From a virus, in IMG/VR virus record IMGVR_UViG_3300030098_006570, positions 62,001-126,000 of that record: a stretch of DNA of 64,000 nucleotides. One strand, given 5' to 3'. Positions 1 to 64,000 of the stretch are shown one piece after another. A program made the translations under genes and the position numbers. Numbering within the stretch: position 1 is the first letter of the stretch; each line of letters opens with the position of its first letter. The notes under the pieces were generated by a model. That model ran no database searches, was not told the DNA's origin, and saw only the letters and a program-made list of their open reading frames with translations.

Positions 1-138
1 GTTTTTGATGTTATTACCATTGGGGTACGTACCATAGGTACCCGAGATTATCGTACCCGTGATTGGAATAGACTCATGGAGGAGGTTGCGTGTTGAAACG
101 ACATCGTTTGCGGTCAGTGTTTTGAATGAAGTTGCCAT
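1..138 (-). CDS. Partial N-terminus of a probable virion structural protein
   Basis: Only the first 46 codons are inside the window; the gene continues past the left edge. It starts at an ATG preceded by AAGGTAAGGAAAT, a usable ribosome binding site. The visible residues begin MATSFKTLTANDVV and continue into a Gly/Thr/Asn-rich stretch. It is the last visible member of the leftward tail and structural cluster, directly after the MGFLDNSGD protein. Position and composition suggest a virion component; no domain can be recognised from this fragment. Confidence 0.75.
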   Translation of the reverse strand, partial: MATSFKTLTANDVVSTRNLLHESIPITGTIISGTYGTYPNGNNIKN

Positions 139-150
139 ATTTCCTTACCT

Positions 151-1131
151 TTAGCTCGTAGATTTCACAAATCGTACGGGAATATCAATACTATATCCGG
201 TATTGATGCCGGAGATTCGAATGGTGGAGTCAATGAAGCGATATGTGCCGGCATTGAGATTCTTTCCGCCATCTGCCGTCGCGTCATTAGTAATGTTGGC
301 GCTTCCCAAGCTGCCGAGGGTCGTGAAAAGATAATCACTAGTGCGCAACTCTAGGCTTGATCCAATCCGCATTCCAAGCATTGTCCCCTTTGGGCCAGCG
401 ATGGCCGAATCAATTGCAATGCTCGGGATGTTCTGCACAAAACCATTCGTGGTGTTTGCTGTAAAATAATAGTTAGCAATAGAATCATCGTCAATAAAAG
501 ACGGCGTCGCCGGAGCTAACTGGACATTACTCGCTGCATTCGCTGTGGCAGTGCCTCCAGCGCCTGGGGGCGGGAAGATCTGACCCAGTCGATTGTCAAT
601 CTGCACAATATACTGAGTCTCTACTAGGTCGTCCGAAAGGGGCTCTTCGGCCGATAGCTGATTCGTGTTGAGGCCCTGGTCCAGACGGATCTTTGAGGTA
701 TCCGATCCTGGCCGGTATCCATTCAAAATTCCAGTTCCCAGAACTTTACCAAAATTATTGACAGTTGTTTCGTCAACGGGCACAATAAAAGTATTAGCAG
801 CGTTCATTGCCACGCCAATACCAACGCGCTCATTGAGAACAATCTCAGGTAAATAGAGGATATCATTTCGGCCAATAGTGATAAGACGAGATTTCATACT
901 AGAGATGTTGTTAGTAAAAGCTTCCAAAACAGGAGTCTGCAAAATCTGCAAATCGTAATAGGCCGATCCGCTGACATTATTCTTGTCATACAGGCCATAA
1001 TCGATCTCATCGTCGGCCAGTGCAAATTTGGAAATTTTAAAGCTACCGTCGCCCTTAGCCAAACGCATGCGGCCGGTATCTGTGAGTACAGCGTCCAAAA
1101 TAATGTCGCCCGAATTATCTAGAAATCCCAT
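151..1131 (-). CDS. Virion structural protein, MGFLDNSGD family
   Basis: A 326-residue protein starting MGFLDNSGDIILDAVLTDTG. This N-terminal style (a short intro followed by LTDTGR-x-LAKGDG) is known to me from large marine tailed phages, where such proteins are annotated as virion structural. It resembles the N-terminus of the protein at 7978-8958 (LTEYGKYLLSQG), so the two may be distant paralogues. The start has a good site (GAGAGGTGA) and a candidate late-promoter box 22 nt upstream. The C-terminal third is Ser/Gly/Thr-rich and beta-like. The exact role (tail tip, baseplate periphery or fibre) is not visible. Confidence 0.7.
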   Translation of the reverse strand: MGFLDNSGDIILDAVLTDTGRMRLAKGDGSFKISKFALADDEIDYGLYDKNNVSGSAYYDLQILQTPVLEAFTNNISSMKSRLITIGRNDILYLPEIVLNERVGIGVAMNAANTFIVPVDETTVNNFGKVLGTGILNGYRPGSDTSKIRLDQGLNTNQLSAEEPLSDDLVETQYIVQIDNRLGQIFPPPGAGGTATANAASNVQLAPATPSFIDDDSIANYYFTANTTNGFVQNIPSIAIDSAIAGPKGTMLGMRIGSSLELRTSDYLFTTLGSLGSANITNDATADGGKNLNAGTYRFIDSTIRISGINTGYSIDIPVRFVKSTS

Positions 1132-1153
1132 TGTCTATTCACCTCTCGTAATA

Positions 1154-1160
1154 TAAATAG
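1154..1160 (-). promoter_or_regulatory. Candidate late-promoter box (ACTATTTA)
   Basis: The box CTATTTA, preceded by A, lies in the 50-base gap before the gene at 151-1131, with 22 nt between box and start codon. The same box with similar spacing occurs before several other genes in this window. A five-base inverted repeat (AGTTA/TAACT) precedes it. Interpreting it as the -10 element of a gp55-type late promoter is an inference from position and recurrence. Confidence 0.4.
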
Positions 1161-1181
1161 TTATCACTTTAACTAATGTCT

Positions 1182-2456
1182 CTATGGATTTGTAACCCCA
1201 CTATTTTTGAACGTGATGTTCAAATCCAATTTTTTGCCTGTTTTTCTACTGATCAGGCGAACCTTGAACTTTTTATCCCACACTGCATCTGCAGCTGCAC
1301 CAATTTCATTATTGGGGGGTGCGGTTCCCAGAACTGCTGAGCCGGCGGCAATATTGGTGTTGGCCATCTCAAACACTTGCTGCAGTTGCGCGGGCTCAAT
1401 CGCAAGGAGGCGCCTTACTGCCACACTCTTTTTCTGAGGTTCGGTTTCAAATGTAAATAGTTTTTTGCGCAGAAACAACTGGCCGGCATTATCCACTAGT
1501 TCAATTTCAAAAACAAATGTGGGATTAGAGATATTCTGATGTCGATCGATGGAACGGGCGCAATAATAATAGCGCACGTTCGGTTCTATAAAGTCTAAGT
1601 GCGAAGCCCCAGTAGAAAACTTGTTAGGAGACAACTGCTCCTCTACTCGTGCAATTTCTTGATTTACAAAGTCACTATACGACGTTGGCTTGCGATTTAC
1701 TCGAAACACCTCATATGTGCGTACAGGATCATCTGAGGCATATTCGAGGGGTATTGTGAGGGTTCCGATCTGGTCTGGCGTAATAGTAATCCCTTTCTGG
1801 GAGTAGTATTCATCTACGATAAAGGTCTCGTCAGAAGCCTCTAACCGAATGGGGATAGTTGTGCGGCGGCCTATATTGGGAGCCAGCAAAATAAGAATCT
1901 TGTCATTCTCTCCCCTATAGGGGACAAATCGTATGTCGGGAGGTACTGGCGGCTTGTCGCTAATAAGACTTGTTACGGTAGCGTGTGGCAACAGTAAGGG
2001 GCGTACGTCGGAAACATTGGTTACTGACACCTGAGCCCTGGGAGGGCTGCCTAGGTTTTGTCCGTTTACTGTTCCCGCCACCGTATCACTGGCGGAGGTG
2101 CCATGTTCGCCCGTAACGAATTGAAGAGAAAAAGCGCGGCTAGCATTATTCTGAACTCTATACTCAACAACAAATTGCCTCTGATCTCTCATGTTGTTCC
2201 AGTTGTTTATGGCGGAGATGCCTACGGTTTGGGGTCCGGACTGATTGCTTGCTGGGTACGGCAACGGCCGGAGCCGGGCGTTGAGGGTGTATAACGTATC
2301 ATGAAGGCCATCTTCATAGATGTTGAGAAAGGCCTGATTTACGCGCGACACAAAAGACGTAACGGTCAGCTGCTCGTCTTGCTGCATAACTATAGGGCCA
2401 GCGGAGAACTTAGTTCCCGATGACTCCTCTACATCAATGTACCAATGATATCCCAT
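1182..2456 (-). CDS. Virion structural protein with fibronectin-III-like region
   Basis: A 424-residue protein starting MGYHWYIDVEESSG. The middle (about residues 230-370) reads like a beta-sandwich: an EVFRVNRKPTSYSDF strand followed by YYYCARSIDRHQNISNPT, typical of fibronectin type III-like extracellular modules in tail proteins. There is no signal peptide or membrane segment. It lies between two unknown structural genes and overlaps neither. A CTATTTA box sits 18 nt before the start, with AGGATTGGGAT as ribosome binding site. Virion location is inferred from context; no specific function is recognised. Confidence 0.65.
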   Translation of the reverse strand: MGYHWYIDVEESSGTKFSAGPIVMQQDEQLTVTSFVSRVNQAFLNIYEDGLHDTLYTLNARLRPLPYPASNQSGPQTVGISAINNWNNMRDQRQFVVEYRVQNNASRAFSLQFVTGEHGTSASDTVAGTVNGQNLGSPPRAQVSVTNVSDVRPLLLPHATVTSLISDKPPVPPDIRFVPYRGENDKILILLAPNIGRRTTIPIRLEASDETFIVDEYYSQKGITITPDQIGTLTIPLEYASDDPVRTYEVFRVNRKPTSYSDFVNQEIARVEEQLSPNKFSTGASHLDFIEPNVRYYYCARSIDRHQNISNPTFVFEIELVDNAGQLFLRKKLFTFETEPQKKSVAVRRLLAIEPAQLQQVFEMANTNIAAGSAVLGTAPPNNEIGAAADAVWDKKFKVRLISRKTGKKLDLNITFKNSGVTNP

Positions 2457-2470
2457 AGTTTATCCCAATC

Positions 2471-5038
2471 CTAATAAATAGAATTACCTATATCATTCAC
2501 CATATCGGACACGTCGCGGAAGCCCGAAACATCTGTAAATTCCGTGTCGTAGCCGTCGACCATGTCGGTCGGTGGTTCAAAGCCGCCCGTGCCGTATGGG
2601 GAGAGAGGATTAGTAACCGTTCCTGCCTGGGCGCCCCCATACATCTGGAATGGCGCCTGGGGGCCACCTTGGCCTCCGACGCCCAATTCCTGTAGAATCC
2701 TCTGCTCGAGGTTTCCGGCGGCGAGAGCACCTGCCTGCTCCACGTTCTCAAAAAGCTCTTGTATCCCGGCGATGCGGTCTCCTGGGCCTGGGTTGGTACC
2801 TTGACCGGTTGGGCCTGTTCCAGCAACCGGCGTCTGGCCAGAGAGATCAAATTGCGTTATTCCAGTAGGGGTGCCCTGCGCGGGCCCGGCAGTCAACTCC
2901 ACTCCTGGGAGCCCGAGGGCTGGGGCGGCAAACATGCCGCCGACGGCGCCCCCCGACGGGTTTCCTTCGAAGCCGTAACCCCTTTTAAAAATAAGATTGA
3001 CTCGATCTAGTTTTTCGGATTCACCGAAATCTGAGCCGGATGCAACATATTGCCACTGCTCTAACGTCAGAGAGTCTGCATTAGCTGGATCAACTGCAAA
3101 ATACCCCTTTAGCTGAGTAAAACTATTCGTGTCTGCATTGGGATTATAGTAGGGTCGGATCTCCTGCGAAACATAACTATCGGCAACCACAGAAGGGACC
3201 GTAGGACGATAGAACCCCAAAGCATTCCCAACTGCGCGGCCGTAGCCGGAAAACTCACTCGTATAAATCTGCAGATCATCATAGTAATAACGATTTCCAA
3301 ATACCACCCGGATCTGCTGAATATCGTACTGATAGCGCACCCCATAGCGAACCTGGGAATCAACATACTGCAATGGCCCTCCATCGACAATTCGAGGAGA
3401 AAGATAAATAGTTTGAGCCGGCTGAGAGGCGCGATTGCCCTGGGCATCTACCACATATTTGTCGACTTTGTATAGCAGTGTTTCGGAAAAAGCGCCCTCA
3501 TTCTGCGTTACCTCTTCCCAATTTCGCTGTGGTAGTACGATGGCGCCGGCGCCAATCTTATCGTAAAAGTCCTGAACGGCGTCGGGATCTGGCGGGTCGA
3601 AAACCGCATTATTCGAACTATCTGTGGTCCATCGGTCTGTGTCCGCATAGTTTCGCAACAACACCACGTTATCAATAGTACTGATAGTTGGCAGAGCACT
3701 GATATTCGTAGAAATTCTATCGGATAAGCTTTGAGCCGAAGAAGCTAGGACGTCGTCCCTACTAAGCGAATCTGTTGTGCATGCAGTAATCGGCATAGAA
3801 GAGACATTTTGAACAGGAGCATTCTGGGGGCCTGCGCGGAGGGCAAAGTCAATCGAACCTACTGGTGCGACGCCCTCAAGATGTTGAATGATGTGCATTT
3901 GAAGAATATCAATAAAGCTTTCTGCGTCAAAATCGGGTATGAGATACAGCCCCTGCAAAAAAGAATTTGCTGCTATGGGGCTCGGCGTGCCGGCCGGAGT
4001 CGGGGTGCCCCCTTCTGTCGCCCTAAACTCATCTTGCCCAATCTTAACAATATTATAAAATGGCAGAAATATTAAGCCCGATGTTATCCCGTCGCCCCTG
4101 GTAAGATTATTAATGGCCTCTACATCACTATTGAGCACCGCAATATTTTTAGCCATATTGGTAAACTGGACTTGCAATGCGTTGTAGTTTGTTTCACTAG
4201 CTTTGACAGCCGACAGTGACGTTGCATATGTTTGGTAGTAAGATTTTGATGTAGTTTCGGTATATCCACCTATATCTCCCACAAACCAATCCTCAATACG
4301 ATTGGGATTTCCCGTTTCGGCAAAGAGCGTAATCATTTTATAATAGTCAGTAGTATACGCCTGGCTGCCCGTATTTTGTAATTCTGCCTCAAAAACGTAA
4401 TAATTGGGCAACACCATCTCGGGCACATCAGCCGTGACATTTTCATAGGGAGGCATAGTGTCTAAGAACGTATTGTAGACAGGCTCCACATCAATTTCTA
4501 GCCCACCCTCTAAACGTTCTTCCATATCTTCTGAGGGCTTCAGATAGACAAAGGTATGATCAAGAAAACTCTCGCCAGGATTACTAAACACAGGCTCTAC
4601 GCTGCCATACTGAGATGGCATGCCCTCTTCGAGATAGTATGAATAATAGGGATTTCCCTCATTTATGCCAGGATCTTGTATGTACGCTCGAAGAAGGTTG
4701 TTTGTTGAATTAACAATGCTGGCGTTGTTCCACTCAGTGTTATCTGGCTCAAGAAGAAATGAATCTAATGTAGCCGGGGCGTTTCCCAAGTCAGTTACTG
4801 GTGCGGACGATAATTCTGTAACGTGTAGGGGGACCCCTACCGAAGTGTTGGTACTATAATTATCCCAGGTCTCAGATGCAAGATACTGACCCATGACTCC
4901 TCGGAACCTATCGTCAGTGCCCCAACTCTCTCTAATGAACTTGTTTCCCTGTGCACCTATGTTGTCGCGAGTTCTCGTCCCCAAGCGCTCACTGTTGGTA
5001 AGCAGCTGCGGGTCGCGTGTGAGAGGATCCTGTGACAT
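2471..5038 (-). CDS. Large virion structural protein, unknown family
   Basis: An 855-residue protein starting MSQDPLTRDPQLL. The first 600 residues are Tyr/Asn/Asp-rich and appear to be mixed beta structure. The last 200 residues are Gly/Pro/Gln-rich low complexity (for example GTGPTGQGTNPGPGD), a linker-like tail. No enzymatic motif is visible. The stop-start junction with the 979-residue protein upstream is TAAATG, so they are translationally adjacent. Lying among baseplate genes, it is probably a baseplate-peripheral or tail-associated protein. Confidence 0.65.
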   Translation of the reverse strand: MSQDPLTRDPQLLTNSERLGTRTRDNIGAQGNKFIRESWGTDDRFRGVMGQYLASETWDNYSTNTSVGVPLHVTELSSAPVTDLGNAPATLDSFLLEPDNTEWNNASIVNSTNNLLRAYIQDPGINEGNPYYSYYLEEGMPSQYGSVEPVFSNPGESFLDHTFVYLKPSEDMEERLEGGLEIDVEPVYNTFLDTMPPYENVTADVPEMVLPNYYVFEAELQNTGSQAYTTDYYKMITLFAETGNPNRIEDWFVGDIGGYTETTSKSYYQTYATSLSAVKASETNYNALQVQFTNMAKNIAVLNSDVEAINNLTRGDGITSGLIFLPFYNIVKIGQDEFRATEGGTPTPAGTPSPIAANSFLQGLYLIPDFDAESFIDILQMHIIQHLEGVAPVGSIDFALRAGPQNAPVQNVSSMPITACTTDSLSRDDVLASSAQSLSDRISTNISALPTISTIDNVVLLRNYADTDRWTTDSSNNAVFDPPDPDAVQDFYDKIGAGAIVLPQRNWEEVTQNEGAFSETLLYKVDKYVVDAQGNRASQPAQTIYLSPRIVDGGPLQYVDSQVRYGVRYQYDIQQIRVVFGNRYYYDDLQIYTSEFSGYGRAVGNALGFYRPTVPSVVADSYVSQEIRPYYNPNADTNSFTQLKGYFAVDPANADSLTLEQWQYVASGSDFGESEKLDRVNLIFKRGYGFEGNPSGGAVGGMFAAPALGLPGVELTAGPAQGTPTGITQFDLSGQTPVAGTGPTGQGTNPGPGDRIAGIQELFENVEQAGALAAGNLEQRILQELGVGGQGGPQAPFQMYGGAQAGTVTNPLSPYGTGGFEPPTDMVDGYDTEFTDVSGFRDVSDMVNDIGNSIY
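2475..2481 (-). promoter_or_regulatory. Candidate late-promoter box inside the end of the 855-aa gene
   Basis: CTATTTATTAGG occurs 18 nt before the start codon of the 424-residue protein and overlaps the last codons of the preceding gene (it encodes Ser-Ile-Tyr-stop in part). A nearly identical string, CTATTTATTAGG, is found at 54779-54790 before another gene. Promoter function is inferred. Confidence 0.35.
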
Positions 5039-7978
5039 TTATTCTTCCACCTTTAGAGGCTTCATCGGAGCCACCTTATTAATTATCTCTTTATTGGAAA
5101 TTCTGGTGGCGGATATGAGGGGAGTTGTGATTTGCCAAGTTGGGACATTTGCAATGGGATTGTCCACATTGACACTAACATCTTTCTCACTACGATGAAT
5201 TAACTGTTGTATCGCTTCATAAAAAGTTCGATAAGGAATATAATTTCGATCCGTAGAGGCCATCGAGGCGTTACCTACCAAGAACAGATTGTCATAATCC
5301 GACAAACCTAAGAGGTTCCCCCCGGAGGTTACATTCGTGGTCTCCTGTAGTCGACACAATAAGAGTGTATTATTCTGACGAGCAAGAGCATAAAGTTCCT
5401 CCGTCAGCAAAGTCCATCTAGGCTGGTCAATCATGACCGTTCCATTGCCAGATGTCTGATACCCGTTGAAATACTCGACTCTCTTGATAGAGTTGAGGTT
5501 AATTCCCGTGGTTGCCAAATTATGACTAGGCACCAATTGAGGATCTACTTGGGCTTTTTTTGCGGCTAAAGAGGTGGCAACCCCCTCTAGATTGACAGCT
5601 TTGACATCTTGTCTAAAGCCCGCTATAGCGCTATTGAGCAGAACCGCCACTAGACCCGAAGATCGAATTCGTATAAAAGCGTTATTTTTCTCAGGGGACG
5701 CGTAGTGTAAGATGTTCTGCTCCGAGCCCGATATATTAGCCTGTGTTGTAGCCCCATCCCGAACAAAAACAGATCCTGAGGAGAGATATGTCGAAGAATC
5801 GACAGCACGCAAATTTGCGGCTTCGGCGCTTGTGGCCGTAGGAAGTCTTCGTACAGTTTTGATGTCCTGCGCAAGAGGAGTCACTGAAATACCAGAAGCG
5901 CCCAGAATCGAATCAATGTCCCCAACCGGGGGCGAATCTGCACCCACGGTGGTATGAAAAGATAGCTGAGATGTCGTAGGCCGAATCTTGGTGGCCAGCA
6001 AGTCTACCGTATTCTGGAGTCCCACATCAAACATTGATGTATCGATAACGTTCGTCGGGGTATTTATCCTCTTAGGTGTAAGATAGCCAGCCTTATTGAC
6101 TTGAGCAGCGTTAGGGCCCTCGACCTTAAATTTACTAATTTCGGCCCCTAGGCGTCCCTGAAATTGTGTATGAGGAATTCTGCTAAGGCCCCGGGTTTCC
6201 GTAACCAAATTCTCGTCTAAGTAGTCAAATCCGGTCTGGGCATCATGGGTGTTTTCATACGTGTTGGGAAAGACCCGCTGGTACTGAACTCTGCGCGCTG
6301 AGGACGTTGATGTGCTCATTTTAGATCTCACGCTAAATTTAGCGCTGCTCTTGCCCAAGGTAGGCGCCATGACGACCTGGTTAAGAGCGGAGTAAAAGGA
6401 GCGCACGAGCGCGCCAACTTCACGAATATTGGAAATGCTCCCGTTACTAGGATTTGACAACGAGAGAAGGTTTTTGCGCCAGGTAGCCATCGAGTGACTC
6501 CCAAACGCTGCGCGTCCGAAAACAAAAACCACACATGCTAAATAAGTATCCAACAAGCCTTTCCAGGCAGCATCCTGCCGAAGAACCAGCCCTTGCGCTC
6601 GAAGGCGGCGGTTAACCTCTCTAGTATCGGAGCCATGTTGGGCGTTCTCCATTCTGCTCACCCACTTATCATAATCTGTTAATGCTTTCTTGAGCTGACG
6701 AAGGAGATAATGTAACGCGCCCACGCTATTGTCAACACCCGTAATTTCTAGAGTATACTCATAAGTTCCACCGTCTTTAGAGGCTATCTCTACGTCTGTG
6801 GCGACATAGTTGGTAACCCCGGCGGCCTGATTTGCGAAGTCCACACCAACTATGGTTCCGTCCTTCTGAGATGCGACCAACTTTGGAGCGCTCTGTGCCT
6901 TTACTCCACAGATATTCAACTTACCTGGAGTGAGAGCAGTCGCAGAGATATTGGGTCGGATTCTCGTGCGATAAAGCCTAATATCCTCAACCTCAAAACA
7001 ACTGTTGAGAGCCTCCTTGTTGGCAACCAAAAAATTGAGCCGAGTGTTCGCCTGAACAAATTGTTTGTAGTTGATCGCGAACATAGCTTTCAGAACGTTT
7101 GTGCGAGTCCGAGAAAAATAAATATCAGATACCCCGGTGCTCGTCTTTCCAACCACGTTCCGAATGACTTGCGCATCCTTAGTCATGCGCCGATTAAGTG
7201 TCAGTGTAACCTCACTCAACCGCGAGATAAGTTTCCCCTGCTCAGACATAAAAGACTTATCTTGCATCTTTTGATTTGAAACTACAGAAGAAACCAAATA
7301 TGGATGCTTGTCGGCAACATGAGTGGGGCCGGCCATGACGCGGCCGTTGTGACGATGAATGGGCCCTGACCAAATGTCGCCCTTCTTGCCATACCCTTCC
7401 ACTGACTCGCCAAGACGATAAACCATCCCCATAGTGGACACTCTATTTTCTATATAGATGGTCTCAACTGCTGGATATCCTATCTTTATCGCTCGAATCT
7501 TAGTGCTCACACCCGACTGTGTAACATCCTGAGGGTTTACTTTATAGGCAACAGCATAAACATAAAGATTAGGCCACTCGTCGCGGCGTAAATCTGGCAG
7601 CGTTACGCGGACTCGGCGCTGTGAGATGGCGGTAGCTGTGGCTTTCTCCACTACGACCTGTTCATTAAACTGTTTTGTAGTCTTGCTTAGGTCCCCAGGC
7701 AGGTACATTTTGCGAGATTCTTTTGTCTGCATCCCATCGTCAGCTATGCAGTGCTTGACGACAGATTCTTGTTGCATCAGGCCTGCAATCGCTGAATCAT
7801 CATCACTGAATACTAACATGACTCGGTAGGGAGACACAAGACTCCAGGATGTAGGTACCTGATATAGCAACTCTATCTCAACTTTATTGATACCCATTTC
7901 AGGCATCGCACGAAAATTGATCTGGTCGATCACCACATTGGGCAATGAGTCGCGGTATAGGCCGGGGGCAGCGTCCAT
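5039..7978 (-). CDS. Large virion structural protein, unknown family
   Basis: A 979-residue protein starting MDAAPGLYRDSLPN. Strongly mixed alpha/beta composition, no membrane segments and no recognisable catalytic motif. It starts with a TAATG overlap to the 326-residue protein upstream and is followed at once by the 855-residue protein, so the three form one translational block. Residues 60-180 alternate short strands and charged segments. Position in the baseplate cluster suggests a tail or baseplate component; I do not recognise a family. Confidence 0.65.
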   Translation of the reverse strand: MDAAPGLYRDSLPNVVIDQINFRAMPEMGINKVEIELLYQVPTSWSLVSPYRVMLVFSDDDSAIAGLMQQESVVKHCIADDGMQTKESRKMYLPGDLSKTTKQFNEQVVVEKATATAISQRRVRVTLPDLRRDEWPNLYVYAVAYKVNPQDVTQSGVSTKIRAIKIGYPAVETIYIENRVSTMGMVYRLGESVEGYGKKGDIWSGPIHRHNGRVMAGPTHVADKHPYLVSSVVSNQKMQDKSFMSEQGKLISRLSEVTLTLNRRMTKDAQVIRNVVGKTSTGVSDIYFSRTRTNVLKAMFAINYKQFVQANTRLNFLVANKEALNSCFEVEDIRLYRTRIRPNISATALTPGKLNICGVKAQSAPKLVASQKDGTIVGVDFANQAAGVTNYVATDVEIASKDGGTYEYTLEITGVDNSVGALHYLLRQLKKALTDYDKWVSRMENAQHGSDTREVNRRLRAQGLVLRQDAAWKGLLDTYLACVVFVFGRAAFGSHSMATWRKNLLSLSNPSNGSISNIREVGALVRSFYSALNQVVMAPTLGKSSAKFSVRSKMSTSTSSARRVQYQRVFPNTYENTHDAQTGFDYLDENLVTETRGLSRIPHTQFQGRLGAEISKFKVEGPNAAQVNKAGYLTPKRINTPTNVIDTSMFDVGLQNTVDLLATKIRPTTSQLSFHTTVGADSPPVGDIDSILGASGISVTPLAQDIKTVRRLPTATSAEAANLRAVDSSTYLSSGSVFVRDGATTQANISGSEQNILHYASPEKNNAFIRIRSSGLVAVLLNSAIAGFRQDVKAVNLEGVATSLAAKKAQVDPQLVPSHNLATTGINLNSIKRVEYFNGYQTSGNGTVMIDQPRWTLLTEELYALARQNNTLLLCRLQETTNVTSGGNLLGLSDYDNLFLVGNASMASTDRNYIPYRTFYEAIQQLIHRSEKDVSVNVDNPIANVPTWQITTPLISATRISNKEIINKVAPMKPLKVEE

Positions 7979-8958
7979 TAGCAGGGCTCCTCTTCAATGG
8001 TTGTGTAGAGATCGCGCACAATATTGAGTCGATTAGCATTTCGTAGGACCGCATCACGCGTAAGTCCCACACTATCTAGGATGTCGCTCGGAATTATATC
8101 ATCATGTGTAAGCCTCATATAATATTCCACATTTGGAACTTCTCCACTTTCCAGCGAAGATGGGCTTTGAATAATATTGGGGTTATCGTTGAGAAAATTA
8201 AGTTGAGTCAAAAGATTATCCGGATGAATATAGTACACCTCTACGTCATAATTTTCCATTTGAAATGGTGTGTTCTTCTCTAAGACATCTAAAATCAAGA
8301 AATTTTTTACCAAAGCCAAAGTTGCCGGGGCCTCTCCGGTGGAACCCGTGGGGAACGGAAGACTGATAGATTGCGGATCCTCCTCGGGCGCGAAATACGT
8401 TTGATAATCCAACTCAATCTCTAACTGGGGGATATCCATAATGACACCACTTGTGCTCCCGGTAATATAACTGGCTGTCAAATTAGTCACCATATATCCC
8501 CGAGATCCTGTGCTCTGAATTGTGGTCTCGTTACGATTCATAACATTGACTGACCAAGCGGCATCATATTGTGAAGTCAAAGCGGACGTTCCTAAGGGAA
8601 AGGAAGCCAGATTGTTAACAGACTGAAAAGGTTGTTGCATATTGAAGTCATCAACTTTATTAGCGGGGTCGGAGGACTGATCCCAGGTCGAAGAAGTTAC
8701 GTTACTCAGAAACTCATCTACTCGGGTTTGTGCGCCGGAACGATTAGCTATCACCTTTAGGTTGGGAGTTTCAAAGCGAATACGCTGATCGATACTATTT
8801 TGGCTAGCACCACCATCAGCATAAAAATCGTTATAGAGAATTTCCTCATCAAAGAAACCGTAGTAAGCTGGATCGAGGGCGCCCTGAGACAGTAAGTATT
8901 TACCATACTCGGTCAGCTGCAGTTCAATTACTTCTTCCTTTTTATTGAAAAATTCCAT
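7978..8958 (-). CDS. Virion structural protein, MEFFNKKEEV family
   Basis: A 326-residue protein starting MEFFNKKEEVIELQLTEYGK. This N-terminal signature (FFNKKEEVIDLQLT-x-YG) is one I associate with structural proteins of T4-like marine phages. It is acidic (C-terminus DLYTTIEEEPC) and has no enzymatic motif. It sits between the giant LamG protein and the 979-residue protein. The N-terminal LTEYGKYLLSQG pattern parallels LTDTGRMRLAKG in the protein at 151-1131, suggesting a shared attachment fold. Confidence 0.7.
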   Translation of the reverse strand: MEFFNKKEEVIELQLTEYGKYLLSQGALDPAYYGFFDEEILYNDFYADGGASQNSIDQRIRFETPNLKVIANRSGAQTRVDEFLSNVTSSTWDQSSDPANKVDDFNMQQPFQSVNNLASFPLGTSALTSQYDAAWSVNVMNRNETTIQSTGSRGYMVTNLTASYITGSTSGVIMDIPQLEIELDYQTYFAPEEDPQSISLPFPTGSTGEAPATLALVKNFLILDVLEKNTPFQMENYDVEVYYIHPDNLLTQLNFLNDNPNIIQSPSSLESGEVPNVEYYMRLTHDDIIPSDILDSVGLTRDAVLRNANRLNIVRDLYTTIEEEPC

Positions 8959-8960
8959 AA

Positions 8961-11900
8961 CTATCTCTTCTTTTTCCCAGTCGTGCGGCGACGTGTTTTA
9001 CGCTTTGATGACTTTCGCGGCGCTCGATCTCCGTCCACACTAAAGCGAGGAGCAGTATCTACTGGCCTTCGGCGCTCAATCTCCAAGGCCTGAGGCTCAG
9101 GTGTTACCGAGGCCTGGGGGGTGGTGTTGGGGATTGACCCAATCATAGACGCCGGCATCGGGGCGGCACTAATGGTGGGAGTCGTGGGTGCTTCGGGGTT
9201 ATACATAATCGTAGCGGTGCCTGTTGATTGAACATCGCGCGATGCCCACTGGACATCCTGTTCGATCTGTGCTAGTTCTACTAGCGAACAGTAGTCGTAA
9301 GGCCAGTTATAACTATACTTTTCATCAATATATACGGGCATGGAGGCGGTATTAGAAGTTTCCAATGCACGGCGATTACGCTCAAAATCAATAGCGACGC
9401 GTTTCTTGACCTTGAAAACCATCCAGCGGAGATCTGTCGCCTCTCCTAGAAGGAGATCGAGCAGCTCTCTTTCTTCTACAATAACTTCAGAGGTCGTAAA
9501 TTTCGATCCAATTTCAGGCAACAAGTTTTGCCAAATATTCGCGATATCTTGCTGGGACATGTCAGTACCAAATTCAAACACATACATGAGAATCGGGTCT
9601 ACTGTACTAAACTTCGTAAAGTCGAATCGAGGCGGGAAATTATATTTAGACATCATCGCCTTCAAGTTGCGGTAAGCATGAGAATTTTTGTATTTATCCA
9701 TGCTAATAAAACGCCGATTATTCTGGATAATTTCAAAGGGCACGGCAACAACGGCTTCTTCCCAGCGGAACTCCCTTTTTACAGTGCCCACGCGGCGAGA
9801 CGTCACAGGGAACCCTACAAGCTTTGCCAAGGAAAGAGGTGCATCAGCTGCCCCAATGCCGCGGCCGGCCGCGCGCGCCGCAGACTCAGCTTCCGCTAGG
9901 CTTAAAAACACCCCTTCTTTGTCGGCGGAAGGGACACGACCATATTGGTGCCATAGTCCATGGGTCAATACTGTGTCGGCGCCGTCGCTCGTGAAAGGTC
10001 CGCGATGCAACGGATAGGAGGCTGGGGGTGCTGGGTTCCATCCACCAGGTGTCGAGGCGCTTTGAACGTTGAGAATAGGGGTCTCAAACTTACTTTGGAT
10101 GAGCCAGCGGAATTTTTGGTCGACCGTCCCTGAAACAATTTCCCCTAGTGCTTCCGTGAAATTGTAACAAGCGTCCAAATGCATAATCCCAGGACTTGGG
10201 GGCCCATACTGAGCGAGGGTATAACCGGCACCACCCTTCGAAGAAATGCCATAAGGGGCCGCATATCCGGAAGCGGTCACATAAGTCTGAGATGCGCTGT
10301 TCTCCTGACGCATGTAATTGATACTTAGTCCGCCAAATATGTCGGCCAAGGCTGGGCGCCCGTCGTAGGAGGCAGTATACACCAGTTCCGCTTCGGCATA
10401 ACCCCCCATATAAGGCGGAGTTACATGCATATAACTTGGTGTGGCGCCGCCAGAGCCAGAAACACCTACGATGGGCTGCCCAAACGCCGACTGGCGCCTA
10501 TACATGTCAAAAGTTCCATACGCCGGGTCAGTGGGATCTCCGGAGGTTCCGAAGGAGGCAGCGCCCAACTGTGATCTTGCCAGCTTCACCCTCATGGTGT
10601 ACACAGAACCCGATTTAGCTACCCCAAAACTGTCCTCTCGCGCGGAGACAAAAGAACTAAACTTGTCTACGAAAATATCAGAAGCAGCACACAAAAAGTT
10701 GTCGATGGCCAAGCTATACAGCCTGTCTGCTTGGAAAGTCGTCATGTCGACGGACATCTGTTTCGGAGTACCGGACTGCGCGTAGATCCAGGAGTTTGCC
10801 GCCGCCAAACTAACACTTTGCGATGGAGCTGTCGAGTACACAAAGGGGTACTGCGGGGCAGCTCCGGAAAGGGATCCAAGACTTGTGGGACTAAAGAACG
10901 TCTCAGGCTTGTACAAAGTCTCGAAAGGAACGCGATTGATCACATACCCCCTGTTAAGGCCCGTCTGTGCGGCATTGACAACAGCACAGTCTTGCATAAC
11001 TAAGGTTCCCTCCGGAAGTATGACGCGAGAGCGACCGGCGTATCCGGCGGCGGCCGCGGCGTTGCCCGACAACATCGGATCCACTAACTTGCCGTCTTGC
11101 CCATTCACTACGCAGAAATGAGATACCCCAATCCCCGACTTAATAGTGTTGTACAAAATGCCCGGGGAAAACATCATTTCATAGGGAATTGAGGAGACCA
11201 TCTTTTGCGCACCGAGTACACTGCTCGCCTGGAGGATGGTTTTTTGTACAGATTGAGAAAACAGGGTTGCCAACTCTAGGGTGCGCTCAATCGGGAAAAA
11301 CCCCTTATATGGCAGTAACTTCAGAAATGCCTTGCAACTTAAGCTAATCTTGTCACGTGTAATGGTAAGATCCCCGGAACGCTGTTCTTGAAGGTCTTCA
11401 TCAATAACCGAAAAATACTTCATAAAATCGGAGTTACTATACACCTTATAGAAATCTTGCCCACTGCTATTGGGGATTTCGGCACCAGTGAGGCTGAAAA
11501 TGTCATCAATGCTTGCTAAGAAGTCACCCTCTTTTTTCTCAATATAGGTGGACATATGATCGCTAATTCTGAACTCAGGAAGAAGAGAATAATCCTTAGC
11601 ACTGGCGCGGAGTTCCTCTGCATAGGCAGTGGCCTCGTAATATGGCACCAAACCTGCTTGGCGGTAAGCAGTAAAGGGTGCATCACCGGCGATAACTGGC
11701 CGACTGCCGGCCGTCGCGCTAGCAGAGCCAAGGTATATGGGAGTTGAATAAATGGGTCCTGGGCGACGGGTATTGTCGGTTCCGAGGTACTCAGCAGCAG
11801 GGTCTGCAACATACCGAGTATAGTTGGCCTGCAATTCTCCCGCGCCATCATTGATACCAAGAACCGATGAAGTGGAAGCATAATTATTATGCCCATCGAT

Positions 11901-14900
11901 TGGCCAAATACTTTGGCTGGCCGTGGCATATCCCATTGACCCCGTCAGACCTCCTTCGGAGCTTCGGACAGAGCGAATATTATTCCAAATGTTCTTGATA
12001 CTATAATTTGGCCGCATTCGCACAACCCGGCTATAAGCGTTAATATCAGCCGGATAAACACGCTGCTTGTAGTTCGCTACAACACTCAGGCCACTGTTCC
12101 GCGTAAAATCAGTAATGGTCTTGAGTGGCTGATGGTCATCTACTGGTTTACCGAGATTGAGTCGGTTGTTGAGGCCTTCATTGGTGAAATATCCGAGGTT
12201 GTTGGCGTAACTCACCTTTAGTGAAATATTATTTCTAGGGTCTGAATTTTCCGTGTTATCCTGGAATGCAAAATAAACTGGGCGTGCACTGCTTGCAACT
12301 GGGCGCTCTACATAATCCACAAATTGTGTGGGCTTCAGCCCCTCAACATACCCTCGAAGTCCCGAGCGAACCAAGGTGGAGCCCGAATAGACGTAAGACA
12401 TCTTGGGTACCTTGGGGGGCGGCAGAACGGTGCCGATTTTGTTGGCTTTACGGAGAGCGCGCGCCATAGGACTCTCACCCACTCGAATTTGCTTCCAGCT
12501 GGGATATCCATAGGCCCCGTTGCGAGCAAGGTTTAGTGCATTAGTAGCCTTGGCTCGTGGAATATTCACCAAGCGCTGGACGGAAGACGAACCCGCTGTA
12601 TGAGTACGAGTATTGAGGGAATCTTTAACGACCAAATTCAAAGCAGTGAAAGAGCTAGTATAGGGAACACCACTTTCTGAATATGATGCGCCTGACACCA
12701 ACTGCGTCAAACTATTCGCTGTGGTACAGCTGGGGGATTCCAGACCAAAAATAGTTGAACCAAACGCTAAGGAAGCCGTGATCCAAGAATACTGCTGCGT
12801 GGAGCGTGGAATCTGGTGTTGCACATAGAGGTTGTCGTAGACAGTCCCCGTGATATATCCTCCAGAAGCGCTCACAATGCGCTTACGTGGGTTTCTGTTC
12901 GTCTTATGCCACGACGGGATGGTCACGTAGGTAGAAGCCGGCACAGAGCCGTAGGCGGCGTCGTGTCCGAACTGTCCACAATGAAGGGTTGCGCGCTGGT
13001 CCAAACCACGGTTCTTGTCGATCTGGTCAATTACTGTGATAGTTTTTTCTGCCAGTGGGTCAACTGATGCCGATCCCGAAAGGCCATAGTCCAACAGTGA
13101 GAGGTTGTGATAAGGAAGAGCGTTATAGACCGAAAGAGCCTCGTGAGCCGGGTCCATATATCCGAGCGACATCACTTCATAACCAGATCCAGCAAAGCGA
13201 TTTACGAAAACGGTGTGTTGTGAGTTAGAGCCCGTGCGGGAAGGGAGAAGGTAATTAAGGGCGCCCCCCGGGTTTGCGGTATTATTATAAAGAGCCGCGG
13301 GTTCGGGTCTAAGAGCGTTCACGATTGGAGGCGAAACCTCTTTAACTCCCTCCTCATCCGGAGTGCTGCCAAAATTTGTTGGGACGGCTTCGAAGAAGGA
13401 ACCTCCAACTTGATCTACAAAAATGCCACCTGCGGGCGGCTGGCCGGCGTAGTCAAGTCCTAGTTTCCACCAGTTTATTAGGGTCGCGCTACCGCCGAGG
13501 CTGACGGAGGCGAGATCTGGTCGTGTACCCGAATTATACATCGCAGAAACGCCGGCTAAAGTGGGGAGCCCTGTCATTACTGCTACATCGCACATATAGC
13601 CGTTGAACGGATTGGCAAACTGGGCGCTATCGCCTATTTGTGCTCCTGAGTCGAAAGAAACTGTCGTCCAATCAACAGCATCGGTGCCGGCTGCGGCCGT
13701 TGATTCGACACCGTTAATACATATGCTGATGGTCTCGCCGGCTGAAGAGTCGATCGCTCCCTCGGGCACCCTGACTACGACATGATTCCAAGTATAGTCA
13801 GAGACTCCCGAACTGCGCGCATATGAAGTCTTGGGGGCTGCATCTTTGACGTCTGCATAAATGGTATTTACCCCCCCATTGACATAAAGGTATATACTAA
13901 TTCCCTGGGAAGAGAAAATTCCGGATTGAATCGTGCCTATCTGAAAGAGTCTTTTGTTGTTGCTTGGATCAACGGTATTATAATACCAGAAGGCTATGGT
14001 GAAGCCGGTCGTAGCCACGTCGGCGAAGGCAGTACTCCAGTTGTCCTGCGAGCCCGCGTCGAGTCGGGTATCGTCGGCTGCATAAAACTTTAACGATGTG
14101 GGAGGCGATGGAGAAAGCGGCACAAAGAGCGGGAAGCGGCCGCGGGTGGCCAGAGTTTCGGGATAGGGCGCAAAATTGAAAGATTGGTCATTGAAAAATG
14201 GATCATTCAATTCGCGGCCAGCTGTCTGAACAACCTGATAGTTCTTCTCATAGTTGCCAATAATGGTGGAACCGGTTGTCATCTTAATGTTGCGAATGTT
14301 TACCGGTCGCTTGGCATATTCTTCGCGGGCCAAGTTTGCCTTGGGCCTGTTAAGCAAGTAACCACGGGGCGCCGACCCCGACGCTGATGTAGCATCAGGA
14401 TACTGAGGACCTACGATACCCAAGGCCCCGCTTCCCTGAGATACCGCTGCCTCACAAAGTCCCAACTTAAGCATCCACCCTTCAGCGCGAGTGTCACGAC
14501 TATCTAAATTGTTTTTTCCCGGGTTGGAAGCTTTCTGGACGTTGATGTCCTGGTGGCGATACTGCCACCCACCTACGTATTTTTCTGTGAACGGGCCCTG
14601 CAGAGGTATATCGTTAGTGTGTACAATATCGTGATGTAGGTTGGTGATTGTGACGCCAGAATGATAAAGGTTGATAACATCCTGGTTAAATCCGCTCTTT
14701 ACCGAAGAGCTATACAAACTAAATGGCGCCAGAATATTGCCGTCCATCTTGTTTTTAGTGGAGCTTTTATTACCCAAAGGAGCGCCCCGGTTAATATCAG
14801 GGTTGATGCCGAAGCCTAGGCGCTGCTTTAATGTGGGATAATAAATATCATTAGTGTCGATCAGTTGTTCCACATCATCTTGGAAGGACAACATGATATT

Positions 14901-17900
14901 CACGGGAAGGTTAGTTCCCGGTACCAGACGACCAGCGGGCGCTGTGGCGTCCATAACAAAATTCGTGCGCTTATTGGGATGGAATCCAACACCGCCAACC
15001 GTCACACTCCCCTCTGTTCCAAAGCGAACGGGTGAGTCGGCAGCAATATTGCGAGATTTTTCAATAGCCCGGAGGAGATCTTGGCGTACATTGTTAGTTG
15101 TAGCCGAGGTGGCCCCCTTCAATGTAGGGTTCTCGGTTCGGCTAGCCTCAGTCTTCCACCAGTAAGCCTTATCCTTTTGGTTCTTCGACGGGGGTGCGTG
15201 TATAAAGCTCCATTCTTTGGTTCGAATCGGATTGGACGACCCAATCTGGCGACGGAAGTAGGCCGTATTAGCAGATAGTCCGGTACCGGCCGGGAATGAA
15301 TCGGGTGAGTTCATTGCAGTTCCGTCGTTGCCAGTGCCCCAAGTAGAGCCAAATAGTGGATTAGTCTTATCCTCTAAGAAGGGGAACTTACTCTGATACT
15401 TACTTCTCTCTAAAACATGGCTCTCAATCATGGTTCGAACATTAGTCGCAAAATCTGTGGATGCGGGAACAAGTTGCTGCAGCATCACCGTAAGGGCCGA
15501 ATCAAACCACTTATAGAACTCATAAAATTTATCAAAATCGATTTCGGTGTTGGCTACTGTCGCAAAAAACTTTTGTCTCAAGAACTTGAGGCCCTTGTAT
15601 TCGTGGCGGTATCGATTGACGGGAGCGCCGATCAATGTATTCAAGTCCTTGAGGGTTGCAAAGTAATTCAAAATCTCTTCAGAAATATTTTGATACAAAC
15701 TCTTCTCAAAAGCAAAGTAATAATTGATAGGACGTGAATCTATTGTAAACACTTCCTGCTCTGCTTGATTGAACACCTTCACCATTTCTGTTGAATAGAT
15801 ATTTTCAGGCAGCGTCTGGCGCGCGGAAATTACATAATCTTTATCGATGGCCGTCGTAGAGGACGCGGCGAAACCAAAGCCCAGGCCGGCATATTGCTCA
15901 TTGAGCATCCGACCGATCCAACCATTGTTGGCAGTCGCCACAGCATTCGATCCAGACGCCTCATCGGTAACAGTAAATTGGCCTGCGGCGTTGGATCCCG
16001 TATTCTGGCTAAACTCCCAATTGAGCATGAGTGTTTCGAATTCGGGAATCTCTCCGAAGGATGCAGAGGCATTGAAAGGATATGCATAAAAGTGAGGGTT
16101 AAGGGTTCCGGCATTCTGTGTGTCATATGCGTGAGCGGCAAGAGTTGTATCATCAAGATAGTTGAGCCAATAACGGCATGCATTGATCTTCACATCTGAT
16201 CGTTCTAGAACTGAACCCGTGTAGTTGGTGCGGTGGGCGCCTATAAATACGCGCTTGCTGCCTGTTACGAAAGCATACTCGCGGCCGGCACCAGGTGAAG
16301 CCAAAGAACCTGTAAGAGTGAATTCATTAAGAACAACACCAGAATCTATCTGAATACCATGCAGTTCGACCACGTAATCAGTGGGCGTGACCCCAGCCAC
16401 ATTTGTATAAGGGTAACTGTCAGGCCGAACACGAACTGCCAAGTTCCATTGTGTATTGTCGTAAACATCTTCGTAGAGAGCAGACTGCAGGCGAGGAACG
16501 ACAGTCGTCACGCCAGAGGTCCCAGTGAGCATAAATTTCACATTGCTGGAGTTTCTCTCATCTCGGACTGCATAGACCTGGAAGTTCACCACATCTGCTT
16601 GTCCGGTATAGCTGGGCCATCGAGGGGCTGTCTCGGAAATTCCTGCATTTCCGTGAACTCCAAACAAGCTAGAGCTAATGATATTGGTATCTTGATAGCC
16701 TGGACTTGCTACATCTATCTTCTCTGGAAAATATACATCTGTTTCTAGGGTAAAGGCGTATCCATTTCTCAGGTTCTGGGATCCCGAAATATACCCTACT
16801 GTATTAACAGTATCAATGGGATTCTGATACTGGAAGATGGTGGCACTTCCGTTTTCCCCAGTGTTGAAATTAGCAAACTTATCTGGGACGCTAACGTTTT
16901 TGCGGTTGCTGCGCATTTCCGCTTCAACGTCATTGGCATAGAGATTAATTTTGACTATTTCGTCATCAATACCGAAACACCTAATCAGATTGCGGAAAGA
17001 TTTCTCGGTACCCTTAGTTTTGTAAATGTAAGAAAGGTTGTTGTAAATGTTTTGATAAATGGTATTTTTGACATCAAAGAGAGTCTTCTCATAAACCCTA
17101 AACTCCGAGCGATCCGCGAGCTTCTCCAGGACATCAGCATCAAGAAAAATATCAGGCGCAACAAAGCCATGTGAATTCAAAAGGCGCTCGGCATAAGGCA
17201 AAGGCTTTTGCGTTCCGCTTGGGTACTGAACGTCTCGTAATGATGTTAGGGCTCGCGTCTTCAGTTGCAAATCATCGAAGTAACTCGACATAATCTGCAA
17301 AAGATATTTAGCGTTTTGCTGTCCTTCCTCATCCTCTTCCCGAATCCACTGAGGGAGGGAGTTATAGATATTGGCGTTGTTCCCCGCATCGTAGTCGGAG
17401 CCCGAAATCTCCAAAGATGACGAAAGCGCGACTACAGCCGGATGAAAGTTATAGATAATCGGGTCTTTATACTCTTTGATCGCTGCCTGCGAGATTACTA
17501 TTGCAGAGCCGGTATTCCGCGAATTGGCTGTGTATCCAGTCCATGTACCGTTGGTTACTCGACCAGCGTAATCCAACACAGTGCTATCGGTGGCTGTGCG
17601 ACCGGTGATTCCTTCATTGAACTTGTAGTATACCCCCAACAGAGTGTTGACATCTTCCGGCGTGTCAATAAACGGCTCGGGGTCGTCATTGACGCCGCCG
17701 CCCACCTGAGTGAACCAGTAGCGCCCAATTCCCTGTGATGAGCGCTGGGTCTTCCAATACCTGAATTCATCGAGAGAGCCAGAGAGTTTACCGTAGCCTC
17801 CCACGGCGCTGCTGCCCGAGGGTGAAGTGATGAGCGCGCCTATATAAGCCTGCAGGGCGCCTGTGACCTCTTGGAATCCCGAACCTGTGACAATCTCGTT

Positions 17901-18770
17901 ATTCAGGTTCCCGTCGACATAGAACCGGCTTTGGAGGCCTGTCGAACTTGATTTGAAAGTAAATCCATAATGGTGCCATGCGTCGTCGACGACAGACGCG
18001 CTAGTAAAGGTCGAGGCACCCATACTTAGATCATAAACCCCAGTAGTACCCGACAAGAGGGTCACTCGGAAAGGATTGATGCCCGAGGTGGCGCCCGTAA
18101 GCTCAATGCGCAGGCGACCATAGCCGGCCGAGGATGAGGGTGCGCCGTTCCATAAATCAAAAATTACTTCTTTGCGCGTGAGACCGGTTAGGAATTCTTT
18201 CTTTTTGAGCCAGAACTCTACACTGACTCCGTTGCCGGCAATATCATATTTTAGATTGCTCTCGCGGTTTTTATCCGGCTCATAATAATTGGAGCCAGTA
18301 AATCTAGTCGCATAAGGAGTAAGGCCGTTAGGGTTTCCGTGAGGGCCGCCGTAAAAGTGAATGTACTCGGGAGAGGACGATGAGCCATACCCATCAATTA
18401 TGTTTCCAGTGCCCCATCCGTTAGCCGAGAAAATAATATATCCATTTGTCCGCGGATAAAGGTTGTCGTAGATATAAAGATCAATATCTAATGATTCATT
18501 TTCCCACTCTAGACGCTCTCGGCGTGAGCCGTCATAGGGGAAGCTCTGATAAATACGCTTCAGCGCGCTGTCATAATACTCGGCTGCTAAGCCATAACGA
18601 GCAAAGTTTTCCGGCTTTGAAAAATCAACCCGCGGAATAAAGCGCCGCTCTTTGATAATATCTTCGCGATGGTATCCGACAGACTCAACGACGCCACCGA
18701 TTTCCTTACCAGTGAGCCCTGAGACTGAGTTTACTTGCTCCGCAATTTTGAAATAATTCTTGAGCGACAT
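8961..18770 (-). CDS. Giant tail or adhesion protein with two LamG-like domains
   Basis: One uninterrupted 3269-codon frame, the largest in the window. Two concanavalin/LamG-like jelly-roll modules are visible: about residues 175-385 (GVSVEFWLKKK, AWHHYGFTFK, SGSLDEFRYWK) and about 1570-1770 (GFTIAFWYYNT, TWNHVVVRVP, FNGYMCDVAV). Such domains bind glycans or proteins. Between and after them are long Tyr/Ser/Asn/Gly-rich beta-like stretches. The last 30 residues are very basic (KSSKRKTRRRTTGKKKR). It starts at an ATG eight bases after the previous stop. Size, LamG modules and position next to the baseplate wedge genes suggest a host-recognition or tail-tip structure; the exact site on the virion is inferred. 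Confidence 0.75.
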   Translation of the reverse strand: MSLKNYFKIAEQVNSVSGLTGKEIGGVVESVGYHREDIIKERRFIPRVDFSKPENFARYGLAAEYYDSALKRIYQSFPYDGSRRERLEWENESLDIDLYIYDNLYPRTNGYIIFSANGWGTGNIIDGYGSSSSPEYIHFYGGPHGNPNGLTPYATRFTGSNYYEPDKNRESNLKYDIAGNGVSVEFWLKKKEFLTGLTRKEVIFDLWNGAPSSSAGYGRLRIELTGATSGINPFRVTLLSGTTGVYDLSMGASTFTSASVVDDAWHHYGFTFKSSSTGLQSRFYVDGNLNNEIVTGSGFQEVTGALQAYIGALITSPSGSSAVGGYGKLSGSLDEFRYWKTQRSSQGIGRYWFTQVGGGVNDDPEPFIDTPEDVNTLLGVYYKFNEGITGRTATDSTVLDYAGRVTNGTWTGYTANSRNTGSAIVISQAAIKEYKDPIIYNFHPAVVALSSSLEISGSDYDAGNNANIYNSLPQWIREEDEEGQQNAKYLLQIMSSYFDDLQLKTRALTSLRDVQYPSGTQKPLPYAERLLNSHGFVAPDIFLDADVLEKLADRSEFRVYEKTLFDVKNTIYQNIYNNLSYIYKTKGTEKSFRNLIRCFGIDDEIVKINLYANDVEAEMRSNRKNVSVPDKFANFNTGENGSATIFQYQNPIDTVNTVGYISGSQNLRNGYAFTLETDVYFPEKIDVASPGYQDTNIISSSLFGVHGNAGISETAPRWPSYTGQADVVNFQVYAVRDERNSSNVKFMLTGTSGVTTVVPRLQSALYEDVYDNTQWNLAVRVRPDSYPYTNVAGVTPTDYVVELHGIQIDSGVVLNEFTLTGSLASPGAGREYAFVTGSKRVFIGAHRTNYTGSVLERSDVKINACRYWLNYLDDTTLAAHAYDTQNAGTLNPHFYAYPFNASASFGEIPEFETLMLNWEFSQNTGSNAAGQFTVTDEASGSNAVATANNGWIGRMLNEQYAGLGFGFAASSTTAIDKDYVISARQTLPENIYSTEMVKVFNQAEQEVFTIDSRPINYYFAFEKSLYQNISEEILNYFATLKDLNTLIGAPVNRYRHEYKGLKFLRQKFFATVANTEIDFDKFYEFYKWFDSALTVMLQQLVPASTDFATNVRTMIESHVLERSKYQSKFPFLEDKTNPLFGSTWGTGNDGTAMNSPDSFPAGTGLSANTAYFRRQIGSSNPIRTKEWSFIHAPPSKNQKDKAYWWKTEASRTENPTLKGATSATTNNVRQDLLRAIEKSRNIAADSPVRFGTEGSVTVGGVGFHPNKRTNFVMDATAPAGRLVPGTNLPVNIMLSFQDDVEQLIDTNDIYYPTLKQRLGFGINPDINRGAPLGNKSSTKNKMDGNILAPFSLYSSSVKSGFNQDVINLYHSGVTITNLHHDIVHTNDIPLQGPFTEKYVGGWQYRHQDINVQKASNPGKNNLDSRDTRAEGWMLKLGLCEAAVSQGSGALGIVGPQYPDATSASGSAPRGYLLNRPKANLAREEYAKRPVNIRNIKMTTGSTIIGNYEKNYQVVQTAGRELNDPFFNDQSFNFAPYPETLATRGRFPLFVPLSPSPPTSLKFYAADDTRLDAGSQDNWSTAFADVATTGFTIAFWYYNTVDPSNNKRLFQIGTIQSGIFSSQGISIYLYVNGGVNTIYADVKDAAPKTSYARSSGVSDYTWNHVVVRVPEGAIDSSAGETISICINGVESTAAAGTDAVDWTTVSFDSGAQIGDSAQFANPFNGYMCDVAVMTGLPTLAGVSAMYNSGTRPDLASVSLGGSATLINWWKLGLDYAGQPPAGGIFVDQVGGSFFEAVPTNFGSTPDEEGVKEVSPPIVNALRPEPAALYNNTANPGGALNYLLPSRTGSNSQHTVFVNRFAGSGYEVMSLGYMDPAHEALSVYNALPYHNLSLLDYGLSGSASVDPLAEKTITVIDQIDKNRGLDQRATLHCGQFGHDAAYGSVPASTYVTIPSWHKTNRNPRKRIVSASGGYITGTVYDNLYVQHQIPRSTQQYSWITASLAFGSTIFGLESPSCTTANSLTQLVSGASYSESGVPYTSSFTALNLVVKDSLNTRTHTAGSSSVQRLVNIPRAKATNALNLARNGAYGYPSWKQIRVGESPMARALRKANKIGTVLPPPKVPKMSYVYSGSTLVRSGLRGYVEGLKPTQFVDYVERPVASSARPVYFAFQDNTENSDPRNNISLKVSYANNLGYFTNEGLNNRLNLGKPVDDHQPLKTITDFTRNSGLSVVANYKQRVYPADINAYSRVVRMRPNYSIKNIWNNIRSVRSSEGGLTGSMGYATASQSIWPIDGHNNYASTSSVLGINDGAGELQANYTRYVADPAAEYLGTDNTRRPGPIYSTPIYLGSASATAGSRPVIAGDAPFTAYRQAGLVPYYEATAYAEELRASAKDYSLLPEFRISDHMSTYIEKKEGDFLASIDDIFSLTGAEIPNSSGQDFYKVYSNSDFMKYFSVIDEDLQEQRSGDLTITRDKISLSCKAFLKLLPYKGFFPIERTLELATLFSQSVQKTILQASSVLGAQKMVSSIPYEMMFSPGILYNTIKSGIGVSHFCVVNGQDGKLVDPMLSGNAAAAAGYAGRSRVILPEGTLVMQDCAVVNAAQTGLNRGYVINRVPFETLYKPETFFSPTSLGSLSGAAPQYPFVYSTAPSQSVSLAAANSWIYAQSGTPKQMSVDMTTFQADRLYSLAIDNFLCAASDIFVDKFSSFVSAREDSFGVAKSGSVYTMRVKLARSQLGAASFGTSGDPTDPAYGTFDMYRRQSAFGQPIVGVSGSGGATPSYMHVTPPYMGGYAEAELVYTASYDGRPALADIFGGLSINYMRQENSASQTYVTASGYAAPYGISSKGGAGYTLAQYGPPSPGIMHLDACYNFTEALGEIVSGTVDQKFRWLIQSKFETPILNVQSASTPGGWNPAPPASYPLHRGPFTSDGADTVLTHGLWHQYGRVPSADKEGVFLSLAEAESAARAAGRGIGAADAPLSLAKLVGFPVTSRRVGTVKREFRWEEAVVAVPFEIIQNNRRFISMDKYKNSHAYRNLKAMMSKYNFPPRFDFTKFSTVDPILMYVFEFGTDMSQQDIANIWQNLLPEIGSKFTTSEVIVEERELLDLLLGEATDLRWMVFKVKKRVAIDFERNRRALETSNTASMPVYIDEKYSYNWPYDYCSLVELAQIEQDVQWASRDVQSTGTATIMYNPEAPTTPTISAAPMPASMIGSIPNTTPQASVTPEPQALEIERRRPVDTAPRFSVDGDRAPRKSSKRKTRRRTTGKKKR

Positions 18771-18777
18771 GTATTAA

Positions 18778-20343
18778 TTATTCTTCAACTCGAAATTTGA
18801 ACGTTTGGGGCTGTTCAATCCAACTCCCTATACTATCATTATAATATGCTAATTTAATACCATACATGTAGCCAGGGTCCAGAAGTCCCATGTCCAGATC
18901 AAAGTAGTTCCCACTTACATCATATGAAAGATGTGTACAATTATAATCATTGCTTCCTGTGCCGAAAGAGATTACCGTCAGATCATCCACAACTCGGTAG
19001 ATGGAGTAAGACGCACTATTGATAATTTCTGTAGGATTGTTTGCCGTGGCCTTTACATAGATCGTGGGATTCCAATACTTGTTTCTTACAAACGTTCGGA
19101 AGCGCGCTGTTTCGTTCACGCTATAGCTTTTACGCAAATTCCGTATGTTGGTGTTATAATTCAAAGTAGGGGCACTACCATATTTAGGCATCGCGCTAGG
19201 GTAGATGGAACCGGTGAAGAATTCGACCCCATCACTACGGCGCCACACATCATTAATTCCTTCAAAAGGACTCGCGCCGGCCGTCAAGGCAAAACTGCAT
19301 GAATAAATTCCCGTACTAATATAGCTGGCTGTGGCATTCGTGCTTAGTGCCGTCGTAACACCCCCTCCTAAGGGCAGCCGTATCGCGGAGCCCGTCGGTG
19401 CGCCAGTGGCAGAACTGGAATAGAAAGAGGCAGTCAAATTGGCAGCATTTCCTGTGGTGCCAATCCCCGGCAGGTTGACCAGGCGTCCCCGTACGTAATT
19501 ATAAAGATAGATGGAGTTAAGATTATCCGACGCAGGAGCAAAGGAACTTGAAAAATAAAATTGTCCGCGCTGGTCTTTAACGGTGGAGTCCCATCGAGCT
19601 TCAATAACAGGGCGCTTGAAGAAGAACTCCGTTGAACGAGCGAAGAATTTCTTGGTGTAGTAGGTCTGTGTAGCGCCGCCGAGGTTTTGTACCACGCCCG
19701 CTGCTGAGCTAGCAGATGCATAGGCTTCTTCGCTGGACGTGAGAAAAATCCCCACTCCATAGTTGTTGATTCCACCGCCGCCCGGGGTCGCGATCCACTG
19801 TTCAACAAGGCCACTAATATCTAATTCTATATCTTCCCATCCCAAGGGAAAAGTTACTTTATACCTATTACCCGCAGGGTCGGCGCTGGCGGTGGCATAA
19901 TCTCCACCCATATTGGTCCACGCGGTGGTGGTACTCGCCGACATCCAGTTGGATTTTCCAAGATCTTGATAATTATCCATATCAAGTCCCGTACCCTCGA
20001 CCCACTGAGTAGTGATGGGTACAACCTCTAGGGTATACCCTTGCGGCAGGGTCCATGGAGTTTCGGCATTGTACATTCGCAAGAAGAATGAGACTGATCC
20101 CGAAGTCGGCAGCGTACCTGCGCTGCGGGCGGCACTAATCTGGGCGACCGGAAATTGAATTATGGCACGGGACAGTTCTTGGGTGGCGCCGGCTGTCGAA
20201 GATGATAACTGCCCATAAATAGAAAAGATTTCTACAGAATCAGCATACCCCATGTTCGAGCCCGTACCTCGTTGGGTGAGGTTCGACTCCAATGCGTTCG
20301 TGATGGTGTTATCAAGACTAGCTGTGTATCTCAGAATGGCCAT
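18778..20343 (-). CDS. DNRLRE-like beta-sandwich tail or fibre protein
   Basis: A 521-residue protein starting MAILRYTASLDNTITNA. Residues 55-190 follow the pattern of DNRLRE-type extracellular modules: a run RAIIQFPVAQIS, then SVSFFLRMYNA, then LEVVPITTQWVEGTG, then DISGLVEQW. The rest is Ser/Thr/Tyr-rich beta sequence ending EQPQTFKFRVEE. It overlaps the baseplate gp6-like gene by one base (TAATG). Neighbours are the giant LamG protein and baseplate wedge genes, so a fibre or baseplate-periphery role is likely. The DNRLRE assignment is by eye. Confidence 0.65.
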   Translation of the reverse strand: MAILRYTASLDNTITNALESNLTQRGTGSNMGYADSVEIFSIYGQLSSSTAGATQELSRAIIQFPVAQISAARSAGTLPTSGSVSFFLRMYNAETPWTLPQGYTLEVVPITTQWVEGTGLDMDNYQDLGKSNWMSASTTTAWTNMGGDYATASADPAGNRYKVTFPLGWEDIELDISGLVEQWIATPGGGGINNYGVGIFLTSSEEAYASASSAAGVVQNLGGATQTYYTKKFFARSTEFFFKRPVIEARWDSTVKDQRGQFYFSSSFAPASDNLNSIYLYNYVRGRLVNLPGIGTTGNAANLTASFYSSSATGAPTGSAIRLPLGGGVTTALSTNATASYISTGIYSCSFALTAGASPFEGINDVWRRSDGVEFFTGSIYPSAMPKYGSAPTLNYNTNIRNLRKSYSVNETARFRTFVRNKYWNPTIYVKATANNPTEIINSASYSIYRVVDDLTVISFGTGSNDYNCTHLSYDVSGNYFDLDMGLLDPGYMYGIKLAYYNDSIGSWIEQPQTFKFRVEE

Positions 20344-22139
20344 TATCTAACACTCCCCATGATGTCTAGGCTCGGAAATTTCAATTCAAAAATAGTATTC
20401 TCATCCGCTCGAATCATGCGCCCGTCTGCTGACATCGCTCGTTCTGGGTCAAAATCAGATTCGGCATAACGGCCGCCATTCTTTGAAACAATTTCTACAC
20501 CCATAACATCCACAACCCCCTCTACTTTATTAAGTTGACGGTATATATCGTTAATGCGGATTGGTTCGCCAATCTCAAAGCGATTGCGAGCCAAATAGGT
20601 TTGAATATTTTGATTGGCCTGGGCTAGTGCGGTATAGCGACTAGTATTCATGTCGAGACTGAGGGTGTACTTGATGCCAAAATTGATAATGCGAGCATCT
20701 AAAATATCTACAGTATCATTGATCATTTTATAATTAAGAATCCAATTTTTTAGATTATCTTTGAGAGTCTGGTTGGCGGCGACTAATTTTCCGGATGTAT
20801 TTTCCGAAATAACATACAAATTCAAATTACGCTTGAAGGCATCAAAATCGCGGACCAAATTAACCCCGCGTACCGCGCCAAACTTAGTCGGCATCGCGTA
20901 ACACATAGCACGATAATCTTCTGTTGTCACCGCTCGGTGTTGTGTGGCATAAAACCCAAAAACACGCTGCTTGATATCATCCGCCGACGGCATACTCACA
21001 CTTCCCACAAAGGGCGCCTCATTGGTGACCTCTAGTGAGTTCAAAACAGCAGTTCTCTGGGCAACTGGTAGAGTAGCCGGCGAAGAAAATTTTACTAACG
21101 GATTTCCTACAACAACAATGGTATCCGCGCCAGCATTCACATCTTTGGTTGTATTGACACGATATCCGATACGCAAGGTAGTATTAGCCGGCGCAATACC
21201 AAATTTATCCGAAGAAATAAGTTTGGTGGGATCAAAACCTGCATCGGTAATATAATTCCTCCCATTAAGATCTAGCATCAAGTTGGAAGGATCCACGACT
21301 GCTTCAGATACCAGCTCCGAATCTGAGCCGTATCCAAACTGTAAATAAGTACTAGTATCTGTGGATTCCACAACGAAACGACGTGCAACCGGAACAGCCT
21401 TTAGAATATTAGCAACTGTTTGTTTGGTTGCGGTAGTATTACGAATAGCTTTGAAAATAATATTTTGGGAGAGATTGTCGACTTCATAATAGCGGTGCCC
21501 CTCCGAGTCCATGACACTTATTACTTCAGTAACGTTTTGGTTACCTAACTCTACTTTCCGAAAGCGCTCAAATGATCCCACCGTGACTTCCTGAAAGGCA
21601 GTGCGGCCGGAGACAGCTCGACCTTTGGCGCGAATCACATAACTAGTTGGCAATCCACTCGTAGAGTCTACACTTCCTACAACAACCTGGTTGGTGCTTT
21701 GGGAAAAAACCACATCTTGCAAGAGCGAATAAGAGCCGCCGCCGGTTGATGAAAAGGTTGAGCCCGCCTGGAGGGTGGGCGCGAAATTCAAATCGGGTCC
21801 GGGACCAGTAGTAGAAGCTGGCACCTTAATATAAAAAGTAAGCATGCCGTAGGAGGACGGGTTGCGATCAATTTTATACCCTAGTTGTCGAGCTAGTTTG
21901 ACGACGTTATTATACTCAACTGCCGTCTCCAAAAAACTTTCGTTGGCCTGGTAATCCAAGTAGAAGGACAAAATGTCGCCAATATAGGCCACTGTGTCCA
22001 GCATAAGAGAACCAAAAGAAGCTTCATTGAAGTCTTTGTATGTATCCGCATAATAGCGTTTTGCAAAGGTTTCTAAGTCGCGACGAATAGAATCAAAATC
22101 GCGGCTAGTATAATCAATAGGTTGTAATCGTTTAGGCAT
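20343..22139 (-). CDS. 6: Baseplate wedge protein, T4 gp6-like / J-like
   Basis: A 598-residue protein starting MPKRLQPIDYTSRDFDSIRR. The N-terminal PIDYTSRDFDSIRRDL followed by FGSLMLDTVAYIGDILSFYLDYQANESFL is typical of the T4 gp6 / baseplate J family, which forms the wedge dimers at the core of the contractile-tail baseplate. The C-terminal half contains TTEDYRAMCYAMPTKFG and KVEGVVDVMGVEI, also expected of J-like proteins. It lies directly downstream of the gp25-like gene, a conserved pairing. Its length is close to T4 gp6 (660 residues). Confidence 0.9.
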   Translation of the reverse strand: MPKRLQPIDYTSRDFDSIRRDLETFAKRYYADTYKDFNEASFGSLMLDTVAYIGDILSFYLDYQANESFLETAVEYNNVVKLARQLGYKIDRNPSSYGMLTFYIKVPASTTGPGPDLNFAPTLQAGSTFSSTGGGSYSLLQDVVFSQSTNQVVVGSVDSTSGLPTSYVIRAKGRAVSGRTAFQEVTVGSFERFRKVELGNQNVTEVISVMDSEGHRYYEVDNLSQNIIFKAIRNTTATKQTVANILKAVPVARRFVVESTDTSTYLQFGYGSDSELVSEAVVDPSNLMLDLNGRNYITDAGFDPTKLISSDKFGIAPANTTLRIGYRVNTTKDVNAGADTIVVVGNPLVKFSSPATLPVAQRTAVLNSLEVTNEAPFVGSVSMPSADDIKQRVFGFYATQHRAVTTEDYRAMCYAMPTKFGAVRGVNLVRDFDAFKRNLNLYVISENTSGKLVAANQTLKDNLKNWILNYKMINDTVDILDARIINFGIKYTLSLDMNTSRYTALAQANQNIQTYLARNRFEIGEPIRINDIYRQLNKVEGVVDVMGVEIVSKNGGRYAESDFDPERAMSADGRMIRADENTIFELKFPSLDIMGSVR

Positions 22140-22158
22140 GCTAGTGGTCTCGTAATAA

Positions 22159-22554
22159 TTAGTTAGTGTTCACAGGAATCAATACACTCGTTGAAATTTG
22201 TAAAGGCACAATTGTAAACTGAATTTGAATGGCAATTGTGTTAGGAAAGAGATCAGGGTTGTTTTCCGGCGTACTAAACGTGATGTTGTTAATCTGAACA
22301 AACTTCATATAAGTGGCGACTTGGCTATAAATTCGGTCGTTGATAGCGTCATAAGTTGAAAGATTGTTATTTTCAAAAAAGAACCTACGGAGCCCGACAC
22401 CAAAGCTAGGATTCATCATCCTCTCTCCCGGATTAGTTAATATTAGCATTTTGAGATTCTGAGTTACCACTTGCTTATAATCTGTATTGAGATTATAAGC
22501 TCCGAATGTTTCATCTACAACCAAAGGTAACTGTGGGGATAAGCCTGACGCCAT
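22159..22554 (-). CDS. 25: Baseplate wedge protein, gp25-like (GPW/gp25)
   Basis: A 131-residue protein with the gp25 signature: NLKMLILTNPGERMMNPSFG followed by GLRRFFFENN. In T4, gp25 joins gp6 and gp53 in the inner wedge and is structurally lysozyme-like but not an enzyme. Length matches T4 gp25 (132). It is immediately upstream, in transcription order, of the gp6-like gene. Confidence 0.92.
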   Translation of the reverse strand: MASGLSPQLPLVVDETFGAYNLNTDYKQVVTQNLKMLILTNPGERMMNPSFGVGLRRFFFENNNLSTYDAINDRIYSQVATYMKFVQINNITFSTPENNPDLFPNTIAIQIQFTIVPLQISTSVLIPVNTN

Positions 22555-22584
22555 TTCTTTTTCTCCTAGTGCGCTACACTATAA

Positions 22585-25500
22585 TTAACACTCCGGCAAA
22601 CTTTCTTCCCCAGAAACTTCAGTCTCTTCTCCATCGAGATCATCTTCGATCGCCTTTTTCGCCAATTCGAGCAAGATGTATAACACTCCAAAAGGAAGAG
22701 GGGGTAACATTATCATGCCAGTAAGGGTGCCTGTGAAGTCAACGCCGTCAAGAGTAAATTTAGGCAAAATATTGTTGATAAGCTCTTCGTTATTGGCGGC
22801 ATTATTGAGCGGCGGAGGACTGGCGCTTATGGCTGCCTCCAGGCCTGATTGCATTCCAAATTCAACCAAACACAGCATAACTCCAAGTAACTGTTCGCCA
22901 GTAATTTCAAGGCCGGTTTGCTCCTTCAACTCTGCTAAGGGTGGAGCTGCATCAATAACTTTGATAATTTCACTAAATGCGGTCCCCGTTATATTGCGCA
23001 CCACCTTCCATATGGCTACGTGGGGGTCTATCATTTCTGCAAGGCCCTTCAAAATCATGATGGGGGTCTCTATGAGCATCTTTAAGATGAAATCACGACC
23101 CATAGACTGCATGGTAGCTGCGAACTCCGGACCTTGTGTGTTTTGAATGGCTGCCCTAGCTGCGGCGCGATCGTTGCCTGGATCTTCCTGCTCTTCTCGA
23201 TTGTACAATACATCTAGGAAAGCGTTAACTATAAAGGCTTTTGTGGCACCGTAGGTTTGATCAATCTGTTCAAAATAGCGCTCCGTCAAATAAAAGTTCT
23301 GGTACATGGGGACCATGGTAATAAATGATTGAATAAAAGTCTCACCAAAAATTTGTTTGTAAACGGGATTATTGGCAATACGCGTCACCTCAGCATTACG
23401 TGCGTTCTGTTGCTGGATCGTAAGAGGCCCTGTCGCTAACCAATCATCCAATTGATCGCGTAAAAGCTCGAAGGCCGAGTCAGGTAAAAAAGCATCCCAC
23501 TGATCGTTTTCTACTTCAAAATCAGCTATCGTCACGCGAATAAGAGGGGTATCAACATACCCTACATTATTGTAAAGGAGAGGAGTATCAACAGGCCTAC
23601 CATCTTCATACGTGAATAGGCTGGCCTGATCTTCTATCAAAGCATCCGCGCTTGCTTCGGTGAGTGCAAACAGATTATTCTGACTCTGATCAAGGTCTTG
23701 CATGTGGCCTATTCGCGAAATCAGCAATGATGCATATGATTCCACTGCAATGTCAGCAGAGGTGCCCTGGCCTTGGAGTTCGTTGTTGGACTGACTAGTG
23801 AACTCCGTGTCGAGACTATTAGTGGTGGAGGGCAAGAAGTAAACAAGCCTAGTTTTTACCCGCAAGTTTACAAAGCTAAAATCGAAGTCAGGTAGGAGAA
23901 TGTTGTGGGACCCCTCTATATAGGGAGGACTTGTGTCGCCCCCATAGAAAGTGTTGCGAAACTCGGATAGTTCCAATTCGCCTCCTAATTCTCTCGTTAG
24001 TTCTAGAGCCTCCGGAGCATCGCCGCCGGTGATTCCGTCCCAAACCACCACTCTCTCTAGCGCAAGAGTGCCGTAAGCTAAAGGAGATCCGTTGGTGCGG
24101 GAGAGTATATTATGACCTGGTTCCAAGTCCATCGATGGGTTTCGAAGGCTCGTGAACCCCAAAATATCCTGAATAAAGGCTTGATTGTAGGTTTTTTTGA
24201 ACTGACCTTGTGGTGTCGCCAGTCTTACTGAATTGGACATAGCCGTTCGGCCCCAGTGAATCCTCTGATTAACCAGATAACTGAGCAACTCTAGCCAGTT
24301 AGCATCTGTAAATATGGTCCCCACGGGAAAGACAACCGCCTCATTGTGATCCAGGATGCCGCCGCGGGAAGCAACCACAGCGCGGCCCATCTTGCGATTG
24401 TAATACTCTTGAATAGCTCGGCGCATATCCGGTTGTTGGTTGATACGTCGTTCAAGATCCCCCAGGATCTGAGCTGTCATAAACTGTGCTATGACGGGAT
24501 CCGACATCAACTCATTGACATTGAATGCAGCAAAGGCAAAGATGTTTTTAATAACAAATTCGGCTACCTCGATCTGAATAAGATTCAAGAATAATGACAA
24601 CAGCACCGCATATCGGATCTTGTCGTCCAAAGGTATATCATCATCAAAACAAGCAGATTCTAAGAATTCTTCTTTAACCTGTCTTAGGATTCCGTCAGCA
24701 TCTAGAAGATCGGCTGCTGCTTGGGGGGGGCAATTACTGTTATCTTTGAAAAATTGCAAAGCGCGGACCCCAGCCGCATCAAATACGCCATTTGCAGCAA
24801 TATAGTTAAACATAGCTTTGGTAAGGCCAGCATACAATGACGGATAAAGCCAGGTCTCTATTTCTTCGGTAATAATTAGGTTCTGTTCGAGAGTAGTTGT
24901 ATCCTGTAATATAGGCTGGAGTCCGGTGGCGACAGGGCCTGTGAACCTGTATACATAAGGGTTAGTTTGTAGTCGCATCCCCATTTCCTGGTCAACGCCC
25001 GTCGCAACTGGATAGAAGTGGGATCCCAACACGTCCAATACCGAGGAGCTAATTTGGAATTCAGCTTTTGGCGGCAATATAGTCCCAATGCCCGAGGCAC
25101 TAATTTGTACCTCAGCAAAGCTAAGATTCTCTGCATCCTCTCCACCTCCCATGGCTACTGCGGTGTTGAATCTAGGGTATGAAAGGGTCAAACTATCTTT
25201 GCGGCCAATGGTAGAAAAATTATAGGTTAGGCTGAGATCCCGATAGGCCAAGGCGCCGGCGCCGATATTGGTGACGATGACTGCGTCGGGATCGGCGAGA
25301 GTAGGGTTCCAAGTGGCCAGGGAGCCTGTATTTAGGCTTTCGTCGGCGCTCGTAGCCACATAATGGTTTGCCTCAACTCGCTCAGTCGTATTATTAAAGG
25401 TGGGGGCGCTAGCAATATAATTGGTGAAATTTGAGAGATAATTACTTGGGAAAGAATAAGTGGCACGCAAGTTATTGGGGCCAGGGCCGTCGCTACTCGT

Positions 25501-28221
25501 AATCTGTGCCGCAATGTCCCCTAGCCGGTCGTTGATAGAGGTAATAGCATCAACAAAATCAGGATCCGCAAAGACATCACCCAGGACCTGGAAACTTGCC
25601 TGGAGCGCGCTGATATTTGGGACACCGGCACAGTTCGGGCTCCCCAGTGCCTCTTCGAGGTTGGTCGCGAATTCAGAAAAACCTGTCATCACATCCTGAA
25701 GCATATCCTCGGCCGCGCTGCCGAGATCGGCGCCCTCTTCATTCTGTGGGGTGGGTAAAAACTTATTCATTATATCTAAGGTAGCTTGGCCCTTGGTAGA
25801 GGCCCCCCCATTACTACCCGCAACCACGCCGGGCTCCAATAATGTATCGAGTACGGCCTCTGTCGAATTAATAAACTGCAGTTCAATTGCTTCTGTAGTA
25901 AAATTGAGAATCTGGGGAACACTACGTTCAATGAGAGGATTGCTGATGAACCCTTCTTTATCGGGACAATCAAAATTGATTGGGGGAAGATCTAGTTGTA
26001 GACCGTTCTCAATAAGGTCCAACAGCGAATCTATATCCTGTGCATCTATGGCATTTGCGACATCTTCTTCTGTTAGACAAATGTTGTCTTGATTTATCTC
26101 ATACGCGCCGTCAACTATCTCATCACATAATGATGTCACATCAACAATTTCCGAAAGATTGGCAAAAAAGGCCATCACCGCATTGACGGTCAACAACTGA
26201 GTATTTACATAGGGATGCGGATAGGTTCTATTATAATCAATGATACGAAGACTTAGTTCATCGCTCACCAAGTCCCGATTGGTAAACAATAGGCAAATTT
26301 CAAGAGAACTTAAAATATTGGACAAGTCTTGCAAATAAGCATACAGGTCATCTGGTGGCATGGGACGATTTAGTAGAGCAGCCGCATTTGGATTGGCGCC
26401 ATAAATATTCCCAGGAGTTTGGGGGAGAAACTCGGTGATGTCACGAGCACCATAATCATTCGCATAAGGATTATTAAAATCACAAGCCTCACTTATCAGC
26501 TTGGCCAGCTCCTTCATAATTTCCAATACAGCGTTGCGTAAACCATCCAACAACGCCTTGAGTATCTGCTTCCAAATATCTCCTGTAAGAGAGAAGGGCT
26601 TAAACATCTCTAGATCAATATCGGGCTTACTAATTTCATTTTTGGGCAATTCCGGGGGAAGATAAATACTTCCCGCTTGGTTGGTCAAAGCCCGCTGAAC
26701 CGCCTGGTTGATTCTGGCCATCTCTGGCGCTATGCCCAACGTTAAGCATCGGAAAGCTTCCTTTGCTAATTCACTTACACCAAACTGACGAAAGACCAAA
26801 TCTAGAGGAGAATTCTTTTTTACAAAACCTAGCGGACCTTGAGTTAGGAGCTGATCTAACTTTTTACTTACATTGATGCCCGCTTTGAGGACCGCAGCTT
26901 TCTGTTCTGCGAATACTTTGGCTGCTAACTCAGGATTTTCTAGTACTTTTTCTTTAAGTTCCTTGACCTGTTCCGAAGTAAGGGCAGCCTCCATTCCATC
27001 AGAAAGGGCTTGAGTATTTATGGGAATGCCTGCGTCTTTGGCGGCCTTAATAAATCCCTGATGAGCCTCTTCGGCTGCATTTTCAGTAATAGGAGTGACG
27101 AAATCAAACTGATCCCAATTATCCTCGAAGTTGAACTGACCACCTCCCAGTTGCATAAAGCTGCCGGTCCCAACAGTGTCGACAAAATCGAGAAAAGAAT
27201 AGCCGGTATTACCTACAATGCCAGGGGGCTGCTGTTGCATCCTCTGCATACCCTCCAGGACATCCTCATAGTTCTTCATGAGGCTCAGCCCTAACTTATC
27301 ATGCATAAGCGGGTTGTACTTGACATTGGTAAGATAGCCAACTGCTAATGTCTGTGTTGCCGGCGACTCTTCCTCTACAAAATACTCCATTTTCGAGATG
27401 GCAATCTTATCCTCTTTGTCTGCATAAGTACCGAAATAAATTGTCAAACTATCGGCTTCATTAAAATCTTGAACATCATTTTTAGAATTGAATTGCTTTA
27501 CTAGGACTTGCACAAAAAGGCTAAGAAATTTTTGAATATCTCTTTGGAAAAAAGTAAGGTCCAGCGCCGGAGTACTATTTGCAGGCATCGTAAGGAGTTG
27601 AAGAAAAAACCTCTGAAACCCTTGGGCGAAAACGTCTGCGGATGACAGAACATCAGTGAGAAGGAACGTTGTCTGAGAGTCGGGGGCCGTAATACCCCCG
27701 TCCTCTTGAAGGCTGTTGAAGTATTCTACTACCGGAGCCATGGGAGGAAGACCGGCAAAACCTACAAGTTCGCCCTCTTGGTTATAGATTCTTTGTTGAG
27801 AGGGCGCATAGGTCCCGTCCCCTATAGTGCGACGGACACTATCCACCGACTCGCCGCGGTTCGGGCTATAGCTTGCGACCACGTACGACCGATCGAAAGG
27901 AGGCGCTGCGCTGTGATAATAGCCGGCTACGGCTACCTGGCTTGTCAGCTGGGCGCGGAGCACTTCATAGGTGTCCTGATATTCCGGGACATCAGGAAAT
28001 ATATTCCCCAAATCTTCAGCTAGTCCGGGCCAATACTCCGGATAATAATGCATCATAAAGCGATCTATAGCTTCTTCCTTAAGAGAGGGGGCACGTGCTT
28101 GAAAATCGGCGTTATCGGTGATGCGAGTTTCAGTGTGTAAGCGCACATAATAACGTCCCTTTTCGAAAAAAGGAATGTTAGGGGTGGCGCGTCTGAATTT
28201 CTTTCCTGTGAGTTTGGCCAT
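22585..28221 (-). CDS. Very large baseplate-cluster structural protein
   Basis: An 1878-residue uninterrupted frame starting MAKLTGKKFRRATPNIPFF. The protein is rich in Asn/Glu/Leu with several helical hydrophobic stretches (for example FGVLYILLELAKK near the C-terminus) that look amphipathic or buried rather than clear membrane spans. No enzyme motif was found. It is encoded between the gp25-like gene and the hub genes, where T4 carries wedge and hub components. A tape-measure role is possible from size, but its sequence is not repetitive coiled coil, so baseplate or hub is as likely. Family not recognised. Confidence 0.65.
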   Translation of the reverse strand: MAKLTGKKFRRATPNIPFFEKGRYYVRLHTETRITDNADFQARAPSLKEEAIDRFMMHYYPEYWPGLAEDLGNIFPDVPEYQDTYEVLRAQLTSQVAVAGYYHSAAPPFDRSYVVASYSPNRGESVDSVRRTIGDGTYAPSQQRIYNQEGELVGFAGLPPMAPVVEYFNSLQEDGGITAPDSQTTFLLTDVLSSADVFAQGFQRFFLQLLTMPANSTPALDLTFFQRDIQKFLSLFVQVLVKQFNSKNDVQDFNEADSLTIYFGTYADKEDKIAISKMEYFVEEESPATQTLAVGYLTNVKYNPLMHDKLGLSLMKNYEDVLEGMQRMQQQPPGIVGNTGYSFLDFVDTVGTGSFMQLGGGQFNFEDNWDQFDFVTPITENAAEEAHQGFIKAAKDAGIPINTQALSDGMEAALTSEQVKELKEKVLENPELAAKVFAEQKAAVLKAGINVSKKLDQLLTQGPLGFVKKNSPLDLVFRQFGVSELAKEAFRCLTLGIAPEMARINQAVQRALTNQAGSIYLPPELPKNEISKPDIDLEMFKPFSLTGDIWKQILKALLDGLRNAVLEIMKELAKLISEACDFNNPYANDYGARDITEFLPQTPGNIYGANPNAAALLNRPMPPDDLYAYLQDLSNILSSLEICLLFTNRDLVSDELSLRIIDYNRTYPHPYVNTQLLTVNAVMAFFANLSEIVDVTSLCDEIVDGAYEINQDNICLTEEDVANAIDAQDIDSLLDLIENGLQLDLPPINFDCPDKEGFISNPLIERSVPQILNFTTEAIELQFINSTEAVLDTLLEPGVVAGSNGGASTKGQATLDIMNKFLPTPQNEEGADLGSAAEDMLQDVMTGFSEFATNLEEALGSPNCAGVPNISALQASFQVLGDVFADPDFVDAITSINDRLGDIAAQITSSDGPGPNNLRATYSFPSNYLSNFTNYIASAPTFNNTTERVEANHYVATSADESLNTGSLATWNPTLADPDAVIVTNIGAGALAYRDLSLTYNFSTIGRKDSLTLSYPRFNTAVAMGGGEDAENLSFAEVQISASGIGTILPPKAEFQISSSVLDVLGSHFYPVATGVDQEMGMRLQTNPYVYRFTGPVATGLQPILQDTTTLEQNLIITEEIETWLYPSLYAGLTKAMFNYIAANGVFDAAGVRALQFFKDNSNCPPQAAADLLDADGILRQVKEEFLESACFDDDIPLDDKIRYAVLLSLFLNLIQIEVAEFVIKNIFAFAAFNVNELMSDPVIAQFMTAQILGDLERRINQQPDMRRAIQEYYNRKMGRAVVASRGGILDHNEAVVFPVGTIFTDANWLELLSYLVNQRIHWGRTAMSNSVRLATPQGQFKKTYNQAFIQDILGFTSLRNPSMDLEPGHNILSRTNGSPLAYGTLALERVVVWDGITGGDAPEALELTRELGGELELSEFRNTFYGGDTSPPYIEGSHNILLPDFDFSFVNLRVKTRLVYFLPSTTNSLDTEFTSQSNNELQGQGTSADIAVESYASLLISRIGHMQDLDQSQNNLFALTEASADALIEDQASLFTYEDGRPVDTPLLYNNVGYVDTPLIRVTIADFEVENDQWDAFLPDSAFELLRDQLDDWLATGPLTIQQQNARNAEVTRIANNPVYKQIFGETFIQSFITMVPMYQNFYLTERYFEQIDQTYGATKAFIVNAFLDVLYNREEQEDPGNDRAAARAAIQNTQGPEFAATMQSMGRDFILKMLIETPIMILKGLAEMIDPHVAIWKVVRNITGTAFSEIIKVIDAAPPLAELKEQTGLEITGEQLLGVMLCLVEFGMQSGLEAAISASPPPLNNAANNEELINNILPKFTLDGVDFTGTLTGMIMLPPLPFGVLYILLELAKKAIEDDLDGEETEVSGEESLPEC

Positions 28222-28223
28222 AT

Positions 28224-29234
28224 CTAATTTGTATTGTTATATTTGCTTAGCAAATATGAACTCTTTCCTCGACGGACCGTTTCAGCGCCAGCGGGAGCTT
28301 CAATATACTTTTGCTGAAGACTGGTTAGTTTCATCATTTGTTTGTAACATTCGGTTTCGACGTTTGTTACCAAATTAATGATACGCTTAAACCCTTCCGG
28401 TAAATTTTGGAAGTCTACAGAGGTAGGGGATCCATAAAATGGACTAAAGTGCGTGTGAAACACCATCTGTATCTGGAATTGTCTATTATAATCTAAGAAG
28501 GTGAGGAAAATATCTCGCAAATCATGAATGGCGCCGAGGGTCTCTTGGAGAAACTCCACTAAGTTGTCACCCTTCACTAAAGGTTGCATGTCACGATCGT
28601 CGTTCAGGGCTATCAAATCAATACCATAGCCTGTTGTAACAGCATTATTTAGTTCTCCTCCTTGAGAATTCTGACGATCGGTACGAGTCACAAGCTTGAT
28701 ATTTTCGCGCGCGATAAAACGTAATGTATCAGCTTTGAGTGCAACTGTAGAGCGAGGATCACCGGTGCTCGTATTTCCCACTGTGCCCTCAGCCAAACCA
28801 AAATACTTGTCCACATTCGATTTCTGACTGAGATAGACGCGGGCGGAATCTAGCTTGAAATTGGGGTTTGTCTCAACCGGGCGTCCATCATCATAAAAAG
28901 CAGAGCCACGAGATCCTAAACGACCGACAACCAAATCCAGAGATGCACAGTGAGTATTGCCGCGTTGGCCATAGCCCGATAGAAGATTATGGGGTCGATC
29001 CACTCCAAAAACGATCCAGGCATTGCCGCGATTATATACTTCTTCGTCTTTAGATTCGATATAGGTGGGAGTATCGAAGTTTGGCCTACTAGTTTTCCCT
29101 AGTCCAAAAAAAGCCGCCTTGTCTTCAGGATTAGATAACGCCTCAAATTGCTGGCGCAAATACCGCGGTAGCTTGGAGGGGTCGATAGCTTTGGCGTTTT
29201 TCTGTGCTTTCAGATTAATATTAGATTTTGACAT
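28224..29234 (-). CDS. Baseplate-cluster structural protein, unknown family
   Basis: The preferred start is the ATG at 29234 (MSKSNINLKAQKNAK), four bases past the preceding stop, giving 336 residues. An upstream in-frame start at 29288 would overlap the lysozyme gene by 50 bases. The N-terminus is basic and polar. Central motifs include NAWIVFGVDRPHN and ARENIKLVTRTD, suggesting beta structure. The C-terminal part (VETECYKQMMKLTSLQQKY) is helical. Sitting between the hub lysozyme and the 1878-residue protein, it is probably a hub or tube-junction component; no family recognised. Confidence 0.65.
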   Translation of the reverse strand: MSKSNINLKAQKNAKAIDPSKLPRYLRQQFEALSNPEDKAAFFGLGKTSRPNFDTPTYIESKDEEVYNRGNAWIVFGVDRPHNLLSGYGQRGNTHCASLDLVVGRLGSRGSAFYDDGRPVETNPNFKLDSARVYLSQKSNVDKYFGLAEGTVGNTSTGDPRSTVALKADTLRFIARENIKLVTRTDRQNSQGGELNNAVTTGYGIDLIALNDDRDMQPLVKGDNLVEFLQETLGAIHDLRDIFLTFLDYNRQFQIQMVFHTHFSPFYGSPTSVDFQNLPEGFKRIINLVTNVETECYKQMMKLTSLQQKYIEAPAGAETVRRGKSSYLLSKYNNTN

Positions 29235-29238
29235 GATA

Positions 29239-30495
29239 TTACGCCTGATAGAACAGGCTGCGCTCCCTTTCGCGGAGCCGATTGACACCCGCTAAATATT
29301 TTTCCTCGCCGCGCCGGAGATAACCCATCTGACCATATACAGTAAAGGCTTCCGCGGCTCCCTTATAATCAGGAGGAGTTTGAGCCAAGTAGGGTTTGAT
29401 AATATATTTGTTGACGTTTCCTTCACCGGCGTTGTAAACAGCCGACATCAGAGCATCAAACTGGTTCTGTGTAACTTTGACGTTATTGGCTGCCCGCAAC
29501 ATTTGAACTAACTTCTTCTCCCTTTTCTTGATATCTTGATCAAAGAGCGCCTCGGCTTCGGCCTGGGTCAACGTCGGAGCTGGCGCCCTATTGTTCTTGC
29601 CGTCGGGCGGTACTCCGCCTTTGAGCCATTCCGCGGGGATCTGGCCTGCTGCTTCAAGTTCATGACACGGCTTAAGACCCCCAACCAGGTGCCCAATACC
29701 CACCGTACAATAATTCAAAGGATCATTATAAAGCTCTAACACCACACCCTCGGCCTTCCTTTTTTTGTCTACAGCTGCCTGGGACATAGCAGTAACAAGG
29801 GGAGCATCTGCTCCCGGTACAGGAGGGGTGCCAGGCAGAGGTGTAGGACCACTTCCATCTCCCAGGGCCGAAGCGGTGGCTCCCTTGAACTGAGAAGCAA
29901 GATCAGCCTGGATCTTCCCAAAACCATCCAACAATACGAAGTCTTGGTTGCTTCCCTCTACAATCTTTGGACCAAACAGGCGATGGCGATCTTCATATTC
30001 TACATCTACGACCGCGCCGATGGGGAGAGCGAGTAGGTCGTTGCGGCCCGCAACTGTAAATATGTCAGGATAGGTCTTGATGACTGGGTCTTCTGCGTTT
30101 TTGGGAGCGGGACGAGGTTCTAGTTCGGGAATATAAACCTTATAAGCAACGCGGCCAGGGCTACGGTAAGGATCATCCCTCCCGCCGCTCGTGCGCGACT
30201 GTACGGCGCCGGCATCGGAAGTTCCCTCAAGATTGGTGGCGACATAGCCTTGCAACAAATCCATCCGATTACTGTAGCGTGGCATTGTAATAACCCGGCG
30301 ATTAACTATGATTCCCTTGAAGCGTTGGATAGTTTGTAGGGTGCTAACTCCATAGGCCCGGCTTGTGGCGGCATTCAGCGCATTCAAACTGCTGGTTCGC
30401 CGGCGATCGCCCGAGTGTGCCACATTTTTGTCTTCGAGGGGATTGAGAGTACCAAAGGGTAAATCCTCTGTAAGATTAAGTTTCCCCGACGCCAT
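29239..30495 (-). CDS. 5: Baseplate hub lysozyme, T4 gp5-like (OB-fold + GH24)
   Basis: A 418-residue protein. Residues about 50-195 resemble the gp5 N-terminal OB-fold (FKGIIVNRRV, YKVYIPEL, GAVVDVEYEDRHRLFGPKIV). A Pro/Gly linker (211-232) leads to a GH24 lysozyme domain (about 240-418). The T4 lysozyme triad is present at exact T4 spacing: E249, D258 and T264 within EGVVLELYND and CTVGIGHL, equivalent to T4 E11, D20 and T26. The protein would cut peptidoglycan during injection. Unlike T4 gp5 it stops right after the lysozyme and has no C-terminal beta-helix. Its start has GAGGAGG and overlaps the upstream gene by 20 bases. Confidence 0.92.
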   Translation of the reverse strand: MASGKLNLTEDLPFGTLNPLEDKNVAHSGDRRRTSSLNALNAATSRAYGVSTLQTIQRFKGIIVNRRVITMPRYSNRMDLLQGYVATNLEGTSDAGAVQSRTSGGRDDPYRSPGRVAYKVYIPELEPRPAPKNAEDPVIKTYPDIFTVAGRNDLLALPIGAVVDVEYEDRHRLFGPKIVEGSNQDFVLLDGFGKIQADLASQFKGATASALGDGSGPTPLPGTPPVPGADAPLVTAMSQAAVDKKRKAEGVVLELYNDPLNYCTVGIGHLVGGLKPCHELEAAGQIPAEWLKGGVPPDGKNNRAPAPTLTQAEAEALFDQDIKKREKKLVQMLRAANNVKVTQNQFDALMSAVYNAGEGNVNKYIIKPYLAQTPPDYKGAAEAFTVYGQMGYLRRGEEKYLAGVNRLRERERSLFYQA

Positions 30496-30793
30496 TTCCG
30501 GCCTCCTCGTTCAATAAATCAAATAATTGTTCTTTGTCATCGGCCGTCAGACCAAACTGTTGAGATTTTTGTTTTTGTACAAGCGCTGCCAATTTCACCA
30601 GTTGTTCGTTAGATCTCTGCAGATTTTCTACATACTTAGCGGCGATCGAACCCATTTCCTTACGAGCCACATCAGACATTTTCATGTCATTGATAGTATC
30701 CATCAGTAACGACTTGGCCATTGCGCGGTCTTCACGAATATTGGTTGTCGTTTCGGCTATATAGTCATCTAAGGTAAGGTTCTTTTTACTCAT
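30476..30793 (-). CDS. Small helical protein upstream of hub lysozyme
   Basis: A 105-residue, almost wholly helical protein starting MSKKNLTLDDYIAET. Heptad-like stretches (AAKYVENLQRSNEQLVKLAALVQ) suggest coiled coil. The C-terminus is acidic. The gene overlaps the hub lysozyme start by 20 bases and begins just after the late sigma factor stop, so it is translationally coupled in the same block. It may be a small hub chaperone or structural factor; function unknown. Confidence 0.7.
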   Translation of the reverse strand: MSKKNLTLDDYIAETTTNIREDRAMAKSLLMDTINDMKMSDVARKEMGSIAAKYVENLQRSNEQLVKLAALVQKQKSQQFGLTADDKEQLFDLLNEEAGNGVGET

Positions 30794-30794
30794 T

Positions 30795-31517
30795 TTATAT
30801 CTCTCCGCTTTCCCACTTCTTTCGAAACGCCCTATAATGTTTGCGTAGTTTATTCAAATTATTGACTACCTGTTTGGTGTTCAGTCCTGTTATTTCACGC
30901 AGATATAAATAAATAGCTTTTTTGTTGAAAATTTCAATGGTGTCGGCCGAATCCAAAAGAATCCGAACCGCCATCAAAACCTTTCGCTCGTTTTCCTTGA
31001 GCATAATGGCATCCCAGGTGTCTATCTCTTTATAGAGAGAAAGCCAAAACTCAACATCTTCGCGAGTCTCAATATAGTTGGGTTCTTCCGAGACACACTC
31101 TTCTCCCAATTCGGAGAGCATATCTTCCAAGAAAACTTCGGTACGATTTCGTTTTTGATTGCGCTTTACTTTATGAATAAACCAGTTTTTGGTTACAACC
31201 GAAAAGTAAGAAAATGCTTTTGAGCCCTTCGAAGGGTCGTATTTTTCTAAAATAGTTGTAAGCCAGATTTTACAATCGTCGCTCAATGAGTCTATATTCG
31301 GAAGGCTTGTGAATCTATAGGTATAAATAATCTTATCTACCATTTGATTAAAGGCAGGCTGGATAAGCTCTCCATATAATTTTTCTCTAAGATCCCGGTC
31401 TGGTGTTTGGCAATATGTGATTATTGCTTCTTCATGAACTTTGGTGAAATAATGGTTCTTGGTGCGCTTTCTACGTGGCTTCGATCGGCCTGGGATTATC
31501 TTCTTCTTCGATGTCAT
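30795..31517 (-). CDS. 55: Late-transcription sigma factor, T4 gp55-like
   Basis: A 240-residue protein with the core sigma region-2 pattern seen in gp55 proteins: ILEKYDPSKGSKAFSYFSVV followed by TKNWFIHKVKRNQKR. It directs host RNA polymerase to late phage promoters, normally with a sliding clamp. The N-terminus is very basic (GRSKPRRKRTKNH). The C-terminal helices (residues 170-240) end in a basic stretch. Length is near T4 gp55 (185) with an extension. It overlaps the upstream membrane-protein gene by 47 bases. The presence of this gene supports reading the CTATTTA boxes as late promoters. Confidence 0.85.
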   Translation of the reverse strand: MTSKKKIIPGRSKPRRKRTKNHYFTKVHEEAIITYCQTPDRDLREKLYGELIQPAFNQMVDKIIYTYRFTSLPNIDSLSDDCKIWLTTILEKYDPSKGSKAFSYFSVVTKNWFIHKVKRNQKRNRTEVFLEDMLSELGEECVSEEPNYIETREDVEFWLSLYKEIDTWDAIMLKENERKVLMAVRILLDSADTIEIFNKKAIYLYLREITGLNTKQVVNNLNKLRKHYRAFRKKWESGEI

Positions 31518-31806
31518 TTAATTCTTCCTCTAGTTCGATGTCCAGAGTATACTCGAATACCTCTCTAAATATCTCTATTTCCTCTGTAATACTTTTCGTA
31601 CGATGCATAAGCTCCTCAATCATAGGCTCACCATGATATGAATTCATGCCATACAGTGACTTGAGGAAAACTGAATAGGATCGAAATAGAAGATAGAGAT
31701 CTGATAAGTTTTCGGAGATAAAAATGAATTTTTGTAAGACTTTGACCACATACCACAACAAGAGAAGATTGAGAACACTGGACACTGTAACTATAAAGTA
31801 AATCAT
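31471..31806 (-). CDS. Small membrane protein with acidic cytoplasmic tail
   Basis: A 111-residue protein with one N-terminal membrane segment (about residues 3-23, IVTVSSVLNLLLLWYVVKVL) followed by a helical region and a very acidic end (EEELNDIEEEDN). It has the motif SYHGEPMIEELMHRTKSI, matched loosely by the membrane protein at 49517-49783 (SHHGLIPMPWEVEEIEEI), so the two look like distant paralogues. ATGA overlap with the zinc-ribbon gene upstream. Function unknown. Confidence 0.65.
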   Translation of the reverse strand: MIYFIVTVSSVLNLLLLWYVVKVLQKFIFISENLSDLYLLFRSYSVFLKSLYGMNSYHGEPMIEELMHRTKSITEEIEIFREVFEYTLDIELEEELNDIEEEDNPRPIEAT

Positions 31807-32057
31807 TTCTTTTTATTTCTCAACTCATCTTTTTGTCTCGCCAGCTCTTGGCGTGAATTTTTGATGAACTCTTCCGTAATAGACCCCACTTTCTGCGGTG
31901 CGTCTACAGTGGAGTGTGCGGTAGTAATCGGAGTGAGTAGTTTTGTGAGTGCATTCTCTGCGTCACACTTGGGGCATTGAGATATCGTTTCATCAGCAAG
32001 ATGAAACAGAGTCATTTCCTGTGTGCACACAGAACAGCGATACAAGTATCGCGGCAT
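31803..32057 (-). CDS. FmdB-type zinc-ribbon protein
   Basis: An 84-residue protein. The first 36 residues (MPRYLYRCSVCTQEMTLFH, then CPKC) form the FmdB/putative regulatory zinc ribbon with two CxxC pairs (C8-C11 and C28-C31). The rest is a polar, basic helical tail. Small zinc ribbons of this kind are common in phages and bacteria; the molecular role is unknown, with regulation or protein-protein contact the usual guess. It lies in the block of small genes before the late sigma factor. Confidence 0.8.
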   Translation of the reverse strand: MPRYLYRCSVCTQEMTLFHLADETISQCPKCDAENALTKLLTPITTAHSTVDAPQKVGSITEEFIKNSRQELARQKDELRNKKK

Positions 32058-32059
32058 CT

Positions 32060-32278
32060 CTACTCCTCGTCAGTCAAAGCATCCGTCGTTTCAGGAAGGA
32101 CAACGCCTTCGAAGTTAACAACCGGCGGGTTGGTGACAACCAGCGTAGAGTGGCTTGGGTCCTCAGGGTCATAGACAAAATCCATATTCTGTAAGACCGG
32201 CACAATATCGCTTTGTTCCATTAAAGATTTCTGGAGAGCCATCATAAGGGCTCCAAGTGCTTGATTTGATAACTTCAT
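32060..32278 (-). CDS. Small conserved-looking phage protein
   Basis: A 72-residue protein starting MKLSNQALGALMMALQKSLM and ending in an acidic tail (ETTDALTDEE). The first 45 residues look helical, then a short strand pair (STLVVTNPPVVNF). It has no recognised domain. ATGA overlap with the preceding gene and two bases before the zinc-ribbon start place it firmly in the operon. Confidence 0.6.
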   Translation of the reverse strand: MKLSNQALGALMMALQKSLMEQSDIVPVLQNMDFVYDPEDPSHSTLVVTNPPVVNFEGVVLPETTDALTDEE

Positions 32279-32499
32279 CGCCCGCCCGCCAATCTTTCAA
32301 GCGCTACAAGACGTTCGTGGATATTACGCAAGTGCTTTTCCATATCCCGACTGTGATCACGGAATGCAGAGCGCAGCATCTCATCCACTGTCTCTTTCAC
32401 TTCTGTTCGAGTGATTGCGGGCGGATGGTTCGTATTCTGCGCAGCCCGTGGGCTCTTTTTAGTTGCGGCCGCGGTGGGCCTAGTCGTGGTTTTTCTCAT
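32275..32499 (-). CDS. Small basic/helical phage protein
   Basis: A 74-residue protein with a basic, low-complexity N-terminus (TTTRPTAAATKKSPRAA) and a helical C-terminal half (RTEVKETVDEMLRSAF, then HLRNIHERLVALERLAGG). The arrangement suggests a nucleic-acid-binding tail with an oligomerising helix, but this is inference. A 73-base A/T-rich gap precedes it, holding TATAAT-like strings but no clear promoter pair. Confidence 0.55.
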   Translation of the reverse strand: MRKTTTRPTAAATKKSPRAAQNTNHPPAITRTEVKETVDEMLRSAFRDHSRDMEKHLRNIHERLVALERLAGGR

Positions 32500-32572
32500 T
32501 TTATTATTTTCCTTTCTATGAATAATATTTTGTTTATATTACAGTATATTATAAACTGTTCTCACACACTCA

Positions 32573-33268
32573 TTAAGTAGTGGCATGAAATTCTTTATAG
32601 AGGGCCTCCCCTACTCTAAATTGCCACTCATAGTCAATATCAAAGCTTTCCAATTCATTTATAACTACTAGTTCCAAATTGGGAGGTGCGGCAGTATCCA
32701 TCCAATAGCCCTCCCCTATAATATCTATACGACTTCCATAGAGACAATGAGCGGCCTCATAGACCGCATCAACATCCTTAGTGTCCATCCAGCTCCGTCC
32801 TTTCCAGTCAGTGAGGTGGTTTTTGTTTTGATCCCAGTAATAGGTTTTCTTTTCGGTCACGGCAAACGCTCCCTCATTCTCTGAGTGAATAAAAGACTCA
32901 ATAAAGGTATCGATGGTAGAAACCTCCAGAAGAGGATTGCAGCCGCTCACCATAATCACATATTTATATTGAGGGGGGAGTTTATCGTGCCATTCGAAAA
33001 TGGTGGCTAAGCGCTTTTCTTCTAAGGCTGACTCTTGAGACCTCTCGAAGATATTAATTTGATGACGGCGACCGATCTCTTTGATCGGTTCATCATAGGC
33101 GGAAAGAAAAATGTTTTCCCGCGGCAGAGACGTCAGTTTTTGTAGTTTACTAAAGAGAACATCGAGCAAGGTAGAACCAGCAAATGGGCGCACCATCTTG
33201 TTGGGCACACGCTTGGAAGCCAAGCGCGATTGTACCATGAGAGCGATCTCGCTTCTATCTTTCGGCAT
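32573..33268 (-). CDS. CMP-nonulosonate cytidylyltransferase 1 (NeuA/PseF-type)
   Basis: A 231-residue protein (ATG at 33268, TGATG overlap with the GNAT gene; a GTG three bases earlier is possible). It has the nucleotidyltransferase pattern of acylneuraminate cytidylyltransferases: MVQSRLASKRVPNKMVRPFAG (substituting for the usual ARxxSKRxPxKN), then LFSKLQ and VSGCNPLLEVSTIDTF, then IDYEWQFRVGEALY, equivalent to the IDTxxDF end motif. This enzyme joins CTP to a nine-carbon keto-sugar acid. A second, related copy is encoded at 35264-35980. It is the final activating step of the locus. Confidence 0.82.
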   Translation of the reverse strand: MPKDRSEIALMVQSRLASKRVPNKMVRPFAGSTLLDVLFSKLQKLTSLPRENIFLSAYDEPIKEIGRRHQINIFERSQESALEEKRLATIFEWHDKLPPQYKYVIMVSGCNPLLEVSTIDTFIESFIHSENEGAFAVTEKKTYYWDQNKNHLTDWKGRSWMDTKDVDAVYEAAHCLYGSRIDIIGEGYWMDTAAPPNLELVVINELESFDIDYEWQFRVGEALYKEFHATT

Positions 33269-33669
33269 CACTGCTCTTCTCCCTCAAAAATGTAATATTG
33301 TTTGACGAACCCGCACCCCTCAAATAGACGTACGCTCGCCAGATTAGATATGTGAACAATTGCTTTGAGATCTTTCTTTTTTAGTTCTTGAGAAACATAA
33401 ATGAGCATCTGTTTTCCCAAGCCTTTGCCCCGGGAGCCCTCGACCACAGCTATAGAGATATAGCCAGATGCATTGAACCCCACATATCCCACGGGGGCCG
33501 AGTCTTCCAAACAAATATAATACTTATCACCATGCGCTTTCATATAGTTCCGATGTTCTTCGGCAGTAATCTCATGCGAATGCATAGAGTTTTCTCGTGA
33601 CACCTTATCGTTCTTAAGTTTGCGGATGAATGCCCAGTATGAAGGGTTATTTTTAACTATGTGTGCCAC
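33268..33669 (-). CDS. GNAT acetyltransferase (PseH-like position)
   Basis: About 134 residues with the GNAT acetyl-CoA site: ISIAVVEGSRGKGLGKQML, the R/QxxGxG/A motif, then VHISNLASVRLFEGCGFV, the typical motif B (N-x-x-x-x-x-LYE-x-x-GF). A GTG at 33669 with AAGG spacing is preferred; an in-frame TTG at 33681 is possible. In pseudaminic acid routes PseH acetylates the 4-amino sugar made by the aminotransferase, and this gene sits among those enzymes, so that role is inferred. It overlaps the formyltransferase end by 17 bases. Confidence 0.78.
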   Translation of the reverse strand: MAHIVKNNPSYWAFIRKLKNDKVSRENSMHSHEITAEEHRNYMKAHGDKYYICLEDSAPVGYVGFNASGYISIAVVEGSRGKGLGKQMLIYVSQELKKKDLKAIVHISNLASVRLFEGCGFVKQYYIFEGEEQ

Positions 33670-34234
33670 GCAATCCTTCAATCTGATGGATGGGGGTGGC
33701 CCACCCTTTTTCTAGAAGAGGCCAGTATTTCTCCAAATCGCGTTTATAGTGAAAGGAGCCCACCGATTCATCTTGTTTGGTAGGCGCGATGGCTTGGCTG
33801 CGGATGGCGGGCCAGCTCTCTCTAAATAAGTTTTCCATCTCCACTCGCAGACGCCCATATGTTTTCTCAAGCGTGTCTTCCTCGGGCCCGAAGGTGACCT
33901 CTTTCTGGGCAAGGAGGTCGCCCGTATCGATTCCTTCATCGATGAAGTGAATGGAAACGCCCCGGGGGGTGTTGTCCAAGAAAGACCAAAAATTAGGATG
34001 ATAACCGCGATTCCACGGCAAATAGGAAATATGTAAATTAATAACGCGATCTGGGTAGTGTTCCAAAAGAGGCGCCTTCAAGATATACTTATAACCATAC
34101 GACACAATGAAATCCGGCGCCCAGGCAATTACATCGGGGGTAGCCACGCGCTGAGACGTAGCCCACACGGTGTCCTCTTCTTGGATAAAATCTATCAGCG
34201 GACTGTCCTCATACCCCAAAAATAAAATTTTCAC
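33653..34234 (-). CDS. Formyltransferase-like sugar-modifying enzyme
   Basis: A 193-residue protein with the formyltransferase core. The NLHISYLPWNRGYHPNFW motif contains the Asn and His of the catalytic N-x-H-x-S-x-x-P-x-x-RG pattern, and the aspartate lies in FIDEGIDTGDLL. It is shorter than Met-tRNA formyltransferase and lacks its C-terminal tRNA-binding part, so it resembles sugar N-formyltransferases. Within this locus it could place an N-formyl group on the amino sugar using formyl-tetrahydrofolate. It starts at GTG after GGAGGAAA. Confidence 0.78.
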   Translation of the reverse strand: MKILFLGYEDSPLIDFIQEEDTVWATSQRVATPDVIAWAPDFIVSYGYKYILKAPLLEHYPDRVINLHISYLPWNRGYHPNFWSFLDNTPRGVSIHFIDEGIDTGDLLAQKEVTFGPEEDTLEKTYGRLRVEMENLFRESWPAIRSQAIAPTKQDESVGSFHYKRDLEKYWPLLEKGWATPIHQIEGLRGTHS

Positions 34235-34244
34235 TCTTTCCTCC

Positions 34245-35267
34245 CTAATCTTGTGGTGGAGTGTCCAATAGAGAATACGCTAAAATGCTATCTTCCGCGA
34301 CCTCTTCGGTTACCACTCTTCCCAGTACCTCATAAAAATCCGACGCCGGTATCGATTCCTCTAGAAAAGGGCGTTTAGTCGTGATGTTTTCGGTTGTGAG
34401 AACCTCTCCGGGAACCAAAGGCCGGGTGGCTATGATGGATCTCATTGCAGTTTTCATATTCTCTTCACTCGGCGTCAGGTTGCTGGTGCGTCGGTTCAAG
34501 CAGGTCTCTGCCGTGCGAATGTTGCTTACCATCTGCTGGAGTTCTAGAGGCTCGATCGCAAAGATATGATCGGGGCCTGGTAGCCGTTGAGAGAGGGTAT
34601 AATGCTTTTCTACACAAGAAGCACCCAGAGCCACGGCGAGAGGGGGAGCTAAGATCCCCGGTGTGTGGTCGGAAAGGCCGACGCGCACTTCCGGATAGGC
34701 TGCTCGAAGGGTAGGGATTTGTAAGAGATTAATATCTTCGAAGGGGGTAGGATAAGCATTGTTGCAATGTAAAATGGTTACATCGGGAGTGGAGTTTTCC
34801 ATAGTTACCCACTCCAGGAGATTAGCAACCGTCTCTACATTACTCCCAATGCCAGCTGATATCACCAAAGGGAGGCCAGTGCTAGCGACCATGCGTACAA
34901 AACGGGGATCGCTAGACTCAAATCCGGCAATTTTGATCCTTTTTACCCCCAGTGCAACGAGTTCATCAACCGCCCTCTCGTCAAAAGGGCTGGACATAAA
35001 TTCAATTCCCACTTCATCGCAGTACGCCTTGAGGTCCTTTTGCCACTCTCGCGGGAGTTCAATGTCTTTGATAAGCTGCGTTATATTCTTATAGTTATAG
35101 AAATCAGGCGTATGCTTAGAATAGAGGGTTTCCGCTGTATAAGTCTGAAATTTTACCGCATCGGCACCCGCCTCGACAGCTGCATCGATGAGAGCCAGGG
35201 CTTGGCCAAAATTTCGATTATGATTAGCGCCGGCTTCGGCGATAACAAAGGTACGAGTAGAAGTCAT
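34245..35267 (-). CDS. Nonulosonic acid synthase 1 (NeuB/PseI-type)
   Basis: A 340-residue protein with both expected parts: an N-terminal TIM barrel (IAEAGANHNRNFGQALAL, GADAVKFQTY) and a C-terminal SAF antifreeze-like domain (residues 270-335, ATRPLVPGEVLTTENITTKR). Metal and PEP site motifs are intact: LHCNNAYPTP, GLSDHTPG and VEKHYTL followed by GPDH. The enzyme condenses PEP with a six-carbon amino sugar to a nine-carbon acid. ATGA overlap with the second cytidylyltransferase. Confidence 0.92.
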   Translation of the reverse strand: MTSTRTFVIAEAGANHNRNFGQALALIDAAVEAGADAVKFQTYTAETLYSKHTPDFYNYKNITQLIKDIELPREWQKDLKAYCDEVGIEFMSSPFDERAVDELVALGVKRIKIAGFESSDPRFVRMVASTGLPLVISAGIGSNVETVANLLEWVTMENSTPDVTILHCNNAYPTPFEDINLLQIPTLRAAYPEVRVGLSDHTPGILAPPLAVALGASCVEKHYTLSQRLPGPDHIFAIEPLELQQMVSNIRTAETCLNRRTSNLTPSEENMKTAMRSIIATRPLVPGEVLTTENITTKRPFLEESIPASDFYEVLGRVVTEEVAEDSILAYSLLDTPPQD

Positions 35268-35980
35268 AATTTATTTTCCTTTTCAAACAGTTGGGAGTAA
35301 AGCGCTTCTGCCGCATCAAACTCCCATTGATAATCAATATCAATATATTGTGCTGAATCATAATGGAAGAGGGGCGGATCATTAGGTTTCTCAAAAGACC
35401 CCATATAAACGTGCCGTCCCACATCTTCCATGGTTCCGGCGCGCAGAGGGCCGCCGGAGTAAATAGGCTCGATAAATTTAGTGTTGAAAGTGCGGCGCGC
35501 TTCCTCGGATCCATAAAACGCTTGAAATTGGGATCCATCCTTACGGTAAAAGAAGCGGCGATGCTCTACCACTGAAAATAGGCCGCGCGAATCTGATTTT
35601 ACAAAAGCTTCCACAAAGTTGTTCAAAGTTTCCACCTGTACTAGAGGATTGCATACATTCATAAGAATATAATGATCGTAATCGAGCTTATTCCACCAAT
35701 CGAAAACCTCAGGCAATGTAAAAGGCTTGGTATCATCATTGCGAATTGAGGTTTCGTCACGTAGATAAACATTAATATTGTGATTGTCAGCAATTTCTAA
35801 AAGTTCGGGATCGCGAGCAGAAAGATATAAATTCTCCGTGGGAAAAATAGACTCTTTTATCTTCTCAATTGCTACCTCCACCAGAGTACTTCCGGCGAAT
35901 GGGTTGATGACTTTCCCTGGCAAACGCGAAGATCCAACGCGTGCTTGCAAAATAAAACAAATTCGATCTAAATTTTTCAC
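35264..35980 (-). CDS. CMP-nonulosonate cytidylyltransferase 2 (NeuA/PseF-type)
   Basis: A 238-residue protein with clearer family motifs than its paralogue at 32573-33268: ILQARVGSSRLPGKVINPFAG, NVCNPLVQVETLNNF and IDIDYQWEFDAAEALY. GTG start in a GTGA overlap with the second synthase. The two cytidylyltransferases share the frame of conserved blocks but differ in length and surface, suggesting two different sugar substrates or one for each synthase. Confidence 0.85.
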   Translation of the reverse strand: MKNLDRICFILQARVGSSRLPGKVINPFAGSTLVEVAIEKIKESIFPTENLYLSARDPELLEIADNHNINVYLRDETSIRNDDTKPFTLPEVFDWWNKLDYDHYILMNVCNPLVQVETLNNFVEAFVKSDSRGLFSVVEHRRFFYRKDGSQFQAFYGSEEARRTFNTKFIEPIYSGGPLRAGTMEDVGRHVYMGSFEKPNDPPLFHYDSAQYIDIDYQWEFDAAEALYSQLFEKENKL

Positions 35981-37035
35981 CCTACCTCATCCTCCGCCGT
36001 GATAATGTCCTCGTACCCTACCGCCTCGTTGCGGCGAATGTCTCTCGCAGCCACAGTTCCCAATAGATTGGGATAATGACTAGGATCGAGTCCCGCATCT
36101 TCGGGCCGTTTACATGTAAGCATCTCCGACGTAATAACATCCCCTGCTCTAATATCTGCCGAAGCACAAATATGCTTGAAATATTCTTTTCTATGCGCAA
36201 GATCATCGGCGCTGGGGATGATATCCATCGCGCCGAGGGACTTTTCAATATTTCGAATGTGGCCTACCCACTCGGCGAACTCGGCTGGTTCCTTCGAAAT
36301 AATGTGATGATGGCCCGGAAGTGCATGACTCAGGGTTAGGCGCTTTTCAATAACTCTGGCGCCTAAACCGATGGCTACATAATCATTGATGTCGTAAGAA
36401 TTCGGTGAGGAAAAGCCTACCCGAACACCGAGTTGCTCCTTCATGTAGGGGATAGAGAGCATATTCATTTCTTCATGATGGGGGGTGTGATAATCATGTA
36501 ATAAAATAACATCATTGTCTTTGAGGATGTCGAGGACGATTTTCAGCTCATCTTCGTAGACAGTGCCCACATCAATTATGATAGGCTCCTTAAGCTTGCT
36601 CATTTTTTCCCATAAGGGATAATCGCTCAGATCCCAAGCTCCCACCTTGTAGAGCAAGAAGTTCAACTCTTCGGCATAGTCTAGGCCTGCTTGACCTTCG
36701 ATGCTGGCAAAGAGAAGGATATTTTCTTTATCCGCATAAGCTTTTATCTCTTTCCACTCGTCCAGGGTAAACCTCAAGGAGTCAAACATCTCAAACATAT
36801 TTTCCGTAACCTTACCGCGCACGGTGTCATAAGTATATTCCACTGTGGGGTCGCTCATCAAATCATCTGGGAAATGGAGAACAAACTTAACCGAGTCTGC
36901 ACCAGCTTTTGCGGCGGCCGATATCAATTGTTTGGTTATATCCATATCATAATTGCAAGTAACTCCAATCTCAGCGATGATAAAAATATTTTTATCTCCT
37001 ATAATTCGGTTACCAACTGTAAGCTCTGTGTTCAT
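35977..37035 (-). CDS. Nonulosonic acid synthase 2, divergent NeuB-like
   Basis: A 352-residue protein. The ATG at 37035 has AAGGGAG and forms an ATGA overlap with the deacetylase gene, so it is chosen over an upstream in-frame start at 37095. It has the NeuB barrel (IAEIGVTCNYDMDITKQLI, GADSVKFVLHFPDD) and a SAF domain (residues 280-345). Several site residues differ from the usual pattern: NHxG is TCNY, SDHT is SSPN, EKH is EKR and GPDH is GHHH. It may act on another substrate, or be inactive. It is encoded beside cytidylyltransferase 2. Confidence 0.8.
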   Translation of the reverse strand: MNTELTVGNRIIGDKNIFIIAEIGVTCNYDMDITKQLISAAAKAGADSVKFVLHFPDDLMSDPTVEYTYDTVRGKVTENMFEMFDSLRFTLDEWKEIKAYADKENILLFASIEGQAGLDYAEELNFLLYKVGAWDLSDYPLWEKMSKLKEPIIIDVGTVYEDELKIVLDILKDNDVILLHDYHTPHHEEMNMLSIPYMKEQLGVRVGFSSPNSYDINDYVAIGLGARVIEKRLTLSHALPGHHHIISKEPAEFAEWVGHIRNIEKSLGAMDIIPSADDLAHRKEYFKHICASADIRAGDVITSEMLTCKRPEDAGLDPSHYPNLLGTVAARDIRRNEAVGYEDIITAEDEVG

Positions 37036-37688
37036 TTTATCTCCCTTATTAGTTGAAATTTTTCCGCATATTCCAGGCCGACCTGGGAACCCCAAAATTT
37101 CATCGTATTCTCTACATGTTGATAGCTGCGGGCATGCGGATGGCCCCTCATTTCTTCCTCATAGCATTCCTTTAGACATGTTATTTTTTTATCTTTATAT
37201 TTGGTGACATCAAAATAAACTGTTCCCCTAAAAGAATTGAGAGGATTATAGTCAGTGGACGAGGGAACATAATACGAATAGATTTTAGTATGATCTCCTC
37301 CTTGGGGGCGAAAGACCGTAATCGTGGCCCTATAGACTACCGAATGGTCTATATTCAAACAATCCGGATGATGAGTAAAAATAACATCTGGTTTAAAATT
37401 AATATTGTTTTCGATAAATCGACACACCTCTAAGAGAGGTACCGAATCCATTTGGTTATCCGGGAAAGATCCATAATTATGGCTATGGATACCCAACGTA
37501 TCGGCTACGGATTTAAGCCTATAATTCCGATTCTGAGCATCAGGGGTCATCCAGGCTCGAGCGCTGATACCATCCGTAAAGGTCAACAGGTGAACGCGAT
37601 GTCCCTCTGCACTCAGCCGCGCTATGGTGGCGCCACACCCAAAAGTTTCATCATCAGGGTGGGCCGCTAAAACTAAAATATTCTTCAT
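37032..37688 (-). CDS. PIG-L/LmbE-type sugar deacetylase
   Basis: A 218-residue protein with the family zinc motif AHPDDETFGCG near the N-terminus (residues 9-19) and the later THHPDCLNIDH (residues about 106-116), the second metal site. PIG-L family enzymes remove N-acetyl groups from GlcNAc-containing substrates. In this locus it could de-acetylate an intermediate or finished sugar before re-acylation by the GNAT or formyltransferase. No PseG-type UDP-sugar hydrolase was found, and this is not expected to replace it. Confidence 0.88.
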   Translation of the reverse strand: MKNILVLAAHPDDETFGCGATIARLSAEGHRVHLLTFTDGISARAWMTPDAQNRNYRLKSVADTLGIHSHNYGSFPDNQMDSVPLLEVCRFIENNINFKPDVIFTHHPDCLNIDHSVVYRATITVFRPQGGDHTKIYSYYVPSSTDYNPLNSFRGTVYFDVTKYKDKKITCLKECYEEEMRGHPHARSYQHVENTMKFWGSQVGLEYAEKFQLIREIK

Positions 37689-37694
37689 CTTCTC

Positions 37695-38390
37695 TCAAAC
37701 CTCAATCAGTCTTTTAACATTTTCAACACCTATATTGAATAGTATATCATAAAATCCCATCCAAGGCACGAAGTTTTCCATGTTGTGTTGTGAATGGGGG
37801 GGCGTTTCGGCGTCATGATAAATGAGCCCTATTTCAGTGCCTCCAAATACATCTTCCACCCCATAATCTTTAGCCGGGTGGCCACAAATATAATGAGTAG
37901 CCCCCACTTTTTTACAGAGATTCACAATTTTATGGGGCCCCTTTGCATCCACGCTTAGGCTGCTGGACTTAAGAAGCTCAACCTCAAAACCTAGTAGATT
38001 ACATGTCAGCTCCAAGAGATGGAGTGTAACCTCCGTGTAATCAAAATTGAACTTTTCAACCACTGTGTCCAATTTATCATAAAACATATCTAATATTTTA
38101 CCGTCATAGTGGGGATGGTTAGAATAAGCTCGACGGAGTTGATCGCGGTGATGTCCTATCCACTCCAAATTAGCTATTTCGGACTCAGAAATCAGAGCCC
38201 GCGACGAGGAGGAAATCGGAATGGTGAGCCAGGTGGGACGGCCGTCGAGTAAGATCTTGTTGCGATTTTCAAATGCACGTGATTGACGCTGTACATCGTC
38301 GAGAACTATAAAGAGGTCGGCCTGATAGAGACGCTGAATATAACTCAATATGGGAATGTATCGCGGTTGGGTTATGACAACAGATTTCAT
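37695..38390 (-). CDS. WbqC-like sugar-locus protein
   Basis: A 231-residue protein with the WbqC signature: VITQPRYIPILSYIQRLYQAD, then DDVQRQSRAFENRNKIL, then YICGHPAKDY (G-x-S-x-x-x-Y equivalent). WbqC proteins occur in O-antigen and amino-sugar loci, and their reaction is not well fixed. ATGA overlap with the methyltransferase and six bases before the deacetylase gene show it belongs to this operon. Confidence 0.8.
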   Translation of the reverse strand: MKSVVITQPRYIPILSYIQRLYQADLFIVLDDVQRQSRAFENRNKILLDGRPTWLTIPISSSSRALISESEIANLEWIGHHRDQLRRAYSNHPHYDGKILDMFYDKLDTVVEKFNFDYTEVTLHLLELTCNLLGFEVELLKSSSLSVDAKGPHKIVNLCKKVGATHYICGHPAKDYGVEDVFGGTEIGLIYHDAETPPHSQHNMENFVPWMGFYDILFNIGVENVKRLIEV

Positions 38391-39256
38391 TCATTCCCAG
38401 CCAATTCGGATAGAAGAGCGGAGATTCGCCCATCATGCTCATTAACTCGACCCATCAGCTTTCTGGCTTCAGTTGGCGCATGTGTAAAGGCCAAGCGAAG
38501 AATATCCATCCAATTCACATTATTCTTGCTACGGATCTCCTGTACCTCATCGAGGATTTCGAGGTCGCTCCTTTTTTGGGTGGCACCAGTTTCCTTGGTG
38601 ACCAGAAAGCTCACCTCCACCGAACCGCAGCAGTAGCCATGATTTTCACCTACTGTGACGCGCTCGCAGGTCGTAAATCCGACGTCCTTGGCGATCTTCG
38701 CAATGTCCCCATATTTCATCCAGAGTACATTCCACTCTCTGGCGCGCTCATTCCCTTCGTTCTCTCGCTTTTCGATATCATAGCCATGATAAACAAGGGC
38801 CTTACCTCCCTCTTCTAAGAGATTGTAAATGTTTTCCATACTGGTCTGTAACCCTGCATCATTGAGATAGGGAAAGACAGCGCCACAAATAATTTTATTG
38901 AACTTTTTACCCTCTAGGTTGGAAAGATGAGGCAACGAATCTTGAATGGCTTCCATCTTGTGACTGTTCCCCGTCTTTCGGGCCCACTTATTAAAATTGT
39001 TTACATAATTAGCATAGGGTTCGACCAGGGTTAGAGAGGTGAAGCGCTCGCTATCTAATTGTTTGATAAAATGACCCGTACCTCCTCCAAGGTCCAAGAT
39101 GGTATCACCATCTTCAAAAGACAAAAACTTGTCAATGTCATCTCCAATACTGGCAAAAACCGAATCAGGATAGGCCCCGCGGCCATGGGCAATTTTATAA
39201 TCGGAGTAGCTGCTTCTCTCACTCCAATATTTCTTCCATGTTTTTTCTCTTTCCAT
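38387..39256 (-). CDS. SAM-dependent methyltransferase
   Basis: A 289-residue protein with a class I methyltransferase fold. Motif I is ILDLGGGTGHFIKQL (about residues 53-67), followed by the acidic VEPYAN and FNKIICGAVFPYLND (motif IV region). The C-terminal 70 residues are helical. The substrate is not visible; lying between a WbqC-like gene and an unknown sugar-locus gene, O- or N-methylation of a sugar is a reasonable guess. Confidence 0.82.
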   Translation of the reverse strand: MEREKTWKKYWSERSSYSDYKIAHGRGAYPDSVFASIGDDIDKFLSFEDGDTILDLGGGTGHFIKQLDSERFTSLTLVEPYANYVNNFNKWARKTGNSHKMEAIQDSLPHLSNLEGKKFNKIICGAVFPYLNDAGLQTSMENIYNLLEEGGKALVYHGYDIEKRENEGNERAREWNVLWMKYGDIAKIAKDVGFTTCERVTVGENHGYCCGSVEVSFLVTKETGATQKRSDLEILDEVQEIRSKNNVNWMDILRLAFTHAPTEARKLMGRVNEHDGRISALLSELAGNE

Positions 39257-39280
39257 AAGAATCTTATCTCCTTTTCTTTC

Positions 39281-40225
39281 TTATAAATTTAGCGCTTCGT
39301 CGAAGCTAATATAAGGAACCACTTGATTTATCAAAGTGTATGTGTCATCGAAAACACTGTAAATTTCCATCTGATGCAGGTGTTGCAGATCTACCCATTT
39401 TTTAACGAACCCGAGCGACACATCACGCTGATCTTCTTGCTCTGCAGCGTGGGCGGCCGGACGCGAGGCTCCAAAATTAGAGGCCTCTAGAGTGTTGCGT
39501 AAAACCACATCTTCATCGATTTCCCAAAAACGGGCGCCCACAAAATCAAACCCCATTATCATCACCCGTCGCGCTTTCAAAAACTGCGCTAAGGGAAAAA
39601 TAGCGCTTGAGACCTTATTTTCTAGTCCCCATTTGCGCGCCATCGTATAGGGAGGAAGAAAAACCTGCTCTCCATCAAAGGCGGCCGTGCCGAAAACAAT
39701 GGGGCCCTCCGTTTCAAAGCGATTTTCAAAATCCCCTACGCAATAGGTATCATCAGGAGTCGTCGTATTGAGCCCCATGGTCTGTTGATACTTGGTGGTA
39801 GTAGCTTTAAACACTGTCACTTTGATCCCGATATGTCTAACTTGATCCAAAAGCTCTAAATACTCGTCCCAACTACAGGTCCGATGCTCATCATCTACTC
39901 GATCTGGAGCGGTAGGGGTGGTTCCCCCATACAAGCGATAATATGCATAATTGTCGGCTAAAAAGTGAGGAACCAAAATTTCTATATTCATCAATCTTTC
40001 ATACTGGGGGGCCGTCGAGGGCACCGTCAGTAAAAATCTAAGACCTTCGGCTGCAGAGTTAGGGTCCATCCACGCCCAGTAATCGGGGACCACATTATAA
40101 AATTTATATTCCAGTGGAAAGGTCCGCTGGAACGAAAGAATCTTGTCACCGCTGCGTCGCAGTTTTTCCAGCTCTTCTTTGTGGTAGGCAATAGACTCAC
40201 CAGTTCCCAGGACCCATAATTTCAT
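39281..40225 (-). CDS. Possible GT42/DUF115-like glycosyltransferase
   Basis: A 314-residue protein. The order of motifs resembles GT42 sialyltransferases and DUF115 proteins: an N-terminal LGTGESI loop (compare GNGPSL), a strand-turn ARRVMIMGFDFVG in the last third (compare KEIYLSGIDFY), and then VDLQHLHQMEIYSVFDDTY near the end. If right, it could transfer the CMP-activated nine-carbon sugar made by the neighbours. No firm catalytic histidine was identified, so the assignment is tentative. It has an 86-base upstream gap before the aminotransferase stop. Confidence 0.5.
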   Translation of the reverse strand: MKLWVLGTGESIAYHKEELEKLRRSGDKILSFQRTFPLEYKFYNVVPDYWAWMDPNSAAEGLRFLLTVPSTAPQYERLMNIEILVPHFLADNYAYYRLYGGTTPTAPDRVDDEHRTCSWDEYLELLDQVRHIGIKVTVFKATTTKYQQTMGLNTTTPDDTYCVGDFENRFETEGPIVFGTAAFDGEQVFLPPYTMARKWGLENKVSSAIFPLAQFLKARRVMIMGFDFVGARFWEIDEDVVLRNTLEASNFGASRPAAHAAEQEDQRDVSLGFVKKWVDLQHLHQMEIYSVFDDTYTLINQVVPYISFDEALNL

Positions 40226-40311
40226 GGTTTGTGATCTCTTTGTATGTTCAAGTACATCTGCTTTATTCTACTCTATTCTGCGCGGGATTTAAATACGATT
40301 ATAAAGAATTT

Positions 40312-41310
40312 TCACGGTTCCGGCGAATATAGAGGGAGATTGAGGATAGTGGAATGAACCTCTTCTAAAAGGGGTAAACAGTGTTTCTCTACTGAAGACC
40401 AATAAGCGGTAGTGTGAAGCATGGGATAGTGGCGCGCTACTCCGATTCTCTCTGTCAAGGCCTCTGCATTATCCACCAAAGTGGTTCCCAAATAATAAGA
40501 AGAATGGGAATCTTGGGGGAGTAATGTAAATTCTTCGCCCCACCTTTCATAGTTAGTTTTGCGCTCGGCTAATTGTGCTGCGTAACGAGGCAACTGCGTA
40601 AGCGCTACTGTTGCGCTTAAGTTATTCATATAAAATTTAAACCCCTCCTGGGTGATGTCATAAGAGGACCCAGAGGTCACGCGCCCAAAATTGCGATAAG
40701 AGCGGAAATAATTTTCCGCCGCCGAATCGTTGGTGCCAATAAGGCCGCCGTCGGGACTACATATGGGCTTATAAGGATGAAAAGAGAAAAATACAAAATC
40801 AGATTTGATCGTAGGAGTCACGCAATGGGCGCTATCTACCACCACTACCTCATCTCCATAAGGTTCAAAATCTTCAATATTACTCACACCCCCATAAAGG
40901 ACCGGCATGAGAACAACCGGCAGGGAGGGTTTCTGCAAAGAAACTGCAAGGCGCCTCTCTTTATAAGAAGTTGTCGAAAATTGGAGATCTTTATTCACAT
41001 CCACAAATATGACCCGATGGCCATTTTGCCGCGCGGCCCAGGCGGGAGATGTAAACCCGAGGGATGTGGTATAAACATCACACGGGCCTTTAAGTGCGAA
41101 AAGATAAGCGAAAATCATATAGGCTGCAGCGCTAGCGGAATTTGTGGCAATATTGTAAGATTTATGTGAAAAAGATGTAAACTGATTTTCAAATTCTGTA
41201 ACGTTGGGACCGAAACCGAGGGCGCCCTTTTGGAGAACCTCTATAATAGAGGGCAGATCTTCAGCAAGTATAGAAGAATCAAAGGCCTTCATTTTAGAAG
41301 ATATCTTCAT
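40312..41310 (-). CDS. DegT/DnrJ-type sugar aminotransferase (PseC-like)
   Basis: About 332 residues. The ATG at 41310 has GGGGGAGC at proper distance; an ATG six bases earlier is too close to it. Family motifs: GALGFGPNVTEFENQF at the N-terminus, DSAHCVTPT (PLP ring aspartate and histidine region) and FFSFHPYKPICSPDGG, where the lysine of HPYK is the PLP Schiff-base position. The enzyme would transaminate the 4-keto sugar made by the dehydratase at 41388-42362, as PseC does after PseB. It is slightly shorter than typical (about 370). Confidence 0.88.
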   Translation of the reverse strand: MKISSKMKAFDSSILAEDLPSIIEVLQKGALGFGPNVTEFENQFTSFSHKSYNIATNSASAAAYMIFAYLFALKGPCDVYTTSLGFTSPAWAARQNGHRVIFVDVNKDLQFSTTSYKERRLAVSLQKPSLPVVLMPVLYGGVSNIEDFEPYGDEVVVVDSAHCVTPTIKSDFVFFSFHPYKPICSPDGGLIGTNDSAAENYFRSYRNFGRVTSGSSYDITQEGFKFYMNNLSATVALTQLPRYAAQLAERKTNYERWGEEFTLLPQDSHSSYYLGTTLVDNAEALTERIGVARHYPMLHTTAYWSSVEKHCLPLLEEVHSTILNLPLYSPEP

Positions 41311-41387
41311 AAACATGCTCCCCCGAGTTATTGGTCATTATATATTTACGAGCACCGGCGCCCTGGGACCAATATTCCTCTTGTGGA

Positions 41388-42362
41388 TTAGTTGGCATCG
41401 CCCAATCCCCGCTCAATCAGTCGCACTAATTCATCCACATTATCACTCATATGCAATGCGGAGTTGAACTCCGGGCCATCATAGGACGCCCAGGCTGTCC
41501 GAGCGGTGCGATTAGTATATTGAGGGCGTACGCCCAACAGATTGAGGCCGGGGACCGCGTAAGTAAACGGTAATTCGGTGGCGGCGAGCATATCTTCGTG
41601 AAGTTTCTCTCCAGGTCGCAGCCCGATCAATTCATAGTCGACAGGGGCGCCGTGCAACTTCTCCACGGCTTTAATAATTGTAGTCATATCATAAGAGCAG
41701 ATCTGGGGAATAAAAACTTCGCCACCCTCGGCATTTTCGAGGGCGCCCAGGACCGTATCCACTGCATCTTCGAGGGTAAACAAAAAGCGGGACATCTCAA
41801 GCGACGTCACTTTGATATTCTTCCCCTCCCCAAGAAGACCGAGCCATAGAGGGATAAAAGATCCGCGGGACGCAATCACATTTCCATATCTCACTGATGC
41901 AAAGATGGTTCCTTCGGATTGATAGTCATAGTTGGTGTAGAGTCGTTCTGCGATAAACTTTGAGGACCCATAGACGTTGACCGGTTGGCAGGCCTTATCG
42001 GTGGAAATAAGAATACACTTTTTCACCATGTTCAAAAGAGCGGCCCGGGCCACATTTTCGGATCCAGCAATATTAGTTTTTACACACTCATCCGGGTAGA
42101 ATTCCATATCATCAATACGTTTGAGAGCGGCGGTGTGGATAACATAGTCGGGCTTGAAGCGCTTCATTGTAACATTGAGTTTATCGAAATCTCGTACGTC
42201 CCCAATGACGCGTATAACCTCAGGTAATGGCCCAAAGGAAAGGGCTTGTTTGCCTTCGTCACGGCTAAACACCACTATCTTATTCAAAGGATCTTTGAGT
42301 AGGCGTTTGATGAGGGCTTTTCCAAGCGATCCCGTGCCGCCCGTAATCAAGTATGTTGTCAC
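41388..42362 (-). CDS. pseB: UDP-GlcNAc 4,6-dehydratase (PseB-like)
   Basis: A 324-residue SDR protein. It has the NAD(P) loop TGGTGSLGKAL (residues 7-17), the STDKACQPVNVYGSSKFIAE region with the STDK and Y-x-x-x-K catalytic elements, RYGNVIASRGS and LIGLRPGEKLHEDML, all typical of PseB 5-inverting dehydratases. It would turn UDP-GlcNAc into the 4-keto-6-deoxy sugar that starts pseudaminic acid synthesis. GTG start in a GTGA overlap with the glycosyltransferase fusion gene; 71-base gap after it before the aminotransferase. Confidence 0.9.
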   Translation of the reverse strand: MTTYLITGGTGSLGKALIKRLLKDPLNKIVVFSRDEGKQALSFGPLPEVIRVIGDVRDFDKLNVTMKRFKPDYVIHTAALKRIDDMEFYPDECVKTNIAGSENVARAALLNMVKKCILISTDKACQPVNVYGSSKFIAERLYTNYDYQSEGTIFASVRYGNVIASRGSFIPLWLGLLGEGKNIKVTSLEMSRFLFTLEDAVDTVLGALENAEGGEVFIPQICSYDMTTIIKAVEKLHGAPVDYELIGLRPGEKLHEDMLAATELPFTYAVPGLNLLGVRPQYTNRTARTAWASYDGPEFNSALHMSDNVDELVRLIERGLGDAN

Positions 42363-44398
42363 AGTTCCACCCGTTCTATCTTATCGTCAGCCGGATTCAG
42401 CCGGGAGATAATCTTTAGTTCACACTCATTTTGGCGAAGCCAATCGTGCCAGTCACCCACTACACTCAAAGTAATTCCCTCCTCATGAGGAAGCGTTTTG
42501 GCCGCCGTCTCGTTGGCGGCGACTTCATTGGAGTGGATAAATTCTTCCTTCTTGTAAGTACTGCCTTCTTTATCATAAAAGTGTTGGTGAGCAGCGCCTT
42601 CGGGGAGCAATTTATTGTCCCATCCAATAGTGATGACCTCGCTCACCCCCAGATGCTGAAGGAGATAGAAGACAGCCTCGTACATGATGCCGGGCCCATA
42701 AGGACGGAGCATTCCTTGTTTGTCCAGGGTCCACTCATCAAAATTCTTCTTGGCCGCTACGGAGTTATCAAAATTTCTCTCCTGAATAAAGAACTTCAAA
42801 TCACACTCTCCCAACTTGAAAGGAGTAGTGGACGCTTCCAAAACGACTGGGCGGCGCGCAGTGTAGTCATACTTCTTATAGTTAGCGCAGTTATAAACAT
42901 GGAAATCCGTGAACGATGCAAACAGATCATAAGCCTGTTTGATGGCAATCGTGAGATTATTTTCCAGCAGCCCCTTTACGGCATCCTCATCGTGTTCTGT
43001 TAACGTGGGTCCGCAAGAGAGCACATAACATTTCTCTCCCTTGAAGAGGTCCTTCAGGAGGGCCAGCTTTTCGGACTGCAGACCGAACTGGGCGACGGCC
43101 GTTGTTGCAGCTGCAGCACGATCTTTGGGGTTTTCTATCTGCAGTAGATCTTCGCGTGCTTTCCCAATACTGTCTTTGGTGCCCTCCAGGGGTACCCCTA
43201 AGCTCTCAACAAACTGTGCATACATATTTTCCGGAGTGAAGTTCTCAAGGATATGCTTTTGAAGAGCGAGAGCCTCTTGCTTATAGTGCTGCTGCTTGGT
43301 AATTGCCTCCTTGAGGGCGCGCTTGTACGAGTTTTCCTTGGCATAAGCCCACATAGAATCCTTTTGGAGGACCCCATCCCAGACGGCCGCCTTCTGAATC
43401 GGCTTCACATTATAATCTACCTTGATGATACGAGGAAAGTTTTTACCCTTCTTGTTGGGACGACAAATGTAATCCATCTGCCCGCTCCACGCCATCGTGA
43501 TAAGCGGAAGACCATTATATGCTGCCTCAAACATAGGGAGGCCATACCCTTCCCCGTGAGCGATATTAATCAAGGCGCGCATGGACGGGTGCTGATAGAG
43601 CCACGTAAGGTTCTCCATACTAATCTCTCCATGGACCATGTAAATCTTGCATTTGCGGTCCGGGATGGCCTGCAGGATTCGCTCAATTGTCCACCCTGTG
43701 TGGTAGCGATCTCGAATACTGTCGCATGCGATGCTTGTCTTGACCACAAGTCCCGCTGTCTCATCATCTTTGAAAGTTTCCGCAAACCACTTAATGGTGT
43801 TTTCCATATTCTTCCGGGGGCCCCACTGCGACACTACCAAGAAATTATTAGTAGTGGTAAACTCGATGTTTAGGGGGTCAGCTTCTCTTACCCGCGTGGG
43901 GTAATTCACAACTTCTACAGGGAGGTCAGGGCGCAGGCCCCAGTTCGGCACCTCTTCACCGGTTTCCTGAGCAGTGACAGCGTACTTTGTATTCTGGAAT
44001 ACATCTCGTGAATGTGCAGAAATGGTAACCAAGCGCTGTACCGTCGTGTTGCATTTTTCAATCCACTGGGGGGCGACCTTGGTTGTTTCAATTCCAGCCG
44101 TATACCCAACGTTGTAGGGAGCAATGGGCTCAAACTCATTTGGAATAGTCACCTGTAGGGACATGTCAAAGGTCCCGCCGTTTTGAGTATAAACTTGAGT
44201 CTTTAGCATCAAGCTGTCCAACCACCGGCGCTCTTCGCTGTTTTCCATCATCATCCCGGTTTTCCCCCATGGGATATTGATAGCATAAATATCAAATACG
44301 TCTTCTCGGGTGCGCAATGCTCGCAGCGCGAACCGGGCCTGTTCGCCATAGCCGGATCGGCTAAGAGCCGGCGCCTTCACTAATATTTTCTTTTTCAT
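42359..44398 (-). CDS. Glycosyltransferase fused to a GNGPSL-type domain
   Basis: A 679-residue two-part protein. Residues 1-405 are a GT4-like glycosyltransferase: the EX7E pair is E283 and E291 in HGEGYGLPMFEAAYNGLPLI, with the acceptor-side loop SRSGYGEQAR at 14-23. Residues about 452-640 form a second module: EKCYVLSCGPTLTEHD, then GPGIMYEAVFYLLQHLGVSEVITIGWD, close to the pattern of GT42/DUF115 proteins. The linker (405-450) is helical and Ala-rich. This could transfer two sugars in sequence. GTGA overlap with the dehydratase. Confidence 0.75.
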   Translation of the reverse strand: MKKKILVKAPALSRSGYGEQARFALRALRTREDVFDIYAINIPWGKTGMMMENSEERRWLDSLMLKTQVYTQNGGTFDMSLQVTIPNEFEPIAPYNVGYTAGIETTKVAPQWIEKCNTTVQRLVTISAHSRDVFQNTKYAVTAQETGEEVPNWGLRPDLPVEVVNYPTRVREADPLNIEFTTTNNFLVVSQWGPRKNMENTIKWFAETFKDDETAGLVVKTSIACDSIRDRYHTGWTIERILQAIPDRKCKIYMVHGEISMENLTWLYQHPSMRALINIAHGEGYGLPMFEAAYNGLPLITMAWSGQMDYICRPNKKGKNFPRIIKVDYNVKPIQKAAVWDGVLQKDSMWAYAKENSYKRALKEAITKQQHYKQEALALQKHILENFTPENMYAQFVESLGVPLEGTKDSIGKAREDLLQIENPKDRAAAATTAVAQFGLQSEKLALLKDLFKGEKCYVLSCGPTLTEHDEDAVKGLLENNLTIAIKQAYDLFASFTDFHVYNCANYKKYDYTARRPVVLEASTTPFKLGECDLKFFIQERNFDNSVAAKKNFDEWTLDKQGMLRPYGPGIMYEAVFYLLQHLGVSEVITIGWDNKLLPEGAAHQHFYDKEGSTYKKEEFIHSNEVAANETAAKTLPHEEGITLSVVGDWHDWLRQNECELKIISRLNPADDKIERVEL

Positions 44399-45654
44399 CA
44401 GTACACCTTCACTTCATAGCTATTATAACCGGTCCGGTTCTCCCATGATCCCATGGTTTCATGGACATGCGTGAACAAATTGTCCCATCGCTCCACAAAC
44501 GTTTCGAACCCAAACTGCTTTTCAGCCCAAGCACGACCGCGGAGGCCCCACTCGCGCCGCTGTTCTTCCGGCATCTTATACATATCCGTCAGAGCTTGCA
44601 CTACGTCCTCACCAGCCAGTCGGTCCTCGTATATAAAGGGAACTTCCTGACTGCCAATGATAGATTTGGACGATGGTTCTAATCCGATTCCGTACCAATT
44701 ATCCTCTCCATCCTTTATCTGATCCTGAAGCCCTCCTGTCAGGGTTGCTATGATTGGGGTGCCACAGGAGAGAGACTCCAATGTAGATAACCCGAATCCT
44801 TCAGCGTCTGACACATTGATTGTGGCATCAGCAAGATTATACATCATTGCTAAATCAACCGCATTCACTTTTTCTTTAGACAACAAAACCTGGCCGTTTG
44901 TCAGGTCAAGCTCTTTCATAATCGCTTCCAAATCCTGCCCATGAACGTCCTTTGGGTCTGTGTGCATTATAAGGGTGGCCTTGTCATGTAGATCGTTTTG
45001 GTCTAGAAAATCCTTAAACCAATAGATAAGAGATCCTGACTGTTTACGTCGTGCATTTCGATTATTCCATGCTACTACAAACTTGCCGGCTAATCCCTTC
45101 TCTTCCTTTATTGCCGCCACAGCCGCGGGGTCCAGCGGCTTGAAAATTTCCCCGTCCACCGCGTGGGGGATATAAGAACTCTCCACACTAGGCGAGACAG
45201 TTTGTACAATATCATATGTAAGCTGTGAAATGCAAGCAATATGATCGTTAGAATCGTACCAGACGCGATTGAAGCTAGGATAGGGATAATTATCCCACAC
45301 ATGATAGTAAACCATGGGAACATGCGTTCTGATTTCGTTCTCAATATCCCACAGCCATGTATAAAATCTGGGATCGGTCATAAACCAGAGAATATCCGGC
45401 TTTTGCTGGTGAATCATCGCGCGAACCATGTCCGCGTTTCCGTACCCATCTACAGGCCAAATGATCCAGTCTTGTCCCCACTCAGGCGTATGCTGAGGGT
45501 CGTGACGGGGGTGCTTGATGGCACCGCCGAAGCTGACAAATTGATATTTTCCTGTCTTGAGCATCCCTTCGATAATGTATTTTGTTTGTGTGCCCACACC
45601 GGAAGGGGAAAGCGGGTGGTCACTGATCGTAAAGATCTTAATCTTGTCTGACAT
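44398..45654 (-). CDS. GT4-type glycosyltransferase
   Basis: A 418-residue protein starting MSDKIKIFTISDHPLSPSG; the ATG at 45654 has AGGAG nine bases upstream, so it is chosen over a start at 45696 that would overlap the nuclease gene. The GT-B fold shows SPSGVGTQTKYIIEG at the N-terminus and the EX7E motif in DAEGFGLSTLESLSCGTPII (about residues 298-317). The donor is not visible. One-base overlap with the fusion glycosyltransferase next in the operon. Confidence 0.85.
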   Translation of the reverse strand: MSDKIKIFTISDHPLSPSGVGTQTKYIIEGMLKTGKYQFVSFGGAIKHPRHDPQHTPEWGQDWIIWPVDGYGNADMVRAMIHQQKPDILWFMTDPRFYTWLWDIENEIRTHVPMVYYHVWDNYPYPSFNRVWYDSNDHIACISQLTYDIVQTVSPSVESSYIPHAVDGEIFKPLDPAAVAAIKEEKGLAGKFVVAWNNRNARRKQSGSLIYWFKDFLDQNDLHDKATLIMHTDPKDVHGQDLEAIMKELDLTNGQVLLSKEKVNAVDLAMMYNLADATINVSDAEGFGLSTLESLSCGTPIIATLTGGLQDQIKDGEDNWYGIGLEPSSKSIIGSQEVPFIYEDRLAGEDVVQALTDMYKMPEEQRREWGLRGRAWAEKQFGFETFVERWDNLFTHVHETMGSWENRTGYNSYEVKVY

Positions 45655-45662
45655 TCTGTCTC

Positions 45663-46445
45663 CTAACGACAATGTTCGGTATTGAGGAGCTTGCATGGAT
45701 ACGGCTTATGGCAATGCAGCCGGTTTTTGATAGCAAACTTTTTGGTTATATTGTATATTGCTTGATATAGAAGTTTAAGCGCGTTTTCCGTTTTTTTGGG
45801 TCCGCTCGTCACTCTAAAAATCTCCACACGATCTTTTTTAGCCGTGCGCTTGAGCAGTGCAAAGTGGGTCTCAACGCTTTTAGGATCTATACCGTGCTTT
45901 TGGCAAAAAAAGTGCTTGTATAGTGTAAGCTGGTAAGTGACCATCTTTTCAGCCTTCTTGCGGGAATCCCATCCCCAAGAGCAGGTTTTCCAGTCAAAAA
46001 GGTGGTAAGTGTCCCCTACCTTAACGACTGCATCCACAAAACCTTTAAAATTTATATTGAAATTCTCAATAGGAACGTAAAGCATTTCCTCCGAAGAAAA
46101 AACCTCGTAATCGCCAAAATACTCTTTCAGTGCAGATTCAACCTGGGCTAGTATCTGAGGGCCCGCTTGACGCATCTGCTTTACATTGTTGGCGTTTACA
46201 TCAATGTTCTTTTCAAACAATTTTTGTAGCTGCTTATCAAAGCCAATCTGGAATATCTCTGTTTCATCAATATCTTCTTTGAGAAGCTTCTTTTCACAGA
46301 CATCATGGATGGCAGTCCCAAAAGCGGTGTATTCGTTGCCTTCAAATGGAGCAACTCTTTCCACCCAAGCCTTCTTATGGTAATGGGGACAATGCGCCCA
46401 ATCTTTTAGTTCTGAATAAGATATGTGTTCACGCGGTTGCATCAT
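45663..46445 (-). CDS. PD-(D/E)XK nuclease with Cas4-like cysteines
   Basis: A 260-residue protein of the RecB/Cas4-like superfamily. Catalytic residues in order: H47 (GTAIHDV), D138 (KGFVDAVV), D151 and K153 (LFDWKTC), then the YQLTLYKHF motif. Cysteines C19, C245, C251 and C259 are placed like the one N-terminal and three C-terminal iron-sulfur ligands of Cas4/AddB, although the spacing C-x5-C-x7-C is not the usual one. It probably cuts or processes DNA ends. It overlaps the metalloprotease end by 17 bases. Confidence 0.78.
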   Translation of the reverse strand: MMQPREHISYSELKDWAHCPHYHKKAWVERVAPFEGNEYTAFGTAIHDVCEKKLLKEDIDETEIFQIGFDKQLQKLFEKNIDVNANNVKQMRQAGPQILAQVESALKEYFGDYEVFSSEEMLYVPIENFNINFKGFVDAVVKVGDTYHLFDWKTCSWGWDSRKKAEKMVTYQLTLYKHFFCQKHGIDPKSVETHFALLKRTAKKDRVEIFRVTSGPKKTENALKLLYQAIYNITKKFAIKNRLHCHKPYPCKLLNTEHCR

Positions 46446-47049
46446 CTACTATTTCTGTTATTACTTGATATAAAATGGGGGAGGTCTTAGCGACCACGGA
46501 GGGAGTATCGAGAAAATATTTTTCAAATCCATTAGCAAAGTACTCTGGCAGCGATGTAGCGCCATAAGGGGAAACAAATAGACCCATTGTCAGCATTACC
46601 AAAGTCGGATATCCCACTTCATTGGCTAAGAATTCATCAAACTGTTGATTATATTCTGTATACTGATAGAGCAGCGGATTAATATGATATCCTTCAGCAT
46701 TGAGGAGATGCCGGAGCTTTTCTCTCTTTCCTAAGAACTCCTCTCGGAGCGCAGAATTATGAATAAGATTCTCGTACTTTTTTTCTAGGGCATGAGCCAC
46801 TTCATGAATGAAGTTCTCCAGCATATCAAAAACTGATGGTTCTTTCGAGGTCATATAAACAGCATCATTAGCATATGTTGCGTTGCGACCATTGAGTTCA
46901 GGGAAATCCCCAATGTAAACAATGTCGATGTTGTCCAATAGTTCGGGTGCCATATACTCTTCGACTGAGCTACAAAACTCACTAATCTCCACACCCTTTT
47001 GGAGGGGGGATGTTACAAACACCGGAATATTATAAATATAATATTCCAT
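46429..47049 (-). CDS. HExxH zinc metallopeptidase-like protein
   Basis: A 206-residue protein. H82-E83-x-x-H86 (FIHEVAHALEKKY) is a zinc-protease helix, and EYFANGFEKYF near the C-terminus could supply the third ligand, a pattern like lethal-factor-type (M34-like) peptidases. It has no signal peptide, so it would act in the infected cell. Substrate unknown; host-protein or structural-protein processing are both possible. TAATG overlap with the small gene upstream. Confidence 0.7.
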   Translation of the reverse strand: MEYYIYNIPVFVTSPLQKGVEISEFCSSVEEYMAPELLDNIDIVYIGDFPELNGRNATYANDAVYMTSKEPSVFDMLENFIHEVAHALEKKYENLIHNSALREEFLGKREKLRHLLNAEGYHINPLLYQYTEYNQQFDEFLANEVGYPTLVMLTMGLFVSPYGATSLPEYFANGFEKYFLDTPSVVAKTSPILYQVITEIVDDATA

Positions 47050-47297
47050 TACTCGCTAGCTTTCGACAACTCAACACTCTCAACGTCAATGAGGGCCTGT
47101 TCGTATCCTCGCAAGAAATTTTCTTCCGCAACCGCCATTAGAAATTCCGGGAATTCAGCGGCAAAAACTTGCACAGCCATATCGACGGTCACGTCCTCGG
47201 ACGCCTCCAGGCGCTCGCCAATGTAATTGACCACTAGTGTCTTGAGGTTCGTCGTGGTCTCAACGAACTTTTCTATATCAGGGTTATTATCAATCAT
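47049..47297 (-). CDS. Small acidic protein, unknown function
   Basis: About 82 residues starting MIDNNPDIEKFVET; the ATG at 47297 follows the PIN-PhoH stop, whereas a start at 47381 would overlap that gene by 77 bases. It appears all helical and acidic (FAAEFPEFLMAVAEENFL). TAATG overlap with the metallopeptidase gene. No family recognised. Confidence 0.6.
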   Translation of the reverse strand: MIDNNPDIEKFVETTTNLKTLVVNYIGERLEASEDVTVDMAVQVFAAEFPEFLMAVAEENFLRGYEQALIDVESVELSKASE

Positions 47298-47304
47298 TTT
47301 TGTC

Positions 47305-48624
47305 TCACAGATTTTGTGCAGCAAAAGTTGCAACCTTAGAACGCTCACCCTTATGAAGGGTAACATGCGAAGCCAGTTCAAACTTCTTGAATTTTTCTAC
47401 CGCATGAGTCAAACCATTCGAGGTGGCATCGATGTAAACATTGTCAATCTGTTCAACATCGCCAGTCAGCACAATTTTGGTTCCTTCTCCTACTCTGGTT
47501 ATTATAGTCTTTAGTTCGTGAGTTGTCAAGTTTTGAGATTCATCGATGATGATGAATGCATTAGAAATTGATCGGCCACGAATATATGTCAGAGCTTCTA
47601 TTTCTATTGTACCCTTTTGCATATAAATGTCAAGGGTTATTTTATCATTTCCCATCAAAAACTGGAGATTATCCTGGATGGGCATAAGCCACGGAGACAT
47701 TTTCTCCTCCATGGTTCCGGGCAGAAACCCTATGTCCTTTCCGAGGGGCTGTACGGGACGTGAGACGATTACACGCGTGTATTCCTGCTTGGACTCGTCT
47801 ATGGTCTGCTCAAGGCCTGCAGCGATCGCACAGATCGTTTTACCGCTACCGGCCTTCCCAATGGCCGTAACAATTTGAATCTGAGGGTCCATCAAGGCAT
47901 CCAGGAGGAATTGCTGTTCTTTATTGCGTGGCTTGATGCCCCATACTTTTTGTTTTCCTGTTATGAGTTGTTTCACCGGGGTGACCGAATTAGTATATCG
48001 ACCGAGCGCAGTCTTTTTTTCATTCGCATTAGAAACCAACATTACATACTGATTCGAATGGAGAGCGTCATTATCAAGATAAACATCTTCCCGTTCATAA
48101 AACCGGTCGATCGTTTGATCATCTACCAAGACTTGGGTATACCCAGTATAGATACTATCACTGTTGTCGACTATTTGATTATTAAGGAAGTCCTGAGACT
48201 CTAAACCCACTGCATCCGCAATGACCCGCATATTGATATCGCGCGATACCAGAATAACTTTGCGCGTATTTTCTCGCTGAGCTTTGAGGGCCGTTGCGAT
48301 AATAAGATGATCTGGGACTTTGGAGTCTAGATCCTCCGGCAAATCTTCGGGCAAGAGTGCCGCTGCATTGATAGATTTGATAATTCCCAATCCTTTGCGG
48401 ATTCGGACCCCTTTCTGGAGTGATCCCGTAGCTCGCAAATCATCCCAGATGCGAATTATTTTACGTGCCTGGGCTCCTACAGGATCCTGACGCTTTTTAT
48501 GCTTGTCCACTTCCTCAAATACCTTGAGGGGAACGTGAATATCATTATTTTCAAATGCGTAGATACATTCTGCGTTTGTCAAATAAACACTGGTATCTAA
48601 AACGTATATCTTTTTACGACTCAT
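47305..48624 (-). CDS. PIN-PhoH ribonuclease-helicase
   Basis: A 439-residue protein with a PIN domain (residues 1-160: D10 in VLDTSVYL, E38/D40 in FEEVDKHK, D129 in LVSRDINMR) followed by a PhoH ATPase (Walker A G256-T263, IGKAGSGKT; Walker B FIIIDESQN). This is the PhoH2 arrangement, a PIN RNase fused to an RNA helicase-like ATPase. Phages often carry phoH genes. It probably remodels or degrades RNA during infection. A 44-base A/T-rich gap with GGCGCGCC precedes the stop of the next gene. Confidence 0.9.
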   Translation of the reverse strand: MSRKKIYVLDTSVYLTNAECIYAFENNDIHVPLKVFEEVDKHKKRQDPVGAQARKIIRIWDDLRATGSLQKGVRIRKGLGIIKSINAAALLPEDLPEDLDSKVPDHLIIATALKAQRENTRKVILVSRDINMRVIADAVGLESQDFLNNQIVDNSDSIYTGYTQVLVDDQTIDRFYEREDVYLDNDALHSNQYVMLVSNANEKKTALGRYTNSVTPVKQLITGKQKVWGIKPRNKEQQFLLDALMDPQIQIVTAIGKAGSGKTICAIAAGLEQTIDESKQEYTRVIVSRPVQPLGKDIGFLPGTMEEKMSPWLMPIQDNLQFLMGNDKITLDIYMQKGTIEIEALTYIRGRSISNAFIIIDESQNLTTHELKTIITRVGEGTKIVLTGDVEQIDNVYIDATSNGLTHAVEKFKKFELASHVTLHKGERSKVATFAAQNL

Positions 48625-48668
48625 AGAGACCCTGCTGACGGTATACTATATAGGGTTGGCGCGCCTTT

Positions 48669-49184
48669 TTAATAGTTTCCCCCTTTGGGCGTCCCATCAC
48701 ACTGGATCACCTCTACACGCGAAGGCTGTAAGTCTCCCTCCGTCGCCACATCACCTACCATGCCGGCGTCTGTCACCAGAGTGGAAGAGCTTTGAACTTT
48801 TCCCCCACCCATATTCCATAGAAGTTGTACGCCTAATTCCTCGCACACATCCATTTCCGGAGTGTTATCGTTTTTGCGATCACCGCCGTTAGCAAAATAA
48901 TCCGGCTTGATCCGCCGGAGCGCTTCGCATACAGTGCCGTCCCTATCATCAACGTTCGTTGTTTCACCAGTTGCTGTAAAGCCCTCTAGAATTTCGCACC
49001 GCTCCTCGAAAGGCATAAAGATATATCCTTTCTTTCGCATCAGCCAGTCATCAGAATTAACGATCACTACCACATGGCCGTGTTGCGCTGCTTCTTGTAT
49101 CATACGGAGATGACCGATATGAACAGGATCGAAGCCTCCCGATACACAAACAACATCATAAGGAGTTTGGGGTAGATTAGTCAT
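48669..49184 (-). CDS. HxGH nucleotidyltransferase (HldE C-domain/GCT-like)
   Basis: About 171 residues; the ATG at 49184 has GAGGAG nine bases upstream and overlaps the preceding gene by eight bases, so a longer frame from 49391 is not used. SGGFDPVHIGHLRMIQEA contains the HxGH nucleotidyl-transfer motif; VNSDDWLMRKKG, ERCEIL and YFANGGDRKND follow as in the adenylyltransferase half of HldE and in glycerol-phosphate cytidylyltransferases. It would activate a sugar or polyol phosphate with ATP or CTP; the substrate is unknown. Confidence 0.82.
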   Translation of the reverse strand: MTNLPQTPYDVVCVSGGFDPVHIGHLRMIQEAAQHGHVVVIVNSDDWLMRKKGYIFMPFEERCEILEGFTATGETTNVDDRDGTVCEALRRIKPDYFANGGDRKNDNTPEMDVCEELGVQLLWNMGGGKVQSSSTLVTDAGMVGDVATEGDLQPSRVEVIQCDGTPKGGNY

Positions 49185-49422
49185 TAGAGGGCTCCTCGGC
49201 GGCCTCTGGCCCCACAAAATAACGATTGATAGCGCCAATAGCCTCGTCAGCTTCCGCCAAGCGGGCGACAGCCCCAGCAATTTCCCCCACGATGTCAGGA
49301 TGCTCACCCACCCCCACAGGACGAGTGAGATACAACTCAATGGTGGCCAAAGCCTCCTGACGCTTGGCGTCAAACCTCGCGAGGGTGGCACTCATAAACC
49401 GGTTAGTAAGTATATTGGACAT
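49177..49422 (-). CDS. Small phage protein, unknown function
   Basis: An 81-residue, mostly helical protein starting MSNILTNRFMSATLARF with an acidic end (GPEAAEEPSND). It follows the tRNA-Asn gene by 18 bases and overlaps the HxGH nucleotidyltransferase by eight. The start has GAAAGGAAAATATT. No family recognised. Confidence 0.6.
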   Translation of the reverse strand: MSNILTNRFMSATLARFDAKRQEALATIELYLTRPVGVGEHPDIVGEIAGAVARLAEADEAIGAINRYFVGPEAAEEPSND

Positions 49423-49440
49423 AATATTTTCCTTTCGTTA

Positions 49441-49516
49441 TGGCTGCGGCCGCTGGGCTCGAACCAGCGACCCGTTGATTAACAGTCAACTGCTCTACCA
49501 ACTGAGCTATACCGCA
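49441..49516 (-). tRNA. trnN: tRNA-Asn (anticodon GTT)
   Basis: A full cloverleaf: acceptor TGCGGTA/GGCCGCA (last pair A-G mismatched), D-stem GCTC/GAGC, anticodon stem GTTGA/TCAAC with loop CTGTTAA (anticodon GTT, Asn), T-stem GCTGG/CCAGC with loop TTCGAGC, discriminator G and encoded CCA. The gene abuts the stop codon of the membrane-protein gene at 49517. It probably helps translate AAC/AAT-rich structural genes. Confidence 0.92.
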
Positions 49517-49783
49517 CTATTCTTCTTTTTGCAAGTATACAACATTTCCTTCTTCTCTAAAAGTTTTTATTTCCTCTACAATCTCTTCTATTTCTTCCAC
49601 TTCCCACGGCATGGGGATTAAGCCGTGATGTGACATTCCTACTTCTAAATAATTCAAGCGTCTCCAGACATTAGAATTAATTTTTTCCTGATACTTCTGA
49701 ATCTTAGTTAGTACCCACAGCGTGATCACATTGAAAAAGAATCCTAATATGGCTATAAATAATACTAATTCAACTGTCATCAT
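49517..49783 (-). CDS. Small membrane protein, paralogue of the one at 31471
   Basis: An 88-residue protein with an N-terminal membrane segment (VELVLFIAILGFFFNVITLW) followed by a helical acidic part (EVEEIEEIVEEIKTF). The SHHGLIPMPWEVEEI motif resembles SYHGEPMIEELMHR in the protein at 31471-31806. Its stop codon is directly followed by the tRNA-Asn 5' end. Overlaps the DUF2452-like gene by 14 bases. Function unknown. Confidence 0.65.
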   Translation of the reverse strand: MMTVELVLFIAILGFFFNVITLWVLTKIQKYQEKINSNVWRRLNYLEVGMSHHGLIPMPWEVEEIEEIVEEIKTFREEGNVVYLQKEE

Positions 49784-50231
49784 TTTCTGGCTGTTCTACA
49801 ACCTCCCACGTTTGATCGGGAAGTAATTCGACCTCAGCCAGAAAAGTACCGGGATCCACCCGGTGCCAGTATTGGGGCGCTATCAACGAAAGAAAATGAC
49901 TTTGGTCTTTTCTTTGATACAAATAATAATGCTCTCCAATCACGGGCTCTATGTTAAAATCCGCCTCATAAATAACCTTTGAGACGTTTACTCGTTCTTG
50001 TACTTCTTTTGCTTGTTCCATAATTATTTCTGCCTGTTTCTTAAGTTTTTCTATTTCTTTTTCCGCATATTTCTCGGCCGCGGAAATGGCCCGGCCCTTC
50101 AGGGTACTCATATCATTAGGCACGATAGCAGGAGCGCCCACATTCGTCCCATAGGGTTTTATATTAGCATCAAATTCTTCCGTCTCATAGTTATACACTA
50201 CATTATCTGCAAATTTTTTATCTTTTGCCAT
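49770..50231 (-). CDS. DUF2452-like protein
   Basis: About 153 residues starting MAKDKKFADNVVYNYE; the ATG at 50231 has AGAAGG and follows the QueF-like stop, so the upstream start at 50270 is not used. A long helix (ISAAEKYAEKEIEKLKKQ) leads to the conserved part FNIEPVIGEHYYLYQRKDQS and SLIAPQYWHR, the pattern I associate with the DUF2452 family. It is acidic at the C-terminus. The family has no known function. Confidence 0.72.
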   Translation of the reverse strand: MAKDKKFADNVVYNYETEEFDANIKPYGTNVGAPAIVPNDMSTLKGRAISAAEKYAEKEIEKLKKQAEIIMEQAKEVQERVNVSKVIYEADFNIEPVIGEHYYLYQRKDQSHFLSLIAPQYWHRVDPGTFLAEVELLPDQTWEVVEQPENDDS

Positions 50232-50242
50232 TCGATTGCCTT

Positions 50243-50650
50243 CTACCAACGATGATCCTTTCCGGCCCAATCTTTAAATTTTTCTTCCCCGCCGCGAATC
50301 GCCCAATCCGAATCAATAGTAAGTTTGGAGGAAAGGCCTCCCCGGGGGTTGAAATCCATTTCCAAACGCAAACGATTCGGCTCGTAGACTTCTTTCAAAT
50401 CATCATAAACCACATTGATGAGCCGCTCATACGAAAGCAGCCGATTGCGAAAATCCTGAAAATACTTTTTTAGGGATTTCAACTCAATTATACTATCTTT
50501 GGGATAAAAGACAATCCAAACCGTTGCAAAATCCGGCTGGTCCTTGACCCCAATAAAAGTAACCTCCGGGTTCTTGATATTTATTTCATAACCATCCCCT
50601 GAAGGGTTTGGCAAAGTCTTGAGCAGCGACTTATTACTCCATGTTCTCAT
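50243..50650 (-). CDS. QueF-like tunnelling-fold protein without catalytic Cys
   Basis: A 135-residue protein. NPEVTFIGVKDQPDFATVWI aligns with the QueF block [20 protein letters not shown], and ELKSLKKYFQDFRN plus FNPRGGLS match ESKSLKLYLFSFRN and FTPRGGIS. QueF reduces preQ0 to preQ1 through an active-site Cys; here that position is Gly. The QPDF aspartate and the substrate-binding Glu region (SYERLIN) are kept. It may bind a deazaguanine or pterin, or carry out another tunnelling-fold reaction. Adjacent to tRNA-Thr, so a base-modification role is tempting but unproven. Confidence 0.8.
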   Translation of the reverse strand: MRTWSNKSLLKTLPNPSGDGYEINIKNPEVTFIGVKDQPDFATVWIVFYPKDSIIELKSLKKYFQDFRNRLLSYERLINVVYDDLKEVYEPNRLRLEMDFNPRGGLSSKLTIDSDWAIRGGEEKFKDWAGKDHRW

Positions 50651-50660
50651 ATATTCTCCT

Positions 50661-50736
50661 TGGTGCCGGCGCCACGAATCGAACGCGGGACCTGCGGGTT
50701 ACAAAACCGCTGCTCTACCAACTGAGCTACACCGGC
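50661..50736 (-). tRNA. trnT: tRNA-Thr (anticodon TGT)
   Basis: A full cloverleaf: acceptor GCCGGTG/CGCCGGC, D-stem GCTC/GAGC, anticodon arm GCGGT TTTGTAA CCCGC (anticodon TGT, Thr; the inner stem pair is T-C), T-stem CCGCG/CGTGG with loop TTCGATT, discriminator A and encoded CCA. The stop codon of the class II aldolase gene lies inside its 5' end, at TA of the GTGTAGCTC segment. Confidence 0.92.
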
Positions 50737-51347
50737 GTTTTATTCATTATACTAGGTCTGACCCCAGAATTCAAGACAATTTGGCAAATGTGTTCCAGAC
50801 GCTCTATGTGCTCAAAGGCGTCCCATGGATTTTTTCCGACCGCACATACTCCATGATTTCCTTGTCCCACCACATCGTATTCCGGCTTGCCCGGGCGTAC
50901 GCCCAAGGCTTTAGAAGTAGCATCCGCCAAGGCCTGAGAGACCGCTGGGAGCACTGGAACATTGGGGCCCACGCGCGTGTACCTATAGATCTCGGGAAAC
51001 TGGCTCGCCATGATCTTGAGATCCCAACCGGCGTACATTGCTGCCACGATATTAGTGGAATGTACATGGAGAACACAGCGAGTCCTCACCGCGTCTTTTA
51101 AAATCTGCCAGTGCATCTCTAGCTCCCCAGAAGGGTTTTCCACCCAGGGCTTGTCAGCCAACGAGCCGTCTTCCGCAATGCGAATAGATTTAATAAACTC
51201 GGGATATATCAGATTCTTTCTCACCCCAGAGGGAGTGATATATATTTTCCGATCGCCACTCTTACGGAGTGAACAGTTGCCATCGCGCGTAGTTATCCAC
51301 CCACGCTTATAACACTCTCTCATCACATCGCCGATTGCTGTTATCAT
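50727..51347 (-). CDS. Class II aldolase/adducin-like protein
   Basis: A 206-residue protein with class II aldolase features: TTRDGNCSLRKSGDRKIYITP (substrate phosphate loop equivalent of GNVSVR), the zinc histidine pair LHVHSTNIVAAMY and QGNHGVCAVG late in the sequence. Relatives include fuculose-phosphate and ribulose-phosphate enzymes and MtnB; the substrate cannot be told. Its last codons ACG CCG GTG TAG are part of the tRNA-Thr 5' end, an overlap of ten bases. The start lacks a clear Shine-Dalgarno site. Confidence 0.82.
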   Translation of the reverse strand: MITAIGDVMRECYKRGWITTRDGNCSLRKSGDRKIYITPSGVRKNLIYPEFIKSIRIAEDGSLADKPWVENPSGELEMHWQILKDAVRTRCVLHVHSTNIVAAMYAGWDLKIMASQFPEIYRYTRVGPNVPVLPAVSQALADATSKALGVRPGKPEYDVVGQGNHGVCAVGKNPWDAFEHIERLEHICQIVLNSGVRPSIMNKTPV

Positions 51348-51352
51348 TATTG

Positions 51353-51616
51353 CTATGTATGGTAAAGCGGATCTTTCTTTCTCTCTTCTTCCGCGTCTTC
51401 ATAAGTTAGGACATGCGTAGGATACCTTACGATAGTATATAGGCCATGAAAGTTGCCGGGAATCTGAGCGCGAATCATTGAAGCCTCTTCCTTGCATGTC
51501 GCATCGATATAAAGTGTAAGCCCCATTGTACCTGGCTGAATATCATACATAGCGTCAGCACCCCATTCAAGCGCGGCTTCTAAGATGATATTGTCTCTTT
51601 CGAGTTGTGAAATCAC
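51353..51616 (-). CDS. Small phage protein, unknown function
   Basis: An 87-residue protein starting at GTG, sharing one base with the preceding stop (TAGTG). It alternates helices and strands (GLTLYIDATCKEEASMI, then YTIVRYPTHVLTYEDAEEE) and has an acidic end. No family recognised. Five bases before the aldolase gene. Confidence 0.6.
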   Translation of the reverse strand: MISQLERDNIILEAALEWGADAMYDIQPGTMGLTLYIDATCKEEASMIRAQIPGNFHGLYTIVRYPTHVLTYEDAEEERKKDPLYHT

Positions 51617-51804
51617 TAGTTTTTCTTTCTTCTAGTCTTTTTATGAAGCTTTTCAAACAAAAGCTTTTTCCAGAGGGTTGCTTCAATTTCTTCTTTAGGC
51701 ATATTGAGAGAATAAAGACCGGCCAAAATTAAGCGAATTTCTCGATTGGACAAATAAACAGTCTTCAAGAAAGCCGGTAGTTTTTTTCCATTTTGGTCCG
51801 ACAC
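51616..51804 (-). CDS. Small basic protein under possible hairpin control
   Basis: A 62-residue protein starting MSDQNGKKLPAFLKT at a GTG, preceded by a strong AAGGAG. The C-terminus is basic (FEKLHKKTRRKKN), suggesting nucleic-acid contact. Both the ribosome binding site and the start codon can pair with an upstream segment (51835-51845), and a candidate late-promoter box lies between the arms. Function unknown; regulation is the notable point. Confidence 0.6.
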   Translation of the reverse strand: MSDQNGKKLPAFLKTVYLSNREIRLILAGLYSLNMPKEEIEATLWKKLLFEKLHKKTRRKKN

Positions 51805-51845
51805 GATATTGATCTCCTTGCATCACTAAATAGTGTGTCGGAGAT
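51797..51845 (-). promoter_or_regulatory. Start-codon hairpin with promoter box in its loop
   Basis: In the transcript, the segment ATCTCCGACAC (from 51845 to 51835) can pair in two ways downstream: ATCTCC with GGAGAT (the ribosome binding site, 51817-51812) or TCCGACAC with GTGTCGGA (the start codon region, 51804-51797). The candidate late-promoter box at 51827-51833 lies in the loop, so a transcript starting after it would lack the 5' arm and be free for translation. This is the same logic as T4 lysozyme gene e, but here it is inferred from sequence alone. Confidence 0.55.
51827..51833 (-). promoter_or_regulatory. Candidate late-promoter box (CACTATTTAGTG)
   Basis: CTATTTA within the palindrome CACTATTTAGTG, 22 nt before the GTG start of the 62-residue protein and inside a larger hairpin. 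The same spacing is seen at 1154, 54784 and 60201. Promoter function is inferred. Confidence 0.42.
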
Positions 51846-51867
51846 TCTTTTTACTATATTGTGGCGT

Positions 51868-52134
51868 CTACTTCTTTCGTCGTTTCTTGGACAACTTAGC
51901 TTTCCGACGCTTCTTTTCTTCACGTTTAGCGATTGAGGGATCCGTGCGAGTCTTGACCGCATAGAACTTACGATTTGGGGGTCCTTGATAGTGGACCTTC
52001 ACTTGGAGATCTTCTTGTCCTGCTAGTTCATTTCTCTTGGCGTCAGCGCCGTCGAATGTGGGGAAACGGCCCACGATATTCCATGTTGGCCCGTCGGTGT
52101 GTTGCGGCGCCATTTCTACTTCTTCAGTACTCAT
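51868..52134 (-). CDS. Small basic phage protein with conserved core
   Basis: About 88 residues starting MSTEEVEMAPQHTDG; the ATG at 52134 has GGAAGGAAAAAGG and forms an ATGA overlap with the upstream gene, so an earlier in-frame start at 52173 is not used. The core WNIVGRFPTFDGADAKRNEL followed by VKVHYQGPPNRKFYAVKTR reads like a short beta-alpha-beta unit; the last 28 residues are very basic (KREEKKRRKAKLSKKRRKK). Probably nucleic-acid-associated; no known function. Confidence 0.65.
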   Translation of the reverse strand: MSTEEVEMAPQHTDGPTWNIVGRFPTFDGADAKRNELAGQEDLQVKVHYQGPPNRKFYAVKTRTDPSIAKREEKKRRKAKLSKKRRKK

Positions 52135-52358
52135 CCTTTTTCCTTCCATAGATAAGTTGCATCCATTGGCCAATAAACATCTTGACCAGTGTCTAATACT
52201 TGTATTTTATAGATTGTGATAGATTTGTCAAGTACTAATCCTACAAAAGTTCTTTTTCCGGCGTTAGCGTCTCTTTTGGCAACATCCACACAGATGACCA
52301 GATCGCCTACCTCCGCGCTTTTTGTAGTCCTTCCGTATCCCAACCGCCCATCATCCAC
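52131..52358 (-). CDS. Small SH3/KOW-like phage protein
   Basis: A 75-residue frame. The core VGDLVICVDVAKRD, then TFVGLVLDKSITIYKIQVLD, then DVYWPMDATYLWK is typical of small phage beta-barrels of the VGDLV type. The GTG start at 52358 overlaps the metalloprotease end by 52 bases and lacks a good site; translation may in fact start nearer the VGDLV segment, where a GGAGGT is visible. The 3' boundary is firm (ATGA with the next gene). Confidence 0.55.
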   Translation of the reverse strand: MDDGRLGYGRTTKSAEVGDLVICVDVAKRDANAGKRTFVGLVLDKSITIYKIQVLDTGQDVYWPMDATYLWKEKG

Positions 52359-52891
52359 TTTTCGTTCATGAGGTGATTAATCTTGTTAAAATGGAGAAAA
52401 CCGAGGGCATGCCCTAGTTCGTGTTCGAGGACAGTCTCCCTTACATCTGGTCTTAAATAAATAACTGCGTATTCCACCTGGTTTGTTGTGTTGTCAATAA
52501 AGAAGTGCGTTTGTGCTAGAGCTGTCTCTTCCATTTTTACGCCCAAGGTCACCATATGGATTATGATATAACCTTTGGGAGTCTCGCTTAGACACTTATT
52601 GAGCGGATCATGTTTATATTGTGTATTATAAAAACGATATCCCAAATCTTTCCAGAAGCTTACAGCCTTATCAACCTGACTCTTTGTTACTGGTGCATGT
52701 TCGCAAACAATAACCGTGGGGGTTAGTCCCCATTTGGCAGCTTGCGGAGGCCTATCGTTTACTAAAGGTATTCTGTCATAGTTACTAATATAGGGACCAG
52801 CAGAAGCCGGGACAGCTAGCAGTACTATTGACAAACTAAAAGAAACTACATAAACAAGTGTTCCTAGCGCTATCCGGATAGTATCACTCAT
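52307..52891 (-). CDS. Exported metzincin-type zinc protease
   Basis: A 194-residue protein with an N-terminal signal or anchor segment (about residues 8-30, ending ASA before GPY) and a full metzincin motif H157-E158-LG-H161-ALGF-L-H167, with a Met-turn-like HLMNE at 173-177. Matrixin-type zinc proteases have this three-histidine pattern. It would be exported to the periplasm or surface, or act on the envelope. The preceding gene encodes a lipoprotein and a promoter lies upstream of both. The start has a weak ribosome binding site. Confidence 0.82.
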   Translation of the reverse strand: MSDTIRIALGTLVYVVSFSLSIVLLAVPASAGPYISNYDRIPLVNDRPPQAAKWGLTPTVIVCEHAPVTKSQVDKAVSFWKDLGYRFYNTQYKHDPLNKCLSETPKGYIIIHMVTLGVKMEETALAQTHFFIDNTTNQVEYAVIYLRPDVRETVLEHELGHALGFLHFNKINHLMNEKWMMGGWDTEGLQKARR

Positions 52892-52898
52892 ATAATAT

Positions 52899-53417
52899 TT
52901 AGTTGAAAAAACCAGTTTTGTGATAAACTGTGCCGGAAACTCTTATAGATTCTCCCTCCGGAGGTGGTATATAGATGGTGAGAGCCTGATGATCTTTGTC
53001 TGGTGGGCGCCATATTATCTGCAGAGCGTTAGATTCTGGCGCCCATATCGAATCGAACTCGTTGCCGATATTATTTTCATAGTGATTGTAACAATTATAA
53101 TTATTATTAGTAAGACTCGCGATTAAAGTATCATGCAAGTCATAACCTGAATTAAGGATTACATCCCTGCCACAGATGGAAAAGAATTGCTCTTCCTCTG
53201 TGTCTCTTTCAATAGCTAGGCTGACGAATCCAGATAGCAGTGGAGTGTCGAGTTGCTTATCGCACCAAAAGACCAATGTACTGGGGCCTTCATTTTTACT
53301 CCACCAGCAGTCCATGATTGCATATTCTTCACCGTATTCTTGAATTCTAATCTCCTCTTCCCCTATATTAGAGCAAGAACAAAGTAGAAGTAGTAAGCAA
53401 ATTACAATCTTATTCAC
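52899..53417 (-). CDS. Predicted lipoprotein
   Basis: A 172-residue protein with a short hydrophobic N-terminus (VICLLLLLCSCS), where C15 follows L-C-S, a lipobox-like site. The mature part is acidic and beta-like with several Cys (CWWSKNEGPS, CDKQLD, SICGRD, NYNCYNHY). It would be anchored in the inner or outer membrane, possibly a superinfection or surface factor, or a partner of the adjacent exported protease. A sigma70-like promoter lies just upstream. Confidence 0.68.
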   Translation of the reverse strand: MNKIVICLLLLLCSCSNIGEEEIRIQEYGEEYAIMDCWWSKNEGPSTLVFWCDKQLDTPLLSGFVSLAIERDTEEEQFFSICGRDVILNSGYDLHDTLIASLTNNNYNCYNHYENNIGNEFDSIWAPESNALQIIWRPPDKDHQALTIYIPPPEGESIRVSGTVYHKTGFFN

Positions 53418-53431
53418 CTTATATTAATTAT

Positions 53432-53460
53432 AATATAATAAAGTTATTTGTAAGATGCAA
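53432..53460 (-). promoter_or_regulatory. Sigma70-like promoter for lipoprotein and protease genes
   Basis: TTGCAT at 53460-53455 and TATATT at 53437-53432 are separated by 17 bases on the minus strand; TATAAT also occurs a few bases on. The box lies in the A/T-rich gap between the tmRNA-like RNA and the lipoprotein start at 53417, so a short leader would result. It could let these two genes be expressed by host polymerase early in infection. Confidence 0.5.
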
Positions 53461-53476
53461 GCAAAAAGTATATTAT

Positions 53477-53559
53477 TGGTGGAGGTGCACGGAGTCGAAC
53501 CGTGGTCCTGAGAATGCCATTGCAGGATTTAATCTCAGTCGAATTCCCAAACCACCCCC
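53477..53559 (-). ncRNA. Minimal tmRNA-like RNA without a tag region
   Basis: An 83-nt RNA with a tRNA-like end matching tmRNA: acceptor GGGGGTG/CACCTCC with G3-U70 (the alanine identity pair), discriminator A and encoded CCA; T-stem CACGG/CCGTG with loop TTCGACT; and a D-loop without a D-stem, TTTGGGAATTCGACTG, closely matching the tmRNA string TTCTGG-ATTCGACGG. GGAC stands before the T-stem as in tmRNA. Instead of the 250-nt mRNA-like domain and pseudoknots there is only a stem CTGAGA/TCTCAG closing a 19-nt loop. It is not a normal tRNA and has no tag frame. Confidence 0.75.
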
Positions 53560-53590
53560 ATTTAGTCCTTGACAGGCCAAAATAATTAGG

Positions 53591-53947
53591 TTACCATTGG
53601 TTTATGTCGTCTTTTTGTATCCTATACTTTTTCTTCAATACTTTTAAGGTCTCATCAGTGACTCCTAAAATTCTCGTCATTTCTTTATTTGTGTTAGCTA
53701 TGCTAACAACAGAATTGAAGAGAGCTTCTTTCACGAGAGCCACCGTATTGGACCATAGGTTAAAACCATATAGTTTGCCATTAGTTAGACGACTGGCGCA
53801 CTCAAGTTTGAGACCAATAATTTCTTCCAGAGTTAATGCAGAAAGCATTATTTCAAATGCTTCATTTGACTTTCCGTGGTTCCTCAGCTTTTGTGAGAAA
53901 GAAATATCACTGCAAAAACCCTGGGAATCTGACTTCCGGGGTTTCAT
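53591..53947 (-). CDS. Small helical phage protein, HTH-like end
   Basis: A 118-residue, mostly helical protein. Its C-terminal NTNKEMTRILGVTDETLKVLKKKY resembles a helix-turn-helix, although the turn is not classical. The start is directly after the preceding TAG with a poor ribosome binding site. It lies between the acidic protein and the tmRNA-like RNA. Function unknown; a nucleic-acid-binding role is a guess from the helical end. Confidence 0.6.
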   Translation of the reverse strand: MKPRKSDSQGFCSDISFSQKLRNHGKSNEAFEIMLSALTLEEIIGLKLECASRLTNGKLYGFNLWSNTVALVKEALFNSVVSIANTNKEMTRILGVTDETLKVLKKKYRIQKDDINQW

Positions 53948-54760
53948 CTATAATAAGTTTTCGATAATATCGTCTATATCTAGAAAATTAGCTATTTCTT
54001 GTAGCTCAATGTTGGCAACGGTATCTTCTTCCGCCTCTTCGGCACTGGCGTCACCCACCGCGGCCGCCGCTGCAGCGGGTTCGGGCACATCTGTCTGCAG
54101 TTCTGTCTCGAATTTGTCAAAATACAGCGCAAGATTTTTTAGTAGATACTCCTCAAACATAGCAATATCGTCGGCGTTGTCAAGGTCATCATATGCTGTA
54201 AGAATGCTCTTCTCGATGTCTTGGAAGTCGGTGAATGCGCGGTTGCGTCCAGTCTTATCTTCCCCATTAAGCCCAAACTCTGACTTGGGATCGACTTCAA
54301 CCTCTTCTTCGTCATCGATACTAATAAAATCCGGATCATCTTCGGGCCGGTCGCCAATATCAATTTCAATATCTTCATCGATTGGGGCCCCGAGTTCCTC
54401 GTCTTCCCCCGCCTCTTTGCGAGATTCTTCGGGGGCAAGTGATTTTTCGACAGCAGCTAAAATATGGTTACGATATGATTCACGCTGCTCCACCGCGGTG
54501 GTAAGGGACTTATATCCGGTCTCTATAGTTGACAAAACATTAGTGTTTCGTAGAAGGTCCTCTAGAGCATTGATTCCCGTACTGTCATGTTTGGCAACTG
54601 CTGCAACGGCAGCACTTTCAGTAATAAGGTCACGGATAATCTGGCGAAGTTCGTGCTCTTGGTTACTCTTATGCTCTCTGCGAGATTTTACAATCCGAAT
54701 CGCATCACGAACTGCTTCTCTCAATTGGATTTCCTGTGCTACTTCTGCTCGATCAATCAT
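53948..54760 (-). CDS. Acidic protein of the head region, scaffold-like
   Basis: A 270-residue, very acidic protein. Residues 1-120 are helical and mixed charge (QEIQLREAVRDAIRIVKSRR), then a run of Asp/Glu (DEDIEIDIGDRPEDDPDF), then an Ala-rich helical end. Acidic, helical head proteins are common as prohead scaffold or core, for which it is a candidate. SD GGTGGGAT and a CTATTTA box 23 nt upstream. No known family. Confidence 0.55.
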   Translation of the reverse strand: MIDRAEVAQEIQLREAVRDAIRIVKSRREHKSNQEHELRQIIRDLITESAAVAAVAKHDSTGINALEDLLRNTNVLSTIETGYKSLTTAVEQRESYRNHILAAVEKSLAPEESRKEAGEDEELGAPIDEDIEIDIGDRPEDDPDFISIDDEEEVEVDPKSEFGLNGEDKTGRNRAFTDFQDIEKSILTAYDDLDNADDIAMFEEYLLKNLALYFDKFETELQTDVPEPAAAAAAVGDASAEEAEEDTVANIELQEIANFLDIDDIIENLL

Positions 54761-54762
54761 TT

Positions 54763-56628
54763 TTATCCCACCGATATACCTAATAAATAGTCCATTATTT
54801 CGTTTACAAACTGGTCTTCCACAGATTCATTGTTCGAAGTTTTTTTCTTTTTGCGCTTCTCAGATCCAATCACATCGGGGAAAGTAGTGGCAAACCCTGT
54901 CACCGCGCCTCCCGACTGCGCGCTCATTTCATCAAGCTGTTCGCCAAGTATCCTCATTATATCAGCTACATCGCTATCATTTAACTCTGTAGGTAACCCG
55001 CGGATAAAGCCAACATCATCGTCATCACGAAGAGCTTTCCTCATCATGGTGGCACTTACTCCTCCCATCTGCGGAGGAATTGGGACTTGCTGTACATTTA
55101 CTCCTTCACGACGACCTTCGGCCGTCTTGAAGCGCCCACCTTCGACATCTTTTTCTCCCAAGATAAGGTGCAAGTCTTCCCCGACGTCGGCTTCGTTGTC
55201 AATGTATTCATAGACAGAACGCACAGGCGTCACATCTGCAACTCTAACATCTACATCACCAGGCAAGTGTTGGCGGTAAACGTTCCAAATATTGACGGCT
55301 TGTTGAGGAGTAATTCCTTCATGAACTTTTGGAGAGACAAATATAATGATCTTATCCACTCCGGGGTTACTTAGCACCGATTTAGCAACATTGAAGTGGC
55401 CGCCATGAGGTGGCTTAAACTTTCCAGGGTAAAGAGCAATGTTACGCACCCCCTCGACGGGTACCCTCTCTTCTTCAGCTAGGCCCTGCTTGGAACGATC
55501 TCCATGGGTAGAGGCCAGCCCTTGAACAATAAAATCTCCTGTAAGTTTGACTAGGAAATCTTCCATCCCTCGTAAAACAACACCTTCATGGGATCCAACT
55601 GGACCAGCCATACTGCGCAAAGCTTCTTTTACCGCTTGCCCTAGGAGTCGAGTGCCATGATAAAAAATACCTCCATTGATGGCGTCTTTGACGTCTTCTT
55701 TGGAGGCAAGATATTCACTTAAAGGTATTCCATTTTTCTCGGCGCTGCGTAATACTGCCATATAAATATCTTTACTTAGTGCTCCCACGGATTTCCCATC
55801 AGCCCGGGTAACACGAGTATCTTGGGGGTGCTCTACCATCTGGAGCCATTCTCGTAATGTGTTTGTGGCCACCCCGCCAGGAGTAACCTGAACGGACACT
55901 GGCGTCTCTAAAACTTCTTCTAGATTCAGATCATAATCCGGATCAAACTCCACTGGTACATCACCATATACTTCAAAACCATATTTGGCTGCAATGGGGC
56001 GCACTTTTTCAATAAGTCGTGCTAGGGCTGCGTGATCATAAGGAATTTCGATTCCACCACCTTTGACGGGCTTTCTCGTCTTGGGGTCTATAGGGCGCTC
56101 AAGCCCTGGGCGATCCATGGAAATCCCTTTTCGAATCATATGGGGCTGGGCTTTTTTTTCATAGAACTGGTTGATGCCATGAATAGCCAAAATATTGGAA
56201 TCATATTCCTGGACGTTAGACTTCCCTTCAATATATTCGGTATTGAAATATTTTGTAGGGTCATCCCACATTTTGAGCGCTTTAAGTTCCGGAGTGATGG
56301 CTGGAATAGCCGCATTGAAAATAGTTAACAACTTAGCTATAGCATTAGCCATGCCATGATCGGATCCCCACTTTGCTAAAGCACTTTCAGCATCAAAGCC
56401 CTCAATTGAGGCAATATGAGAGGTTCCGCGATCCATGCGAAACTCTTTTTGACCATCCTCGTTGGTAATCAGCTTAAAACTGGTATTGATGCCATCCCAC
56501 TTGACGCTGCCGGCAATTTCATTGTTTTGAAGACGCACAACAGCGTCCTGGATATAATCAATGAGGTCTTGCCCTGTTTTTACGCGGTCGACATCAAAAG
56601 GGTGCGCCATATGGCCCGGTGTGCCCAT
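54763..56628 (-). CDS. Ligase-like nucleotidyltransferase fused to NMNAT-like domain
   Basis: A 621-residue two-part protein. Residues 1-370: motif I K43-W-D-G46 (SVKWDGINTSF), motif III-like YFNTEYIEG (127-135), motif IV HEGVVLRG (347-354) and motif V LVKLTG (359-364), the set of ATP-dependent DNA/RNA ligases. Residues 395-560: NIALYPGKFKPPHGGHFNVA with the HxGH motif of cytidylyl/NMN adenylyltransferases. The C-terminal 60 residues are linker plus basic patch. It may seal RNA and use or make NAD. The start has AGGAG seven bases upstream. Confidence 0.8.
   Translation of the reverse strand: MGTPGHMAHPFDVDRVKTGQDLIDYIQDAVVRLQNNEIAGSVKWDGINTSFKLITNEDGQKEFRMDRGTSHIASIEGFDAESALAKWGSDHGMANAIAKLLTIFNAAIPAITPELKALKMWDDPTKYFNTEYIEGKSNVQEYDSNILAIHGINQFYEKKAQPHMIRKGISMDRPGLERPIDPKTRKPVKGGGIEIPYDHAALARLIEKVRPIAAKYGFEVYGDVPVEFDPDYDLNLEEVLETPVSVQVTPGGVATNTLREWLQMVEHPQDTRVTRADGKSVGALSKDIYMAVLRSAEKNGIPLSEYLASKEDVKDAINGGIFYHGTRLLGQAVKEALRSMAGPVGSHEGVVLRGMEDFLVKLTGDFIVQGLASTHGDRSKQGLAEEERVPVEGVRNIALYPGKFKPPHGGHFNVAKSVLSNPGVDKIIIFVSPKVHEGITPQQAVNIWNVYRQHLPGDVDVRVADVTPVRSVYEYIDNEADVGEDLHLILGEKDVEGGRFKTAEGRREGVNVQQVPIPPQMGGVSATMMRKALRDDDDVGFIRGLPTELNDSDVADIMRILGEQLDEMSAQSGGAVTGFATTFPDVIGSEKRKKKKTSNNESVEDQFVNEIMDYLLGISVG
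54784..54790 (-). promoter_or_regulatory. Candidate late-promoter box inside the ligase-NMNAT gene end
   Basis: CTATTTATTAGG, 23 nt before the start at 54760 and inside the last codons of the upstream gene. The string CTATTTATTAGG also occurs before the start at 2456. Promoter function is inferred. Confidence 0.38.
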
Positions 56629-56632
56629 GTAC

Positions 56633-56878
56633 CTACTCCTTATTCTCTTCTAGTATTTTTACCTGCTCCTCAAGAGTGTTCACTCTTTCTTGGAGCCGTC
56701 GTGTATGGCGCCTGACTTCGCGCAAGTTCGCTCGTGCTGTTTCAATCCGCAACGCGTCGGTTTTAGAACGCGGAGTTATGGCTTGGAGAACCTCGGAAAT
56801 AGATTGAAGATAGCTAGCAACACTAGGGGCGCTGCTCTCGCCGAGCAAGAACTTGCGAGTAAGTCGGCGATAGTCCAT
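56633..56878 (-). CDS. Small coiled-coil protein
   Basis: An 81-residue protein starting MDYRRLTRKFLLGESS; residues 25-81 form one long heptad-rich helix (REVRRHTRRLQERVNTLEEQ). It sits between the ligase fusion and the Ala/Lys-rich protein, overlapping neither. Probably a small structural or head factor. Confidence 0.62.
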   Translation of the reverse strand: MDYRRLTRKFLLGESSAPSVASYLQSISEVLQAITPRSKTDALRIETARANLREVRRHTRRLQERVNTLEEQVKILEENKE

Positions 56879-56881
56879 TAC

Positions 56882-57160
56882 TTATTCCTCAGATTTCGAA
56901 GCAGCCTTTCGGCCACGTCGCCGCGGAGCTGGCTTATCTTCCGTGTCTTTCGCTGCCTTAGCGGCTTCCGCAGCTGCCTTGTCCTCAGCGGCCTTCGCTT
57001 TTGCAGCAGCCTCGGCCTTGGCTTTTGCTGCAGCCTCGGCCTTCGCCTTGGCTTCAGCCTCTGCTTTTTCTTTGGCGGCTGCTTCTGCTTTCGCTTTAGC
57101 GGCCGCTGCTTTCTTGGCGCTCTCATTCCGGCGTCGTCGTTTAATCCATGGTGCTACCAT
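56882..57160 (-). CDS. Ala/Lys-rich histone-like repeat protein
   Basis: A 92-residue protein starting MVAPWIKRRRRNESAKKA; the ATG at 57160 has AAGGAAGG and is preferred to an upstream in-frame start that overlaps the metallopeptidase end. Residues 15-70 are repeats of AKAKAEAAAK type (repeat unit about 11 residues), a single amphipathic helix, followed by a basic end (APRRRGRKAASKSEE). It resembles histone H1 tails or TolA helices. DNA condensation in the head is a possible role. Confidence 0.65.
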   Translation of the reverse strand: MVAPWIKRRRRNESAKKAAAAKAKAEAAAKEKAEAEAKAKAEAAAKAKAEAAAKAKAAEDKAAAEAAKAAKDTEDKPAPRRRGRKAASKSEE

Positions 57161-57161
57161 T

Positions 57162-57911
57162 TTACTTGCCTTCCTTTCTGACACGCGCGATGATTCGACG
57201 TGTGATTTGTTTTGCTTCTTTTACCGAGATTTTACCAGGCCTGGCGTACTCCGCGAGATCCATTCTCTTGGCCATCGATGGACGGTTACCCTCCTCGTCA
57301 TCGTGTTCTTTAGATCCGATACCCTTATAATCATCTTCGTCCTCATCACGCATGGGATGGCCATGGCCCTCAGCAAGACTAGCATTGGTGACAAGAATAT
57401 CACGGGCATCCACGCGCTCAAGAATGGTGCCGTCCTGAAGCTTCATGTCGTACCAGGTAACCTGGTTCAGCTTCTTATTGAAGTTGTGGTTGATGGCCTC
57501 TGCCATCTTAATCTGACCTTCATGGTGGACGCCGCCGTGATGAACACAGTAGTGGTTAGGGGAGAACGCACCCTCCCGGAAGTGGGTTCCGCGCTCGTGA
57601 CGATCCTCATGATCTTCATCATATGCCATATCGCGCTTCAGGGCGTCAATGTGAGCCCGCGTAGCATGTCGCTTGATAAGGTCATGAAGCTCACGGTCGT
57701 CCCGACCTTCATCCTCACCATAGTGGTAGGTCTCTTCGCCCTCGGAGTCTTCCTGAAGCTCTTCGGCTGCATCTTCTCCAGCCTCTTCACCAGCGAGTAC
57801 ACGGTCGGCGTGCGCCACGTCAGCGGGCTCGTTCTTCTCTTCCTTAAGAAGCCCCCACTTTTTCATCAACTTGGTGTTGATCTCATTATTTTTCCATTCT
57901 TTTAGCGACAT
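57162..57911 (-). CDS. Possible nested product from an internal start of the metallopeptidase gene
   Basis: An in-frame ATG at 57911 is preceded by ACAGGAGAACCAAAA, a strong ribosome binding site at normal distance, and would start a 250-residue protein with MSLKEWKNNEINTKLM. That opening resembles the separate N-terminus of other phage proteins, so the C-terminal module could be made on its own as well as fused to the metallopeptidase. The shorter product is inferred, not shown. Confidence 0.4.
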   Translation of the reverse strand: MSLKEWKNNEINTKLMKKWGLLKEEKNEPADVAHADRVLAGEEAGEDAAEELQEDSEGEETYHYGEDEGRDDRELHDLIKRHATRAHIDALKRDMAYDEDHEDRHERGTHFREGAFSPNHYCVHHGGVHHEGQIKMAEAINHNFNKKLNQVTWYDMKLQDGTILERVDARDILVTNASLAEGHGHPMRDEDEDDYKGIGSKEHDDEEGNRPSMAKRMDLAEYARPGKISVKEAKQITRRIIARVRKEGK

Positions 57912-58367
57912 TTTTGGTTCTCCTGTTTCTGAAAAGTCTATGGCGACATTCCGTTTTCCTGTCTTAATTAGGTCTTCATAATCCCTAAAGATCAAATTAC
58001 CTTTGGTATAAGCCTCACGCTCCATCTTGCGGAGATGAGGATTCTCTTGTGCATAGCCCGCCGAGGTCTCCATATCACTGGTAAAATCCCCCCGACAATT
58101 TTGCGCATGGTGCACCAATTCATGAGACAATGAGCGCATGATATCTTTAGGATGGCGCCCATCAACATAGAGCACAATTTCCATAGCACCCGGATCATAA
58201 TAAGCGGTTTTTCCTAAAATTCGCTGTGAATTGGAGGTGTCACTCTGAAATATAACGGTGACAGGCTTGTTAAATCCTAGCTGCTGTTGGGAATACGGGA
58301 AGAAATCTCCCACCAACTGCTCTAAGTGATAAACGTTCCCAATAGATTGATTTTTACACTGATGCAT
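57162..58367 (-). CDS. Phage metallopeptidase with a separate C-terminal module
   Basis: A 401-residue protein. Residues 1-130: H82-E83-x-x-H86 (SLSHELVHHAQ) plus a downstream REAYTKGN that may hold the third ligand. Residues 153-401 begin with MSLKEWKNNEINTKLMKKWG and include a His-rich stretch (HHGGVHHEGQIKMAEAINHN), an acidic part and a basic C-terminus (AKQITRRIIARVRKEGK). No ribosome binding site precedes the ATG at 58367, although a CTATTTA box lies seven bases before it. Likely packaged in the head; the protease could process virion or host proteins. Confidence 0.7.
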   Translation of the reverse strand: MHQCKNQSIGNVYHLEQLVGDFFPYSQQQLGFNKPVTVIFQSDTSNSQRILGKTAYYDPGAMEIVLYVDGRHPKDIMRSLSHELVHHAQNCRGDFTSDMETSAGYAQENPHLRKMEREAYTKGNLIFRDYEDLIKTGKRNVAIDFSETGEPKMSLKEWKNNEINTKLMKKWGLLKEEKNEPADVAHADRVLAGEEAGEDAAEELQEDSEGEETYHYGEDEGRDDRELHDLIKRHATRAHIDALKRDMAYDEDHEDRHERGTHFREGAFSPNHYCVHHGGVHHEGQIKMAEAINHNFNKKLNQVTWYDMKLQDGTILERVDARDILVTNASLAEGHGHPMRDEDEDDYKGIGSKEHDDEEGNRPSMAKRMDLAEYARPGKISVKEAKQITRRIIARVRKEGK

Positions 58368-58373
58368 CGTTTA

Positions 58374-58691
58374 CTAAATAGTGCTGAATAGTAGAAAGAG
58401 TACACCCCAGAGGTGATACACAAAAAGCGCCATGTAGACAAGGTTTAGTGCTAGTAATATTTTGAAAATACTATTAGTAAACCTTTTTCGAAAACAATAA
58501 AGAATCCATATCCCTACAGCACTGAGTCCGAGCTTGGCGATGACAAATAATAAAGGGGATACCTCCAAAAAGAAGGCCATGATAGGATTTGCTTCGTGCC
58601 CTAAGTCATTAGCAATCCAAAAAATAGTAGCGGTGAGATCAATGAGGATAAAGATTGCCAGAATATAGACTAGTCGGACAATCTTCCTCAC
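58374..58691 (-). CDS. DUF5658-like membrane protein
   Basis: A 105-residue protein with about three or four membrane segments (VYILAIFILIDLTATIFW, FFLEVSPLLFVIAKLGL, IFKILLALNLVYMALFV) and the DLTATIFWIANDLGHEANPI motif expected of DUF5658 proteins (D..T, G.E.NP). GTG start with AAGGGG. It is carried between the metallopeptidase and the Cys-rich protein; function unknown, perhaps envelope-directed. Confidence 0.72.
   Translation of the reverse strand: MRKIVRLVYILAIFILIDLTATIFWIANDLGHEANPIMAFFLEVSPLLFVIAKLGLSAVGIWILYCFRKRFTNSIFKILLALNLVYMALFVYHLWGVLFLLFSTI
58375..58381 (-). promoter_or_regulatory. Candidate late-promoter box close to the metallopeptidase start
   Basis: CACTATTTAGTAAACG with the box only seven bases before the ATG at 58367. 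No ribosome binding site is seen. Either this transcript is leaderless or this copy of the box is not a promoter for that start. Confidence 0.3.
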
Positions 58692-58712
58692 CTACATTAC
58701 CCCTTCTTTCCC

Positions 58713-58925
58713 CTATCCGCAGCACTCACAGTCTTCGCAGCAAGCGCACTTACAAAGCGTTGCGCCTACACATTTAGCTTGAAGCCACTCTGGCTGCTGC
58801 CAAAAGGGGATAAGCATATGCACCAGCATAGCCAGTCCCGAAAGAAGCAACAAGCCCGATAGCCGCGCTGACTGCTTCAAATGGCCTAACCAGCCATGTT
58901 CTTTAAGATGTGCCCAATCCCACAT
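58713..58925 (-). CDS. DUF6356-like membrane protein with Cys-rich tail
   Basis: A 70-residue protein starting MWDWAHLKEHGWLGHLKQ, one membrane segment (LSGLLLLSGLAMLVHMLI), then a tail CVGATLCKCACCEDCECCG with eight Cys. The first part matches the DUF6356 pattern I know from envelope-linked small proteins. The cysteine tail could bind metal or form disulphides. TAATG overlap with the gene upstream. Confidence 0.68.
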   Translation of the reverse strand: MWDWAHLKEHGWLGHLKQSARLSGLLLLSGLAMLVHMLIPFWQQPEWLQAKCVGATLCKCACCEDCECCG

Positions 58926-59257
58926 TATCTTCCCTCCGGATTTTGTTTGTCATAAATAATAGCCTTGAAGGCTGTTTCAACGTAATCAGCTGCTTTGGTA
59001 AGCTTTGCTTGTACCCAAGGCTCAAGATTCTCATCATCCTGTAACATATCGTGCAGCTGTTGTGCTTGTTGTGCTAAATGAAAAAGATCTCTCCGCGCCA
59101 TAGCGCCCTCATACCCATCGGGGTCTTTTTCGACTTTTGGTGGAGTGCGATCTTGTGCATTCATCACAGGGGTTTCTAGTAAAATAGAAGAGCCCTTGCG
59201 GATTTCTTCTGAAATAAGGTTTTTGAGAGTTTGTCGGTTAAGCTTCGGGGAAGTCAT
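58925..59257 (-). CDS. Head-region protein with amphipathic N-terminal helix
   Basis: A 110-residue protein. The N-terminal LNRQTLKNLISEEIRKGSS resembles the shared LxxLIxEE opening of several proteins here (for example TELLNIIREEVEVVL at 59830-60177). The middle RRDLFHLAQQAQQLHDML is helical. TAATG overlaps on both sides link it to its neighbours. Probably packaged in the head; function unknown. Confidence 0.58.
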   Translation of the reverse strand: MTSPKLNRQTLKNLISEEIRKGSSILLETPVMNAQDRTPPKVEKDPDGYEGAMARRDLFHLAQQAQQLHDMLQDDENLEPWVQAKLTKAADYVETAFKAIIYDKQNPEGR

Positions 59258-59826
59258 TATCTATCTCCTGTGGCGTCGCCCAATACAAAGGCTTGAAATG
59301 CTTGTTTGTCTTTATCGTTCATTCGGGAATAGAGTTCAACCGCGCGCTTGACAGAGCCCTCTAGGGCAGAAACTTCCATCTTGGTCTCTTGCATTCCTGC
59401 AGCCCCGTCGCCACCACCCCAGGCGCCCGAACTATAACCAGCATAACTGGTAGAGCCCGCGTACTTCTGTTGACTTTTCGGAGGCGCGACCACGCGCTGG
59501 TCCGGCATTGGATGGGCCCCGGCCATCTCAATGTCATTGAGGGCCTTCCTGAGCGCTGTGGTGGCTCTAAATGCGTTTTCGTAGGCGCCGTCATAAGTGG
59601 GATCATCGAGAGCCACAATAAGGCGTTCTGTAGCCTCTCGGGCCTCTAAAGCTATCTCATATAACTCATTGGCTTTGGGATCGCCCATATTTTGCTCTTT
59701 GTCAGAGTTGGACTGTGACCCCATACGATGCGGTACACCTTCAGGGGCGGAAGGCTCATTAATACCCCCGCCAGTAAACATGGCTTCCTTCACCATGGTT
59801 TTAAGCTGGGCGTAATCAATACTCAC
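59257..59826 (-). CDS. Head-region protein, unknown function
   Basis: A 189-residue protein starting MSIDYAQLKTMVKEAMF at a GTG. The first 20 residues form an amphipathic helix, followed by a Gly/Ser/Tyr linker (GSTSYAGYSSGAWGGGDG) and two helical parts (EIALEAREATERLIVAL, then VKRAVELYSRMNDK). It has the look of an internal head protein; no family recognised. Confidence 0.58.
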   Translation of the reverse strand: MSIDYAQLKTMVKEAMFTGGGINEPSAPEGVPHRMGSQSNSDKEQNMGDPKANELYEIALEAREATERLIVALDDPTYDGAYENAFRATTALRKALNDIEMAGAHPMPDQRVVAPPKSQQKYAGSTSYAGYSSGAWGGGDGAAGMQETKMEVSALEGSVKRAVELYSRMNDKDKQAFQAFVLGDATGDR

Positions 59827-59829
59827 GAG

Positions 59830-60177
59830 TTAGTCCTTCTTCCGCTTGCGCGCCATCTTCCGGAAAGTCTTGGCCAGGTTATAACGTTTGGTTCCAGGGC
59901 GACATGTCGGACCGCCAAATTTCTCGCCGGTGCATACCCCTTCGGTGCCGCGGCGCTCAATATCTGCTTCGGCATCCTGAATCCAGTCATCGTCTTTTTC
60001 TTCGGCAAGGCCCGACTCAAGGGGTCGCTCATAGCCCTCTTCCCCCTTTTTTTCTTCGCGCAGAATTTCATCTAAAAGAGACGCCGGATCGAGGTCAAAC
60101 ACTTCGATTGCTTCAGCATTAGTAAGCACCACCTCTACTTCTTCTCTAATAATATTCAGTAACTCTGTTTTTGTCAT
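59830..60177 (-). CDS. Head-region protein with IIREE-type opening and Cys motif
   Basis: A 115-residue protein starting MTKTELLNIIREEVEVVL, then acidic, then GVCTGEKFGGPTCRPGTKRY followed by a basic end (AKTFRKMARKRKKD). This two-Cys, basic-tail arrangement is familiar from marine phage virion-associated proteins. GGAGGT is placed correctly, with a CTATTTA box 23 nt before the ATG. Confidence 0.62.
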   Translation of the reverse strand: MTKTELLNIIREEVEVVLTNAEAIEVFDLDPASLLDEILREEKKGEEGYERPLESGLAEEKDDDWIQDAEADIERRGTEGVCTGEKFGGPTCRPGTKRYNLAKTFRKMARKRKKD

Positions 60178-60200
60178 AGCACGAACCTCCGGCGTATAAT

Positions 60201-60207
60201 TAAATAG
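60201..60207 (-). promoter_or_regulatory. Candidate late-promoter box (AACTATTTAATTATACG)
   Basis: The box CTATTTA with 23 nt to the ATG at 60177, in a 74-base gap that otherwise holds only A/T-rich and purine runs. Spacing is nearly the same as at 1154 and 51827. Confidence 0.42.
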
Positions 60208-60251
60208 TTTCTTCTTCTTCCTTTGACATTAGAGCTTTAGATTTTTTGACC

Positions 60252-60965
60252 TTAGGTGTTGATCAGGTTGCCATAAATTTTGGGATTTTCAATGGGGTGA
60301 GTCCCGGCATAGAAGAGAGCAAAACCAGCGATCAAATTGCTATTACCAGCGATATCGACTGCCGTACCAAACGTATAGTTGGTAGTGGAACTTCCCCAGC
60401 CGTCATCTGAATACTTAATCGTCACTACGTTTGAATCGACTGCCACGCGGAAGGACCGGCCGGCCGTCCAGTTAGGTCCACCCCCGCTGGTGCCGTTCAC
60501 CAGCGTACCACTTTCAAAAGCCGCAGCGGATGTTCCGGCCCAGCAATAGACGGCCCATTGCATCCACGCATAGGCATTCGTAGATGTGACAGGCGGGGTG
60601 TCTTTGTAGCCGAGTCCAAACATGAATTGAACGTTGTTACCGTTGTAGTTGAAGGATGGAGTCATTTCTACATAAGCCGAGTCACCAGAAGTAATTTCGG
60701 CGACGGTAGTAGCGCCGCAATTCCAGTTTCCTCCGCTTAGGGTTCTAATAATACCTTGATCAAGCCCGGTTTCGGTACCCACTGCGCAGACAGTTCGATT
60801 ATTAAGTTGAGAAGTATCGGTAATGGGCAATTCGAAGGGCGCGGCATCTGAGCATGCACCACCCGAAAGAATGGTGCTAACACGGGATTTATCTATCCCG
60901 ATAATGGTGCTTATCTGATCACATTTGATGCCATCAATTGTTGCTGCTTGCGTCTCGTCACTCAT
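60252..60965 (-). CDS. Beta-rich virion decoration-like protein
   Basis: A 237-residue protein. The N-terminus has two related short repeats (DQISTIIGIDKSRVSTILSG and GLDQGIIRTLSGG). The rest is a jelly-roll-like beta sheet (VEMTPSFNYNGNNVQFMFGL, FRVAVDSNVVTIKYSDDGWG) resembling concanavalin-like binding domains. It may decorate the capsid or bind sugars. ATGA overlap with the HAD gene upstream. Confidence 0.62.
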   Translation of the reverse strand: MSDETQAATIDGIKCDQISTIIGIDKSRVSTILSGGACSDAAPFELPITDTSQLNNRTVCAVGTETGLDQGIIRTLSGGNWNCGATTVAEITSGDSAYVEMTPSFNYNGNNVQFMFGLGYKDTPPVTSTNAYAWMQWAVYCWAGTSAAAFESGTLVNGTSGGGPNWTAGRSFRVAVDSNVVTIKYSDDGWGSSTTNYTFGTAVDIAGNSNLIAGFALFYAGTHPIENPKIYGNLINT

Positions 60966-61531
60966 GATTTTTCTCCTGCGCTACGTGGGCCATCCATTTT
61001 TATATATTTCATCAGTCGCGGTGCAACTTCGAAGCCGGCTTCGTGAAGTTTATTGGCCCACCACTTGGCAATAGCCCCTTCTTCAAGCGCCGACGGAACC
61101 AGATTGGCCTTGATGCCGGCTGCTTCTGCCGCCGCCACTTCTTCCTCATCGTCGTCCCAATGCTCGGCAACACCCAAGGACAGAAGAGTCTCAGCTTTAA
61201 GGTCCCCATGTGTGTAGTGGATACTCTCCACAGGAAGCTCTAGTTCGGCTACCAACTCTTCTGGGTCTGGGGCTGTATCCCATGGGTGTTTATCCCCTGT
61301 GCGTTTTGACCGGGATGTAACAATTAGAACCTTGTTGCCGGCCGCTGCAAGTTCTCTTAGCTTTGCGATGTTCTCCTCGTGAGGGCCATCATAAAGAATG
61401 CCAAATTCGGGATCTTCTGGGTCTGGCTTATGTCTGATTAAAGTATCGTCGTAATCAAACGAATAAATGTTTTGTTCCAAGTTATCTTGTTCGGCGATGT
61501 ACTTTCGCCATTCTTTTAAAATTTGTTTCAT
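60962..61531 (-). CDS. HAD-type phosphatase with capsid-targeting-like N-terminus
   Basis: A 189-residue protein. Residues 1-14, MKQILKEWRKYIAE, match the shared N-terminal peptide of three nearby proteins and end in I-x-E, a T4-type prohead protease site. The HAD fold follows: DYDDT (D26 nucleophile, D28), then VLIVTSRSKR (motif II) and LKAETLL and HWDDDEEE (motifs III and IV). Polynucleotide 3'-phosphatase or sugar-phosphatase activity is possible. A sigma70-like promoter lies just upstream. Confidence 0.78.
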   Translation of the reverse strand: MKQILKEWRKYIAEQDNLEQNIYSFDYDDTLIRHKPDPEDPEFGILYDGPHEENIAKLRELAAAGNKVLIVTSRSKRTGDKHPWDTAPDPEELVAELELPVESIHYTHGDLKAETLLSLGVAEHWDDDEEEVAAAEAAGIKANLVPSALEEGAIAKWWANKLHEAGFEVAPRLMKYIKMDGPRSAGEKS

Positions 61532-61561
61532 TATTATAAATATACCTTTTCATTCATTTAC

Positions 61562-61589
61562 AGTATAACAGACTGAAAAAGGAAGTCAA
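61562..61589 (-). promoter_or_regulatory. Sigma70-like promoter before the HAD gene
   Basis: TTGACT at 61589-61584 and TATACT at 61567-61562, 16 bases apart on the minus strand, in the 65-base gap before the ATG at 61531. This is the best host-type promoter match seen in the window and could give early or constant expression to the HAD gene and the head-region block after it. Confidence 0.6.
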
Positions 61590-61596
61590 GAGGTTT

Positions 61597-62328
61597 TTAA
61601 TAGTCATCGTCCTCACCGTAATCTGGCGGGAAGATGGAGGAATCAATGATTTTGAAGTTACCTTCACTATCATGTCCAATGTTACCGCTGCCAATCTCAT
61701 ATTTATCGATATTAAACTCGTGCATGGCTTTGCTTAACTCTTGATACGCAGGGCCAGCTACACGGGACAGTAGGACTCCGAGTTCTTGAGCAATCTCGGC
61801 ACTTTTAGACTCGTCATCAGCCGCATCTTTGGTCCGATCATACCGGAAGGATCCCAGAATTGTCTTCAAGATATGAAAAGGGTCGGCAGGATTGATATCT
61901 GCCTCACGACGCCATTGCAATATGGCTTCTTTCTCTGCGGGGAAAGACTTATCAAGAACTTTTTCCAAATCATCCATGCGATCAATTGGCGTAGCTTTGT
62001 CCACTACAACCCACGAGAAGTCATCAGCATGGGCGTACGCACGGGGGAATATAAGAGGATAGCGCTTGGCAGTGTTGAAATCGTCTTCATTCATCTGCAT
62101 CTTATAATCATCGGGCTCGTGAATCATTTTGATAACGTGCTCGGGATCACTAACGGGCTGATACACTGCGCGAAAGGATCCGGCGCCAAGTTTCTTAAAG
62201 CGATCAGATTCTAGGATGGCATGGATCTCATCAAAGTCGTCGGTGGCTTGGATTTCTTTTAGCCAAGGGAAATATTGTGTCTCATTCTCGGTAAGATACT
62301 TCCGCCAGTTTTCAAGTAGGAGTTTCAT
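61597..62328 (-). CDS. Protein-kinase-like protein with capsid-targeting-like N-terminus
   Basis: A 243-residue protein. Residues 1-14 are MKLLLENWRKYLTE, the shared N-terminal peptide. A kinase-like fold follows: Gly-rich loop G48-x-G-S-F-R-x-V-Y56, K67 in VIKMI, then FNIDKYEIGSGNIGHD (D208, N216) and FKIIDSS (D229), in the order of the P-loop, lysine, catalytic loop and metal aspartate of protein and aminoglycoside kinases. The spacing in the catalytic loop is unusual. ATGA overlap with the next gene upstream. Likely delivered with the DNA. Confidence 0.72.
   Translation of the reverse strand: MKLLLENWRKYLTENETQYFPWLKEIQATDDFDEIHAILESDRFKKLGAGSFRAVYQPVSDPEHVIKMIHEPDDYKMQMNEDDFNTAKRYPLIFPRAYAHADDFSWVVVDKATPIDRMDDLEKVLDKSFPAEKEAILQWRREADINPADPFHILKTILGSFRYDRTKDAADDESKSAEIAQELGVLLSRVAGPAYQELSKAMHEFNIDKYEIGSGNIGHDSEGNFKIIDSSIFPPDYGEDDDY
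62301..62328 (-). repeat. Repeated DNA encoding the shared N-terminal peptide (copy 1)
   Basis: The first 28 bases of the kinase-like gene are nearly identical to the first 28 bases of the gene at 62325-62609 (copy 2 at 62582-62609), with an identical 16-base core. Related but more diverged versions start the genes at 60962 and 62611. DNA-level similarity suggests recent copying of the peptide as a cassette. Confidence 0.7.
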
Positions 62329-62609
62329 TCTTCGTCCAATTCGGGATGATACCCCAAATACACGCGCCCGATGTCGTCCCCCACCTTTTTACCATCAGCT
62401 TTCAGTTCAGCCGGAACAGCCTTATCCGGTGTCCCATACCAGTAATAAACATCATAGCCGCCGTCCTCCCTCCATTTTACTACAAGTCCACGTTCGTGCT
62501 CTGCAGTGTCCGCTTTCAAGATTATTTCTTTATTTTGTGGAAGTACGAGGTCTGGCTCCCCACCCTCTTCTTTTAGTAACTTCCGCCAGTTTTCAAGGAT
62601 TAGTTTCAT
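62325..62609 (-). CDS. Small protein with capsid-targeting-like N-terminus
   Basis: About 94 residues. The ATG at 62609 directly follows the upstream stop (TAAAATG) and gives MKLILENWRKLLKEEGG, the shared peptide; a longer frame from 62681 is not used. The rest is a short beta-rich module (VVKWREDGGYDVYYWYGTP) with an acidic end. Probably a packaged head protein. Confidence 0.65.
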   Translation of the reverse strand: MKLILENWRKLLKEEGGEPDLVLPQNKEIILKADTAEHERGLVVKWREDGGYDVYYWYGTPDKAVPAELKADGKKVGDDIGRVYLGYHPELDEE

Positions 62610-62610
62610 T

Positions 62611-63030
62611 TTACCACTTCTTGCAGGACCAGTAACGCGCTTTTGTCTTTGGACCAGGGTTGTCACAGTTGTGACGAGCACGGAAAGACTTGCGCGCCTT
62701 GGGGTTGCTCTTACGAATTTTCATATTCGGATCACCAAAGTTAACCTTCTTTACATTTCCAGTTTTCGGATCCTTGACATAAACTTTAAATTTTTTGACA
62801 TCTCCACGGGTGGGTTTATTGAGGGTAACCTTACGCCCGCGATACTCAGCCTCGTAAACAAGATCAGGACAACCACAGGCCGCAGTATCAAGCTGTTCTA
62901 TTAAACATGCAACGCACACGGGAGTGCCGTCGTCTAGGTAAGCCTCAGTCAGATGGGGAAATACATCCCGCTCCAAAAGCGCCCGATTAACTTCTTCAGC
63001 AATCAAACCGTATAGCTCATCACTTCTCAT
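62611..63030 (-). CDS. Possible nested product from an internal start of the Lys/Cys-rich gene
   Basis: An in-frame ATG at 63030 is preceded by AAAGAGGGAATTACC, a usable site, and starts MRSDELYGLIAEEVNRALLE, an opening like the LxxLIxEE type seen in other head-region proteins. The product would be 139 residues. As in the metallopeptidase gene, a module that could stand alone is joined to the end of a longer protein. Expression of the shorter product is inferred. Confidence 0.38.
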   Translation of the reverse strand: MRSDELYGLIAEEVNRALLERDVFPHLTEAYLDDGTPVCVACLIEQLDTAACGCPDLVYEAEYRGRKVTLNKPTRGDVKKFKVYVKDPKTGNVKKVNFGDPNMKIRKSNPKARKSFRARHNCDNPGPKTKARYWSCKKW

Positions 63031-63852
63031 GGTAATTCCCTCTTTCTTGGTTTTCTTAGCTTTCTTGCCCCAAGATTTACCTTTACCTCGCTCTTTACAT
63101 GCGCCCGGGGTTGGACGACATGCCGGGTACTTCTTGCGCTTTTCACCAGAACCTCGGCCGCATGACTTGTAGCCGCCTTTACCGTCTGGGGCATTGCAGT
63201 CAACCCAACCTTTCTTAGAACCCTTCGCGCCCTTACGACCAAACCAATCTCGAAGTGATGACTCTTTGCTGGACTCAGTTCCAGCTTTCTTCTTTTTCTC
63301 GTCAAGGGTTTTTTTGACATCGATCTCTTCGCCATCTTGGAGAATATAATCTCCGTCTTCATGGAGTCCAACGTCGCTCATACCTTTGATAGCATCTTTG
63401 ATTTCTTTTTCTGATGCTTTGGTGTGGTCCTTGAGCGCTTTCATACCTGCAGCGCCACCTTCCTCGATCAATGCTTTGCGAATTTTTGACTCTAGGTTTT
63501 CTTCGCCCTCAAAAAGCTCAATTTGTTCGTTTTTCTTACTCTTATTGCCCCAATTCTTTGCACCTACCTTGCGGCATTTTACAAGGGCCCCTGAGGCATA
63601 CGCTGACGGCCAGACTTTATAACGAGAGCGCACTTTATGATAACAAGCGTCTCTTTTAGCCTTCTTCTTTTTCTTCTTCTTTTTCTTCTTCTCATCAAGG
63701 GCATCTTCTTCGATAACTTCTTCTTCGAGAGGCACACAGTTGGGAACCATCTTGTCGCCCTTCTTTTTCATTCCCACTTTTTTGTAGCCATCCCAACACG
63801 GATCAGCTGCCTCTTCAAGATAGGAATTCCAGTTTTCAAATAAGAGTTTCAT
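62611..63852 (-). CDS. Lys/Cys-rich multi-module head protein, DUF5872-like region
   Basis: About 413 residues; the ATG at 63852 has AAGGAAAGG and gives MKLLFENWNSYLEEAAD, the shared peptide. Modules follow: a polylysine run (about residues 60-75), ACYHKVRSRYKVWPSAYASG, then LRDWFGRKGAKGSKKGWVDC and CGRGSGEKRKKYPACRP (DUF5872-like, Cys-rich), then an internal MRSDELYGLIAEEVN module and the C-terminal ARHNCDNPGPKTKARYWSCK. Such Cys/Lys modules recur in marine phage virion proteins. Probably an internal head protein that may contact DNA. Confidence 0.68.
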   Translation of the reverse strand: MKLLFENWNSYLEEAADPCWDGYKKVGMKKKGDKMVPNCVPLEEEVIEEDALDEKKKKKKKKKKAKRDACYHKVRSRYKVWPSAYASGALVKCRKVGAKNWGNKSKKNEQIELFEGEENLESKIRKALIEEGGAAGMKALKDHTKASEKEIKDAIKGMSDVGLHEDGDYILQDGEEIDVKKTLDEKKKKAGTESSKESSLRDWFGRKGAKGSKKGWVDCNAPDGKGGYKSCGRGSGEKRKKYPACRPTPGACKERGKGKSWGKKAKKTKKEGITMRSDELYGLIAEEVNRALLERDVFPHLTEAYLDDGTPVCVACLIEQLDTAACGCPDLVYEAEYRGRKVTLNKPTRGDVKKFKVYVKDPKTGNVKKVNFGDPNMKIRKSNPKARKSFRARHNCDNPGPKTKARYWSCKKW

Positions 63853-63853
63853 T

Positions 63854-64000
63854 CTATTCTTTACCCTTTCCTTGCATCCTAAGTAGTCGATCTTCGGCAT
63901 ATTTTGCCCTCATATCGCCCAAACCACGGTCAATTTTTTCAAGTGCTTGGACTAACATCTTTTCCTGATTGGCTAGTTTGGACACGATCATTTCCTGGTG
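63854..64000 (-). CDS. Partial C-terminus of a small coiled-coil protein
   Basis: The last 48 codons of a gene that begins beyond the right edge, ending at a TAG at 63856-63854. The visible part is helical with heptads (SKLANQEKMLVQALEKI, then GLGDMRAKYAEDRLL) and a basic end. It overlaps no neighbour; its stop lies two bases before the start of the Lys/Cys-rich gene. No family can be assigned. Confidence 0.65.
   Translation of the reverse strand, partial: HQEMIVSKLANQEKMLVQALEKIDRGLGDMRAKYAEDRLLRMQGKGKE

Follow-up and report, generated by a model that had tools for sequence, protein, structure and literature searches.

Can a phage make a nonulosonic acid of its own, and what would it do with the sugar? 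In H. pylori and C. jejuni, pseudaminic acid is made by the PseB-PseC-PseH-PseG-PseI-PseF pathway, and an initial annotation of the DNA studied here had proposed a nearly complete pathway of this type in a phage. The stretch analyzed, referred to below as the window, comprises 64,000 nucleotides and represents positions 62001-126000 of a phage record of 148 kb. Judged from its sequence, the source record is a T4-like phage: a T4-type gp23 major capsid gene was found in the same record (E 2e-60), and the window also encodes a baseplate wedge and an endolysin. Host assignment by gp23 and PhoH returned distant relatives only.

The initial annotation had placed dehydratase, aminotransferase, GNAT, synthase, CMP-transferase and several accessory sugar genes together at 32573-42362. 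Every one of these genes was recovered there as an open reading frame on the minus strand, and profile searches returned family matches for the set. Two more glycosyltransferases, GT1 and GT2, prolong the run upstream from 42362 to 45696, giving an uninterrupted 14-gene run at 32573-45696 on the minus strand, with many 4-base overlaps. Listed in order of transcription, the genes of this island are:

44398-45696, minus strand: GT1, GT4-type glycosyltransferase, the conserved left anchor of the island (PF00534, 4e-12; syntenic)
42359-44398, minus strand: GT2, GT4-like N-terminus with an MptE/Maf-like C-terminal domain (PF01973 at 42617-43078, below cut-off)
41388-42362, minus strand: PseB-type UDP-GlcNAc 4,6-dehydratase (PF02719, Polysacc_synt_2, 1.8e-78; TIGR03589, 260 bits)
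40312-41316, minus strand: DegT/PseC-like sugar aminotransferase (PF01041, 5.5e-36; SFHPYK)
39281-40225, minus strand: GTx, candidate CMP-nonulosonate transferase with a predicted sialyltransferase fold (model, Cst-II Z 10.8; weak PF01973)
38387-39256, minus strand: SAM methyltransferase (PF13649, 3.9e-9)
37695-38390, minus strand: WbqC-like protein (PF08889, 1.1e-45)
37032-37688, minus strand: PIG-L family deacetylase (PF02585, 2e-23; HPDDE motif)
35977-37035, minus strand: NeuB2, divergent NeuB-like protein with a remodelled active site (PF03102, 6.7e-41; likely start 37035, open reading frame extending to 37095)
35264-35980, minus strand: NeuA2, CMP-sugar synthetase-like (PF02348, CTP_transf_3, 1.9e-13)
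34245-35267, minus strand: NeuB1, nonulosonate synthase with a complete active site (PF03102, 3e-74; residues given below)
33653-34234, minus strand: sugar N-formyltransferase-like protein (PF00551, Formyl_trans_N, 6.4e-19; N/H/D motif)
33268-33681, minus strand: GNAT acetyltransferase, PseH-like (TIGR03585, 7e-9, below cut-off)
32573-33271, minus strand: NeuA1, CMP-sugar synthetase-like (PF02348, 3.5e-12; weak PseF match)

Near the island, the window also encodes an RfaE-domain-II-like nucleotidyltransferase (48669-49391) and a class II aldolase (50727-51347), which may represent another sugar step. A QueF-like protein at 50243-50650 (PF14489, 2e-21) suggests a 7-deazaguanine step, possibly in DNA or tRNA modification, and is adjoined by a DUF2452 gene (49770-50270). 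Elsewhere in the window, positions 8961-18770 encode a 3269-aa protein with ConA-like lectin (Laminin_G_3) domains, a candidate adhesin or fibre.

Family matches were clear at the superfamily level, and no island protein reached an NCBIfam equivalog cut-off, so the names used here are pathway-type assignments and not orthologue calls. PseC was the top NCBIfam model for the aminotransferase (107 bits, cut-off 423), and the SFHPYK sequence of this protein contains the lysine that we take to be the expected PLP-binding residue. For the GNAT protein, the top model was PseH (TIGR03585; 36 bits, cut-off 93). A check on catalytic residues found motifs in the PseB-like protein, the aminotransferase, the formyltransferase (N/H/D), the PIG-L protein (HPDDE...DH), the GNAT protein, NeuB1 and both NeuA proteins, but not in NeuB2.

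The dehydratase scored best against TIGR03589 (260 bits, cut-off 408) and matched H. pylori FlaA1 (2gn4) at 4e-59, with retention of the D-K (D122-K123) and Y-xxx-K (Y131-xxx-K135) motifs. The tyrosine position of the phage protein and FlaA1 is methionine in CapE and FnlA, and the B. subtilis legionaminate dehydratase SpsM relies on Met146/Lys150 (PMC7439481). A tyrosine as in FlaA1, versus methionine in SpsM, favours the inverting, pseudaminic-type branch.

Both NeuB proteins have a SAF domain, and NeuB1 retains every active-site residue compared with Neisseria NeuB (equivalents of E25, K53, E134, N184, Y186, H215, H236, D247 and R314). The NeuB_NnaB model scored higher on NeuB1 than PseI did (303 versus 266 bits, both below cut-off), and the closest solved relative was B. 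subtilis SpsE (8e-54). On the two NeuA proteins, the PseF model gave 32 and 46 bits against a cut-off of 206. We regard it as rather unlikely that the product is another nonulosonate or ulosonate, such as legionaminic acid, acinetaminic acid or a further isomer. The unreached equivalog cut-offs, the NeuB_NnaB preference of NeuB1 and the place of SpsE in a legionaminate pathway (PMC7439481) are consistent with such a product, but the dehydratase is most like PseB/FlaA1, with tyrosine where SpsM has methionine, and no gene of the island was recognized as a NeuC-type epimerase.

A search of IMG/VR with the PseB alignment as query yielded 80 loci (55-82% identity). A set of 51 long loci was assembled, whose 49 usable PseB proteins fall into 44 clusters at 95% identity. 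Many loci share the order nuclease-GT1-GT2 followed by sugar genes, with a variable middle, and a subset also shares zinc ribbon and sigma-like genes at the far side. NeuB and NeuA occur in 51/51 long loci, the aminotransferase in 42 and a GTx or GT42-like gene in 41, with all of these and PseB together in 33; since loci were chosen by PseB similarity, these counts describe PseB-bearing islands and not all phages. On this comparison, the island is not an isolated case but a conserved, modular locus that keeps its place in the genomes of many uncultured phages.

In a quick tree, 20 of 21 sampled phage NeuB1-type synthases formed one clade apart from bacteria (SH-aLRT 100), the remaining one being a long-branched outlier, and the GC content of the island (46.3%) is close to that of the window (46.6%). 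All of the enzyme families are common in bacteria, and one match in the phage collection, FPLJ01000048, was a bacterial contig, which would fit bacterial contamination or a chimeric assembly as the source of the island genes. However, phage genes flank both sides, gp23 lies in the same record, and we rejected contamination, an extremely improbable explanation, on the basis of synteny across dozens of contigs, a GC content equal to that of the window and the separate phage clade. At the family and motif level, there is good support for the proposal of the initial annotation that a genuine phage encodes a pseudaminic-type nonulosonate pathway. NeuB1 matches in the GenBank phage collection came from only 2 genuine phage records (27-29% identity), and a search of the available literature on phage nonulosonate genes returned nothing specific and no description of such an island, so the island appears little known so far. 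The contig FPLJ01000048.1 (L010) in that collection is part of a Moritella viscosa genome with capsule and sialic acid genes and was apparently misfiled.

The one step that the initial annotation had not recognized, the PseG UDP-sugar hydrolase, was confirmed as absent: it had no match in the phage record even at E<=10, nor in any of 50 additional related records, of which many are fragments. Searches for a hidden PseG with TIGR03590, Glyco_tran_28_C and NUDIX were negative, as was a search of all the phage loci with a second, home-made profile derived from bacterial neighbours; the home-made profile found PseG in only 17 of 80 bacterial NeuB loci and may therefore be narrow. In one bacterial locus (L094), an almost identical complement of genes is accompanied by a PseG-GNAT fusion; by comparison, the phages seem to keep all but the PseG step. 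No gene of unassigned role was universal across the islands. GT1 and GT2 are disfavoured as the missing hydrolase because their homologues occur in cultured phages that have no annotated NeuB gene. Without a PseG-like enzyme the encoded route would be incomplete unless the host contributes, and a host hydrolase is the simplest answer.

The gene between the aminotransferase and the methyltransferase, GTx, had no Pfam or NCBIfam family match at E<=0.01, and its profile had no match among PDB sequences, sialyltransferases included. Conserved GxG and GFDF motifs are present in GTx. An AlphaFold2 model was built from 14 island homologues (pLDDT 81.9, pTM 0.85) and compared with solved structures using VIA-align. 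Cst-II came out on top (Z 10.8 over 208 residues, rmsd 4.2), and the other top matches of the predicted fold were Cst-I, the P. multocida enzyme, human ST8SiaIII (Z 8.6), ST6GalNAc2, MptE-type proteins (8.6) and SteA; folds unrelated to sialyltransferase/MptE scored Z 6.3 and lower. Foldseek, run on an earlier and weaker model, placed MptE-like HPPK first, with no sialyltransferase among the best 50.

Whole-record matches to PF01973 (MptE/Maf) were confined to GTx (E 7e-4) and the C-terminus of GT2, both below cut-off, and a GT2 homologue in a sister island (L005:6360-8423) matched at 1.2e-5. The pfam01973 domain of Maf flagellin nonulosonate transferases resembles Cst-II (PMC11339370). Sister islands contain a separate GT42-like family that matches Cst-II/Cst-I by sequence profile (~1e-7). 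Comparison by hhalign among the GTx, GT42-like and GT2 C-terminal families gave low probabilities (24-29%), so their kinship rests on fold and position. GTx is best read as a CMP-nonulosonate transferase, and its predicted fold, together with the sister family that matches Cst-II by sequence, suggests that the transfer step is probably phage-encoded as well as synthesis. In one sister island, the GTx domain is fused to an extra C-terminal domain (L004:15003-16625) that is a separate protein in other islands.

We consider it fairly probable that the island encodes both the synthesis of a CMP-activated, pseudaminic-type nonulosonic acid and its transfer onto a cytoplasmic acceptor. In the proposed pathway, the PseB-type enzyme would convert UDP-GlcNAc to the UDP-4-keto-6-deoxy-L-sugar, the aminotransferase would then install the 4-amino group, and the GNAT protein, the formyltransferase or both would acylate the amino sugar, with the PIG-L protein available for further N-acyl editing. 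UDP would be removed by an enzyme not recognized in the phage, for which a hydrolase of the host is the likeliest candidate; NeuB1 would then condense the free sugar with phosphoenolpyruvate, and NeuA1 would couple the nonulosonate to CMP. NeuB2 and NeuA2 would form a second, divergent branch. Transfer would fall to GTx and perhaps also to the MptE/Maf-like C-terminus of GT2, with a soluble protein as the most likely acceptor and a virion protein as the best guess, as Maf does for flagellin.

The main rival to a virion-protein acceptor is host-surface remodelling, in which lipid-linked assembly in the host would be diverted so that the sugar ends up on its LPS or capsule, blocking superinfection or altering a receptor. 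WbqC, PseB and GT4 proteins are commonly encoded in O-antigen and capsule loci, and a host flippase and polymerase could serve such a process. However, searches of the phage found no lipid-carrier transferase (Glycos_transf_4, WecA-type), flippase (Polysacc_synt) or membrane-spanning island protein, which favours a cytoplasmic acceptor, and the candidate transferases belong to the soluble Maf/GT42 type. We judge remodelling to be unlikely; the combination of a Maf/GT42-like transferase with no membrane or lipid-carrier genes points to a soluble cytoplasmic acceptor, most simply a virion protein.

The second synthase is less conventional. NeuB2 combines a NeuB barrel with a SAF domain (PF03102, 6.7e-41; PF08666, 1e-7) and retains the SAF arginine, but relative to Neisseria NeuB it lacks the canonical catalytic residues (H215 to P, H236 to R, D247 to H, Y186 to H, E134 to D, N184 to D). 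In the Neisseria NeuB structure, H215 and H236 are the metal ligands. Two other phage contigs (L003 and L045), one at only 47% identity, carry substitutions at these catalytic positions too, and the residues that replace the originals, a GHHHI stretch among them, are conserved down to that identity; a wider search found no relatives besides these contigs. The conserved loss of catalytic residues, the metal-binding histidines included, argues against an ordinary synthase, and NeuB2 is read as an altered, conserved NeuB relative.

It is possible, though somewhat improbable, that NeuB2 has no synthase chemistry of its own and instead assists NeuB1 as an inactive partner, for instance by contributing its SAF domain across a dimer. 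The loss of both metal-ligand histidines and of several substrate residues, with the SAF domain and its arginine retained, would fit such a partner, but a NeuA gene adjoins NeuB2 in 3/3 known cases, which together with the conserved replacement residues suggests a selected function of its own.

Sister islands hold further NeuB types. A third type, without a SAF domain and with its own conserved residue pattern, is common there and absent from the window (L004:7105-7965, L006:12358-13191 and many others); in 37 loci it is adjoined by a family of ~380 aa (e.g., L004:5978-7108) that weakly resembles CDP-glycerol glycerophosphotransferases. In a fourth type, which forms its own clade, Asp replaces the first catalytic Glu (L034:12442-13503, L056:12486-13559 and others).

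The near-complete pathway of the initial annotation thus stood in its families, motifs and missing PseG, and fell short in overlooking GTx as a candidate transferase, the altered NeuB2 and the conservation of the locus across phages. The parts are of known kinds, and what is new is the combination of a conserved phage locus, an enzyme with a predicted sialyltransferase fold, no detectable PseG and an altered second synthase. Sialic-acid-like sugars act as masks and recognition tags, and a near-complete kit for synthesis and transfer, if real, would mean that many phages build their own surface or host-surface chemistry. The absence of PseG from 51 records and the odd enzyme NeuB2 are puzzles raised by this locus. 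We give little credence to the boldest version, in which a widespread uncultured T4-like lineage would make nonulosonic acids by a PseG-free route, use a metal-ligand-less NeuB paralogue for a second sugar with new chemistry, and decorate virion proteins through a new single-domain sialyltransferase-fold family.

Compared with known systems, the island resembles the H. pylori and C. jejuni pathway in its dehydratase, aminotransferase, GNAT, synthase and CMP-transferase types and their active-site motifs. It differs in being phage-borne, in having no PseG found and in having all matches below equivalog cut-offs, and it adds a formyltransferase, deacetylase, methyltransferase, WbqC and a second NeuB/NeuA pair. 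The B. subtilis sps legionaminate pathway (SpsM-C-D-G-E-F; PMC7439481) provides the nearest solved NeuB1 relative, SpsE, and a cytidylyltransferase of the same family as the phage NeuA proteins, but SpsM has a catalytic Met in place of the phage Tyr, and SpsG, which B. subtilis requires (PMC7439481), has no counterpart detected in the phage.

For the transfer step, GTx shares its predicted fold with the GT42 sialyltransferases Cst-I/Cst-II and with Maf, GTx and GT2 match pfam01973 weakly, and Maf flagellin transferases likewise move nonulosonates onto soluble protein; unlike the Cst proteins, GTx has no detectable sequence match to them, and unlike Maf, it comes without the other Maf domains. 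Virion glycosylation has a precedent in mycobacteriophages, for which glycans on subunits of the capsid and tail have been reported (Freeman 2023, as cited in PMC12619734), although that passage describes no nonulosonate synthesis pathway. Closest in genomic setting are the cultured T4-like Flavobacterium phage immuto and Microcystis phage Mel-JY01, distant relatives of the island phages whose same slot holds a PD-(D/E)XK nuclease, two glycosyltransferases and sugar genes. Those sugar genes differ from the nonulosonate kit, with no NeuB or NeuA annotated there.

Follow-up and report, generated by a model that had tools for sequence, protein, structure and literature searches.

Can a tmRNA that lacks the reading frame for its tag still be a selected RNA, and what would a phage do with it? 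This question is raised by an 83-nt element at positions 53477–53559 of the window (the 64,000-nt stretch of viral DNA analyzed here, positions 62,001–126,000 of IMG/VR record IMGVR_UViG_3300030098_006570). A first-pass annotation had placed a tmRNA-like RNA at exactly these positions and left the strand unstated; it is the minus strand. The element is termed here a mini-tmRNA (a tagless, TLD-only tmRNA).

Identity and Anatomy of the 83-nt RNA

A cmscan search shows the Rfam tmRNA model RF00023 to match positions 53477–53559 (minus strand) over model positions 1–374 of 374, with a score of 54.6 bits (E-value = 1.1e-18), above the gathering score of 47. A covariance model of the family (R1) gives 71.1 bits. 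The first-pass annotation had named a better score to a canonical tRNA model as a reason to abandon the tmRNA assignment. No tRNA model is best at this position and the tmRNA model wins the clan. ARAGORN makes no call at the mini-tmRNA, and in the whole window it reports only a tRNA-Asn and a tRNA-Thr. A tRNA identity is rejected on these two grounds; the D-stem and anticodon arm of a tRNA are also missing from the mini-tmRNA. A permuted or two-piece tmRNA (RF04321) is rejected as well, as the match is partial and weak (17.9 bits, where the cut-off is 47) and the parts are in order from the 5′ end to the CCA. No second tmRNA or mini-tmRNA-like match is present elsewhere in the 148-kb IMG/VR record.

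The 5′ strand of the acceptor stem, GGGGGUG (positions 53553–53559), includes G3 of the G3-U70 pair. It is followed by a D-loop without a D-stem, GUUUGGGAAUUCGA (positions 53539–53552), that displays GG..UUCGAC as in tmRNA, and the last C of UUCGAC opens stem P2. The two strands of P2, CUGAGA (positions 53533–53538) and UCUCAG (positions 53508–53513), form a covarying helix found at positions 24–30/50–56 of alignment A2, where six of seven pairs show changes on both sides. Between them are an A-rich internal loop and an inner hairpin, UUAAAU-CCUGCAAUGG-CAU (positions 53514–53532), which stand in place of the mRNA-like domain and pseudoknots; the hairpin is paired in 90% of cells and recurs in the family. 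The linker GAC (positions 53505–53507) is the end of GGAC, and covariation links its first position to the D-loop base that precedes P2. The T-arm, CACGG-UUCGACU-CCGUG (positions 53488–53504), is paired in 100% of A2 cells. The 3′ strand of the acceptor stem, CACCUCC with U70, is followed by A73 and an encoded CCA (positions 53477–53487). The acceptor stem (GGGGGUG/CACCUCC) thus has 7 bp and P2 has 6 bp, with the inner hairpin closing P2.

No tag frame, resume codon or stop is present between the P2 strands, and the total length is just 83 nt. Pseudoknots PK1–PK4 are absent, the short inner hairpin alone lying between the P2 strands. The earlier reading, that the tRNA-like half of tmRNA is real and that a short hairpin has taken the place of the mRNA-like domain and pseudoknots, is therefore borne out by the model match, the sequence elements and the fold. 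The window RNA is a phage-encoded tagless tmRNA, in which the tRNA-like domain is closed by a short conserved hairpin. Because it has no tag and no pseudoknots it falls outside the definition of a canonical tmRNA. A minimal tag within the reduced inner hairpin was considered and rejected; by eye, stop triplets occur in some members of the family and not in all.

The folding stability of the mini-tmRNA is unremarkable (z = −0.65). As the folding energy is not special, the case for this RNA rests on homology and covariation.

The Locus and Exchange with Full tmRNA

The gene upstream of the mini-tmRNA (positions 53591–53947, minus strand) encodes 118 aa and ends 31 nt ahead of it. Beyond is a gene for a 270-aa protein (positions 53948–54760, minus strand); neither gene has a family match. 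The 270-aa gene, the second one upstream of the RNA, was the query by which orthologous loci were found, in a first search and then in a deeper one.

The same mini-tmRNA, 82–83 nt in length, is present at the same locus in nine more related marine phage contigs, which makes ten distinct phages with the window. In ten equally close relatives this position, following the same gene, is occupied by a full tmRNA of ~310 nt (one is 364 nt long); its tag is normal and in most cases ANDADYGLALAA-like. In more distant relatives any recognizable RNA near the locus is a full tmRNA, and many have none. In a protein tree the mini and full forms are interspersed, with at least five changes (bootstraps 4–6), and the best-supported branches alone do not formally exclude a single origin. 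The stems of the minis differ from those of the neighboring full tmRNAs, and the inner hairpin resembles that of minis found elsewhere. The plain reading is that one locus holds either a mini or a full tmRNA, exchanged as cassettes.

The full one-piece tmRNAs downstream of the 270-aa gene are those at L008:3722-4035 and in L231, L236, L238–L240, L242, L244, L245 and L248. Full tmRNAs also follow this gene in about 40 more distant marine phage relatives; across both groups the tags include ANDADYGLALAA and ANNNNNFESVRLAA. A TGTCAA box (positions 53569–53574, minus strand), 10–15 nt upstream of the RNA, is present at this locus ahead of the minis and of the full L008 tmRNA alike, and may be a promoter or a processing element.

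Covariation and Alanine Identity

In a 26-member alignment, standard pairs are present in 96.1% of the pair cells. The covariation score reaches 0.656, compared with 0.143 for shuffled data and 0.13 or less when the strands are slid. The alignment was made from sequence only. Because family members supplied the structure, the unslid version has an advantage, but the margin is large. All four helices covary. The acceptor stem, P2 and the T-stem have changes on both sides in many members, and the signal is weaker in the inner hairpin. Among minis selected by their hairpin, the bases that flank P2 on the D-loop side and on the linker side are A/G in 19, C/U in four and U/C in three, as would be expected of a tertiary pair.

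The G3-U70 pair is kept in all 26 members of the alignment and in 96 of the 97 pattern-scan matches listed. The single deviation, in L016, comes from a register error, and L016 does have G3-U70. In a scan where the D-loop and linker were unconstrained, G3-U70 is present in 37 of 38 matches and A73 in 38 of 38. Other acceptor pairs change freely while G3-U70 and A73 stay almost without exception. These elements give AlaRS identity, and it is established that they lead to charging. The patterns indicate that the mini is a folded RNA that would be kept chargeable with alanine; the near invariance of G3-U70 and A73 suggests that selection maintains alanylation.

Could the mini be a functionless remnant, left by a full tmRNA or by a tmRNA attachment site? 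The ssrA gene is a frequent site of phage integration, and close relatives of the window phage have a full tmRNA. However, both halves of the RNA are present and base-paired, compensatory changes are found throughout, and the form recurs in many unrelated phages. In addition, among the nine mini-carrying contigs compared (window included), identity is 90% in the RNA, 65% in the upstream coding DNA and 50% and 48% in the spacers. A remnant is thus highly improbable. The first-pass annotation had allowed for a broken remnant and for a lack of conservation or covariation in relatives; both are contradicted by the conservation and covariation described above.

Family Size and Distribution

Pattern and covariance searches yielded at least ~135 further minis in diverse phage contigs. 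The viral searches need partial sequence motifs, and their counts are lower bounds. The pattern scan of viral contigs gave at least 120 matches, with ~110 complete minis with a 7-bp acceptor stem among the matches listed. A scan for the inner hairpin and T-loop that left the D-loop and linker free gave hits in 53 contigs, and 37 of 38 distinct matches are good minis. No single conserved neighbor gene was found for the minis; their neighbors are a mix of head, protease, portal, terminase and DnaB helicase genes.

Only ~10 true minis were found among 84,980 genomes of bacteria and archaea, and several of these adjoin phage genes, e.g. those for terminase or head proteins. Most of the 83 matches from the bacterial-genome scan were rejected as ordinary tmRNAs that contain TTCGAC by chance. 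At the sensitivity used, the minis appear to be phage-specific. Their hosts are probably diverse, since mini-bearing contigs include ones named Actinobacteria, Cyanobacteria, Bacteroidota and Chloroflexota.

Several cultured Streptomyces phages (GiJojo, LuckySocke, pSt2308, Shaeky and BRock) have a mini, which is mostly unannotated, and more diverged copies of the same type are found in Alone3 and Riptide. In GiJojo, gene 44, annotated as a hypothetical protein (L220:2999-3241), overlies the mini-tmRNA, probably through an annotation error.

The minis of the named phages sit within tRNA arrays, several of them upstream of an RNA ligase, and over the family a same-strand tRNA lies within 1 kb of the mini at 25 of 132 loci, where seven are expected. 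This placement would suit an RNA that belongs to the phage tRNA repertoire and serves as a replacement, or as a decoy, against host defence nucleases that cut tRNA or tmRNA. On the other hand, about three quarters of the mini loci have no tRNA nearby, and the mini lacks the anticodon arm that anticodon nucleases would act on. A role of this type is quite unlikely.

A few contigs have more than one such element. L016 has two minis in tandem (positions 6723–6803 and 6815–6881), the first without the TTCGAC D-loop. L085 also has two (positions 5–84 and 1317–1395), the first with an altered T-loop, and one of these copies is possibly decayed. At L188:592-671 a second RNA-like element adjoins the mini, with the inner hairpin GGTAAGACCGCTCGCGGAAC and an aberrant T-loop, GTGCAAATC; this is possibly a decayed copy.

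Protein Partners and Proposed Function

SmpB was found in none of 58 mini-carrying viral records (G000 included), many of which are fragments, and a release-factor-type domain (RF-1/ArfB) in none of 42 phage records. The mini must therefore rely on host proteins. SmpB is encoded in six of seven bacterial assemblies that have a mini on one contig.

An RNA similar to the mini is described in two papers as a strong inhibitor of tmRNA in E. coli, whether chargeable or not, perhaps via titration of SmpB (PMC4131195, PMC11915505). By analogy with this reported inhibition, the earlier suggestion of a decoy that diverts trans-translation is the best supported of the ideas for function. The reading preferred here, with a probability of roughly 0.5, is that the mini is a host-charged, SmpB-binding and tagless competitor of host tmRNA, which would lower tagging in infected cells. 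It would be cut from a phage transcript by host tRNA-processing enzymes and presumably charged with alanine by host AlaRS. Host SmpB and EF-Tu would then bind it. The mini would be a rival of host tmRNA for both SmpB and stalled ribosomes, leaving fewer chains with a proteolysis tag during infection. This inhibitory step is borrowed from the reported behavior of the DS6A-type RNA in E. coli.

This competitor reading is favored by the tmRNA match, conservation confined to the RNA, the covariation, the alanine identity, the exchange with full tmRNA and the lack of a phage SmpB in the records searched. Several observations stand against it. One 124-kb phage contig (G011, L227) has both a full tmRNA (positions 77588–77979) and a mini (positions 46486–46567), which is odd for a mere inhibitor. 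Many minis have no encoded CCA and depend on a CCA-adding enzyme. The exchange with full tmRNA could equally mean a shared job. Furthermore, the quoted inhibition is independent of charging. This last point leads to a simpler alternative, in which tight binding to SmpB (or to AlaRS or EF-Tu) suffices and charging is irrelevant. It agrees with the inhibition regardless of chargeability summarized in PMC4131195; a pure sponge, however, leaves unexplained why G3-U70 and A73 are almost never lost while other acceptor pairs vary freely. Such a simple sponge is unlikely.

The main rival to the competitor reading is rescue without a tag. A charged mini together with SmpB would enter stalled ribosomes and take the nascent chain on its alanine, and the ribosome would be freed by drop-off or another release. 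Several rounds might produce a template-free alanine tail, and the phage would recycle ribosomes without tagging its own products. The invariant alanine identity fits this, and a common task is suggested by the swap with full tmRNA at one locus, although that swap fits both readings. It has also been reported that SmpB with a TLD fragment yields polyalanine without mRNA in vitro (PMC3929946), and that conservation of tagless mitochondrial tmRNAs goes hand in hand with that of SmpB (PMC11915505). However, with no tag stop codon there would be no normal termination, release would depend on the host as no RF-1/ArfB-type domain is encoded in the phage records searched, and the DS6A-type RNA is reported to inhibit. 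Tagless rescue is a tentative alternative.

A wider proposal is that tagless tmRNAs are a large phage-specific class, an alanine-charged and SmpB-dependent device that acts on stalled ribosomes without a template, for example by adding untemplated alanines or by parking the ribosome, and that they are an alternative allele of the phage tmRNA. This proposal is somewhat doubtful. If true, phages would opt either to tag stalled chains or to leave them untagged.

Relation to Known tmRNAs

The mini-tmRNA has the G3-U70 acceptor, stemless D-loop (GG..UUCGAC), P2, GGAC and T-arm of canonical one-piece tmRNA (ssrA, RF00023, phage copies included), and in relatives the two occupy the same genomic position. 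Unlike the mini of 83 nt, canonical tmRNA is ~310–400 nt in length with an mRNA-like domain, tag and pseudoknots.

The first-pass annotation knew of no described phage RNA of this form. This did not stand, as mycobacteriophage DS6A was listed in 2014 with a ‘TLD only’ tmRNA (tmID 11587; Mao et al. 2009, cited in both PMC4131195 and PMC11915505), and plastid forms without a CDS (~65 bp) were described in 2025. The kind of RNA is thus already known from one described phage member. Compared by description only, the DS6A RNA is likewise phage-encoded, with little beyond the tRNA-like domain of tmRNA and no tag frame. It differs in being known from a single phage, whereas the family of the window RNA has well over 100 members and the window RNA alternates with full tmRNA at its locus.

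Tagless mitochondrial tmRNAs (jakobids and others; RF02544) and the plastid tmRNAs of Mallomonadaceae (PMC11915505) have also lost the mRNA-like part and kept the tRNA-like part. The mitochondrial genes are as a rule permuted or in two pieces, in contrast to the phage RNA, which is a single uninterrupted molecule without permutation. The two-piece permuted tmRNA of marine phages (Melnitz, PMC9004378) is likewise a tmRNA gene in marine myophages; its gene is permuted and includes a coding piece, and neither applies to the mini.

What appears to be new is the scale of the family, the swapping at one locus, the strict alanine identity and the conserved inner hairpin; no earlier report of such scale was found in the open-access literature searched. 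What was a one-phage curiosity is now seen to be widespread among phages and under selection, and annotation tools overlook it. Full and tagless tmRNAs at one locus in close relatives are a natural experiment on why phages carry trans-translation RNAs, and the cultured Streptomyces phages with a mini make the question directly testable.

Other Features of the Phage Genomes

The contig with both tmRNA forms (L227) also has a cold-shock-protein open reading frame and a stretch, GAGGAAAGTCCGAAC, that is reminiscent of RNase P RNA and scores below the Rfam cut-off.

The window phage resembles T4-like myoviruses, e.g. Flavobacterium phage immuto, to judge from distant matches found with a baseplate protein and with the upstream 621-aa protein. 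Two very long open reading frames on the minus strand encode 3269 aa (positions 8961–18770) and 1878 aa (positions 22585–28221), with a baseplate wedge gene nearby (positions 20343–22139). The window also displays a sugar-metabolism cluster, with aminotransferase, glycosyltransferase and class II aldolase/adducin genes (positions 40312–45696 and 50727–51347).
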